A stretch of DNA of 40,293 nt, taken from the IMG/VR virus record IMGVR_UViG_3300032282_001107, positions 1 to 40,293 of that record. The stretch is one strand, 5' to 3'. The translations under genes and the position numbers were made by a program. The notes below the pieces were generated by a model. That model was not told the origin of the DNA. It made no database searches and was given only the letters and a program-made list of their open reading frames with translations. Below are positions 1-40,293 of the stretch, in pieces. This DNA is from a virus. Numbering within the stretch: position 1 is the stretch's first letter; each line of letters begins with the position of its first letter.

Positions 1-52
1 CAGTACCGTTCCAAGTGTTGGCGGTTGCGGCAACCCAATATCGGTTTGCCAT
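1..52 (-). CDS. Partial structural protein, N-terminus only
   Basis: Only the first 17 codons lie in the window; the gene runs off the left edge. The peptide starts MANRYWVAATANTWNGT. Phage virion proteins, often tail-fibre-like or minor tail proteins, commonly begin with a similar M-A-N/D-R-Y-W-V motif followed by a TW or NW pair. The ATG follows the stop of the upstream gene by two bases and has a GAGGGG ribosome site five bases upstream, so the start is well supported. Function beyond a virion role cannot be judged from this fragment. Confidence 0.6.
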   Translation of the reverse strand, partial: MANRYWVAATANTWNGT

Positions 53-54
53 CG

Positions 55-294
55 TTACCCCTCAACAACATACGTTGACAGGAACGTCACTGCTTCCTGA
101 CTGGTCGGATTATCAACAGGAATCAGATCGCTTGGAATTTGACACGAATAGATTCCGCCATCAACTCCCGAATATACGGTCGTCACCGACTCACCATCGG
201 TACTGAGGGTCACCTCTTGGATAACAATTTCCTGAGGAATGACTTCCAAAGGAACATCGGGCTCAACGATTACATCTTGCGGCTGATCAAGCAT
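55..294 (-). CDS. Small acidic protein in structural operon (79 aa)
   Basis: The protein begins MLDQPQDVIVEPDVPLEVIP and is rich in V, E, D and P, with no recognised domain. A longer reading frame extends upstream into the preceding gene, but the start at 294 is preferred: it lies one base after that gene's stop codon and has a GGGAG ribosome site at correct spacing. It sits between a repetitive virion protein and a probable tail protein in the late operon, so a small virion or assembly role is likely. This is inference from position only. Confidence 0.6.
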   Translation of the reverse strand: MLDQPQDVIVEPDVPLEVIPQEIVIQEVTLSTDGESVTTVYSGVDGGIYSCQIPSDLIPVDNPTSQEAVTFLSTYVVEG

Positions 295-295
295 C

Positions 296-1288
296 CTAGA
301 CTCCCGTATATCCGACAGCAGTAATGTAGATAGTGGTTGCGGCGGTACCGCATGCAAAGTACAAAGCCGTATTAGCCGTAGTGGCAATCGGAACTGGCAA
401 AGTAATGTTTGATCCACCAAGAGCAGGAGCCAATGTGGTCAGCAGGGTTGAGCCGCCGCTTCCATCCTTCAGCGTAATCAACGAGGTTGCGGTACCAGTA
501 TTAGCAATAGAAATAGACGTAATGTAATTCTTGAGTCCAGAGCCAGCCGCCGCAATTACCGAAGTGTCGGAAGTGCCTGTTGCCGAAGAAGAACCCCTGA
601 CCGCGGTCGCGGTAGAAGGCGTAGAAGTAACAGTAAGCGCCGTACCGCTAGCAATACCCTGCACGGTAATAACATCCGCGCTTGCGGTGCCAGCGGTACC
701 AAGCGCAGGCTGCTTTACGGCAGTAGCAAATCCAGTGATCGCCGCGGGCGGCGTCAACGTGGTCACTTGAGAGGCAGTCAACACCACAGGAACGCTGTCA
801 GCAGCAAGTGCCTGCCCAAGAGCAGGCACCTTGCCGTCGATGCTAGACAGCGAACTGTTCCCAGTCGTCTGCGCAGCAGACGTAGCCGCGCCCGTAGGAA
901 GCGGTAGGGCAGCCGCAGACACAGGTTGCGTCACTCCCGACCCATCAACCGTCACCGTGCCCGCTACGGACGACACAGCCACCGTACCGTCCACCGTGAC
1001 AGCACCCGCCCCGTCCGTGATCGTCACCGTGCCTGACACGGGGACGGGCGTGGCCCGCAACTGAGTGTCCGTGAGCGGTCCAGAGACCGTCACGGTGCCC
1101 TGCACGCGAGTCACATCAACATCTAGACCATGAGTGGCATCGCCACCAATAGCACCAGTCCCATCAAGGGTACCGTCTACCAATTTGACGCGCTGGTAAT
1201 GAATGCCAGCAATGTCGTCGGTAGCAATAGTCGTTGCCGAGGGTACAGTTGCTGGAGTACCAGACTGGGTAGTAAGATTATCGGCCAC
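296..1288 (-). CDS. Repetitive virion structural protein (330 aa)
   Basis: Low-complexity protein rich in T, V, A, S and G. Residues about 55-120 carry repeated beta-strand units of the type G-T-V-T-V-x-G. They are followed by a segment with LPTGAATSAAQTTGNSSL and SSIDGKVPAL, a pattern common in phage virion proteins. The C-terminal 100 residues look like a small beta-sandwich. The start is GTG, sharing a base with the upstream stop (TAGTG), with GGAG upstream. Probably a surface, decoration or fibre protein; family not identified. Confidence 0.7.
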   Translation of the reverse strand: MADNLTTQSGTPATVPSATTIATDDIAGIHYQRVKLVDGTLDGTGAIGGDATHGLDVDVTRVQGTVTVSGPLTDTQLRATPVPVSGTVTITDGAGAVTVDGTVAVSSVAGTVTVDGSGVTQPVSAAALPLPTGAATSAAQTTGNSSLSSIDGKVPALGQALAADSVPVVLTASQVTTLTPPAAITGFATAVKQPALGTAGTASADVITVQGIASGTALTVTSTPSTATAVRGSSSATGTSDTSVIAAAGSGLKNYITSISIANTGTATSLITLKDGSGGSTLLTTLAPALGGSNITLPVPIATTANTALYFACGTAATTIYITAVGYTGV

Positions 1289-1560
1289 TAGGTGTACGTC
1301 TCCGTGAGTCGGTCATCCCACACGGCGGTTCCGTAGTCGGTCCATGTGGTCGTTGTCGGGTTGCCGCCAGCGTCTAGCGCAATCTTCTTGATAGTCCACG
1401 ACGCCGCCGAGGTGACCGTGCCCCTAGGCGCGGCTCCTACGTAGATGGCGGTCGTCGTGAAGTCGTATGCGCGCTTAGTGCGCTCATCCTTAGGGCTGTA
1501 CTGTCCCCCGCCAACATCCTCATACTCCAGAACTCTGACAAGATCGCGAGGTTCGGTCAT
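1288..1560 (-). CDS. Small structural-operon protein (90 aa)
   Basis: Begins MTEPRDLVRVLEYEDVGGGQ and ends with a segment ASWTIKKIALDAGGNPT then WTDYGTAVWDDR. This last pattern recurs in small phage proteins encoded next to virion beta-repeat proteins. The start overlaps the upstream stop (ATGA). It is encoded directly before the 330-residue virion protein, and a shared role in the virion is plausible. No enzyme motif is seen. Confidence 0.65.
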   Translation of the reverse strand: MTEPRDLVRVLEYEDVGGGQYSPKDERTKRAYDFTTTAIYVGAAPRGTVTSAASWTIKKIALDAGGNPTTTTWTDYGTAVWDDRLTETYT

Positions 1561-1769
1561 GATGGATACTGAGCCACAGCATCACGAGTGGCCAAAGACT
1601 TGCCGTCAGCACTCAACGGCAATTTCTGGGGCTCACCCTGTTTGGGCATGTGAATATGGATCTGGATCCCGTTAGGCAGATTTACAGTCTGCTTGCCGTC
1701 CTCGTCATCCTTGAGACGCTTCCTGCGGAGTTCCAACCACTTCTTGAGGTCTTCGGCGTTCAACGGCAT
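1557..1769 (-). CDS. Small charged protein after portal (70 aa)
   Basis: The N-terminal 25 residues are highly charged and probably helical (EDLKKWLELRRKRLKDDEDG), followed by a short beta-like stretch. The start shares a base with the portal stop (TAATG), so translation is coupled to the portal. No family recognised. Position suggests a small head or assembly factor. Confidence 0.6.
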   Translation of the reverse strand: MPLNAEDLKKWLELRRKRLKDDEDGKQTVNLPNGIQIHIHMPKQGEPQKLPLSADGKSLATRDAVAQYPS

Positions 1770-3709
1770 TACGGCATCCCCATCGGCGGCGGGACAGCGC
1801 CCGCCTGTAGGGCGGACATCTGGCCCGCCATTTGGTCAGAAGGAGCAGGTTCCGCCCCCGACGCGCCACCGTCCGAAGGCTGGGGCGCAGGAGGCATAGC
1901 GCCATCGGGGGAAGCAAGATCCCCCCCATCTTCGGGAGGCATCATCGGGGGCGGAGCCATAATGAAGCGTTCGGGGTTCTTGATGCCGAACCCTTCGCGC
2001 AGAACATGCGTAGCCAGAACCGCAGGATCAATGACCTGACCCACAAACGGAGCCATAGTGTTCATGAGTGCCACAGCCTGCTGACGACGGAATGTTTCGT
2101 TCTGAGGTTGAGTTGAACCCGCCTCAACCTCAAAGTCAAACTGACCTTCAATATCCTCGCGGTTGTAGGGCACCCACACTTCCGTACCCTGCTCATTGGA
2201 AATACGAGCCACCTGCGGGGCGGTCATGAACTGTTGAGCCAACTGAACCAACCGCTCCGAAACCTCAGCAATGAAATGTTCGATGCGAGCCAACTTGTCA
2301 GCCGCACGCGCATTTGCAGCATCCTGAATAATTGACGCCTCGGTGGCAGTACGCCGCACCTCGGGCAACGCACCACGCATGTACTCGTTGACGCCCGTCA
2401 CCCTATCGATGTCGGACTCAATAATCTCCGAGTGGTTTGCATAGAACTGGGCGTTGGCGCCATTGTTCGGGACAGGCGCAATCACATCGTTGAACGGTGT
2501 GTCGTCAAGCACGGGCACCAGACCGTTGGTGGTGGTGTTTGTCAACGCATCCAGACCGTCCACCCCAAGCGCATCCTTGCGGATCATGTACTTAGGAATG
2601 TCCAACTGGCGGGCCAATACCATCGCAGAACGGGTATGGTTCAACTCGTTCTGGAGCGGCTCAATCGCTTCGATCTCGCCAATGGTGTAAAACTGGTCGG
2701 GGACCTCATAGTTGCGGAGCATCACAAACGGATGTCCGTACGCATACGGGAAGGGCGTTGGCTTCACCAAGAAGCCAACGTCCTTCTGCTGATCAGCAAA
2801 GATGCACATCTCTTCTTTGATGAGGTCGTAGAACTCCCAAACCGTGACCCGACCATGATCGTCGGGAATGTTTGATTTAGAGTCCTCGTTGAACCACTTG
2901 AGCGAACCATCCGCCGACAACTTGCGTCGGGCACCCGCGGAGAACCGCTCGTCCTTCTTCGCAACATCTAGCGGCAGCACAATACGCTGGGCAATCCACT
3001 GCGCATCCTTGATGCTTGTTGCCTCTGGATCGACGTACAGATCAAACGGGGATACGCGTTCAAAGAACGGCTTGTCCTCCAGCGTCTCGGCAACAGCGTC
3101 GGGGACCGACGAAGCCACATCGGAAGGCTGGGGGAGATCGTTGACCAAGTCGGGGTATTCTTCGCCGAACTGGTCAGTCTGGCCGACCTGTTCGTCCAGC
3201 ATCTCGGCCTGCTCTTCTTCGGAGAGCGGGCGGATCTCTTCCTTGTAACGCCACCCAACCTTACCCCACCCATGCCCGTAGATGAGAAAATCCTGCACTA
3301 CTCGGCGATGCTCTTCAAGAAAGTCAAAGTGCCGCCACCAGTAGTTAGCGATGGCCTCCACAATCGCCGCCTTGTTTTGCTGGTCTATATCTTCACTCTG
3401 AGACTTGACCGTGATCTTCGGGTAGTTGACCGCCACGGATGGGGCAATCACGTTGATCGTGGAGAACGCAATGGCTACCGCGATGCGGTCGTCAGGCGAG
3501 TAAAACTGGAACGGCTTGAGGCGATAAATATCCCGCAGGCGCTTCCATGTGTCGTCGTACTTCTCTTCCTCGCGCCACCGCTTGGCGGTGGTGATGCGGT
3601 CGCGATTGCGGCGCAACCGCGCCGCGTGCGATTCGGATCCCTTGGTGGGGGTGTCCTGTGGGTTGCCCCACGTTGCGTATTCGTTCTGACTTGGATTCAG
3701 ACCCGCCAT
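1769..3709 (-). CDS. Portal protein
   Basis: Large portal-type protein of 646 residues that would form the dodecameric ring at the packaging vertex of the capsid. The N-terminal part has the helical clip and wing character of long portals (segments DRITTAKRWREEEKYDDTW and YWWRHFDFLEEHRRVVQDFL). A central segment RSAMVLARQLDIPKYMIRK and TGVNEYMRGALPEVRRTATE matches the stem and crown region. The C-terminus is P, M, G and A-rich. Immediate downstream position of terminase and linker supports the call. The ATG at 3709 shares a base with the upstream stop (TAATG), a coupling used throughout this operon; an ATG at 3718 is an alternative. Confidence 0.85.
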   Translation of the reverse strand: MAGLNPSQNEYATWGNPQDTPTKGSESHAARLRRNRDRITTAKRWREEEKYDDTWKRLRDIYRLKPFQFYSPDDRIAVAIAFSTINVIAPSVAVNYPKITVKSQSEDIDQQNKAAIVEAIANYWWRHFDFLEEHRRVVQDFLIYGHGWGKVGWRYKEEIRPLSEEEQAEMLDEQVGQTDQFGEEYPDLVNDLPQPSDVASSVPDAVAETLEDKPFFERVSPFDLYVDPEATSIKDAQWIAQRIVLPLDVAKKDERFSAGARRKLSADGSLKWFNEDSKSNIPDDHGRVTVWEFYDLIKEEMCIFADQQKDVGFLVKPTPFPYAYGHPFVMLRNYEVPDQFYTIGEIEAIEPLQNELNHTRSAMVLARQLDIPKYMIRKDALGVDGLDALTNTTTNGLVPVLDDTPFNDVIAPVPNNGANAQFYANHSEIIESDIDRVTGVNEYMRGALPEVRRTATEASIIQDAANARAADKLARIEHFIAEVSERLVQLAQQFMTAPQVARISNEQGTEVWVPYNREDIEGQFDFEVEAGSTQPQNETFRRQQAVALMNTMAPFVGQVIDPAVLATHVLREGFGIKNPERFIMAPPPMMPPEDGGDLASPDGAMPPAPQPSDGGASGAEPAPSDQMAGQMSALQAGAVPPPMGMP

Positions 3710-4005
3710 TAGACCCATCGCTCCCCGACAGGTTCAGCCTTGACCCCGTCACGCTCGCATATTGCTTCCTGCTCTCGTTGACGCTCCCTGATGGTCGGGC
3801 CATGAAAGTCTTCACGGCCATAGGCGTACGTCAAGCCCACGGTCTCAATCTTGCACGCAAAGCAGCCCTCCATCAGGGAGGGATGCTGCTGCGCATGGAT
3901 AGCATCCTCGCAACGGGCGCATAGGCCCACTTCGCCGATACCTTCTCTGTGAATGCAAGTGTCCATTGCGTAATAGGACCACTTGTCCCCTAGATCATAG
4001 AACAC
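3709..4005 (-). CDS. Zinc-binding terminase-portal linker protein (98 aa)
   Basis: Small Cys- and His-rich protein with CIHREG, CARC and CFACK motifs, probably one or two zinc sites. The C-terminal segment REDFHGPTIRERQRE ending VGERWV is a pattern I associate with small proteins encoded beside terminase and portal in actinobacteriophages and environmental relatives; their function is unknown. GTG start, overlapping the terminase end by 11 bases, with GGGAGG eight bases upstream. An ATG at 3966 would give a shorter product but lacks a ribosome site. Confidence 0.7.
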   Translation of the reverse strand: MFYDLGDKWSYYAMDTCIHREGIGEVGLCARCEDAIHAQQHPSLMEGCFACKIETVGLTYAYGREDFHGPTIRERQREQEAICERDGVKAEPVGERWV

Positions 4006-5611
4006 TGGCTCTGCCTCCCACGTTGACTGCCCCCAGCGGTTGCTTGGGGTTTGATGATGCCTCTTTCAAAATTCTGTTCTTGAAGTAGTCGAATGTACCA
4101 TATACTTCGGTGGGCGGCGAGTACTCGGGCGCCTTGGCAAACCGCAGCATCTGGATTGCAATAGCCAGAGCCACCACACGATCATCAAACGGAGATCCCC
4201 CCATCCGACCACGCTCATCTCGCACATACGTCAACATCTCGCCCACCGTGGCTTTATCGTGGATCGTGAAACCCTGACGTATCGCCATACCCAACTCATC
4301 GATCATGAGCGGCTTGCTGGCTTTTGTGGTCAGCCAGCCGATCTTGGTCTGGAGCGACTGGTGCTTGGTCTTCCCATCCAGTTCACGCCTGATGTAAATC
4401 TTCGGGTAGTTCAAACGCTGTAACGCCTTGTTCGTGGTTAGACCATGGTTGTTGACCTCCACCGCAACCAGCGCGGTGTTGTACCGCCAACCGATCTTTG
4501 CGACCTCCTCCGCAAACAGGTCAGGGTCGATGTGGCCATGCCACTCGGCCACCTGCTCGCCCGTCTGCATGCATACAACCTGCACGCATGAGTAGTCACC
4601 GTGTTCCAAGCCTTCTGCAACGTCAGCGCCCAGCACATACGAATGGTCGATCTTCGGAGGAGACCACTCCATGTACGAGGTCTGGCTAGACATCTCCAAA
4701 AACGTTGGCGAGCGCAGAGTGCCCTGTACCTCGGTCTCCAAGTATCCGTATGCTGGATCCGTGGTCTCCAACGCGCGCAGCGCGTCAACATCGAACACAG
4801 GGTTACCTGACCTGATGAACGCTTCTTCAGGATTTTCGGGGTACTCCTGCGCCAACTGCCACGGCAGCATATTGGCTTTCTTGACATCATACCAATCATC
4901 ATCACGGTCGGTGTTAGCATTCCACGGGTAGAACAAGTGTTTGAACCCACTGTTTCCCGACACAGCCCTGTTCCAGAACGTATGAAAGAAGTTACCAGCA
5001 CCGTCAGCAGTGCTCAACCCGATGACACGGCCACCAACGTCGGTAACGGGCTCAATCGACGCCCACGCTTCTTCGGCATTCTCAAAGAAGGCCCACTCGT
5101 CCACAATGATCAACGACACCGCTGAACCACGAGCAGGGTCTTCCTTAGACGGCATGGACTCAATACCCGAACCGTTATCAAACGTCATCTTCATAACGTT
5201 CTTGTCCAGTCGATGTCCAATCGACTCATGTTCCTTCAACCATTCAGGCAGGCGTTTCCATGCGTAGTCCGCCTTGGCCAACAACTTCTGGGCCTCGCGC
5301 TCGTTGCGCGAGAGCATCACGATCACGTTGTCGGGCCAGAACATGCCCAACCACAGACAGTAGGCGGCAAACAGCGTAGAGTACCCGATCTGTCGGGCCT
5401 TCAGGATAATCACATACCGTTCATCCACCACGGTCTTGAGGGTCTCCAACTGTGCTTCCCGCAGAGGAAACAACATAGCACCGTGTTCAGGGTGCTGGAT
5501 GTATACCAACTCGGACAAGAATCTGACGCACGCGTCAAAGTCCTTCGGACTTTTGCCCCGCCAACGGCGGAACTTGGCCTCTTGGATAATCTCGGTCTTG
5601 GAGAAACGCAT
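3995..5611 (-). CDS. terL: Terminase large subunit
   Basis: DNA-packaging motor of 538 residues with ATPase and nuclease domains. The ATPase has a terminase-type Walker A (KARQIGYST, about residues 71-79) and Walker B with catalytic Glu (IIVDEW, about 168-173). The RNase H-like nuclease shows acidic positions in GADVAEG (about 330), AVEVNNHG (about 385) and FDDR (about 476). The upstream TTG at 5614 is less likely than ATG at 5611, which shares a base with the small-subunit stop (TGATG). It works with the portal and small subunit to fill the prohead. Confidence 0.95.
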   Translation of the reverse strand: MRFSKTEIIQEAKFRRWRGKSPKDFDACVRFLSELVYIQHPEHGAMLFPLREAQLETLKTVVDERYVIILKARQIGYSTLFAAYCLWLGMFWPDNVIVMLSRNEREAQKLLAKADYAWKRLPEWLKEHESIGHRLDKNVMKMTFDNGSGIESMPSKEDPARGSAVSLIIVDEWAFFENAEEAWASIEPVTDVGGRVIGLSTADGAGNFFHTFWNRAVSGNSGFKHLFYPWNANTDRDDDWYDVKKANMLPWQLAQEYPENPEEAFIRSGNPVFDVDALRALETTDPAYGYLETEVQGTLRSPTFLEMSSQTSYMEWSPPKIDHSYVLGADVAEGLEHGDYSCVQVVCMQTGEQVAEWHGHIDPDLFAEEVAKIGWRYNTALVAVEVNNHGLTTNKALQRLNYPKIYIRRELDGKTKHQSLQTKIGWLTTKASKPLMIDELGMAIRQGFTIHDKATVGEMLTYVRDERGRMGGSPFDDRVVALAIAIQMLRFAKAPEYSPPTEVYGTFDYFKNRILKEASSNPKQPLGAVNVGGRASVL

Positions 5612-6033
5612 CAATCCTCGCGAAGTACGGGCATGATTGCTTCCAGTTCTGCTGCGAGATCGGCATCGGAGAGACTGCCCACACGGGCATCTTCGATGAC
5701 GACTCGCTTCGGCTGGAGACGATCAACGTACTGAAGGTACAGGCTTGCCGCCTTGGTGTCGCCCGTCTTGGCCGCACGGTGCAGGGCATCCACGACATCC
5801 TGAATGCGGTCGGGACTGATGTTGAGTTCGGCAAGGCGCTGCTCGTACGCCTGCTTGAACGCTCGGTCGTTCTGCCAGCGATGGATGGTGGTCTCGGCGA
5901 CGCCGTTGTCTGCGGCCCATGCCTTCTTGGACCCCTTGCGCTCTGGGTCGCACAACCACTCAATGTAGTCGCGCTGCTTTGCAGAGAGAATGTCCCCGCG
6001 TTCTTTCATCCGATTGATCGACTCGTGTGCCAC
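5611..6033 (-). CDS. terS: Terminase small subunit
   Basis: Protein of 140 residues with an N-terminal helix-turn-helix (about residues 36-55, AWAADNGVAETTIHRWQNDR) and a helical C-terminal half suited to oligomerisation. It would recognise the packaging site and load TerL. The start is GTG with an excellent GGAGGAGG ribosome site seven bases upstream. It is the first gene of the leftward late block and is divergent from the early module, so its promoter should lie in the 6034-6080 region that holds a strong palindrome. Confidence 0.85.
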   Translation of the reverse strand: MAHESINRMKERGDILSAKQRDYIEWLCDPERKGSKKAWAADNGVAETTIHRWQNDRAFKQAYEQRLAELNISPDRIQDVVDALHRAAKTGDTKAASLYLQYVDRLQPKRVVIEDARVGSLSDADLAAELEAIMPVLRED

Positions 6034-6054
6034 TGTGGCCTCCTCCTGTCACTA

Positions 6055-6076
6055 ACAGGGGACAGTTGTCCCCTGT
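6055..6076. promoter_or_regulatory. 22-base palindrome, candidate operator
   Basis: Perfect 10-bp inverted repeat, arms ACAGGGGACA and TGTCCCCTGT separated by GT. It lies between the divergent starts of terS (6033, minus) and the 60-residue gene (6081, plus). A shorter copy of the same core, GGGACA-2 bases-TGTCCC, lies at 39027-39040 upstream of the scaffold gene. A dimeric regulator site is the simplest reading; an RNA hairpin is also possible. Confidence 0.55.
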
Positions 6077-6080
6077 AGAC

Positions 6081-6263
6081 ATGGAAACCGTACTCTGTCC
6101 CGTCTGCGCCCGCACCAACCAGCCCCGTTACGATGCTGGATCCGACTGGTGCATTGACTGCACCGACGAGATTCTTGGTGAACAAGCAAAGATGATGCTT
6201 GACAGTAAGCAAGAACGAGAGTATATTGATGGGACCAAGCCGCTACGCTTGGTAGAGCAGTAA
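6081..6263 (+). CDS. Small zinc-ribbon-like protein (60 aa)
   Basis: Begins METVLCPVCARTNQ and contains a second pair CIDC about 18 residues on, so it has two CxxC knuckles typical of a small zinc ribbon. The rest is charged and helical. The ATG is close to the palindrome at 6055-6076, so its expression may be directly controlled there. No strong ribosome site is seen, which lowers confidence. Function unknown. Confidence 0.55.
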   Translation: METVLCPVCARTNQPRYDAGSDWCIDCTDEILGEQAKMMLDSKQEREYIDGTKPLRLVEQ

Positions 6264-6290
6264 GAGATCCTCGTAAAAGCGGGATTAGCG

Positions 6291-6348
6291 CCCAGCCGCT
6301 AGGACTGGGTTCAGGCAAAGCCTGAGGAAGCCGAGGGATGAGACCCTC
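6291..6348 (+). other. Three adjacent hairpins, possible structured RNA
   Basis: Arms CCCAG/CTGGG (6291-6309), TCAGGC/GCCTGA with AAA loop (6311-6325) and GAGGG/CCCTC (6333-6348) lie almost end to end just after the 60-residue gene. No known RNA family was recognised. It could be a leader or small RNA. Confidence 0.3.
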
Positions 6349-6432
6349 CGCAAGGCGCTCGCACAATGTAGAGACTCGGTCCATGTGCCTTCCAAAGCCC
6401 TCTACCTCAGTCATGCCCAAAAGAAAGACAGC

Positions 6433-6456
6433 AGGGGCGTCCCTAAAGACGCCCCT
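6433..6456 (+). terminator. GC hairpin, possible terminator
   Basis: Nine-bp perfect stem AGGGGCGTC / GACGCCCCT with a six-base loop. No T-tract follows. It could end transcripts from the 60-residue gene or be part of the origin-like region. Confidence 0.35.
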
Positions 6457-6484
6457 AGGGCTGGAAGACACAGTCCCCCCTGCC

Positions 6485-6493
6485 TGTGGATAA
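6485..6493 (-). other. Perfect DnaA box
   Basis: TGTGGATAA on the plus strand is the exact complement of the consensus TTATCCACA. It is the only exact match I noticed in the window. It lies about 40 bases before an AT-rich stretch and C-tracts, as expected for an origin that uses host DnaA. Confidence 0.5.
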
Positions 6494-6581
6494 GGTCCCC
6501 CGCAACCACACAAATTGCGGCTACCTCCTTATATACACACATATAGGGTATCCCCCCTCCCCCCCCTGCCCCCCCTAGGGG

Positions 6582-6595
6582 CTGCCAAGGTCAAG
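6582..6595 (+). repeat. 14-mer direct repeat, copy 1
   Basis: CTGCCAAGGTCAAG, repeated exactly at 6725-6738. Partial copies sharing CCTGCC occur near 6565, 6615, 6639 and 6741. Iteron-like, in the noncoding control region. Confidence 0.5.
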
Positions 6596-6670
6596 CCCAT
6601 GGGTGCCAGTACTCCCTGCCAAACCAGCAGGTCGCATGCCCTGCCAGACGGCCACGAAGAGAGAGAGGAT

Positions 6671-6687
6671 GGTAGCGGAACGCTACC
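6671..6687 (+). other. 7-bp hairpin
   Basis: Stem GGTAGCG / CGCTACC with a GAA loop, between the two copies of the 14-mer repeat. Role unknown. Confidence 0.3.
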
Positions 6688-6724
6688 CAGCCCAAGCCTA
6701 TCGTCACCCGTCGGTCACTCTAGC

Positions 6725-6738
6725 CTGCCAAGGTCAAG
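6725..6738 (+). repeat. 14-mer direct repeat, copy 2
   Basis: Exact second copy of the element at 6582-6595, 143 bases further on. Confidence 0.5.
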
Positions 6739-6783
6739 GGCCTGCCGCCTTGCCGCACTGTTCAACACAGCGGGTTACAGTCA

Positions 6784-6813
6784 GCGCCACTCGCTACGCT
6801 TCGTGAGCGGCGC
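6784..6813 (+). repeat. Hairpin repeat element before a gene, copy 1
   Basis: Outer arms GCGCC / GGCGC enclose ACTCGCT-n-CGCTTCGTGAGCG. It is followed by CAGAAAGGTCAAG. The same core and the same following sequence recur at 7812-7862, in front of a different gene, so this is a duplicated intergenic element. Confidence 0.5.
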
Positions 6814-6864
6814 TTCCTGTTTGATCAGAAAGGTCAAGGGCAGCCGCTCCAGAAGGAGCCCGTC

Positions 6865-7224
6865 ATGAACGGCAACCCGCACATCTGTACCCACTGCCAG
6901 CAGCCTGCCATCGTGGATGGCGAGGTCCAGTTCGACACCATCCTCGTCGGCGAGCGCGACGGCGTGCTCCAGTACTCCTGCGAGCCCTGCGACCAGCGCT
7001 ACCTCCACGCTCGGGACGTTGACATGCCCCACCTCCCCCACTTTGAGTGGACCCGCGCCTGCGAACTCATCACCGAGGGCGCCGAGGTTCGCCTCACCGA
7101 CCGTGAGATGGAGTTCATCCGCACCCTGCTCATCGGCGTGGCTGCCGACCTCACCCTCACGGCTCGTACCGCTGCGATGGTGGAGACCCTCATCGGGGTT
7201 ATCGACGACGCTCTCCCGTACTAG
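6865..7224 (+). CDS. Zinc-knuckle early protein (119 aa)
   Basis: First gene of the long early block. N-terminal CTHC and CEPC pairs about 30 residues apart suggest a zinc-binding fold. The C-terminal half is helical (REMEFIRTLLIGVAADLTLTARTAAMVETLIG). Start supported by AGAAGGAG upstream. It has no recognised family. It is followed eleven bases later by a strong GC hairpin, so it may be expressed as its own unit. Confidence 0.7.
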   Translation: MNGNPHICTHCQQPAIVDGEVQFDTILVGERDGVLQYSCEPCDQRYLHARDVDMPHLPHFEWTRACELITEGAEVRLTDREMEFIRTLLIGVAADLTLTARTAAMVETLIGVIDDALPY

Positions 7225-7234
7225 CGCTCCCTCA

Positions 7235-7260
7235 GGGGGCCAGCCGAAAGGCTGGCCCCC
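7235..7260 (+). terminator. Strong hairpin with GAAA loop
   Basis: Perfect 11-bp stem GGGGGCCAGCC / GGCTGGCCCCC with a GNRA tetraloop, just after the preceding stop. No T-run follows. A near-identical hairpin follows the gene at 7868-8002. Confidence 0.6.
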
Positions 7261-7302
7261 TCGCTGCGCGGCAACAACCATCCCCTAACGGAAGGCACAG
7301 CC

Positions 7303-7788
7303 ATGAAGATGCTCCACCGCACGCTTCGCGTGCTCTCGGCGATCATCATCGCCATCTGCTCCATCGTCGCCCTCGGCGATCTCGCTGGTGCTGCGAGCAG
7401 CACCACCAAGGTCAAGGTCACCCGCACCATCGATGGTGACACCATCGTGGTCAACGGGACCGAGAAGGTCCGCCTCTTGGGCGTGGACACGCCCGAGACC
7501 GTCTCCCCGTGGAAGCCCACGGAGTGCGGCGGGCCCGAGGCCAGCCGCTACACCAAGCAAGCCCTGCTCGGCAAGACCGTGACCATCACCAAGGTCGGCC
7601 ACGACAAATACGGGCGCACGCTCGCCTACGTCGATATCGACGGCAAAGACCACGGCCTGCGCCTAATCAAGGCTGGACTCGCACGCGAGTACACCTACAA
7701 GGGGCAGTGGTACTCCAAGTTCCCGAAGTACAAGTACTGGGAACGTCGCGCCATCCTCACTGCCGAAGGCATCTGGGGCAACTGCTGA
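7303..7788 (+). CDS. Secreted thermonuclease-like nuclease (SNase domain)
   Basis: Staphylococcal-nuclease-like OB-fold phosphodiesterase of 161 residues. The N-terminus is a clear signal peptide (basic start, hydrophobic core about residues 8-25, likely cleavage near LAGA-AS at 30). Family motifs are present: RTIDGDTI (41-48), VRLLGVDTPE (57-66, with catalytic Arg and Asp/Glu) and DKYGRTLAYV (101-110, second catalytic Arg). It should act outside the cytoplasm on DNA or RNA in a calcium-dependent way. A role in nucleotide scavenging or degrading DNA around the host is inferred. The ribosome site is weak. The hairpin at 7801-7844 follows. Confidence 0.9.
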   Translation: MKMLHRTLRVLSAIIIAICSIVALGDLAGAASSTTKVKVTRTIDGDTIVVNGTEKVRLLGVDTPETVSPWKPTECGGPEASRYTKQALLGKTVTITKVGHDKYGRTLAYVDIDGKDHGLRLIKAGLAREYTYKGQWYSKFPKYKYWERRAILTAEGIWGNC

Positions 7789-7800
7789 CCCAAGCGGGTC

Positions 7801-7844
7801 GAAGGGAGGGGCACTCGCTCCGCTTCGTGAGCGCCCCTCCCTTC
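7801..7844 (+). terminator. 12-bp hairpin, also repeat element copy 2
   Basis: Perfect outer stem GAAGGGAGGGGC / GCCCCTCCCTTC around the core ACTCGCTCCGCTTCGTGAGC, which is shared with 6789-6809. It follows the nuclease gene by twelve bases and precedes the shared CAGAAAGGTCAAG that contains the next gene's ribosome site. Confidence 0.55.
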
Positions 7845-7867
7845 ATACAAACAGAAAGGTCAAGACC

Positions 7868-8002
7868 ATGCCCGACGACCAGCCGACCAACAAACCCACC
7901 CAAGAGGAGCCCGTCGAAGTCGAAGACTTCTTCGATCTCCTCATCCGCAACACCTTCGACGCCGAGTGCGTCGAAGTCCTGTTCCACTCCACCGACGCCT
8001 AG
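7868..8002 (+). CDS. Small acidic protein (44 aa)
   Basis: Short protein MPDDQPTNKPTQEEPVEVED and on, strongly acidic, with a possible C-terminal helix. The start has AAAGGTCAAG upstream as ribosome site. It is bracketed by two strong hairpins, which supports a real transcription unit. Function unknown; acidic early phage proteins of this size sometimes inhibit host factors, but nothing here shows that. Confidence 0.55.
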   Translation: MPDDQPTNKPTQEEPVEVEDFFDLLIRNTFDAECVEVLFHSTDA

Positions 8003-8004
8003 CA

Positions 8005-8029
8005 GGGGGCCAGCGCAAGGCTGGCCCCC
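8005..8029 (+). terminator. Strong hairpin, near copy of 7235-7260
   Basis: Ten-bp stem GGGGGCCAGC / GCTGGCCCCC with loop GCAAG. The arms nearly match those of the hairpin at 7235-7260, so the element appears duplicated. Confidence 0.55.
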
Positions 8030-8049
8030 ATCAACCCAAAGGAGCAGTG

Positions 8050-8370
8050 ATGACCCAGTTCAACCTGAACGAGACCAAGCCGATCCACTCCCGAGTAGAT
8101 CGGAACCGCCCCAAACCAGTAAACACCTTCGCACAAGTCTTGTGCGAGATCCTCTACCGAGCCACGCCGTTCGATGTGCTAGACAACAGCTGCAAAAAGT
8201 ACTACATCCGACTCGGGGATGTCGTGGCAATAGTCACAGCACGCATCACCAGCAACTTCGATCAGGCCCCAATGTACGACATCGAAGATATCGTCTTCGG
8301 TTGCGAGTCGTACGGAGCAAACTGCCCCGACTGCGGAACCGAAACCTTCGACAACATCACCTACGGCTAA
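8050..8370 (+). CDS. Unknown early protein (106 aa)
   Basis: Begins MTQFNLNETKPIHSRVDRNR. Mixed alpha/beta composition with a C-terminal CPDC pair and an isolated upstream Cys. No family recognised. The ATG at 8050 has AAAGGAG at normal spacing; longer in-frame starts run through the upstream hairpin and are unlikely. It is followed eleven bases later by a small basic protein, probably co-transcribed. Confidence 0.65.
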   Translation: MTQFNLNETKPIHSRVDRNRPKPVNTFAQVLCEILYRATPFDVLDNSCKKYYIRLGDVVAIVTARITSNFDQAPMYDIEDIVFGCESYGANCPDCGTETFDNITYG

Positions 8371-8381
8371 AGGAGCCAACC

Positions 8382-8522
8382 ATGAAGAAGCGCAAGGCAG
8401 ACGCCATCATCGCTCGTCGTCAGGCGGACTACGACCGCATGACGCAAGAGAAGGACCCCAAGGCCCTGTACTACATCATGCAGGGTCGTGGCTTCCACAA
8501 GCCCGCCTCGCCGAAAAAGTAG
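8382..8522 (+). CDS. Small basic protein (46 aa)
   Basis: Sequence starts MKKRKADAIIARRQADYDRM and ends HKPASPKK: a basic helical peptide. AAGGAG precedes the start. The ORF is well placed between the previous gene and a large hairpin. Nucleic-acid binding is possible from charge, but unproven. Confidence 0.55.
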   Translation: MKKRKADAIIARRQADYDRMTQEKDPKALYYIMQGRGFHKPASPKK

Positions 8523-8535
8523 CGGCAAGCGGGTC

Positions 8536-8579
8536 GGGGGTGGCCCCCAACCGACTCTTCGAGTCGGGGGCCACGCCCC
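8536..8579 (+). terminator. Long composite hairpin
   Basis: Inner stem CCGACTC / GAGTCGG with a TTC loop, outer stem GTGGCCC / GGGCCAC, and further GGGG / CCCC pairing. It lies between the small basic gene and SSB. Confidence 0.55.
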
Positions 8580-8623
8580 ACAGCAAGTTCAGAAGATCAA
8601 CCCCAACCAACAAGGAGAACACC

Positions 8624-9019
8624 ATGAACACGAACGTCACGCTCATCGGTAACATCGTTGCCGAGCCCGAAGTCCGAGTCGGCGCCAACGGCAAGGAGTG
8701 GATGTCCTTCCCGCTCTACGTCAACGAGCCCGCCACGGAGTACAACCCGCAGGGTCACACCTCCAAGTACCAGTGCCGCCTCTTCAACGGCATCGTGCCC
8801 TCCGCGAAGCGCATCCTGACCAGCGGTCTCCCCGTCATGGTCTACGGCGAGATCAAGACCGAGGAGTTCTCCCGCAAGGACGGCTCCAAGGGCCAGTCCA
8901 CGACGATCCGAGTCATCTCGGTCGCCGTCAACACCATCGGGATCCAGTCTCTGGAGCGCACGGCTCCGAAGACACAGCCCGAGCCCACGGTCAACGAGGA
9001 CCCCTTCGCTGACCAGTAA
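8624..9019 (+). CDS. ssb: Single-stranded DNA-binding protein
   Basis: OB-fold SSB of 131 residues. The N-terminus MNTNVTLIGNIVAEPEVR is typical of bacterial-type SSB strand 1, and KYQCRLFNG, VMVYGEIKTEEF and TTIRVISVAVNTIG fit the following strands. The C-terminus ends in an acidic tip EDPFADQ, resembling the partner-binding DDIPF tail. It coats single-stranded DNA during phage replication and recombination. The start at 8624 has AAGGAG upstream; a longer in-frame start runs through the hairpin and is rejected. Confidence 0.85.
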   Translation: MNTNVTLIGNIVAEPEVRVGANGKEWMSFPLYVNEPATEYNPQGHTSKYQCRLFNGIVPSAKRILTSGLPVMVYGEIKTEEFSRKDGSKGQSTTIRVISVAVNTIGIQSLERTAPKTQPEPTVNEDPFADQ

Positions 9020-9027
9020 TCCCCTAC

Positions 9028-9055
9028 GAGGGGGCGGACTTCGGTCCGCCCCCTC
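9028..9055 (+). terminator. 12-bp hairpin with UUCG loop
   Basis: Perfect stem GAGGGGGCGGAC / GTCCGCCCCCTC with TTCG loop, eight bases after the SSB stop. UUCG loops closed by C-G are exceptionally stable. No T-tract. Confidence 0.65.
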
Positions 9056-9083
9056 TACCAACCGCCAGATAAGGAGAATTTGT

Positions 9084-9200
9084 ATGACCCCGTTCCAACG
9101 CCACGTGCAAACAGCAGTACGAATGGCTTTCGTACTCTTCTGCTTCACTTGGTTCATCACGTTCATGTTCATGTGGCTCTCCATGAGCCCGTCCCACTAA
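9084..9200 (+). CDS. Small membrane protein (38 aa)
   Basis: Peptide with a basic, polar first 12 residues followed by one hydrophobic segment rich in F, M, W and T (MAFVLFCFTWFITFMFMWLS). Start preceded by AAGGAG. It is too short for family assignment. It may alter the host membrane; it sits far from the lysis genes, so a holin role is less likely. Confidence 0.5.
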   Translation: MTPFQRHVQTAVRMAFVLFCFTWFITFMFMWLSMSPSH

Positions 9201-9211
9201 GGAGCACTACC

Positions 9212-9583
9212 ATGACACTCGAAGCCATCGACATCATCCGCCACTCGTACCACACCATCGACTACAACTACTACAGGCCCAACACCGATGAGGGTCTGAA
9301 CCTCTGCATCCAATTCGATGAATGGACGCCCCACTCGTTCGTAAGCACCATCCGTGATGCGAACAACGAAATCCATGCAACGTGGGGCTACTTCCACGAG
9401 ATGTACCCGAACGCCACCATGTCGCAAAAGATCAACCTCACCACCCTCATCAAAGACGCTTGGGCTCAGTGGGTAGCCGACATGGAGAACAACAGCATCC
9501 TCGTCATGGCGATTGACAACCCGTTCAACGAGACGCGAGCAAAGATGCTCATCACTGGCCTCCAAAACAAGGCGGCACTCTGA
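9212..9583 (+). CDS. Unknown early protein (123 aa)
   Basis: Begins MTLEAIDIIRHSYHTIDYNYYR. Aromatic-rich N-terminal half, helical C-terminal half with NETRAKMLITGLQNKAAL. AAGGAG upstream of 9212 decides the start. Its stop shares a base with the next start (TGATG), so the two are translationally coupled. No family recognised. Confidence 0.65.
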   Translation: MTLEAIDIIRHSYHTIDYNYYRPNTDEGLNLCIQFDEWTPHSFVSTIRDANNEIHATWGYFHEMYPNATMSQKINLTTLIKDAWAQWVADMENNSILVMAIDNPFNETRAKMLITGLQNKAAL

Positions 9584-9966
9584 TGCTGGTAGGCGAGACC
9601 ATCCGTTCAGGAGCACCTACCACCTGCCCCGAGTGCGACTACACACCCGAGATAGAGGTTCTCCTCTCGGGTGGTGGTTACTACATCGGCACATTCTGTA
9701 TGTGCGGACCCTACACCCGTGAGTCCGAGTACTACTCCACCCGTGAGCAGGCTCAGGGCGCACTGGACTCGGGTCTCGTCTCATGGCGTAGCCCGAAGTA
9801 CAACGAGGTGATCATCACAGGCACCATCCGCCTACGTGACAGCATCCCCATCGATCACATCCTCGGGGACCACACCATCAACTGTATCCTCAGCAACAAC
9901 TGCGACGGATACGACAACTGCGAGCCGACCACGATCACCATCAACCACACTCGGTTCGCCGAATAG
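9583..9966 (+). CDS. Zinc-ribbon early protein (127 aa)
   Basis: CPEC near residue 15 and CMC near residue 39 form a probable zinc ribbon; a beta-rich C-terminal half follows with further Cys (NNCDGYDNCEPT). Coupled to the upstream gene by TGATG. Followed by a 14-bp UUCG hairpin. Function unknown. Confidence 0.65.
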   Translation: MLVGETIRSGAPTTCPECDYTPEIEVLLSGGGYYIGTFCMCGPYTRESEYYSTREQAQGALDSGLVSWRSPKYNEVIITGTIRLRDSIPIDHILGDHTINCILSNNCDGYDNCEPTTITINHTRFAE

Positions 9967-9978
9967 CAAACCTTCCCC

Positions 9979-10010
9979 GCAGGGGAGTGACCTTCGGGTC
10001 GCTCCCCTGC
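9979..10010 (+). terminator. 14-bp hairpin with UUCG loop
   Basis: Arms GCAGGGGAGTGACC / GGTCGCTCCCCTGC with one G-U pair and a TTCG loop. Same design as the hairpin after SSB. Confidence 0.65.
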
Positions 10011-10050
10011 TATCGCACCAAAGAAACAGAATTTGTCTAAGGAGGCAACC

Positions 10051-10482
10051 ATGACCGACCACGAAAACCTTTACATCACCATGGATCCAGAACTCAAGAC
10101 CAAGTGGGTCACCGCTCTACGCAATGGTGAATACAAGCAAGCCATTGGCGTGCTGCGTCGCAACTACGCGGATGGCACAAGGGGACACTGCTGTCTCGGA
10201 GTCCTCGTTGAGATCAGTGGCATCGGCCATTGGGATGAGTGGCAGATGTGCGAATACGACAATAACGAGGTGGGCTTCTGGCCATCCGAAAACGACGCTG
10301 ACTCCGTCACGGGGTTCCTCCCCAATGACTATCTGGAACTCGTTGGCCTCCCCAACAAAGCAGCCGCCGTGCTCATGACCATCAATGATGGAAACGATAC
10401 CGATCTGTATAACGGGCAGCACTCGTTCAAACAGATCGCGGACATCATCGAACAAAACTACATCGAAATCGTCACCGACTAA
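10051..10482 (+). CDS. Phage protein of CCLGVL family, paralogue A (143 aa)
   Basis: Contains the pattern WVTALRNGEYKQAIGVLR, then HCCLGVLVEISG, and near the end NDGNDTDL and HSFKQIADIIE. This architecture (alpha-helical start, CCLGVL core, helical end) recurs in many phages as an uncharacterised family. The next gene, 37 bases on, is a clear paralogue. Start set by AAGGAGG upstream. Function unknown. Confidence 0.7.
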   Translation: MTDHENLYITMDPELKTKWVTALRNGEYKQAIGVLRRNYADGTRGHCCLGVLVEISGIGHWDEWQMCEYDNNEVGFWPSENDADSVTGFLPNDYLELVGLPNKAAAVLMTINDGNDTDLYNGQHSFKQIADIIEQNYIEIVTD

Positions 10483-10519
10483 CAATAACCAATCCACAAC
10501 CACAAAGGAGCAACACGCC

Positions 10520-11002
10520 ATGAAATACGAACTCGCAATCAACATGAAGCCCGAACTCAAGAAAGCGTGGATCGATGCTCTGCGTAGCGGAGACTACAAG
10601 CAAGCATCAGGCGAACTCCAAGATGTCGATCCTTCCAGTGGCGAAACCACAGGCTACTGCTGCCTCGGGGTCCTACTGGACATCTGCGGCGAAGGCGAGT
10701 GGGTGCCGTCGACCACCGACGACGAATACTACGCGCCCGAGTACGTCATGGACTTCAAAGTCGACGGAGCCAACGACCACGCCGAGATGAAAGAAACCCT
10801 CCACAACTCGGTTCTGGACTACTTCGGCATCGACCTCGACACCGCCAGCCACCTAATGGGCGCAAACGACGGTGGCAGCGACTACGGAGACAACAACTTC
10901 GACCAGATCGCGGACGCCATCGAAACGGGCGTACTGATAACAAACCAGTGCGACTGCGACAACTGCAACTGCAACTGCGACAAAAACGATGCCGATGATT
11001 GA
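10520..11002 (+). CDS. Phage protein of CCLGVL family, paralogue B, with Cys-Asp tail (160 aa)
   Basis: Paralogue of the previous gene: WIDALRSGDYKQASGELQ, YCCLGVLLDICG, NDGGSDYG and FDQIADAIE align with it. It differs by a C-terminal tail of alternating Cys, Asp and Asn (CDCDNCNCNCDKNDADD), which looks able to bind metal and is absent from paralogue A. AAAGGAG supports the start. The pair probably arose by tandem duplication. Confidence 0.7.
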   Translation: MKYELAINMKPELKKAWIDALRSGDYKQASGELQDVDPSSGETTGYCCLGVLLDICGEGEWVPSTTDDEYYAPEYVMDFKVDGANDHAEMKETLHNSVLDYFGIDLDTASHLMGANDGGSDYGDNNFDQIADAIETGVLITNQCDCDNCNCNCDKNDADD

Positions 11003-11063
11003 TGAAATCGTCACTCTAGTAATCATAATCGTGGCTATCGCCATGCTCATGGACATGCTCTAA
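10995..11063 (+). CDS. Possible tiny membrane peptide (22 aa)
   Basis: Open frame MIDEIVTLVIIIVAIAMLMDML, one hydrophobic helix, overlapping the end of the preceding gene by eight bases. No ribosome site is seen, so the gene is uncertain; coupling to the upstream stop could allow translation. Confidence 0.3.
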   Translation: MIDEIVTLVIIIVAIAMLMDML

Positions 11064-11092
11064 CCAACCAACAACAACAGGAGGCAATACCA

Positions 11093-11341
11093 ATGGCAAG
11101 CCGTATCGAAAGCGACATCTTCGACACCCACGCACGAACCAAGTACCCGTGGGCCGAGTGGACCGATGGCTCCACTTGGCAAATCGAAACCCCCGAGGAC
11201 TTCTCGTGCTCCGTGGCTTCAATGAAGGGTCACCTGTACTCCCACGCCTTCAAGTCCGATCAGAAGGTCAACGTACGACAGACCAACGACACGACCCTCG
11301 TGTTCAGGTTTATCCCGCTCACGCCCACCACGGAGGGCTAG
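11093..11341 (+). CDS. Unknown small protein (82 aa)
   Basis: Begins MASRIESDIFDTHARTKYPW; beta-rich with aromatic residues. ACAGGAGG upstream gives a strong start. The stop shares a base with the GTG of the following gene. No family recognised. Confidence 0.65.
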   Translation: MASRIESDIFDTHARTKYPWAEWTDGSTWQIETPEDFSCSVASMKGHLYSHAFKSDQKVNVRQTNDTTLVFRFIPLTPTTEG

Positions 11342-12219
11342 TGGATATCACGACCTACTTGGAGGGGCGGCTCAATCCAGAGCCGCCCCTTCCAAGCCTC
11401 AAAGAAGCACGAAGCATCTACGCTCAGGTACGGGCAAACATCGGCATGAGTCATGCAGTTGGCTCATGGTTCACTGCCCCCACCGACAACCTCAAGTTCA
11501 AGAAGACACAGGTCCTGCCAACTTGGGGTTGGAGTGCGCTCCCGAACAACATGACCACAGACTGGCTAATGGCCAACGACATGCTAGACAATAACCACAA
11601 GAAAGGAATCAACTTCTGCGGAAATAACTCTCCCGCGTGTACCGCATGCTGTCTAAATACAGCAGGTAAAGGAATGCTCCATTCAGTTCAAATGGGCCGT
11701 CTTGCACGGTCGATCATGCTGATGGCCTACCCAGAAGCATTTGCAAGTCTCACGGTGCATGGTCTAGAACGACTACTGGAAAAACATGGTCAGTTTGCAT
11801 ACCGCCCAAATGTCCTCACAGACGTTATGTGGGAAAAGGTATGGCCCGACTTGTTCTTCCGCTTCCCCAGCATCAAGTTCTACGACTACACCAAACATTG
11901 GGATCGCCCTCGGTGGCCAACAAACAACTACGTCTTGACGTATTCAGCCTCCGAAAAGCACACCCTAGAAGAAATCCACTACAAAGTCATCGGCCTCCGA
12001 TCCACAGTTGCGGTGGTTGTTGACTCTAAGCCCAAGGATCCCAAACCCGCAACGTGGGCTGGACTCCCTGTCATCAATGGAGACGACCCAGTCACGGGCG
12101 ACGCCAGATACATGGATCCAATCGGGCATGTGATCCTACTCAGCGCAAAAGGCAAGGCACGACGGGCAGCGTACCGAACTGCTGGTTTCGTATGGCCCAT
12201 CAATCAGGAGTACACATGA
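11341..12219 (+). CDS. GP88-family phage protein (292 aa)
   Basis: Matches the family named after mycobacteriophage L5 gene 88. Seen here: a Cys cluster in CGNNSPACTACCLNTAGKG (about residues 93-111), then VLTDVMWEK, FPSIKFYDYTKHW, YVLTYSASEK, VAVVVDSK, GLPVINGD and a C-terminal LLSAKGKAR. The biochemical role is unknown; the clustered Cys suggest a metal or Fe-S site. GTG start at 11341, sharing a base with the upstream stop, with GGAGG four bases before. Earlier in-frame starts would overlap the whole previous gene and are rejected. A strong hairpin lies in its first codons. Confidence 0.75.
   Translation: MDITTYLEGRLNPEPPLPSLKEARSIYAQVRANIGMSHAVGSWFTAPTDNLKFKKTQVLPTWGWSALPNNMTTDWLMANDMLDNNHKKGINFCGNNSPACTACCLNTAGKGMLHSVQMGRLARSIMLMAYPEAFASLTVHGLERLLEKHGQFAYRPNVLTDVMWEKVWPDLFFRFPSIKFYDYTKHWDRPRWPTNNYVLTYSASEKHTLEEIHYKVIGLRSTVAVVVDSKPKDPKPATWAGLPVINGDDPVTGDARYMDPIGHVILLSAKGKARRAAYRTAGFVWPINQEYT
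11358..11396 (+). terminator. Hairpin inside the start of the GP88 gene
   Basis: Arms CTTGG-A-GGGGCGGCTC and GAGCCGCCCC-T-T-CCAAG with a six-base loop, 17 bases after the upstream stop. Same form as the intergenic hairpins but within coding sequence, so it may act as an attenuator. Confidence 0.45.
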
Positions 12220-12512
12220 ACAAGGAAGTAAACCGTTACCACCACCACTTTGTAGTCGTAGGAGTGCGGTCCAGTACCGCCCCCTACGACTACAAATACT
12301 ACATCGATGACGGAACATTCTTCGGTGATTGCGAAGTGTGGGATTCCCATCCCGCAGAAAATGGAGATCCCTGCGGCACCCTACTCGATCACCGCAAGAC
12401 GCCCGACATCTATGAAGAAAACAACGAAATCTACCGACACCTCAGCCACCTCATTAGCGCTTACTCACAGGAAGAAGAACCACAACATGACAACCTTCAA
12501 CTCTTCAATTGA
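12216..12512 (+). CDS. Unknown early protein (98 aa)
   Basis: Begins MNKEVNRYHHHFVVVGVRSS. Beta-rich N-terminal half, acidic C-terminus. ATGA overlap with the GP88 gene. No family recognised. Confidence 0.6.
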   Translation: MNKEVNRYHHHFVVVGVRSSTAPYDYKYYIDDGTFFGDCEVWDSHPAENGDPCGTLLDHRKTPDIYEENNEIYRHLSHLISAYSQEEEPQHDNLQLFN

Positions 12513-12999
12513 CATCGATGAAGACGTTCTCATTGAGATCGTCACGGAATCCAACGATTTCGACAGCAAGGTCAACTCCATCATCGACAACTACGACCTG
12601 AGCGACTCACTCAGCGATGCCGTGGGCAACTACGACTTCGATTACGACATCCAGAACGCCATCGAACGTTACAACTTCGTAGACGCTGATGAAGCAATCA
12701 CGGAAGACAACATCGCTCGGATCATGATCTCCGAGATCCAGCAGAACGAAGACATCCAGTACGAGATCCGTCTCGCATCCAATGTCGAAATGGAGTTCGA
12801 CAACCATCCGCCCGATGAGACGATCTTGAAAATCATCCACACTCTTCACTCGGTGTGTGGTAAGATCGCTCAGCAAATTGCGATCATCAACGCAATGAGT
12901 GGCGTCACGACGTGGCCAAACGACGTTGTGACAGAACTCCAGTCCATTGCAAGCACGCTGATGCAATACGGCATCGACGTTACCAAGACAGAGCAGTAG
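12487..12999 (+). CDS. Acidic repeat protein (170 aa)
   Basis: Very acidic N-terminal half with three 13-residue repeats at about 29-67: VNSIIDNYDLSDS, LSDAVGNYDFDYD and IQNAIERYNFVDA. The C-terminal half is helical. It overlaps the upstream gene by 26 bases and starts at ATG 12487 after AGGAAGAAG. Negative charge and helical repeats could mimic DNA, but that is speculation. Family unknown. Confidence 0.6.
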   Translation: MTTFNSSIDIDEDVLIEIVTESNDFDSKVNSIIDNYDLSDSLSDAVGNYDFDYDIQNAIERYNFVDADEAITEDNIARIMISEIQQNEDIQYEIRLASNVEMEFDNHPPDETILKIIHTLHSVCGKIAQQIAIINAMSGVTTWPNDVVTELQSIASTLMQYGIDVTKTEQ

Positions 13000-13009
13000 G
13001 AGGCTCACC

Positions 13010-13981
13010 ATGGCACATCAGATTGAATCCGCTAACGGTCGGGATATGTTCATCGGCTCGCAGGACGCTTGGCACCGTCTTGGCGAGGTCGTTGGAGATG
13101 ACTTCGACTTCAACTGCATTCGTGAAGTCCGTCCCGAAATCGCTTCGGGCGTCACAAAGATGCCGCTCTACTATGAGTACTGCGACGGCTATGCTGAGAT
13201 CGAACAGCAGGTCGCCATCGTCCGTGATTGGGACGAGAAGGTTCTCGGCGTAGTCGGTCCCGAGTACGGCGTAGTCAACCCCGAAGAGGCGTACGAGTGG
13301 GCTTCGGCCATCTCGGAGTACGGCGACATCCCGCTAGTTTCTGCTGGAAACCTGCGTGGTGGTTCGCAGTTCTTCTTCACTCTGCGCATGGGCAAGGAGG
13401 CCCCTGCGGGCATTGAGTACACGCCATACGTGAGCGTTGTGTCCTCGCATGATGGCTCGCAGGCTCTTCAGGCAATCTTCAGCCCAACCATCGTCGTGTG
13501 TGCTAACACGCTCGCATGGGCACAGTCCAACGCCAAGACTAAAGTCACACTGCGGCACACCAGCCGCATTCAGGACCGCATGGAGATGGCTCTGGACACC
13601 CTGCGAGTGTCTGCGGAGGCTGCGAAGGCTACCAACCAGTTGATCGCTGACCTCGCCAGCATCCACGTTCCGTCGTTCGGCAAGATGCTGGACACTCTCC
13701 TCCCCAAGTTGGACGAAGAGGGTGCGAGGGCCACTCGTCGAACCAACCTGCGTGACGACCTGTCGTCGCTGCTACAATCCGACATGGTCCCCGAAGACCT
13801 TCGGGACACTGGATGGGGCGTAGTGCAAGCAATCAACACTTACGAAAATTGGGTGAAGCCCACTCGTAAGACCAAGGGTGGCAGGGACTACTTCGCTGTC
13901 CGCCAGTTCGACGCTGCGGTGACGGGTAAGGGGCAGGACCTTACCCAGCAGGCTATCAACGCCGTCCTCGCCAGCGTCTAG
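13010..13981 (+). CDS. DUF932 phage/plasmid-like protein (323 aa)
   Basis: Matches the DUF932 / TIGR03299 family found in phages and plasmids. Seen here: N-terminal MAHQIES then GRDMFIG and AWHRLGEVV, central YGVVNPEEAYEW, FFTLRMGKE, VVSSHDGSQALQA and VVCANTLAWA. Function is unknown for the family; a link with DNA replication or recombination is often suggested from gene context. TAGGAGG gives a strong start. Followed eight bases after the stop by a 12-bp hairpin. Confidence 0.8.
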   Translation: MAHQIESANGRDMFIGSQDAWHRLGEVVGDDFDFNCIREVRPEIASGVTKMPLYYEYCDGYAEIEQQVAIVRDWDEKVLGVVGPEYGVVNPEEAYEWASAISEYGDIPLVSAGNLRGGSQFFFTLRMGKEAPAGIEYTPYVSVVSSHDGSQALQAIFSPTIVVCANTLAWAQSNAKTKVTLRHTSRIQDRMEMALDTLRVSAEAAKATNQLIADLASIHVPSFGKMLDTLLPKLDEEGARATRRTNLRDDLSSLLQSDMVPEDLRDTGWGVVQAINTYENWVKPTRKTKGGRDYFAVRQFDAAVTGKGQDLTQQAINAVLASV

Positions 13982-13988
13982 CGTGATG

Positions 13989-14022
13989 GGGGGAGTGGGT
14001 TATTCATGGGACCCACTCCCCC
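13989..14022 (+). terminator. 12-bp hairpin after DUF932 gene
   Basis: Perfect stem GGGGGAGTGGGT / ACCCACTCCCCC with a ten-base loop; no T-tract. Confidence 0.6.
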
Positions 14023-14052
14023 TGTCCGCTATCCCTTCCAGAAGGAGGCATA

Positions 14053-14424
14053 ATGCCCAAGAAAATCCAAATACCGTTCATCCTCATGGATGGAGTAACC
14101 ATCATGGATGGCTACGACAGCCCATGCGATGGCCTCGGTATTATCAACGACAAGGATCTCAAAACTTGGCGTTTGCTCCACATCGCCTCAGGCGCTCAAA
14201 TCGGTCGCTTCCGCACGAGAGCCATGGCTCTTCGTGCGGCGGAACTCCACACCGAGATCCCTATCGACTGGACTGAGTCAATGCAAGAACTCAGGGACAA
14301 TCCTGAACGTGACATGATTGCCATTGCATCACTCGCTGCGTGTGCTATCGTTGAAGCGGAAGATCAGGCCGAGCGTGCGGAGAAGAAACGTGAAGCAGAA
14401 AAGCAGGACACTAGTTTGTCCTAA
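14053..14424 (+). CDS. Unknown early protein (123 aa)
   Basis: Begins MPKKIQIPFILMDGVTIMDG; alpha/beta first half and a charged helix at the end (EAEDQAERAEKKREAEK). AGAAGGAGG supports the start. Its last codons overlap the start of a small zinc-ribbon gene in another frame. No family recognised. Confidence 0.6.
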   Translation: MPKKIQIPFILMDGVTIMDGYDSPCDGLGIINDKDLKTWRLLHIASGAQIGRFRTRAMALRAAELHTEIPIDWTESMQELRDNPERDMIAIASLAACAIVEAEDQAERAEKKREAEKQDTSLS

Positions 14425-14539
14425 GTGCGGTTTCAAGGCTGAAGTGTATCAGCCTTCGGCTCGTATGTGGCACGGCGCATGTCCCAAAAAGGGAGTGGGC
14501 AAAGCCGCACCAGAGATGAAGGAGGAACAGCCGACCTAG
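14390..14539 (+). CDS. Small zinc-ribbon protein (49 aa)
   Basis: Overlaps the previous gene by 35 bases in a different frame. GTG start with GGAG seven bases upstream. The product contains CPKCGFKAEVYQPSARMWHGACPKK: a CxxC pair and a later H-x3-C, a small zinc ribbon typical of tiny phage proteins. Longer in-frame starts lack a ribosome site. Function unknown. Confidence 0.6.
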   Translation: MKQKSRTLVCPKCGFKAEVYQPSARMWHGACPKKGVGKAAPEMKEEQPT

Positions 14540-14588
14540 AGGGGCTTGGTCAGCCGTTCCATCACTGGTCTACCGAGAAACTAAATTT

Positions 14589-14693
14589 GTGCTTACTCTG
14601 ATTCTGATGATACTCTTCATGACCGTTATTGCCCCAGTGATCCACTATGTGGTCGGATGGCTGCTCTGCCTCGGCATCACCAGCGACCGCTGA
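14589..14693 (+). CDS. Small hydrophobic protein (34 aa)
   Basis: GTG-started peptide with one or two membrane-spanning stretches (LTLILMILFMTVIAP and VVGWLLCLGI) and a short charged tail. The ribosome site is poor. It ends four bases before a 17-bp hairpin, which supports a real unit. Membrane role likely; specific function unknown. Confidence 0.4.
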   Translation: MLTLILMILFMTVIAPVIHYVVGWLLCLGITSDR

Positions 14694-14697
14694 CTAG

Positions 14698-14735
14698 CGG
14701 AGCACCCTCCCCCCTAAAGGGGGGAGGGTGCTCCG
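14698..14735 (+). terminator. 17-bp perfect hairpin
   Basis: Arms CGGAGCACCCTCCCCCC and GGGGGGAGGGTGCTCCG with a TAAA loop: the longest perfect hairpin I found. It closes the accessory part of the early module. No T-tract follows. Confidence 0.7.
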
Positions 14736-14817
14736 AGGGCGGCTGCCTAGAATTTGGATGTCCCCCGCTGACCCAACTCAGAAGACACAGGGCTGACTGG
14801 CGGCTGGCTGTGCCTTC

Positions 14818-14848
14818 GACCCGTCGCTGCTTTAGGCAGCGTCGGGTC
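14818..14848 (+). terminator. Hairpin before the replication operon
   Basis: Arms GACCCG-T-CGCTGC and GCAGCG-T-CGGGTC, one T-T mismatch, loop TTTAG. Lies in the 243-base gap (14694-14936) that otherwise holds the candidate promoter and no gene. Confidence 0.45.
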
Positions 14849-14867
14849 TCTCCGCGTTGGATAGTAC

Positions 14868-14896
14868 TTGCGTCATGGTAACGTCGGTGGTAGATT
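14868..14896 (+). promoter_or_regulatory. Candidate promoter of the replication operon
   Basis: TTGCGT, 17 bases, TAGATT: a reasonable vegetative-sigma match placed about 40 bases before the start of the exonuclease gene. Transcription would begin near 14903. Confidence 0.4.
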
Positions 14897-14904
14897 CGTT
14901 GGAC

Positions 14905-14920
14905 GACGGCACCTGCCGTC
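14905..14920 (+). promoter_or_regulatory. Small hairpin directly before a ribosome site
   Basis: Stem GACGGC / GCCGTC with ACCT loop, ending immediately before AGGAGG of the exonuclease gene. Possible operator or translational control element. Confidence 0.35.
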
Positions 14921-14936
14921 AGGAGGAGTTCCCCAG

Positions 14937-15710
14937 ATGAGCAAGATTGTTCACACTTTCAGGCAGTCGTGGTTGAAGACCGCAGCAATCTGCCCAGAGC
15001 GCGCACGGCGCGAACTAGACGGAACCATGCCGCACCGTGAAACAGATGCGGCTGCTGTCGGGACGGCTGTTCATGCTGGCATCGAAGCACACTTGGAAGG
15101 CTTGGCCCCCGAATACGCCGACGCTCTGGAGGTTGCCCAGAATACGTTTGCCGAGATTGAACAGCACCCAGACTTCATCTGGGCCAAGTATTCGCACAAC
15201 ACGGCACAGAGTTTGATCGACACCTTCTTGGCGCAGTGGTGGCCATACGCTGGAAACTTCGTGCCACTGGAGACGGAGAAGCACTTCAACGTACTGCTGC
15301 ATGAAGATGACAAACGCGAGATCAGGTTGAGTGGGACCATCGATCTGGTGGACGAGAACATCGGTTTGGCTGACTGGAAGACCTCTGGGCGTGGAGCATA
15401 CGAAAAGTGGGAGTACGAACGGTGGGCAGTACAGCCGACTGTGTACACCTATGCTGAATACGCAGAGAGCGGCAAGGAAGGACCGTTTCCATTCACGTAC
15501 TTTGTGATGCACAAGAAAGGGTTGCAGCAGTTCACTGTCTGGCGTGATGCCAGCGATTGGGCTTGGCTCCGTCAGCAAGCGGTCGGGTATGCCCGTCTCA
15601 TTGAGGCGGGCATCCCCGAATGGCCGCTCGCTGACAACCATGCGTTGTGCAGTGCAAAGTGGTGCCCCGCATGGTACTTGTGCAAGGGGAAGCACTACGA
15701 TACAATTTGA
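14937..15710 (+). CDS. PD-(D/E)XK exonuclease, Cas4/RecB-like (257 aa)
   Basis: Phage exonuclease of the PD-(D/E)XK superfamily. Motifs seen: GTAVHAGIEAHL (His at 46), SGTIDLVDE (Asp at 136), LADWKTSGR (Asp 146 and Lys 148, the D-x-K core) and QPTVYTYAE (Gln 166). Cys at 19, 238, 243 and 249 have the layout of the Fe-S cluster in Cas4 and AddB nucleases, one before and three after the catalytic core. It likely processes DNA ends during replication or recombination. AGGAGG supports ATG at 14937; the earlier in-frame start lies on the promoter. Confidence 0.8.
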   Translation: MSKIVHTFRQSWLKTAAICPERARRELDGTMPHRETDAAAVGTAVHAGIEAHLEGLAPEYADALEVAQNTFAEIEQHPDFIWAKYSHNTAQSLIDTFLAQWWPYAGNFVPLETEKHFNVLLHEDDKREIRLSGTIDLVDENIGLADWKTSGRGAYEKWEYERWAVQPTVYTYAEYAESGKEGPFPFTYFVMHKKGLQQFTVWRDASDWAWLRQQAVGYARLIEAGIPEWPLADNHALCSAKWCPAWYLCKGKHYDTI

Positions 15711-15717
15711 GGTCCCA

Positions 15718-15801
15718 GCGGGTGTGGCGGAATTGGCAGACGCAGCGGATTCAAGATCCGCCGCTCGTGAGAGCGTGAGGGTTCAACCCCCTCCACCCGT
15801 A
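15718..15801 (+). tRNA. tRNA-Leu (anticodon CAA)
   Basis: Acceptor stem GCGGGTG / CACCCGT (first pair G-U), D-arm with GGCGGAATTGGCAGACGC, anticodon stem GCGGA / TCCGC with loop TTCAAGA (anticodon CAA at 15752-15754), a long class II variable arm near CGCTCGTGAGAGCG, T-arm GAGGG / CCCTC with loop TTCAACC, discriminator A at 15801. CCA is not encoded. It reads UUG codons. It lies seven bases after the exonuclease stop, inside the replication operon. Confidence 0.95.
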
Positions 15802-15849
15802 CGCTACATACAAAAGCGGCAGCGCCGCATCAACCAAGGAGAAAGACAC

Positions 15850-16443
15850 ATGAGTAACGGACGCAAGGTTGCAGAGGTCATCGATGCTGAGGGTGGCGTT
15901 GTTAGTACGACGTTCGCCGCTCCCCGTATCACGGTCTCGTACAGTCGCAAGGTGAACCTCGGCAACTACGAGTCTGCTGATGTGTACGTTGCGGTGCAGA
16001 CCGATGTGGCCATCGACGCAGACGACGACGCCAAGGTGGCGGCGGTCAAGTCTGCATTCCTGCTCGCTCGTGCAAGCGCGTGTGAGCAGTTGGGCATCAA
16101 GTTCACCGTGGACGATGCTACGGTGGTTCAGGAGAAGTTGGAGCGGGTGTTCGGACCTGTTGAGGTCGTGAGTCAGACTCCCAACTACACGGAGCAGGTA
16201 GCGGCGATGCCTCAGGCACCGTCTGCCCCTCGTACTGACACGGCAGCGCCGAAGTCCAAGAAGGCTCTCTGGGCCGAGTTGGAGTCGAACCCGTCGAACT
16301 GGTACGACAACCGTGCGAACAAGAAGAACCCGAAGGGTCCCGACTTCAAGCGTAAGGCCACTGGTGAAGGACTGTGGCTGGAATACAACGGCTCGTCTGC
16401 GGTCCCCGCTGGCGTGACGGTCCCTGACCCCTCGCAGTTCTAG
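15850..16443 (+). CDS. Conserved phage protein, replication operon (197 aa)
   Basis: N-terminal half carries ITVSYSRKVNLGNYESADVYV, a pattern seen in uncharacterised phage proteins next to recombination genes. After a P, A and T-rich linker (about 120-140) a C-terminal module reads LESNPSNWYDNRANKKNPKG, then PDFKRKATGEGLWLE, also recurrent in phages. The context of exonuclease and helicase suggests a DNA-binding partner; no catalytic motif is seen. AAGGAG supports the start. A 12-bp hairpin follows. Confidence 0.7.
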   Translation: MSNGRKVAEVIDAEGGVVSTTFAAPRITVSYSRKVNLGNYESADVYVAVQTDVAIDADDDAKVAAVKSAFLLARASACEQLGIKFTVDDATVVQEKLERVFGPVEVVSQTPNYTEQVAAMPQAPSAPRTDTAAPKSKKALWAELESNPSNWYDNRANKKNPKGPDFKRKATGEGLWLEYNGSSAVPAGVTVPDPSQF

Positions 16444-16450
16444 CCAGTCT

Positions 16451-16484
16451 GGGGGGCACCCGCTTTGGGGATCGGGTGCCCCCC
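16451..16484 (+). terminator. 12-bp hairpin in replication operon
   Basis: Perfect stem GGGGGGCACCCG / CGGGTGCCCCCC with a ten-base loop, between the conserved unknown and the helicase. No T-tract. Confidence 0.6.
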
Positions 16485-16525
16485 ACTTCCACCCCCATAC
16501 GAAGATCAAGAAAGAGGCATGACTC

Positions 16526-17596
16526 ATGGTAGCACTGATGACACAGGAAGAGATCCAGCAGCGACTGGCAAAGGTCCGTGGAGACCACCTTGACCTCGTC
16601 AAGGATGAGCAGGACAAGACTGAGTACCGATACGTTCGACCGTTCCATTCGACTTACGGCAGCATCATGGAGGCGCTGGAGAACCCCGATTCCCGCATCA
16701 TGCTTGGCCTGCCTGCGATTGATGTGATGACCCGTGGCTTCGGAGCCAAGGAACTGGTGTTCATCAGCGGCTTCGCCCACTCTGGCAAGACGCAGATCGT
16801 GAACACCATGATCAAGGAGAACTTGGACAAGCGGATCCTGTTCTTCTCCATGGACGACCCCGCCGAGATGATCCTCCTGAAGTTGGCGTGCATGACCGCT
16901 GGTTACTCTGCGGATGTACTAGAGCGCAGGATCCGTCAGGGTGACGAGACTGCCAAGGTCGAACTCAAGACCGCTGCGGTTGACACCTTCAAGAACCTGA
17001 TCGTGGTGGACGAGAGCCTTGGGCTCTCGGCCATGACCAAGGCTGTGCGTGAGGCCACGACGTACTGGGGCGCCCCGCCTGAGTGCATCATCATCGACTA
17101 CCTTGAACTGATGCAGGGTAACTCGTTCAGCGATGATGCGAGTGCAAATGTGAAGGCCAAGTCGCAGTCATTGAAGCGTTGGGTCAAAGATCAGGATGCG
17201 CCCGTGATCGTGGTTCATCAAGCAACTAGGTCCAAGGGTGCTCCAGGCCAAGCCATCACTATGATGAGCATGGCGTACGGTGGTGAGCAGGAGGCCACCA
17301 TGGTGATCGGCGTTCGGCGCAAGCGGGACGACGAGAAGTTGGACTCGTTTGAGCGGCAGCGTGTACAGGATACGCTAACACTGCACCTTGCCAAGAACAA
17401 GCGCCCGCCCGCACGGGTCACGGCCCCTGAGGGTATCGACTTCTACATGGATCCCGACACTGGTCTGGTGCGTCCACTGCGTGATAATGACATTCGTTCT
17501 GGGCAGATGACCATCGATGATGGTACCATCACCAAGGCGGATGACGCCCTGCGGCTGGCGCAGGACCGAGCACGAGCGGCAGGTCTCAATGTCTGA
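16526..17596 (+). CDS. DnaB-like replicative helicase (RecA-fold domain)
   Basis: RecA-fold ATPase of 356 residues like the C-terminal domain of DnaB helicases. Seen: GLPAIDVMTRGFGAKELVFISG leading into Walker A GFAHSGKT (82-89), helix with Asp-rich FFSMDDPAEM, Walker B CIIIDYLELM (187-196), then VIVVHQATRSKG (sensor-type motif) and MAYGGEQEATMVIGV. The N-terminal DnaB domain is missing or replaced by a short helical stretch. It should unwind the fork, working with the primase encoded next. The start is preceded by AAAGAGG at slightly long spacing. Confidence 0.85.
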   Translation: MVALMTQEEIQQRLAKVRGDHLDLVKDEQDKTEYRYVRPFHSTYGSIMEALENPDSRIMLGLPAIDVMTRGFGAKELVFISGFAHSGKTQIVNTMIKENLDKRILFFSMDDPAEMILLKLACMTAGYSADVLERRIRQGDETAKVELKTAAVDTFKNLIVVDESLGLSAMTKAVREATTYWGAPPECIIIDYLELMQGNSFSDDASANVKAKSQSLKRWVKDQDAPVIVVHQATRSKGAPGQAITMMSMAYGGEQEATMVIGVRRKRDDEKLDSFERQRVQDTLTLHLAKNKRPPARVTAPEGIDFYMDPDTGLVRPLRDNDIRSGQMTIDDGTITKADDALRLAQDRARAAGLNV

Positions 17597-18548
17597 CAAC
17601 ATCGAAGAACGGTTCGCCCGCTTGTTCAGCGGACGCACCGAAGCCCATGGGGCTGAGGGCGGGATGTGTGTGCGTGAGGCTCTCACGGACCAGCACTTCT
17701 CCAACCACCTCTGGGGTGAGGAGCCCATCGGGGTGTACCCGATGTTCCCGCAAGTGATCAGCGACGAGGACGACGCTGTGAAGTGGTACGTCAACTGGGG
17801 TTGCGTGGATCTGGATGTCGCAGCACCGCACAAGCGGCGTTGGGACTACGAAAACACTGGGGACGCACTGCGGGCAGCGTGCAACCTCGTCAACGCCCTG
17901 AACGTACTGGGCATCGTTGGCTGGGTAGAAGCATCCAAGAGTGGGGGTTACCACGTCTGGGTATTCAGCGACTGGTGGATTGAGGCTAGCGTTATGCGTC
18001 GGGCTCTGCTTGTTGCTTGCGACATAGCAGAAGTTCCCCCCTCTGAGGTGAACCCCAAGGCCGAGTCCTTTGAGGACGAGGGTACCTTGGGGAACTATGT
18101 CAGACTCCCGTACGTTGGGGCTCTGGCTGGGGAGGTCACCCGACCCGTCATCAACCCGTGGACTGGTGAACCGATCCCGCTGGGAGACTTCCTAGATCAA
18201 GCAGAAGCAAGCGCCGTTCGTCTAGACGCGCTGGACGAGGCCGCGGCGCTGTGGCTTCCTGAGGCCCCCCTGAGGGCCGCAGGCGAGCACACTGGCACTC
18301 GGGTACCCCCCGAGGCTGGGAGCCTCTCACGGAGGCTCACAGCAGTGCTGGAGCACGGTCCGTTGAAGGCACAGGACCGCAGCGGCTGGTTGTTCTACGT
18401 CGCCCGCTTGTGTGCGGACGACGGGATCGATGAAGAGCAAGCACTGGACCTGCTCATTATGGCAGACGACATGCACACCCACAAGTTCACTGACCGTGCA
18501 GATGGCCAACGCCAACTGGAACGGACCATCAGAAAGGCATACTCATGA
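17589..18548 (+). CDS. AEP-type primase (319 aa)
   Basis: Resembles archaeo-eukaryotic-type primases of phages and mobile elements. Seen: catalytic acidic pair in CVDLDVA (DLD at 74-76) and the SKSGGYHVWVF motif (116-126, His 122) that binds nucleotide. A C-terminal helical region (about 230-319) resembles the PriCT-type modules of such proteins. It makes primers for phage replication. The ATG at 17589 overlaps the helicase end by eight bases, linking the two products. Upstream in-frame starts lie inside the helicase gene and are rejected. Confidence 0.75.
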   Translation: MSDNIEERFARLFSGRTEAHGAEGGMCVREALTDQHFSNHLWGEEPIGVYPMFPQVISDEDDAVKWYVNWGCVDLDVAAPHKRRWDYENTGDALRAACNLVNALNVLGIVGWVEASKSGGYHVWVFSDWWIEASVMRRALLVACDIAEVPPSEVNPKAESFEDEGTLGNYVRLPYVGALAGEVTRPVINPWTGEPIPLGDFLDQAEASAVRLDALDEAAALWLPEAPLRAAGEHTGTRVPPEAGSLSRRLTAVLEHGPLKAQDRSGWLFYVARLCADDGIDEEQALDLLIMADDMHTHKFTDRADGQRQLERTIRKAYS

Positions 18549-19006
18549 AAGTGTACGTCGCAGGCCCCATGCGGAACAAGCCCTTGGAGAACTTCCAAGA
18601 GTTTGAGGATGTCTCCAAGTGGCTGTCCCACAACCTCAACTGGCAAGTCACCTCAGCCCACGATATGGCCATCGGAGAAGGAGAAGCGGACTTCGCCGCA
18701 CGGTACGACTACGTCGACGAGTACCCCACCCGCAGATTCTCTGAGGTGGCGCTCAGGCGCAACACCAACAAGAAGTGCGCTATGAAAGCAATTGCTGCTT
18801 CGGAGGGCATCGTCATGCTCCCGAAGTGGCAGGAGTCTCGTGGAGCCGTCAAGGAACTCCTGCTGGGCTTGTGGTGCGGGGTCCGCACCATGACCGCAAG
18901 CAAAACCGAGAACGGCTACGCTCTGGCTGATCTTCATGTCACCGAGGATGCCCTCGTGGCCATCCTCGCCGCACATCACTCTGGTCGAAAGGTAACCGCA
19001 GCATGA
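18545..19006 (+). CDS. DUF4406 protein, nucleoside deoxyribosyltransferase-like (153 aa)
   Basis: Starts MKVYVAGPMRNKPLENFQEF and has IVMLPKWQESRGAVKELLLG, the two hallmarks of DUF4406, a Rossmann-like family related to nucleoside 2-deoxyribosyltransferases. The final Glu of the second motif is the likely catalytic position. Possible role in nucleotide metabolism; the substrate is unknown. ATGA overlap with the primase. Confidence 0.75.
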   Translation: MKVYVAGPMRNKPLENFQEFEDVSKWLSHNLNWQVTSAHDMAIGEGEADFAARYDYVDEYPTRRFSEVALRRNTNKKCAMKAIAASEGIVMLPKWQESRGAVKELLLGLWCGVRTMTASKTENGYALADLHVTEDALVAILAAHHSGRKVTAA

Positions 19007-19440
19007 GCGTCAAACGCAAGGAATGCTCCAAGTGTAAGCGTAACAGGGCACTCAGGTTCTTCACGGGCAACCGTGGAACCGTGTGCGCTACCTGCAAGCG
19101 CAAACAGTCCCGAGACTTCGCACGAGGCACGCACCTCATGAAGACGTACTTTATCACACTAGAAGAGTACGACGACCTACTGGAACTCCAGCGGGGTAGG
19201 TGTGCGATCTGTGACGGGTATCGGAGCGGATCGTACGACGTTGACCATGATCACAAGATGGAGAAGCAGTTGCGTTCCGCTGGCTGGTCTCCGCGGAACG
19301 CGATGCGCGGCAGCATCCGTGGGCTGTTGTGTCGGCGGTGCAACCGCCGACTGCTGCCAGCCTCAGTGGACAACCCCGACATTCTTGCGGCTGCGATCAC
19401 CTACCTCAACGGACCCCCTGCGCATGGGATCATCAAGTGA
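19003..19440 (+). CDS. Endonuclease VII-like resolvase (145 aa)
   Basis: Recombination endonuclease VII family (T4 gp49-like, His-Me fold). Seen: CSKCKRN near the start and CATC further on, a zinc-like pair not usual in T4 gp49; then CAIC (67-70), DVDHDH (79-84, catalytic), and GLLCRRCNRRLL (108-118) completing the structural zinc site. It should cut branched DNA such as Holliday junctions before packaging. ATGA overlap with the preceding gene. Confidence 0.85.
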   Translation: MSVKRKECSKCKRNRALRFFTGNRGTVCATCKRKQSRDFARGTHLMKTYFITLEEYDDLLELQRGRCAICDGYRSGSYDVDHDHKMEKQLRSAGWSPRNAMRGSIRGLLCRRCNRRLLPASVDNPDILAAAITYLNGPPAHGIIK

Positions 19441-19901
19441 CGTTCAAGGACAAACCGTTCTCTGCAAGATTCAGCGAGATGGGAGACCTCTCGGAAGGAG
19501 CGTTTGAACAGTGGTGCGAGGACAACGGTCAGAACTACATCCGTTGGGGACTGGACAGACCGCCGCTCGCCATGCAGATGTTGCCGACGCGCTTGAGGTA
19601 CTCGCCCGACTATCTGATGTCTCGCCAGTTTGTAGAGTGTCAGGGCTATGGCCGAGACGGAATGTTCAAGTTGAAGGTGGAGAAGCACGGGGCACTCCAC
19701 TGGTGGGCGGATCTGCATCCAGTGCAGATGTGGATCTTGGACTCTAACAAACAGCAGGCATGCTTCTTGACACTCAAGCAGATTGATGCTTTGCTTCCCC
19801 TCGGAACAATTGATACATTCCCCGAAGGCAAGGCGTACTTCGCTATCAACGGTGTAGACATCTTCGCTGCTGCTGGAGAATCGTATGCCGTTCAAACATG
19901 A
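19437..19901 (+). CDS. Probable PD-(D/E)XK-like nuclease (154 aa)
   Basis: GTG start with a GTGA overlap to the endonuclease VII gene. The core RYSPDYLMSRQFVECQGYGR contains P-D then E-x-Q, a variant of the PD-(D/E)XK active site, with a following MFKLKVEKHGALHWW. A similar arrangement occurs in uncharacterised phage proteins. A nuclease role is inferred from motif and neighbours; the usual catalytic Lys is Gln here, so activity is uncertain. An internal ATG at 19479 is an alternative start but has a poor ribosome site. Confidence 0.65.
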   Translation: MTFKDKPFSARFSEMGDLSEGAFEQWCEDNGQNYIRWGLDRPPLAMQMLPTRLRYSPDYLMSRQFVECQGYGRDGMFKLKVEKHGALHWWADLHPVQMWILDSNKQQACFLTLKQIDALLPLGTIDTFPEGKAYFAINGVDIFAAAGESYAVQT

Positions 19902-20241
19902 GATCCCGTGGGATACTCAAGACTATCCAAGGAGGTCACGGGCCACGCCCGAAACGGACTATGAAGCACTCATGCAAGCAGCCCCCCACGAACCCATTGA
20001 ACGAAGCGTTGAAAGCCTCCTACCGTTGCGCGAGCGCCTTACACAAGCGTTTGAACAACTCGGTGAACGTGATCGGTGGATTGTCAACAGCATTCTGGTC
20101 GAACGTAAAAGTATCCGAACTACTGCTGCGGACCTCTCGCTTGCAAAGTCGCATGTGGACCGACTCTACAAAGCAGCACTGAACAAATTACGGATCATCT
20201 TGGAGGATGATCCCCTAATCATGGAGTACCTGAGTGAGTGA
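19885..20241 (+). CDS. Sigma-region-4-like regulator (118 aa)
   Basis: The C-terminal 65 residues read LRERLTQAFEQLGERDRWIV, then TAADLSLAKSHVDRLYKAAL and NKLRIIL, a good match to the helix-turn-helix of sigma region 4. No region 2 is present, so it is not a full sigma factor. It may redirect host RNA polymerase or bind DNA as a late-gene regulator; its place near the end of the early operon fits that. It overlaps the upstream gene by 17 bases. Confidence 0.65.
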   Translation: MPFKHEIPWDTQDYPRRSRATPETDYEALMQAAPHEPIERSVESLLPLRERLTQAFEQLGERDRWIVNSILVERKSIRTTAADLSLAKSHVDRLYKAALNKLRIILEDDPLIMEYLSE

Positions 20242-20392
20242 AGTCGAACGCCTACGAGCAGAGAACGAACGCCTCGTGACTCTTCTCAAAAAGATCACGG
20301 AGATCATTCATGCAGCCAGTCGCACCCTCTACAACCTTGAGTACGGGATGGGAACGACTGGCATCGGTGACTTGGACACGGGCCGTGAGTAA
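20234..20392 (+). CDS. Small coiled-coil protein (52 aa)
   Basis: GTG start, overlapping the previous stop by eight bases, with GGAG eight bases upstream. The product begins VEVERLRAENERLV-like heptads (SEVERLRAENERLVTLLKKI) forming a leucine-zipper-type helix, then a short Gly-rich tail. Probably a dimerising helper protein; function unknown. Confidence 0.5.
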   Translation: MSEVERLRAENERLVTLLKKITEIIHAASRTLYNLEYGMGTTGIGDLDTGRE

Positions 20393-20711
20393 CGAAATCA
20401 GAATCACTAATCCCGACACAGGTGGGCAGAAGGGCAAAAAGATTGAACGGTATGATCTCATCCCTGCTGGCCCACTGCGCGAGGTGGCTCGCAACTATGG
20501 TATCGGCGCACAGAAGTACGCCGACCGCAACTGGGAGAAAGGGACCGACTGGTCCCTGAATTTTGCAGCACTCAACCGCCACCTCTGGCTATGGTGGGAA
20601 CGAGAGCAGATGGACGAGGCTGGCTTCCATCACCTCTCAGCGGTGGTGTTCCATGCGCTTGCGCTCATGGAGTTTGAGAGGACACACCCCGAACTGGACG
20701 ACAGGCCCTAA
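20385..20711 (+). CDS. dATP/dGTP diphosphohydrolase-like protein (DUF5664, 108 aa)
   Basis: All-alpha MazG-like protein. Seen: GGQKGKKIERYDLIPAGPL, YGIGAQKYADRNWEKGTDWS, AALNRHLWLWWERE and HHLSAVVFHALALMEFE, then THPELDDRP: the standard layout of the DUF5664 family, annotated as dATP/dGTP diphosphohydrolase N-terminal. It would hydrolyse deoxypurine triphosphates to monophosphates and so shape nucleotide pools. GTG start at 20385 overlaps the upstream gene; the ribosome site is weak. Its stop overlaps the convergent late operon stop. Confidence 0.75.
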   Translation: MSNEIRITNPDTGGQKGKKIERYDLIPAGPLREVARNYGIGAQKYADRNWEKGTDWSLNFAALNRHLWLWWEREQMDEAGFHHLSAVVFHALALMEFERTHPELDDRP

Positions 20712-21598
20712 GGCCCGTATTTATAATCCAAATCTTCACGCAAACCAAACAAGCGAAGTGCTTGTTCCTGAGAAATACCCAACTGTTTTCGTGGGTCAGA
20801 CAACGAATCAATACGGTCCAGTAAATTATCGGGTCCCATTGGTCCAAAGCCACTATCGTTCGATGAGCGGGTTGCTAGATACATAGCAGCCTGTGCTGAA
20901 AAAGGATCGCGCTGTGGTGGAACCCTCGGCCTTCGCGATTGTGGACCCCGTGGCCCCTGCGGTCCGATCCACCCAGAATAAGGCTTTTTTGCTACCAGAC
21001 CTGCAGCCCTCAACTTTGCGATTCTGTCTGGGGGAGCGTGAAACCCTACCTGCCCACGCATCAACGAGTCTCTAGTCCGCTGGCCCAAATCTCTTTCGTT
21101 ATCACCACCAAGAGAAGCGCCAAAGTCGTTAGCATACTGTTCAAGTGGAGCAGTATGAATTCCCCTTGGCCCAAGCGTCGGCATCCCGTGTTGGTCTCTT
21201 GGCATGGTGGGTCGCGCAGTAGCCAGTTCAGCCCGACCTTGCGGACTGGTCTTCAACCAGTAATAACCTCGCCCGCCAGTTCCTAGAGTAATGTCAACAT
21301 ACTTATCCGCCGCAGCGCGGTTTGGAACATATTTTGTTTGGGCAATGTGACCAAGTTCGTGGCCCAGCGTATTGCGATTCATCGCCTCGGGGGCCATGTA
21401 GATCGTGCCGCGTCCACGGACAAGCGGAGATTGCTTTGCAAACGCTTTAGCAATATAGGCGTAATCAGGTCGCTCTTGAACCCTTATTCCACTGGTACTT
21501 TCTAGTCCAGCGCTCAGACCCGTCTGAGCGTTGAGCGCCGCAAGAACTCGCTGCATGAACAAAGAACGAGCAACGGCACCCTCTCCAGCAGTACTCAT
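20708..21598 (-). CDS. HELGH metallopeptidase-like protein, eCIS-core-like (296 aa)
   Basis: Last gene of the late operon. Residues 48-88 read YIAKAFAKQSPLVRGRGTIY, then MAPEAMNRNTLGHELGHIAQ, with HExxH at 80-84. The alignment of a hydrophobic strand ending IYM, then a HELGHIAQ helix, resembles the DUF4157 eCIS-core peptidase found in toxins and tailocin cargo. The C-terminal half is Pro, Arg and Gly-rich and unlike known domains. It may be a virion-delivered or lysis-stage protease; activity is untested. Late position next to the lysis genes supports a late role. Confidence 0.6.
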   Translation of the reverse strand: MSTAGEGAVARSLFMQRVLAALNAQTGLSAGLESTSGIRVQERPDYAYIAKAFAKQSPLVRGRGTIYMAPEAMNRNTLGHELGHIAQTKYVPNRAAADKYVDITLGTGGRGYYWLKTSPQGRAELATARPTMPRDQHGMPTLGPRGIHTAPLEQYANDFGASLGGDNERDLGQRTRDSLMRGQVGFHAPPDRIAKLRAAGLVAKKPYSGWIGPQGPRGPQSRRPRVPPQRDPFSAQAAMYLATRSSNDSGFGPMGPDNLLDRIDSLSDPRKQLGISQEQALRLFGLREDLDYKYGP

Positions 21599-21607
21599 GC
21601 TTTGCCC

Positions 21608-22204
21608 CTAGTTGGTGATCGGGATGCCCGCATCACCGAGGGTGTTGTGCATGAAGTAATTCAAACCCCCAAGCGACTGACGATTGGCGTTATAACCCCA
21701 CCGATCGGTTGCACGGCTGGGATGGTTGCGCAACTGCGCCATCAAGTCGTACATGCGGCGACGCATGATTCGCTCTTCGGTATCGTCAAGCCCGTCAAGC
21801 CCATTCTTGTATCGATCCAAGAACTGGCCAGTCTGATTACTCCAGTAACCAGCACCACGCAAACGAGGATCGGTGGAGAACGTAGCAGGACCCATAGTAG
21901 CCTGATTCGGGTCAACACCAGCCGTGTAGGGATGAACAGCGGTAGGAGCGGGATGCTGCGGGCTAACGGGTCCCTGCCAGTCAGCGGCGGTATTAGCGCC
22001 ACTAGCGTCATTCCACGCAGCGGCAGCAAGGTACTTAACAATATCGTCGTGCTGCTTGCGGTTGCTCCAGATCAACTTGTTCTGATCGCGCGAAATACCG
22101 CGGTCCTTGCCCCAATCCTGAGCATAAGCCATCTGCTCCTTGCGCTCATTGCGAGCCGCACGGCGAGTGACGAAGTTGTTAGCCTTGTTCGGATTGGTTG
22201 CCAT
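21608..22204 (-). CDS. Unknown late protein (198 aa)
   Basis: Begins MATNPNKANNFVTRRAARNE and is charged, with P, N and Q-rich stretches in the middle (NTAADWQGPVSPQHPAPTAV) and a basic C-terminal half (EERIMRRRMYDLMAQLRNH). No family recognised. AAGGAG lies upstream. It sits between endolysin and the HELGH gene, so it is expressed late. Confidence 0.65.
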   Translation of the reverse strand: MATNPNKANNFVTRRAARNERKEQMAYAQDWGKDRGISRDQNKLIWSNRKQHDDIVKYLAAAAWNDASGANTAADWQGPVSPQHPAPTAVHPYTAGVDPNQATMGPATFSTDPRLRGAGYWSNQTGQFLDRYKNGLDGLDDTEERIMRRRMYDLMAQLRNHPSRATDRWGYNANRQSLGGLNYFMHNTLGDAGIPITN

Positions 22205-22216
22205 TAGTATTGCTCC

Positions 22217-23041
22217 TTACGGGTATCGTACGGCCAGCACATGGGCAAGCACGCTACGGGTCTGAGGGCCGACGATACCGTCAACCTTGATATGGAAAAA
22301 CCGCTGAACATTCTTGACCGCGGTTTCGGTAGCGGGACCAAAGTCCCCATCCACCTTGATCTGCTGGGCAGCGCCAGCGATAAGCGCAAACTGAAGGTTA
22401 CGCACATCGTGACCCTTGGTGCCCTTAACCAGAATCGGGCCATTCACAAACGTGCGCGAGAGATCATGCGCAGCCTTATAGAGAGTGCTGAACACAGCAT
22501 CCTTCGGAGCAGACGGCGGCAGTGGAGGCGGAACCTGCCCCAACTTGGCAGCAGCACGCTTGATAATCTCTCCACGCTGCGCAACAATCTGAGGGCCTGG
22601 ACATCCATAATGTCCACCCCATGCTGCACCACCAGCACCATGATAAATGAGTCCTCGCCCGTTGCGAGAATCATCCGCCTGTGCCAGCGGAACATTGTAC
22701 GTCTGATGCAACCATGCAAGGATGGTCGCTGCCGACGTTACCTGAGCGTCGGTCAGCGCCTCCCCATGATCCCCATATCCCTCAAACTCAACGCCGATCC
22801 AATCGATGTTGCCGCTGCCCTGTGTCCAAGCGCGGTTGTTGAGGTCCACCAACTGAGCGATACGCCCGTCCTTGCCGCACACAAAATAGCAAGACACATT
22901 CGACGCAGGGTTGTTGCACCACGCGATTGTGCCTTCGTATGAGCCCACGGCAGTGTGCAAGACCATGCCGCGAGGCGGGCGGTTCACACCGCCCGCTGTG
23001 AAGTTACGGACGGGACGCCAGTCGGCGAAGGGGGCGCGCAT
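22217..23041 (-). CDS. Endolysin: N-acetylmuramoyl-L-alanine amidase with peptidoglycan-binding domain
   Basis: Cleaves the amide bond between muramic acid and the stem peptide of host peptidoglycan. Amidase_2 domain at about residues 15-165: MVLHTAVGS (His 29), the WIGVEFEGYG strand (81-90), IYHGAGGAAWGGHYGCPGP (His 134 or His 144, and Cys 147 as zinc ligands). A PG_binding_1 domain follows a Pro-rich linker: LVKGTKGHDVRNLQFAL and IKVDGDFGPATETAVKNVQR, IKVDGIVGPQTRSVL (about 204-264). Start TGATG-coupled to the upstream small gene. No signal peptide, so release needs a holin. Confidence 0.92.
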   Translation of the reverse strand: MRAPFADWRPVRNFTAGGVNRPPRGMVLHTAVGSYEGTIAWCNNPASNVSCYFVCGKDGRIAQLVDLNNRAWTQGSGNIDWIGVEFEGYGDHGEALTDAQVTSAATILAWLHQTYNVPLAQADDSRNGRGLIYHGAGGAAWGGHYGCPGPQIVAQRGEIIKRAAAKLGQVPPPLPPSAPKDAVFSTLYKAAHDLSRTFVNGPILVKGTKGHDVRNLQFALIAGAAQQIKVDGDFGPATETAVKNVQRFFHIKVDGIVGPQTRSVLAHVLAVRYP

Positions 23042-23187
23042 CAGCAGTTCTTTCCAAGGTGGGTGGAGTGGTACCCCTTGCCCGCCTTGGCAGACGAAGA
23101 CGAGGTCCTATCCGCACCCTTGATGACGCGACCAGAGCCCTGCGCTACCTGAGTCTTGCGACCCTTGGTCAGTCGGATCTTAGCCAT
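23041..23187 (-). CDS. Small basic protein in lysis cassette (48 aa)
   Basis: Product MAKIRLTKGRKTQVAQGSGR then a Ser and Lys-rich end with KAGKGYHSTHLGKNC. Strongly basic, with no membrane segment. GGAG precedes the start, the gene overlaps its upstream neighbour by eight bases and is coupled to the endolysin by TGATG. Role unknown. Confidence 0.6.
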   Translation of the reverse strand: MAKIRLTKGRKTQVAQGSGRVIKGADRTSSSSAKAGKGYHSTHLGKNC

Positions 23188-23446
23188 TTGATGTTACTCC
23201 AATCTCGGTAAGGGTTTTGACGCAACCCTTAGGGTAAGTTGCTAGTCCTGCGACCATGTTATCCGCATGGTCGTAGTCTTGTGCAAGGATGACGTACTTA
23301 TCGTCAGCCCTGATCAACCAGCCCACAGACCGCATTACGGCTGGGGCTGGCTTGACGCTTGTGCGAAGGACCCAAGTCCCCTCGTGAGGGGTAATGTCCT
23401 CCCATTCGATCTCTACGAGTTTCGGTGGCCTACGACGCGGAGGCAC
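23180..23446 (-). CDS. Unknown small protein in lysis cassette (88 aa)
   Basis: Starts VPPRRRPPKLVEIEWEDITP from a GTG; beta-rich, with VGWLIRADDKYVILAQDYDH in the middle. It overlaps the holin-like gene by 17 bases and the next small gene by eight. The ribosome site is weak and translation is probably coupled. No family recognised. Confidence 0.55.
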   Translation of the reverse strand: MPPRRRPPKLVEIEWEDITPHEGTWVLRTSVKPAPAVMRSVGWLIRADDKYVILAQDYDHADNMVAGLATYPKGCVKTLTEIGVTSNG

Positions 23447-23594
23447 TACGAAAGTCCGTCACGCCCTGAACACCGAGGTACGCAGCGATGACCGCCGCTG
23501 CCGCGACGTACTCCCTCTGCGCACAGAACGTGGCAAAGGCCGCCACGGTCAACAAAAACTTGCGGCTGGTCAACCGCCGAACAATACCCTGCAT
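23430..23594 (-). CDS. Holin-like small membrane protein (54 aa)
   Basis: Begins MQGIVRRLTSRKFLLTVAAF; hydrophobic stretches at about 13-25 and 30-47 (VAAAAVIAAYLGVQGVTDF) around a short charged turn (AQREY). The pattern of basic N-terminus followed by two short hydrophobic helices is common in small phage holins that release endolysin. AAAGGATG upstream supports the start. It overlaps the downstream gene. An alternative is a general membrane-stress protein. Confidence 0.65.
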   Translation of the reverse strand: MQGIVRRLTSRKFLLTVAAFATFCAQREYVAAAAVIAAYLGVQGVTDFRSASAS

Positions 23595-23614
23595 GATGCA
23601 TCCTTTCGTACTAC

Positions 23615-23938
23615 TTATTGGGTCTTGATGTCCCCTCGGGTCTCCACATGCTCAGCAAACATAGCAAGTTCGCCTCGCATGGTGTGGACCTGAGTATGGA
23701 TCTCATCTATCTTGTTTCTCAGAATTCCGTTGGCCACACGGGACTGGAACACCTCTTCTCTGAGTGACTCCACGATACTCTTGATAATCCCAACCTCAGT
23801 CACAAAGATGTCGTCCAATGACGTTTGCATGGTGTTAGCCTGCTTGGTGCGCTGGCTGGACTTATAAGCCAGCCAGCCCAAGATCATGGCTTGGGCTGCG
23901 CCAATACCTGCTATAGCAACATCAAGGTGGGTTACCAT
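23615..23938 (-). CDS. Membrane protein with coiled coil, lysis cassette (107 aa)
   Basis: N-terminal membrane helix (about residues 5-25, VAIAGIGAAQAMILGWLAY) followed by a long amphipathic helix or coiled coil (about 30-100). This layout fits a second holin or a spanin-like protein. The start shares a base with the stop of the giant gene (TAATG), with GGAG upstream. Its place beside the holin-like gene and endolysin supports a lysis role. Confidence 0.6.
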   Translation of the reverse strand: MVTHLDVAIAGIGAAQAMILGWLAYKSSQRTKQANTMQTSLDDIFVTEVGIIKSIVESLREEVFQSRVANGILRNKIDEIHTQVHTMRGELAMFAEHVETRGDIKTQ

Positions 23939-26900
23939 TACTTCTCCATGTACTGTCGGCGCATGAGTTCGTTCTCCTGATCGCGCGGCGTGTTAGTTCT
24001 GACTGGCAGACCCACATACGAGAGCCAGTTTGTGATTCTGCGATCCTTGTGCTTGCTTTCAGCGGGGATCATGCGCCTTCCTTGCCCGTAGAATGGCATC
24101 AACTGTTCCAGCAGGTAATCGGTCTTAGCCTTACCACCAATGAAATTAGCCACTGGTTTCATCGGGCCCTTGGTGCCGATATACCCTTCTGTGTTCTGGG
24201 TATCCTTGATCGGAATCCCCTTGAAGAATTGGCGAGAGAACGCCAATTCAGCAGGCAACTTCAACGGCACCGCCATCTGACTAAAGTACGGATCCAGCAA
24301 CGTCGGATAAGTGCCCAACTTCTTCGGATTCCAATTCTCGGCATCTGGCAGGGCCTGCCCCAGCGTCCGTGTCATCGGGAGGTCGGGGGTGAAGAACATC
24401 TGGTTCTTACCCGAGTGCATGGGCAACGGGATGCCGAACATCTCGTTCGTCAGGAACGAAGGCACAGGCTTTCCCGAGTCGGCCTTGTCCTCAAACGCAC
24501 GCTTGAACTGCTGGTAGTACCTGTACTTGTTTGGGGTCGTAGCCATCATCTCCATCTGGAGCGGGAAGTTATACCGAGTCCAAACGTAGAACGGGACGAT
24601 GCGCTTGACCGCATTAGTCTCAAAGTTGCTGAGGTTGGAGTAGTCGAAGTGGTACCGCGTAACATCGTCAAGGGCCTCTTGGAGGCCCGTGCCCTTGCTG
24701 AGACGGTCCCACATGAGCGCACCGCGCAAACGGAACTCCACATCGCCACCAAAGGCCGCGGAGGCCCTGAGGGGGCCGTAGCGGGGGCTGAACGGGTTCT
24801 TGGAGGGCTTGATGCTCGCAGCCACGCCGATCTCGTGGTGCGAGTACTGACCGCCACCCACGTTCTCGTAGATCACCTTCATCCATTCGGCTTCCTCGCC
24901 CTCCAACTTGCCAGCCTTGAAGAGTTGGATCTTCCTCATAAAACGCGATGTTGCGCCAAGTTCTACACCTGCAAGATAATTGTTGAAAATGCCACCCATG
25001 AGGTTGCGTACATGAAAACCTGGAGTAGTCAACTGCCAAGCCTTCACATACGTCATAAACTTATCATAGTAGCCCAAGAAGTTCCGCATGCCCTCGGGAG
25101 TGGACACGGTAGCCACTTGGTTCAACAACTCGGCAACCTGCGAGTCTGTCACAAGACCCTGCGACTTCTGGAGCCAGACGATACGTGAACCCTGATCCTC
25201 CGCCAATTTGGCGAGGTTGCGGACCGTCGTCAACTTGTTCAACTGCTTGAACGTCTTGGTCGGGTCGCTGGTCGGGTACCGCAGGAATCGCTCAGCACCA
25301 GCGTTTTCGGCCTGCGACTGCGCAGCAATCGCGGCCTCGGCGGTGGAATCTCCGCCAGCGGAGTCCACGGCAGCAATCACCCTGCGCTGCTTGTTCTGCA
25401 CCCAGTTGCGAGTATCACGAGCCGTGCGCCGCGCTTGGGGCGCAGCAGCAGGATCCTTGGCTTGCGCGTCCAGACGCGCCACCAACTCATCGTCATGCTG
25501 CCCATTCAAAATCGGAGCGGGGTCGGCCAGCATCTCAGGATCGGCAGCACCAGCCTCGGGAATCCCAAGAACGCGCGCACGATCCCTTGCCCCCGCTGGG
25601 GTGGATTCAAGGAAGTACGGCTTTTTGCCCGAGGCAACGCGTTGGGAATCAAGATTCAACAAGTGTTCGGCATAACGCTCACGACTAGCAAAAGGCTTGT
25701 TAGCGACGGGATCGATTTGCTTGTTCCAAATCTTACGATTGATGTAATCATCAATCGTTTCTGGCCCTATGCCAATTCGGTTTGATCCACCGAATGCACT
25801 GTGCTTCGGAGTGCCAGTCTTAAACTCATCCAGAGGATTAAACGGCTTAGAACTTTCGCCATAATACATATCGCCAAAAGGCGAAATATCCGCAAGTTCG
25901 GGCGGCGGGGTCACACGCACGGGGGCGGGCTGCGGCACCCCGATGCCATGCTTGGCCATAAGTGCTTCCACATCCGCCAGCGGCACCTGACCATTACCCG
26001 CCCCGAGGTTCGGAACCGACATCGGAAGATCCAGCGTACCCAACTCGGTCAGCGCAGCATCAACCTGTTCGATGCTGGAGGGCAACTTCCAGTCGCCCTT
26101 AGTCGGAACCAAGATCAGTCGGTTCTCGTGGTCCACCATCATCGTGCTGGTACCGTTGGCCTGCGCATCACGAAGATATGCACCATAGCGAGCAGACAGA
26201 CCCTTGAACTTGTCACGAGCCTGCTTGGCGAGCCCAGCGCCCATGACCGCCTCGCCGTTACTCTTCACGACCGTGTTGGTCGGAATGACAGCGTAATGAC
26301 CAGCAGCGTGATCATCCCAGATGTTCGCACTGGAACGGATCTTACCAACAGGAGCAGCCTTAGGTGCGACGACCTTCTCCACGGCATCCATGGTAGCAGC
26401 ATGCTCTTCCAGACGCTTCAACCCGCCTTCCAACCTTGCCCGATGGGAAGGAGTCAGATTGGGGCTCTGCAACTTGTTACGGATGTGCGCCAGCGTCTCG
26501 TCAGCGCGACCCTCCTTGATGCGCTGCTCCGCCAACTTAGAACCCTCATAGAATGCCTCCGCATCCGAAGCGGTACTCCCAATATCGGCAGGGACGACCT
26601 TACGGCTCGAACGCGCGCGGAACTCGCGTTCAATCTGAGTCATCCGCTTCTTGATGAGATTGCCAGCCTTACGGTGTTCATCGAAGCCCGCAGTATCGCC
26701 AGCCTCCTTGGCAGCCTTAGCCAAGTTGAACTCTTCGGTCATGCGACCGTTCCAGAACTCCTTGGCCTCGTTTGCATCCTTGAACGCAGGAGCACCGCCA
26801 CCGCCCAACACATCAGCCCAATCCGCTCCCTCCATCTGCCAATCGGGCTTCGCCTGATTCCGCAACCACGGCTGTGCATCAGCCATTGCTGCCATAGCAT

Positions 26901-29900
26901 CAACCACGGCCTGAGACTCTTCATCAGTGCCAGCAAACGCTCCAGACGGCAACTGTCGGATGCGATCCTCACCCCGCATCAGTGCATAACGATCCTTCAG
27001 AATGTTGTACTGTCCGACCAGCCGCTCCTGCGCTGCCTGCGAATCAGCAAGAACCTGTACCGCCATGGGCTTAGGACGTTCGCCCATGGCCTTCAACTCC
27101 TGTTTGAGCGCCTTGAACTCGCGTCCCTCCGCACTCGTGGTGTAGCCACGCTTGTCGCGGGCAGCAATGATCAGGCGCTTGCGCTGCTCCAGCCCAGCCC
27201 GCTTGGCGTCCCACTTAGCCTGTGCCTTTGTCTCGGTAACGTACGGAGAGGGGGGTGGCTGCAAAGGATCGGGCGCTCCAATAGGAGCGTCCTGAGGTCC
27301 GCCCATGGGGTGGGAGGGGGCCATGTACGAATCAATAGTAGAACGTACATCAAGTTCAGGGTTATGGATCGCCCGTACAATATTGTCCAAAGCGTCTTCC
27401 GAAATTGCAGTACGACGTCCAGCGGGTCCCTCAAGAACCTGCTGGATCATGACGCGAGTCAGTTCCTCGTCCTTGCCAGAAACAATCGCAGCATACAAAC
27501 GAGTCAATTGCTCCTCGCCGCGAAGGTACACCTCGGCAGGGGTGCCCATAGAGGGGTCAATGCTCTGGAGCGATTGCGTTTCCTTGATCTGGCTAACGGT
27601 GCGGTCGTAGAACGCCTTAGCGCGAGGACCAAGAAGGTCCGCAGCGATCTCGTGCGATAGCGGGAGCGGTTCGTCGGTGATGCGCTCAGCCTCGGCGCCA
27701 AGCCCGTGCAACTTGCCACGCAAGGTGTCGCTTGAAGGAACGCTGAATTCTGCAACGCCTTCAGCCCGCCGCACATCCTGCAATGTTCCAGCAAGATCGT
27801 ACATGGTGTCCAATTGCTTGATGGCTTCTTGGCCAGTTGCAAGATTTTGCGTCGCTTGCTTGTCCATCACTCGCTGGACACCAAGATACACATCGCCAAG
27901 ATTGCGCTGATGCTGCAAAGTGCGAGCGTTGATGGTCTTCTCATGCGAGAACAGAAGGTCCTTGCCAAAGAACGCTTCCTTGGAAACGGGTTGACCCTTC
28001 CATATCAGTGACTCGTCGCCCCGCTGCGCTTGCACAAGCGCATTACCGAGACCCTGCTCTCGGTTAGTCGCCTCGGCGTTCTCCAAGATGGACCCAGCAC
28101 CACCCTCTTCCCAAAGAGCGGTCTCAACGTGATCCCGTTCGTTACCCAGTTGATTCAACTTCTTGAGGATAGCGTCAGCTTCTTTATCGCTGCTGACAAC
28201 AAACGCCTTGTTCAGGCGTTCTACTTCGGCATCAATCTCATCGATGCGCTTCTGAAGTGCGGTAGGATCGGAAGTATCATAAACCCTTCTCCCCCTCTTC
28301 ACAGTCTTGGAAACAATATCACCTTCGACATCTGCCTGCTTGGGATCAAAGTTGTTGCCCCAAGTCTTAGACTGGTTGGGGTCAAACGTACCCGATTCAG
28401 AGAGGTCTTCGTACTTACCGATACCTTCCATGGGATTCTCGTCCCAAGCGATGGCTCGTCGCTCAGCGCGACCCATCTCTTCCAACTGGCGGTACATCTC
28501 GGACGAGTGCGGAGATGCATCGATCTCCTTCATCAAAGTATTCAGCGGGGCTTCAGTACCCTCGCTAACGCTTTTTGCAGTTGCCTCGTTGATAATATGC
28601 TGAACGCGAGTTGCTACAGCCTTGCCGTACTGTTGCTGCGCGTAGCGCGGCGTAATGTTGCCGCGCAACGCCTCAATCGCTGCGTCACCCGACTCGGACG
28701 ATGCCAACTGGGCCAACTTGTCAAGTTCGTCGTCGGTGGGGTTCGGAGGTAGCGCCTCGTCGATCCACTGGTCGGTTGCGGGATCAAAGTTGTTATGTGC
28801 GGGAATGCCTTCAGCAGGACCGTTGTAACCCTTGAACTTGGGCGACGACTTGTTAGCAAGAAGTGGGTCCACAGGCTCGGGCGGCGTCCACGGGTCAGGA
28901 GCAAAGCCTTCCCACGGCTCGCCGCGGCCACGGATAGCCGCAGCCCTTGCACTCATCTGCCCGCTCTCCACGCTGGCAGCAGCCGCAGCCATGCGCTGCT
29001 GCTCCAGCGCCTGCAACGCCCGACGCTCACCCTCGCTGGCCGTACCATCGTTCACCTTGGCGATCAGCGCACGGCGGGACATCTCCTCGTTCGGAGTCAT
29101 CTGCCGCGGAGGCATGCCTACATCGAACGAGTCTCCAAACGAGGACACATCCATGAGTTTAGGACCCACAACTCCAGACGGCGGACTAACAAAATCCGTG
29201 GGATCCTCGTAGACTGGCGGGGGCTCGTTCGGAATCGGACGTTCAAATGGCGGCTGGTCGTTCGGGATCGGACGACCACCCTTCCGTCCCATTACATTCT
29301 TGACAATATCATCGATACTTTCAGCACTATCAGTCGGATGGGCAATACCCCATCCGACCAACTCGTCCAGCATGGCCTTGCGGCCCAATTGCTGGTCAGC
29401 GTAACGCATGTAGTTTGAAGAAATCTTATACAGGTCAGTCTCGAACGCACCCTTGCCGTACAAGGTTTCAAGCAGGGCACGAGCCTCAGCCTGATTGCTC
29501 ACACCCAACTCTTGCAAGGTTGCACGATGCTTCATGAACGGAGCCTTGGGATCATGAGCAATTGTACCCTTGGGAACATCTTCAGCCGCAGCAAGCAAGG
29601 CTTCCTTGCCTTCAGCGGTAAACATGCGCGGAATGTATTGGCCATCAGGGATTTCCCCAACAGGAAGGCCAGCCTTCTTCAGCGCGCGATGCGCAGCGGC
29701 ATAGAAGTTTGCAACTTCACGCCCGCCCTCAACTGCGTCAGGCGTGCCCATCTCCACGGCCTTGAGAATCTCAGCCTCACGCCCCTTGATCGCTGGAGCA
29801 ACAGCCTTCATCCACAAAGTCGTAAGTTGCGAACCCACCTCAGCATCAGTGCCAGCAGCCTTGATCAACTTGTCAGCATGCTCGGGGAACAGTGTCCTAA

Positions 29901-31518
29901 TCGTGTCAGCATCAATCATGACCCCAGCGGCAGCCTTGGACCGCAGCATATTCATAGAACGCTTGACGCCAAGACCCGAGTACACTTCGTCGGGATTACC
30001 AGATCGAATCATGTTTCGGATCTCTTGCCCATACTCACCAGCGTACTTGGCCGAAACTTTGTCAGCAAACTTGCTCGCGCCCAAAGCGCGAGCAGGCTTG
30101 CTGAGGACACGCTGCAGGGGGTTTGTCACGTTCTTAGAGAGAAGCGGAATCAACTTCTCTTCAGGAACAACCCTACCTCCAGTCAAACCACCAACAACAC
30201 CCCTAGAAATACGACCAGTTCCAGGCACTCTCCATGCAAGACCACCAGCAACCTTCTCTTCAGGGAACAACCGCTGAATGTCCTGCTTCCTCAACACACG
30301 CTTGCCCTTGGAGATCACATCAGCAGACGCCCGCCTGACGTAAGATTCTGCCTCCTTGCGCGCCAACTTGCCAGCAGCCTGCTGAGCCACCTCGTCCGCA
30401 CCGCTAGCAGCCGCCTTGGCGATAGCCGCGGCGACTTCACGCTCAGCCAGCGGAACACCAGCCTCGGCAATACGAGTCGCCACCTGCGCACTCGTACCCG
30501 CCAACTTTGTTGTACCAGCCGTCAAGTACGTCATCGGGTCAAGACCAAAGTCACCAGCAGCACCAATAAATCGCTTGGCCCACTTGTCGTTCAGGATCGT
30601 ATCGTCATCCCAAGTGTGCTTGTCCAACCCTCGCTGGAGATACGTGCCGACACCAGTCTGCTTCCAGAAGTCCTTGCGGTTCTTCTCGTTCTCGTACGAG
30701 TTCAGAACACCAGCAATATCAAAACCCTTGCCCTTTAGCGCATCGGCTGTCTCGCCAACCACGCCAAGACCCACACCGCGACCCAGAGCGCCAACAGCCC
30801 CACCAATGTCGCCATCTTCCAACTCTTGCGCAACATCACTGACATGGGAAGCCACGTACGAGTAGGGCATGCGCATTCCCTTGAGCCCTATCTGAACGGC
30901 CTTGTTGCCCATGACCATTGCCCCAAACCGCTTCAACGGATTAGACTCTTCAGGATCCGTCCAACCATCGCCCGATTGGGATTTACCCGTAGGCTTGCTG
31001 TTGCCAGCACGCCCCGTCTGAGGCTCCTGTCGCTTCTCTTGCTGCCCGCCGCGACTCTGGCGCTGCGGGCGATAGCCACCACCGCCATCCATTCGGTCAA
31101 TGCGCTTAGCAGTCTCAAAATAGTTGACCGCGTCAGCCAACTTCTTGGCGGACTCCAGATCCCCAGCATCGCGCGCACGCAACGCATCATTCTTATAGCC
31201 CTCAATGACCCACGGATGGACCTTGGCAGCCTTGCCGCCAGCAACATCCATTGCATGCTTTTTGGCGTACTTGGCCGCAAGATGGTAATCATTCGGGTTC
31301 ATCCCCGCAGGATGACTTGACACCCACAATTCGTCAGTAACAAATGGAGCCTTCTTGCCACCCTCGCCACCTACGTAACGCATGTTAGCATCATAGGTAT
31401 CAGATTTGATACCAGACAATGCACCACTAATAGCACGACGGTTTTTCGATGCCTTGGCAGCATCGGTTGCCGTCTTGATCTGGTCACTCGTATACGTCTT
31501 TGTCTTTTTGCGAGCCAT
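23938..31518 (-). CDS. Giant virion or ejection protein with macrodomain (2526 aa)
   Basis: Single uninterrupted ORF of 7581 bases, about a fifth of the window. N-terminus basic with a Gly, Arg and Gln-rich segment (GGYRPQRQSRGGQQEKRQEP). Residues about 1725-1855 form a macrodomain: AVIPTNTVVKSNGEAVMGAG, LAKQARDKF, LILVPTKGDWKLPSS and SVPNLGAGNGQVPLADV, the ADP-ribose-binding signatures of the family. The C-terminal 400 residues carry TTPGFHVRNLMGGIFNNYLA and VPFYVWTRYNFPLQ, similar to large polyvalent-protein-associated regions. Acidic and Pro-rich linkers separate the parts. Probably packaged and ejected into the host; other domains were not identified. TAATG start. Confidence 0.8.
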   Translation of the reverse strand: MARKKTKTYTSDQIKTATDAAKASKNRRAISGALSGIKSDTYDANMRYVGGEGGKKAPFVTDELWVSSHPAGMNPNDYHLAAKYAKKHAMDVAGGKAAKVHPWVIEGYKNDALRARDAGDLESAKKLADAVNYFETAKRIDRMDGGGGYRPQRQSRGGQQEKRQEPQTGRAGNSKPTGKSQSGDGWTDPEESNPLKRFGAMVMGNKAVQIGLKGMRMPYSYVASHVSDVAQELEDGDIGGAVGALGRGVGLGVVGETADALKGKGFDIAGVLNSYENEKNRKDFWKQTGVGTYLQRGLDKHTWDDDTILNDKWAKRFIGAAGDFGLDPMTYLTAGTTKLAGTSAQVATRIAEAGVPLAEREVAAAIAKAAASGADEVAQQAAGKLARKEAESYVRRASADVISKGKRVLRKQDIQRLFPEEKVAGGLAWRVPGTGRISRGVVGGLTGGRVVPEEKLIPLLSKNVTNPLQRVLSKPARALGASKFADKVSAKYAGEYGQEIRNMIRSGNPDEVYSGLGVKRSMNMLRSKAAAGVMIDADTIRTLFPEHADKLIKAAGTDAEVGSQLTTLWMKAVAPAIKGREAEILKAVEMGTPDAVEGGREVANFYAAAHRALKKAGLPVGEIPDGQYIPRMFTAEGKEALLAAAEDVPKGTIAHDPKAPFMKHRATLQELGVSNQAEARALLETLYGKGAFETDLYKISSNYMRYADQQLGRKAMLDELVGWGIAHPTDSAESIDDIVKNVMGRKGGRPIPNDQPPFERPIPNEPPPVYEDPTDFVSPPSGVVGPKLMDVSSFGDSFDVGMPPRQMTPNEEMSRRALIAKVNDGTASEGERRALQALEQQRMAAAAASVESGQMSARAAAIRGRGEPWEGFAPDPWTPPEPVDPLLANKSSPKFKGYNGPAEGIPAHNNFDPATDQWIDEALPPNPTDDELDKLAQLASSESGDAAIEALRGNITPRYAQQQYGKAVATRVQHIINEATAKSVSEGTEAPLNTLMKEIDASPHSSEMYRQLEEMGRAERRAIAWDENPMEGIGKYEDLSESGTFDPNQSKTWGNNFDPKQADVEGDIVSKTVKRGRRVYDTSDPTALQKRIDEIDAEVERLNKAFVVSSDKEADAILKKLNQLGNERDHVETALWEEGGAGSILENAEATNREQGLGNALVQAQRGDESLIWKGQPVSKEAFFGKDLLFSHEKTINARTLQHQRNLGDVYLGVQRVMDKQATQNLATGQEAIKQLDTMYDLAGTLQDVRRAEGVAEFSVPSSDTLRGKLHGLGAEAERITDEPLPLSHEIAADLLGPRAKAFYDRTVSQIKETQSLQSIDPSMGTPAEVYLRGEEQLTRLYAAIVSGKDEELTRVMIQQVLEGPAGRRTAISEDALDNIVRAIHNPELDVRSTIDSYMAPSHPMGGPQDAPIGAPDPLQPPPSPYVTETKAQAKWDAKRAGLEQRKRLIIAARDKRGYTTSAEGREFKALKQELKAMGERPKPMAVQVLADSQAAQERLVGQYNILKDRYALMRGEDRIRQLPSGAFAGTDEESQAVVDAMAAMADAQPWLRNQAKPDWQMEGADWADVLGGGGAPAFKDANEAKEFWNGRMTEEFNLAKAAKEAGDTAGFDEHRKAGNLIKKRMTQIEREFRARSSRKVVPADIGSTASDAEAFYEGSKLAEQRIKEGRADETLAHIRNKLQSPNLTPSHRARLEGGLKRLEEHAATMDAVEKVVAPKAAPVGKIRSSANIWDDHAAGHYAVIPTNTVVKSNGEAVMGAGLAKQARDKFKGLSARYGAYLRDAQANGTSTMMVDHENRLILVPTKGDWKLPSSIEQVDAALTELGTLDLPMSVPNLGAGNGQVPLADVEALMAKHGIGVPQPAPVRVTPPPELADISPFGDMYYGESSKPFNPLDEFKTGTPKHSAFGGSNRIGIGPETIDDYINRKIWNKQIDPVANKPFASRERYAEHLLNLDSQRVASGKKPYFLESTPAGARDRARVLGIPEAGAADPEMLADPAPILNGQHDDELVARLDAQAKDPAAAPQARRTARDTRNWVQNKQRRVIAAVDSAGGDSTAEAAIAAQSQAENAGAERFLRYPTSDPTKTFKQLNKLTTVRNLAKLAEDQGSRIVWLQKSQGLVTDSQVAELLNQVATVSTPEGMRNFLGYYDKFMTYVKAWQLTTPGFHVRNLMGGIFNNYLAGVELGATSRFMRKIQLFKAGKLEGEEAEWMKVIYENVGGGQYSHHEIGVAASIKPSKNPFSPRYGPLRASAAFGGDVEFRLRGALMWDRLSKGTGLQEALDDVTRYHFDYSNLSNFETNAVKRIVPFYVWTRYNFPLQMEMMATTPNKYRYYQQFKRAFEDKADSGKPVPSFLTNEMFGIPLPMHSGKNQMFFTPDLPMTRTLGQALPDAENWNPKKLGTYPTLLDPYFSQMAVPLKLPAELAFSRQFFKGIPIKDTQNTEGYIGTKGPMKPVANFIGGKAKTDYLLEQLMPFYGQGRRMIPAESKHKDRRITNWLSYVGLPVRTNTPRDQENELMRRQYMEK

Positions 31519-32396
31519 TAGTAGGGCATCTGTCCAGAGTTAATAAACGCGTCCACATCGTCCATTGTGTATGGAGTAGCGGTGAGCGAGTTATGGTAGG
31601 CATTACGTTGCTTGATGAAATCATTGAGCATCTGATACGCTTGCGGGTTGATCGGCTCAGTCTTGGTAAGTTTTTCACCCTTAGCGTTTGTCAGGCGTCG
31701 AACACCACCGTACCTTGTCAAAAGGTCCTGAGCACCCGCACCACGAGTCTTTACCAACGTCTTATAAATTGAACGCACCAGTGGACCACTATTGTTACCA
31801 TAATTATCCTTCAACCAATCTAGTCCGCGGCGCTCTTTTGGAGCGCCAGCGTTAAGATACCTGAAGATTGCCATGCGGTCAGCAATGCTTGCGCCACCAC
31901 CGTCGCCACCACCGCCACCACCACCGCCGCCGCCGCCAGAGCGGCGGGCAGCAGCCTCCTGCTGCGCCTGCAACGCAGCCTGTGCCTTCGCGTTGTACAC
32001 ATCACCCTGAATACCAGACTGGAACGCAGCACGCATCCGTCCGACGCCCGCTTGGCGGTCGTTGGACAGGTTCTGGTACATCTGCTGCTGCTGCTGCTGG
32101 TAGGTGTTCTGAGCGTTGGCGGCGTTCTGGAGCGCCTGCATCTGATAGTGCGTGCGAGGATCCTGCTGGATCCCCTGCCCCGCCAAGTCAGCGGCCCCAA
32201 CCGACTGGGACCGCTGGAGGTCAGCCATCCGCTGCATAAGACCAGTATTTACCTGCTGAGCCTGTTGGGCGTTGAAATCAGTCGTTTGCTGACGCATTCG
32301 ACGGATCTCATCCTCGTACCCGTTGTACACGCCCTGCATGCGCTCTTGCGCCTGTCGACCCCACAAATCATAATCAGGGTTCAAATAATCTACCAT
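31518..32396 (-). CDS. Gln/Gly-rich virion protein, probable ejection protein (292 aa)
   Basis: Helical N-terminal part (DYDLWGRQAQERMQGVYNGY) with many Q, N and A residues, a Gln run at about 100-105 and a Gly run at about 154-168, then a structured C-terminus with a helical repeat (RDWLK-type segments and YGGVRRLTNAKGE). The composition resembles internal virion proteins that cross the envelope at infection. Position between two other such genes and before the giant protein supports this. ATG 32396 is TAATG-coupled; a longer upstream start is unlikely. Confidence 0.6.
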   Translation of the reverse strand: MVDYLNPDYDLWGRQAQERMQGVYNGYEDEIRRMRQQTTDFNAQQAQQVNTGLMQRMADLQRSQSVGAADLAGQGIQQDPRTHYQMQALQNAANAQNTYQQQQQQMYQNLSNDRQAGVGRMRAAFQSGIQGDVYNAKAQAALQAQQEAAARRSGGGGGGGGGGGDGGGASIADRMAIFRYLNAGAPKERRGLDWLKDNYGNNSGPLVRSIYKTLVKTRGAGAQDLLTRYGGVRRLTNAKGEKLTKTEPINPQAYQMLNDFIKQRNAYHNSLTATPYTMDDVDAFINSGQMPY

Positions 32397-32821
32397 TACG
32401 CTGTCCCCCTGATCTGCGCAGCCTTCTGCGCCCAATACATTCGCTGCTGGTCTTCAATGTTGGCCATCATATCTTCGTAGCCACCTCGGCTCTCATCCGA
32501 CTGATTGGCATAATTGGCTCTCTGGTTGTAGTAGTCCTCGGCCAACCTGCCGAACGAGTCCTGTCGTTCAGCATCAAAATCCTGCATCTCTCGGTTATAG
32601 ATCCCACTTGTCATAAGTCCCCGCTGGTTGAACCCACGGGGAAACGATGCCCGCGCCTTGTTCCAGTTACGAGTCTGCGACCCAAAGTCGCGCCCGTAAC
32701 GGGAGTCCAACTGGCTTGTCTGGAGGTTGATGCGGTTCAGGGACGACGAGTAGTTCCGCATCGCGGAACGCTTCTGGGAGTCGTATGAGTACTGTTGGGT
32801 GGGATCAAGATCGTACGGCAT
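32396..32821 (-). CDS. Arg/Gln/Asn-rich virion protein, probable ejection protein (141 aa)
   Basis: Polar, helical, low-hydrophobicity protein starting MPYDLDPTQQYSYDSQKRSA and rich in Q, R, S, Y and N. With the two genes that follow it may form the set of ejection proteins typical of podoviruses (compare T7 gp14-gp16 or P22 gp7, gp16, gp20). No sequence family confirmed. A GAGGTG site with long spacing precedes the start; a T and A-rich TATATA stretch lies just upstream. Confidence 0.55.
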   Translation of the reverse strand: MPYDLDPTQQYSYDSQKRSAMRNYSSSLNRINLQTSQLDSRYGRDFGSQTRNWNKARASFPRGFNQRGLMTSGIYNREMQDFDAERQDSFGRLAEDYYNQRANYANQSDESRGGYEDMMANIEDQQRMYWAQKAAQIRGTA

Positions 32822-32858
32822 ATTGTGTTGTCACCTCTATATAAAGTGGGGTCGTCCC

Positions 32859-33434
32859 CTAGTCCGTTGGGAATCTAAAGTTATAAATTCTACCGAAGAG
32901 GCTGTCCCAAGGTTTGTTGCCCCAGTTTTTCCATTGTCCATCCATGTCAAATCCGCCATCGGGATTTCCTCCAATGCGAGACAACTGGCCCCATACGTTT
33001 CCCGAAATGGACACCCAACCATCATCACCAATTGCCAACCAACAAACTGGAGCAGTGATGGTATACACATTACTCAAACCAGTAGCCCAATAACTAGCAG
33101 AACGATTGCCATCTTGAAGCCAACTAGGAATCGCTCTGGCAACATTAAGTCCGCTCTCAGAAACTGGACGATAGCCAGTGGGCAACTGAAAAAGATTGCC
33201 GTTGGCAGCGGTTCCTCCAGAGTAATACCAACGTCCCTCAAGTTCAACTTGTCCATGAGAGTTCTTACGATAACGCAAGGAACTCAGATAAGAACCTACG
33301 CCAGATGCAAACGTAAAAGACGTCTGCCAAGTACCATCAGTTGCGACAGCGGTAGCAAGATTGGTTTTGTCCAGCATGACATAGCCGTCCTTGGACGGCG
33401 ACAAGTCGGAGCGGACCTTAACCCAATTAGGCAA
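32859..33434 (-). CDS. Tail fibre or receptor-binding protein (191 aa)
   Basis: C-terminal tail-fibre type beta-sandwich. Seen: SSLRYRKNSHGQVELEGRWY, YSGGTAANGNLFQLPTGYRP and a C-terminal strand series. The pattern Y-R-K-x-x-x-G-x-V-x-L-x-G with a later LPxGYRP is common in phage fibre tip domains. Start is TTG, overlapping the preceding gene by eight bases, with AGG upstream; ATG at 33377 is an alternative. It probably binds the host surface. Confidence 0.7.
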   Translation of the reverse strand: MPNWVKVRSDLSPSKDGYVMLDKTNLATAVATDGTWQTSFTFASGVGSYLSSLRYRKNSHGQVELEGRWYYSGGTAANGNLFQLPTGYRPVSESGLNVARAIPSWLQDGNRSASYWATGLSNVYTITAPVCWLAIGDDGWVSISGNVWGQLSRIGGNPDGGFDMDGQWKNWGNKPWDSLFGRIYNFRFPTD

Positions 33435-34095
33435 GAGCAGCCTGCCTACGAACAGTCAACGCAAGGTTGATGTACTGCGCCGTAAATGCCGTGGAGAACG
33501 AAGCCCGCTGGGTAGCCAGCAAACGGGCCTTGACAATATACGGCGAGGCATACGCCTTCTTGGCAATCTTGATGATCGTCACAGAGCCATATGCCGCAGT
33601 TTCGGGGGCCACGAGCAAACACGCAGAGTTCTGACGAGCCGCAGTCTCCCACGTTGCCCCATTGTCAAACGAAACTTCCAACGTCGTAAGAATCGTAGAG
33701 TTCCCATTGCCGCCACTGTACTCCACGCTGGCCGTAGCCTCCAAGACCAAGTCAGAAGCAGTCGCATTGACAGGGATAGCCGTACCAGAATCGACGGTAG
33801 CAAGCGACGTAAAGGCTGGGGATGTCGCAACCGTAACGCTAGCAGGAGTGCTTGTGAACGTCATCTCGCCACTATACGCATTGCGCAAGGCGTCAACATA
33901 CGCCTTGCGCGTAAAATCATTGGCTGCTACGGGATCCGTGGATGGACCCGAAGGCACAGAGGTAAAAGCCAGCGAAGCATCCTTGAGGATGCAGTAGGTG
34001 TCAACGTACGACTTGATTGCGTCGAAATTGGAGTTGACATCCGCAGCCACAGCATCAGTATTGGCAGTGAATTCGATAGGACTGGGCATTGCCAT
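33427..34095 (-). CDS. Tail fibre-type structural protein (222 aa)
   Basis: N-terminus MAMPSPIEFTANTDAVAADV then NSNFDAIKSYVDT, a motif often found at the start of phage fibre or tail proteins that attach to the tail. A beta-rich remainder has a low-complexity T, S, A and V-rich stretch. TAATG coupling at 34095 sets the start. Together with the next gene it probably makes a fibre complex. Confidence 0.65.
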   Translation of the reverse strand: MAMPSPIEFTANTDAVAADVNSNFDAIKSYVDTYCILKDASLAFTSVPSGPSTDPVAANDFTRKAYVDALRNAYSGEMTFTSTPASVTVATSPAFTSLATVDSGTAIPVNATASDLVLEATASVEYSGGNGNSTILTTLEVSFDNGATWETAARQNSACLLVAPETAAYGSVTIIKIAKKAYASPYIVKARLLATQRASFSTAFTAQYINLALTVRRQAALA

Positions 34096-35765
34096 TAGGA
34101 TCTCACTCTCTTCGGGATGTACTTCCAAGTAATACTGTTCACGCCCCACTTGACCGTCGTGGTCGTAGGGCCAACAATCTTCAACGCCACGGCAGTCGCC
34201 CTACCAAGGCGACTGCCTCTCGTGATGCCCTGAGGCAAGCCCACGCCCAGCGCCCATTGCTTCTCGTCCCACTTGCCCACATCCCACACAAGAGCAGTGC
34301 CAGAGTTGGTGGTTGAGTTCAAGTAGAAAGTTCCGCCAACGTTCGTGTTGTCGTAGTCACGATACGTCGTACAAGTCAACTGATAATCTTCGTCCTTGCG
34401 GTACACAAACACAGGACGACGCCATGACTTGACGACCGCAGGGTTGCCCACATCGACCCACGGGGTCGTGTACTCAGTCAGGATTGGCTCGCCCGTGCCC
34501 GTCAGGTTGTCGGTGTCGCCCGTCTGGTGCAACGCAATAATCTTCGTACGTCCCTGCGAGTAGGAGCAGGTCAACCACTTGGGGTCGGTGGCAGGCGGAG
34601 CATAGTCCAGCATGACGCCAAGACCAGCACCAAGCGAAACGTCGCCAAACTGGTAGTGGGTCCACCCACCCTGCTTGTTGCGCGAGCGCAACGCTGGATC
34701 TAGAACATATACATCCGTATTGCCCGTGATCCCAACGTCGCAAGGCAGCGACACCCACAACCGTTGCTTCAACCAGCCCATTGTGATTGTGGCCCGCTGA
34801 GTGCGGTCCACAGTGCCGTCCTCTACAATCGGGCGCATCGGCTGGAACACATCATGGATCCCAGTACCATCATAAAAGTAGACGCCCTCGGGCCACGAGA
34901 AGAAATAGACCCCAGCCTCCGTCACAGCAATAGCCTGTTGTGAAACCGCACCAATACTGCGGGACAAGTTTACAACTTCAAATGTGTCGGCATCATAACC
35001 ACGAATGAGGAAAACTGAATTGCTTTTGAAGACGAGAAGCCCATCACGCCAAGAAGCAATGCCAGTAATAGAGTCGCCAGCGCCAGACTCAATATCAATG
35101 TAGTCGCTGCTGCGCCAATCTTCAGGAAACCCTTCATGAGACCACCTTACCCTGTTTGGATGGTTCTTCTCGGAACCACCACTCGTTTCATAAGTGTTTG
35201 CAACCCATACAAAGTCGCGGTGAGTCAAGATGAACTCAGCCTTAGGCATGCGCCCGTTGGTCCTCGTCCCAATGGTCTCAGACCACGACGGCGTCACGGA
35301 CGGATCCGTGAGCGCCGTACCCGTCGATCCGTTCCAGCGAATCGGTACCGCCGTACCCCCGCGAGTAATATAGCAAACCACATTTCCAAGCGAAGTGGGA
35401 TCACGAAACGACGCACCTTGCATCGTTCCCGTGTACGCAGTTGACCATGGAGCGGAGCCCGTACCCACTTGCGTAAACGCAGTGCCATCGTTTGTGGAAT
35501 ACGCAATACTTTGACCCTGTTGACAAATCAACTGACGAGTTGAACCATTGGGAGTGTAATGTCCCCACATATTCTTGATGGTCGAAGTCAGGGCCGTGCT
35601 GTTCAATCGCGCTGTGCCATCACGGCGCGCAAAGCCACCCAGCGGATCAAAATCGACATTCAAACATGAGGCGGTCTCGTTTGGACCCAACTGGAACGGG
35701 TCCGCGTTGAGGTTCAAACCACCTTGAAAGTCTGACATTGGCTGGGTCGAAATGCGCTGGGGCAT
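34095..35765 (-). CDS. Tail nozzle or tail tubular protein-like (556 aa)
   Basis: Begins MPQRISTQPMSDFQGGLNLN, then ADPFQLGPNETASCLNVDFD and PLGGFARRDG. This GGLN, LGPNE and RRDG opening is typical of podovirus nozzle or tail tubular proteins (T7 gp12 or P22 gp10 type) and related virion proteins. The rest is beta-propeller-like, with repeated W, G and Y motifs (RVRWSHEGFPEDWRSSDYID, WREGLLVF-type strands). It should cap the tail tube. The previous gene is the adaptor, consistent with connector-nozzle order. Confidence 0.75.
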   Translation of the reverse strand: MPQRISTQPMSDFQGGLNLNADPFQLGPNETASCLNVDFDPLGGFARRDGTARLNSTALTSTIKNMWGHYTPNGSTRQLICQQGQSIAYSTNDGTAFTQVGTGSAPWSTAYTGTMQGASFRDPTSLGNVVCYITRGGTAVPIRWNGSTGTALTDPSVTPSWSETIGTRTNGRMPKAEFILTHRDFVWVANTYETSGGSEKNHPNRVRWSHEGFPEDWRSSDYIDIESGAGDSITGIASWRDGLLVFKSNSVFLIRGYDADTFEVVNLSRSIGAVSQQAIAVTEAGVYFFSWPEGVYFYDGTGIHDVFQPMRPIVEDGTVDRTQRATITMGWLKQRLWVSLPCDVGITGNTDVYVLDPALRSRNKQGGWTHYQFGDVSLGAGLGVMLDYAPPATDPKWLTCSYSQGRTKIIALHQTGDTDNLTGTGEPILTEYTTPWVDVGNPAVVKSWRRPVFVYRKDEDYQLTCTTYRDYDNTNVGGTFYLNSTTNSGTALVWDVGKWDEKQWALGVGLPQGITRGSRLGRATAVALKIVGPTTTTVKWGVNSITWKYIPKRVRS

Positions 35766-35768
35766 GCG

Positions 35769-36485
35769 CTATTCCCATTCGTACGCAAGCGGGCCAAGGA
35801 CCCGCTGCGTGCGGTACGGCTCGCCACTACGCCCACCACCGTTCATGACCAGCGGCTGGGCGGTCACGTTCCCGCGCCAACGCTTAGCAAGATTCTTCAA
35901 CTCGCTCGTAAACTCCGAACGGTAAAACTGTGCCATCTCGGGGTCGTCCTGCTGTGCGTACGCACGCGAAAGAGCCCACTGGGCGATGAGCGGGTGGAAC
36001 TCCTCGGGCATGTCGGGAGTCTGGTCGCTGCTCGTCACCCAATTCCAGTCGGGCTGACGGATCCCAGAGACCCAGTAGTAGTCGTTTGTCTCGGACGGAG
36101 CAGGCCAGAGGTACAGGATCCGTCCCCACTGGCTGAACGACTGAGGACGCCCAGAAGGGGCGTCGTCTCGGTACTCGGAACGGATCTGACGGTGATCACG
36201 AGGCGTCAACGAGTAATTGATGCCTCGGACATCATCAATGAACTGGAGCGGTGTCGGGGTGGTCATCCCAGCCTCAGCATCCAGATCGTAGGACTGCTGA
36301 TTGGCTACAGTATAGAAGTAGTACTCAACTTGAAGCCACGTGGGTGATTCTTCAAAGAACGAGATGATGCGGATGACTGCATCTCGCATGAACACATCAA
36401 GCAACTCGTTGGGCAACTCGTCCGTGTCAACGTCCAAGTGCGTTCGCACGAACGAACGGATGGCGGATGCTGTCATTGCTGCCAT
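35769..36485 (-). CDS. Head-tail adaptor or tail tubular A-like protein (238 aa)
   Basis: Helical N-terminus with a connector-like segment (LPNELLDVFMRDAVIRIISF) and central LYLWPAPSETNDYYWVSGIR, then MPEEFHPLIAQWALSRAYAQ. These features match adaptor and tail tubular proteins of podoviruses (T7 gp11 or P22 gp4 type) that sit between portal and nozzle. It ends three bases before the nozzle gene. Start ATG 36485. Confidence 0.75.
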   Translation of the reverse strand: MAAMTASAIRSFVRTHLDVDTDELPNELLDVFMRDAVIRIISFFEESPTWLQVEYYFYTVANQQSYDLDAEAGMTTPTPLQFIDDVRGINYSLTPRDHRQIRSEYRDDAPSGRPQSFSQWGRILYLWPAPSETNDYYWVSGIRQPDWNWVTSSDQTPDMPEEFHPLIAQWALSRAYAQQDDPEMAQFYRSEFTSELKNLAKRWRGNVTAQPLVMNGGGRSGEPYRTQRVLGPLAYEWE

Positions 36486-36488
36486 CCG

Positions 36489-36740
36489 TTATTCCCCTTC
36501 CTGAGACCCTCGCAGGTGTCCAATACAGCGTTCGCGCGTCTTGACTTTTGATGCTGAGCAGTAGGTTCCATCCTTCTTGATGGCTCCACACGCATTGTCA
36601 TCACCGATGTACTCTGCGCCCATGGTGAGCGTCTGGTAAGCATCGGCATGGAGGGTGCGTCCGTTGAAAGACGCACCCTCCCGCAGCCCAGCGGGGCTAG
36701 AGCCAGTCGGCTGACCGACTGGCTGCCGATCACCACTCAT
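36489..36740 (-). CDS. Small Cys-containing virion-block protein (83 aa)
   Basis: Contains ACGAIKKDGTYCSASKVKTRERCIGHLRG, with three Cys and a His spaced as in small phage zinc-binding proteins of the C-x(n)-C-x(n)-C-x-x-H type. The N-terminal half (QPTGSSPAGLREGASFNGRT) seems to belong to the same protein. TGATG coupling at 36740 fixes the start, though two strong hairpins lie in its first third. Function unknown. Confidence 0.55.
   Translation of the reverse strand: MSGDRQPVGQPTGSSPAGLREGASFNGRTLHADAYQTLTMGAEYIGDDNACGAIKKDGTYCSASKVKTRERCIGHLRGSQEGE
36650..36681 (-). terminator. 12-bp hairpin inside a coding region
   Basis: Perfect stem GGAGGGTGCGTC / GACGCACCCTCC with an eight-base loop, about 60 bases into the 83-residue gene. 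Possible attenuator after the capsid and decoration genes. Confidence 0.45.
36701..36724 (-). terminator. 10-bp hairpin inside a coding region
   Basis: Perfect stem AGCCAGTCGG / CCGACTGGCT with CTGA loop, within the first codons of the 83-residue gene, 20 bases before the hairpin at 36650-36681. Confidence 0.45.
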
Positions 36741-37105
36741 CAGGTGAGGTCCGCCACGATGACGTTGAACGTCCGCGAAGCGCCAGTGGTGGCACCCGTG
36801 GAGTCGAACGAGAACGTGACGACATCGGTGGCCGTAATGGTGGCACCCGTCAGGATCTGGCCCGTCGGCAGAGCCGTCGTCGGGGCGACCCCGATGACGA
36901 TATCCCCGAGCGCAACACCAGTGATCGAACCAGAAGCGACCGTGCCGCTACTGGAGAGAACGGCAGCAGCAGTGCTGGCGGCACCCTGCGTCGGCGTGGT
37001 GATGGTGACGGTGGCCTGATAGAAACCCTTGATCGGGAGGGCGGAATTGAGGTAGAAGTCCTCTTCCAAGTGGACGATGCTCTTGGTAACGCTTGCAGCA
37101 GCCAT
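36740..37105 (-). CDS. Capsid decoration-type protein (121 aa)
   Basis: Small beta-rich T, A, V and G-rich protein starting MAAASVTKSIVHLEEDFYLN, encoded directly after the major capsid gene. Many phages place a decoration or head-stabilising protein here. The N-terminal HLEEDFYLNSALPIKGFYQA is more polar than the repeat part. Ribosome site AAGGAG is well placed. A hairpin separates it from the capsid gene. Confidence 0.65.
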   Translation of the reverse strand: MAAASVTKSIVHLEEDFYLNSALPIKGFYQATVTITTPTQGAASTAAAVLSSSGTVASGSITGVALGDIVIGVAPTTALPTGQILTGATITATDVVTFSFDSTGATTGASRTFNVIVADLT

Positions 37106-37127
37106 GTGGCTATCTCCTTAGGGGTTC

Positions 37128-37170
37128 GGGGGGAACAGGGGATCCGTCCCTGTTCCCCCCGTGGACGGAT
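37128..37170 (-). terminator. Hairpins after the capsid gene
   Basis: Hairpin one: 13-bp stem GGGGGGAACAGGG / CCCTGTTCCCCCC at 37128-37160. Hairpin two: ATCCGTCC / GGACGGAT at 37142-37149 and 37163-37170, which shares bases with the first, so the two exclude each other. Likely terminator or attenuator between capsid and decoration genes. Confidence 0.55.
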
Positions 37171-37172
37171 TA

Positions 37173-38150
37173 CTAGGCCATCACGCCGAGGTAACGGCGG
37201 TTGCTCGTGACGAGGTTACCGTAGCAGAGGATCTGCGAGTAACGAGCGTCCTGACCGTGCGGCTTCTCAAACGGCGTGTTCTTGAGCCAAACGTCCGAGT
37301 GGACCTTCAACTTGAGGAACTGCGAGTTCAAGAAGTACATCTTGGCCTCGGTGAGGGCAGCGTCCCACATGACAGGGGCCGACTTGTAGAGAAGGTTCTC
37401 AAAGCCAGCATCCGCCGTCTTGGTCGACTGGTACCGCAACTGCGGCTGGAGCAAACCCTCGTAACGCTCCCACGCAGTCTGCGTGGTGAGGATGAAGTCG
37501 GGCTTGATCCGACCATTAGAGCAGGTGTTGTAGATGCTGGACATATCCGCAATCGTGTATGCATCCAGCGCGCTACCAGTAGCATCCTTGTACTGGTTCA
37601 CCCACCAACGGTTACCCGCAGCATTAGTGTTGCTGGAGGCAATACCACCAGGAGAGATGGTCTGCGAACCAGTTGCAGCAGCCTCAATGAACGACTTGAG
37701 ACCACTCCAGTTCTTGCTGGAGTTACCCGTACCATCACCGTACAGCATGGTGTTCATGCCATCGGTCAACGACATCTCGGCCTGATCAATCTTGGCCTTG
37801 AGGAGCGACATAACCGCAGACTCGCCGCGGTTCTTCGCCTCTTCGATACCGCTGATCGCGATAGAGACAGCGTACTGCTTCCAGTCGTACACGGCAGAAG
37901 TGATGCCGTCCTGCGGCGTGGTCAGAATGTTGTCGTAGCCAGCATACGAGCCGACAGTGTCGTTTGCCTCGTAGAGCAGCGGCTCCACGATCTGCTCGCC
38001 GCCGTTGACCTTCTCAACGTGGCCCGCTTCCTTCAACCAGTAAAGAAGCGTGACGTTCTTAAAGAGGTTGTCTTCAATCTTCGGGGTGTAGTTCTTGAGG
38101 GTGGTCGAAACCAGTGCATCCCAAGAAATAGTCTGCGAAACCGCAGCCAT
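37173..38150 (-). CDS. Major capsid protein
   Basis: 325-residue capsid protein following the scaffold gene. Features: N-terminal DALVSTTLKNYTPKIEDNLF, an A-domain-like centre with NTMLYGDGTGNSSKNWSGLK and a C-terminal segment DAALTEAKMYFLNSQFLKLK, followed by VHSDVWLKN. These motifs fit the HK97-type capsid family of tailed phages. Placement between scaffold and decoration protein agrees. AAGGAG upstream of the ATG, 34-base spacing from the scaffold stop. Confidence 0.9.
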   Translation of the reverse strand: MAAVSQTISWDALVSTTLKNYTPKIEDNLFKNVTLLYWLKEAGHVEKVNGGEQIVEPLLYEANDTVGSYAGYDNILTTPQDGITSAVYDWKQYAVSIAISGIEEAKNRGESAVMSLLKAKIDQAEMSLTDGMNTMLYGDGTGNSSKNWSGLKSFIEAAATGSQTISPGGIASSNTNAAGNRWWVNQYKDATGSALDAYTIADMSSIYNTCSNGRIKPDFILTTQTAWERYEGLLQPQLRYQSTKTADAGFENLLYKSAPVMWDAALTEAKMYFLNSQFLKLKVHSDVWLKNTPFEKPHGQDARYSQILCYGNLVTSNRRYLGVMA

Positions 38151-38184
38151 GGTGTATTCTCCTTATGTCGGACGTTATCGGTCG

Positions 38185-38955
38185 TTACTCGTAACCAAGT
38201 TCTTGCTTAGCAGCCGCCCATGCGTCCATGACAGACTCCACCATCTGAGTGGGAGCCGACACCGTGCCCTGCGCTCGCGATCCACCAGCAACGGGCGGGG
38301 CGCCTCGCTTTGCAGCGAGCGCCCGCTCGTTCGCCTCTCGGCGAGACTGCTCCGACTCGGTACGCTTGTTGTACAACAACAAGGCCGCTTCCAGATCGGG
38401 GATCTCCTGATCAATCGCAAACTCAAGCACGTTGCCCCAGTCAAACTCACCGTACCGCTGGCTCAAACCAGCAAGTTCGGTTTCGATCTCCTGCTGCATG
38501 CGCATGCTGCGCTGCTCTTCGATGAAGGCACGGTGCTCTCGCAACTCCATTTCGACTGGGTCAAGTTCCTCAAGCGACTGCTCTTGCATATCCAAACCGA
38601 GGTGTCGCTGCAACGCTTCCAGCGTTGCCTGCGGATCGGTCTCCAGCGCGTGCAGCAACTGTTCCGCCTGAGCCAACTCTTGCCGCTGGCGGGACAGGTC
38701 CTGAGTCTTCTTGGTGTAGTCGGACTGGCGAAGATAGCCTCGTTCCAGTTCATCCAGAGTCACCTGAGTGCCGTCTGACAGAGTGAGTCTGTCTCCTGCG
38801 CTCTCGGGTGCCTCTACAGTAGGTTCCGTGTCGCCAAAAGAGACCTTGTCCTCTCCGAACAGATTATCGCTGCCGAAATCGGGGGCCGTAGTAGCGGTGG
38901 TGTCAACTGCTGCGTTAGTGTCGGCGGTCAGAGTGCCGAGCGTTGTATCGTCCAT
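38185..38955 (-). CDS. Scaffolding protein
   Basis: Acidic, helical protein of 256 residues typical of capsid scaffolds: acidic N-terminus, then TLDELERGYLRQSDYTKKTQ and DLSRQRQELAQAEQLLHALE (about residues 65-105), a Gln and Glu-rich middle, and a basic Arg and Lys-rich C-terminus that would contact the capsid shell. Encoded directly before the major capsid protein. AAGGA ribosome site upstream. The 86-base region upstream holds a palindrome and a TATA-like element, a likely late promoter. Confidence 0.85.
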   Translation of the reverse strand: MDDTTLGTLTADTNAAVDTTATTAPDFGSDNLFGEDKVSFGDTEPTVEAPESAGDRLTLSDGTQVTLDELERGYLRQSDYTKKTQDLSRQRQELAQAEQLLHALETDPQATLEALQRHLGLDMQEQSLEELDPVEMELREHRAFIEEQRSMRMQQEIETELAGLSQRYGEFDWGNVLEFAIDQEIPDLEAALLLYNKRTESEQSRREANERALAAKRGAPPVAGGSRAQGTVSAPTQMVESVMDAWAAAKQELGYE

Positions 38956-39026
38956 GTGTCCTTCTAGGAGTGGCTGTGCCTTGTTCCGTGGGGGATGGAA
39001 TGAGGGTAGTTCCCTCTACCTATAGC

Positions 39027-39040
39027 GGGACAAGTGTCCC
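39027..39040. promoter_or_regulatory. Palindrome upstream of scaffold, candidate operator
   Basis: GGGACA-AG-TGTCCC. It shares its core with the palindrome at 6055-6076. In the minus direction it is followed within a few bases by CTATAGG, about 70 bases before the scaffold start, so it could lie in a late promoter. Confidence 0.45.
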
Positions 39041-39041
39041 C

Positions 39042-40076
39042 TTAGGAGGTCACTCGTACCGCTGCGGCAGGCTTGGCCGTGTTGTCGGCACGGAACATAC
39101 CCGTACTGGGCTCCCAAGTACCACCGATAGCCCCGTCCCTGACCATAAACACGGACTCCAGACCCCACGTGGCTCCACGGGTATCAAATGCGGTCTTATA
39201 GTACCCCATCCACTCGGCCTGCTTGGCCTCATCAAACACATGGGTCCCATCCCACTGCGTCACCGTATAACTAGAAGGTGCCCCATACTCGGTTGCTGCA
39301 AAAGTTGGGTTGACCCCATACAGCGAAACCATACTGTTTTTCAGATCCACAACCTGTTTATTCACGCACCACGAGTAATTAGACATGGGGGAGTGCGGGA
39401 AGTCGTACGGATGGATTCCGATCATGTCGAACGAGGTCTTCAGGCTGGCGTTGGCCGCACAAGCGGCCAAGAACCAAGTGTTCGGCTGGTACGCACCAGC
39501 GGCGGGCGACAACCCACCCGTGATCGTTTTGACAGTCGGGTACGCCGCCTTGACGGCAGCGTGAGCGGTCACACACATCCGAGCCCACTGGGTAGCGTCA
39601 CGGGTCGTGGAAAACGTGGTCAGGTTCGGCTCGTTCCAGAACTCAACGTGCGTAATCGTACCGACTCCACGAGCAATATAGGACACCAACGACGCAGCGT
39701 ACGAGTCGCAAGCAGCCTGATCCACGGGCAAGATACGGTCATTGCGGAAGACACAAAGCAGCAACTTCAGGCCGCGGGATTGACACCCAGCAATGATATA
39801 ATCCAAGGCTTCAATGCCCCAGCCAATCTCAAAAGCGTACCGATAGTGGCTGTAGCCTTGTTGCTTTGCCAAGTCCATGCACTGACCATGCGCAGAGTTG
39901 GACTGCGCTGGCGCAGAAATACACCGCACGCGCGTAGACGCAGCGGGGGCCGTGTTCTCTACGGTTGGCGTCGTGGTGGTGGTGATTGTTGTAGTGGTGT
40001 TGGGGCGGGGTACTCCCGTACGCTTGATGGGCCTGCTCCTGTTCCAGTAGGTGGTTATCGGGCTACGTCGTGTCAT
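39042..40076 (-). CDS. Glycoside hydrolase-like protein (NEP motif, TIM barrel)
   Basis: 344 residues. After a short basic N-terminus and a Thr-rich linker (about 27-38), the sequence fits a clan-A TIM-barrel glycosidase of the GH5 or GH39 kind. Seen: HVEFWNEPN with acid-base Glu 149, FDMIGIHPYD (216-225) and FAATEYGAP with probable nucleophile Glu 263. It should cleave beta-glycosidic bonds in a host surface or capsule polysaccharide. It is encoded directly after a tail-fibre-like partial gene and before the scaffold, so a virion-attached depolymerase is likely. No signal peptide. AAGG ribosome site. Confidence 0.75.
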   Translation of the reverse strand: MTRRSPITTYWNRSRPIKRTGVPRPNTTTTITTTTTPTVENTAPAASTRVRCISAPAQSNSAHGQCMDLAKQQGYSHYRYAFEIGWGIEALDYIIAGCQSRGLKLLLCVFRNDRILPVDQAACDSYAASLVSYIARGVGTITHVEFWNEPNLTTFSTTRDATQWARMCVTAHAAVKAAYPTVKTITGGLSPAAGAYQPNTWFLAACAANASLKTSFDMIGIHPYDFPHSPMSNYSWCVNKQVVDLKNSMVSLYGVNPTFAATEYGAPSSYTVTQWDGTHVFDEAKQAEWMGYYKTAFDTRGATWGLESVFMVRDGAIGGTWEPSTGMFRADNTAKPAAAVRVTS

Positions 40077-40077
40077 C

Positions 40078-40293
40078 TTAGAACCTTGTCACTAGAGTAT
40101 CGTGGAGCGCCAGCGCCACGGGATCGAATCGCGATCTCACCGTAATATGACTCTGCTTGAAAAGGTGTTTGCCTCCGTCATGGGCGGCAACCGTCACAAC
40201 ATAAATACCACTAGTTGCTGGCGTCCAGTCGTAATAGTAGGCTTCACCCAATGAATTCATATTGTGAAGGGGAACCGCCGTTGAGCGGTTCCC
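40078..40293 (-). CDS. Partial fibre-like protein, C-terminus only
   Basis: Open to the right edge, so the N-terminus is missing. The visible 71 residues include LGEAYYYDWTPATSGIYVVT and VAAHDGGKHLFKQSHITV, the end of an Ig-like or fibronectin-type beta-sandwich, then a short tail. The frame stays open upstream of an internal ATG at 40260, and no ribosome site precedes that ATG, so it is taken as internal. Probably a tail fibre or adhesin. Confidence 0.55.
   Translation of the reverse strand, partial: GNRSTAVPLHNMNSLGEAYYYDWTPATSGIYVVTVAAHDGGKHLFKQSHITVRSRFDPVALALHDTLVTRF
40270..40293. repeat. 9-bp inverted repeat at window end
   Basis: Arms GGGAACCGC and GCGGTTCCC with loop CGTTGA, ending exactly at the last base. 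It lies in coding sequence. It may be a chance palindrome or an assembly break at a hairpin. Confidence 0.5.

Follow-up and report, generated by a model that had tools for sequence, protein, structure and literature searches.

A giant late protein encoded by a podovirus-like phage contains a macrodomain of the DarG/TARG1 type. The protein is 2526 residues long, and residues ~1724–1862 (positions 25933–26349, minus strand) are confirmed as a macrodomain by profile matches, by comparison with PDB sequences, and by an AlphaFold2 model searched with Foldseek. The analyzed sequence, hereafter the window, is the complete IMG/VR record IMGVR_UViG_3300032282_001107 of 40,293 bp. Our best reading, to which we give about even odds, is that the giant brings an ADP-ribosyl hydrolase into the cell with the virion, directed against DNA ADP-ribosylation of the DarT kind or against ADP-ribose signals; packaging, ejection, catalysis, and substrate are all presumed in it.

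The macrodomain and its predicted active site

DarG, the antitoxin of the DarTG system and a DNA ADP-ribosyl glycohydrolase, is the best match to the domain in both profile and structure. The PADLOC profile of DarG gives E-values of 3e-12 for the segment, 1.5e-10 for the whole giant, and 5.9e-13 in a search of the whole record, and matches are also found to the NCBIfam DarG profile NF048014 (E 1.9e-10) and to PHROG_335, named 'phosphatase' (E 7.6e-10). Among PDB sequences, phmmer identifies the DarG macrodomain of M. tuberculosis (5m3i, E 1.6e-6). The Pfam Macro profile PF01661 falls below threshold on the giant's macrodomain, which is thus a divergent member. The AlphaFold2 model, built from 29 aligned sequences, has a mean pLDDT of 85.7 with a core above 90, and its last beta-strand is of low confidence (pLDDT <50 at model residues 149–158). 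The best Foldseek matches in the PDB are 5m3e, 5m3i, and 5m31 (DarG), 7omu (DarTG), and 4j5s (TARG1), with E-values of 4e-7 to 2e-4; the macrodomains from T. aquaticus and M. tuberculosis DarG rank first and TARG1 next. TM-scores are 0.59–0.67 to DarG and 0.52–0.67 over the best PDB matches. The initial annotation had read a macrodomain at residues ~1725–1855. The motifs it cited lie where it placed them, the predicted fold is the one it named, and the location is right, with boundaries better set at the residues given above.

The base composition of the domain (GC 0.585, GC3 0.669) is inside the giant gene's own spread, and recent import was rejected on this ground. Misassembly is argued against by the unbroken 7.6-kb frame and by the recurrence of the domain in the giant of a second phage, IMGVR_UViG_3300006641_000058 (locus L222, genome G018).

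The residues of T. aquaticus DarG that contact the ligand are N8, L9, T20, N22, V31, Q34, T79, G117, G119, N120, and G121, with K80 as the catalytic residue (equivalent to the main catalytic lysine of TARG1) and W83 at the position where thymine would stack (PMC5179494). The equivalents in the giant are, in the same order, N1732, I1733, P1746, N1748, L1763, Q1766, T1806, G1839, G1841, N1842, and G1843, with K1807 and W1810 corresponding to K80 and W83. Ten of these 13 ligand or catalytic positions are identical, two are conservative, and one is changed (T20 to P); a further difference from T. aquaticus DarG is at K29 (to A). The mapping of the N-terminal residues is based on a MAFFT alignment, and the strand end agrees with the AlphaFold2 model. 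This strand end, IPTNT (residues 1745–1749, 26272–26286), contains Asn1748, aligned with DarG N22. Beyond it lie a predicted ADP-ribose-binding loop, VMGAGLAKQ (residues 1758–1766, 26221–26247), the PTKGDW motif (residues 1805–1810) with the codon of Lys1807 at 26098–26100, and a second predicted ADP-ribose-binding loop, NLGAGNGQ (residues 1837–1844, 25987–26010), in which GAGNG is identical to residues 117–121 of T. aquaticus DarG. All are on the minus strand and together span 26286–25987. The catalytic lysine is invariant in 29 of 29 aligned macrodomains. Judged by alignment, the lysine and nearly all of the ADP-ribose contacts are retained, and binding and hydrolysis are predicted.

The catalytic lysine, W83, N22, and the GxGNG loop are features shared with DarG, but the match stops at position 132–134 of DarG profiles that are 329–338 positions long, and the DarT-binding C-terminal half is missing. 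The domain also has a 6-residue insertion before VMGxG and lies outside the clade of DarG-size proteins (355–384 aa) in the tree. The DarT profile PF14487, which is positive in two control genomes, has zero matches in the record at E<=1. With no C-terminal half of DarG in the giant and no DarT in the genome, identification of the giant as DarG was rejected. TARG1 (C6orf130) has the same fold and the same position of the catalytic lysine at 17% identity, whereas its partner Asp, D125, is not evident in the giant's GAGNG loop, which is DarG-like.

The nearest kin of the domain are phage macrodomains, which are mostly stand-alone. Stand-alone proteins of PHROG_335, such as those of Bacillus phage SP-15, Listeria phage LIS04, Pseudomonas phage SL2, and Moorella phage MTATph1, have the same domain with an invariant lysine, many of them with a KSNGE-type insertion; they are separate genes of about 140–290 aa, in contrast to a domain held inside a 2526-aa protein. 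Nearby macrodomain ORFs also occur as pairs (L005:1435-1887 with 1904-2356, and L120/L121:4769-5227 with 5938-6399), each within a single record: Burkholderia phage FLC9 and two IMG/VR records.

The giant protein in the late operon

By profile-based gene calls, the gene plan of the record is that of a podovirus-like phage, and the record is probably a near-complete genome of such a phage. The portal module (1769–3718) is near one end of the record and the scaffold module (38185–38955) near the other, from which we infer that the genome is near-complete and circularly permuted. TerL is at 3995–5614. The giant gene (23938–31518, 7.58 kb) runs from an ATG start to a TAA end with zero internal stops and sits in the late structural operon. 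Upstream of it is a gene for an internal virion or phage stabilization-type protein (34095–35765; PHROG_511, E 6e-9, and synteny), directly downstream a holin-like gene (23615–23938; a weak match, E 0.003, and synteny), and beyond that the endolysin (22217–23041; PHROG_1493, E 4e-32). The major capsid protein (37173–38150; PHROG_9953, E 4e-70) belongs to the same late module. All of these genes are on the minus strand. The early region holds a tRNA-Leu gene with anticodon CAA (15718–15802, plus strand).

The giant consists of an N-terminal framework (residues ~128–729, 29332–31137, minus strand) common to the giants of relatives L147 and L220, a variable middle (residues ~730–2090), and a conserved, helical C-terminal framework (residues 2091–2526, 23941–25248, minus strand). 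Single-protein searches with the macrodomain or the C-terminus did not find close relatives, and alignment-based scans were needed. In such scans the C-terminal framework is also present in two partly overlapping sets of 80 viral loci each; both scans and other loci together give 158 framework ORFs, 94 of them at least 1400 aa long. Among the giants, conservation is confined to the N- and C-terminal regions and the middles are unalignable; the giant is a fast-diverging protein of podovirus-like phages. Two similar stretches occur in the window giant, LMDVSSFGDSFDVG (residues 788–801, 29116–29157, minus strand) and ELADISPFGDMYYG (residues 1874–1887, 25858–25899, minus strand), the latter just C-terminal to the macrodomain; the pair could be repeated linker elements.

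The model of the C-terminal framework (pLDDT 79) has 31 matches in BFVD at E<=1e-3. Three of the best four (E 1.5e-15 to 6e-13) carry the annotation large polyvalent protein associated domain, and weaker matches are named ART-PolyVal-like, RelA/SpoT, LT_GEWL, and Zeta toxin. The LPD38 profile PF18857 has zero matches in the record at E<=10, as in the control genomes, so the kinship with the LPD38 family is one of fold only. Compared with the large polyvalent proteins described in the main text of PMC5512222, the giant is likewise a large late protein with a variable middle and a fold match (E 1.5e-15), but it misses the LPD38 profile and shows one recognizable enzymatic domain; in Pfam, PHROG, and NCBIfam searches this is the macrodomain. 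The same main text proposes that proteins of the polyvalent class are injected early. From late-operon position, fold kinship, and that proposal, it is a reasonable inference that the giant is a virion or ejection protein of the large polyvalent kind, presumably packaged and injected. The initial annotation had called it a virion protein that is likely ejected, and the late operon and the polyvalent-type C-terminal fold agree with this, while the unmatched LPD38 profile does not.

Encoding in a late operon would also suit a macrodomain that acts in late infection or assembly, for example by reversing ADP-ribosylation of virion proteins or of phage DNA before packaging. Such a role appears very unlikely, as the genome has zero matches to ADP-ribosyltransferase toxin-type or DarT profiles and the giant is similar to large polyvalent-type proteins, which have been proposed to be injected as a rule.

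Relatives with and without the domain

Macrodomains are present in only 2 of the 158 framework ORFs, those of the window and of L222, so the framework must be able to do its own work without the domain. Four phages have a common gene plan with the giant at the same place. A close relative (G014, locus L147), with TerL 81% and endolysin 78% identical, has a giant of 2890 aa that lacks the macrodomain and aligns in the framework only (37% N-terminal, 41% C-terminal). Another (G007, locus L140), with TerL at 62% and capsid at 60%, has a giant of 1953 aa, also without macrodomain. L222 is more distant (TerL 50%, capsid 45% identical), and its 3255-aa giant carries a macrodomain at residues 1165–1286 that is 47% identical to that of the window, with the C-terminal framework at 31%. 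The distance from the end of the macrodomain to the C-terminal framework match is ~280 residues in the window giant and ~1530 in L222. Of the genes compared, the giant is one of those replaced most rapidly, its middle being unalignable to that of L147 in spite of the well-kept TerL and endolysin.

In a tree of 110 rows, the window and L222 macrodomains are sisters (support 100/78), and together with one stand-alone phage protein they form a three-row clade (support 99/95) apart from DarG-size proteins. Among 134 viral loci with the macrodomain family, a protein of more than 400 aa occurs only in L222, the window being the second case. An alignment-based scan of genome contigs gave one stand-alone macrodomain match, on a cyanobacterial contig. 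The macrodomain may be ancestral and have been lost at least twice, or may have moved between giants. Either history fits cargo that is gained and lost, a behavior suggested by its absence from the two nearer relatives, G014 and G007.

The L222 domain keeps the lysine, the tryptophan, and the GxGNG loop though about half of its residues differ from the window domain. The ADP-ribose-binding loops, whose loss in homologues the initial annotation would have counted against its reading, are kept in the window and in the sole homologue of the same architecture. Absence from the nearer relatives, a last beta-strand that is not recognizable, and the replacement of T20 by P and of K29 by A relative to T. 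aquaticus DarG are what a decayed or purely structural remnant of recombination, now without enzymatic role, might look like. We regard this as improbable, since the ADP-ribose loops and catalytic lysine are kept in both giants despite that divergence and the reading frame is intact.

A cargo-domain scan of the giants of 24 relatives found only helix-hairpin-helix motifs, in two giants. These are probably L051 (2987 aa) and L059 (2901 aa), with the motif in the C-terminal part (PF12836, best E 7e-25); both ORFs extend beyond the framework, and the motif is a possible DNA-binding cargo. Directly after the L222 macrodomain, residues ~1310–1440 (L222:6212-6604) form a Rossmann-looking stretch, VLYLHGSR...GRDLDLKILNDEKPDLVVVL...ARKAGIPVLTHGP, that is SLOG-like by eye and unsupported by Pfam, PDB, or phage searches or by the YAcAr profile. 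In the L220 giant (L220:8602-14460, minus strand), a near relative without macrodomain, residues ~1067–1115 are ART-like by eye (VTLYRGE...GVHFYASEKYANNFAG..GIVYKVDVP), a motif unsupported by Pfam, PHROGs, PDB, phage and plasmid tblastn, or the PF03496 profile. Tentatively, and with more doubt than confidence, the giants of this phage group could hold an exchangeable slot, occupied by a macrodomain in some and by other cargo elsewhere (possibly ART-like or SLOG-like), that disarms defenses based on ADP-ribosylation of DNA or on ADP-ribose signals at entry.

Proposed substrate and role at infection

In the mechanism we propose, the conserved N- and C-terminal framework of the giant would hold a fast-changing middle with host-directed cargo. 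The TARG1/DarG-type macrodomain, catalytic lysine included, would be part of this cargo in the present phage. The giant would be packaged and enter the cell together with the DNA, where the macrodomain would use Lys1807 to strip ADP-ribose from its substrate. This substrate would most likely be phage DNA ADP-ribosylated by a DarT-type toxin, or alternatively a low-molecular ADP-ribose derivative serving as alarm signal, and the defense would be neutralized before early gene expression. The initial annotation had likewise suggested that the domain could counter host ADP-ribosylation defenses, which is our best guess at its role. The isolated DarG macrodomain is sufficient as antitoxin to DarT (PMC5179494), and DNA adducts made by DarT are favored as substrate on account of the DarG kinship.

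In place of a DNA or protein adduct, an injected macrodomain might bind or cleave a small ADP-ribose derivative, such as His-ADPR, other Thoeris signals, or ADPr-1''-phosphate from RNA repair. A 2022 survey argues that low-molecular ADP-ribose derivatives are the predominant target of phage Macro domains, with DNA adducts allowed, and describes these domains as often combined with SLOG (PMC9503650), as the stretch that is SLOG-like by eye adjoins the macrodomain in L222. Macro domains of Thoeris effectors also bind such signals (PMC11204291). However, DarG is the closest profile and structure, the catalytic lysine and the proposed thymine-stacking tryptophan are kept, and the SLOG reading is unsupported in Pfam, PDB, phages, and the YAcAr profile. 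A small-molecule target is a real but lesser possibility, and we place a DNA or macromolecular substrate slightly ahead of it.

Genes for Macro, NADAR, and Nudix domains have been described in the neighborhood of morphogenesis genes, with products that are probably packaged, viral Macro outside RNA-virus polyproteins being 'typically standalone' (PMC9503650). ARTs are the commonest modifying domain in polyvalent proteins according to the main text of Iyer et al. 2017 (PMC5512222), and 'Macro' is absent from that main text. The doubt expressed in the initial annotation that the arrangement was known holds for these sources. A macrodomain inside a polyvalent protein, as predicted here, was not found reported within the open papers searched.

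DarTG, Thoeris, and other ADP-ribose-based defenses act fast. AdfB of phage ICP1 is a 77-aa anti-DarT factor that is made early after infection and binds DarT (PMC11481870); it and, as proposed, the giant are both phage counters to DarT, but AdfB has no hydrolase domain. If the proposed role of the giant is true, a virion-borne hydrolase would be pre-emptive, in contrast to AdfB, the described factor, which is made post-infection. The two macrodomain giants, set against same-plan relatives without the macrodomain, form a natural panel for asking whether ejection proteins carry swappable anti-defense enzymes.
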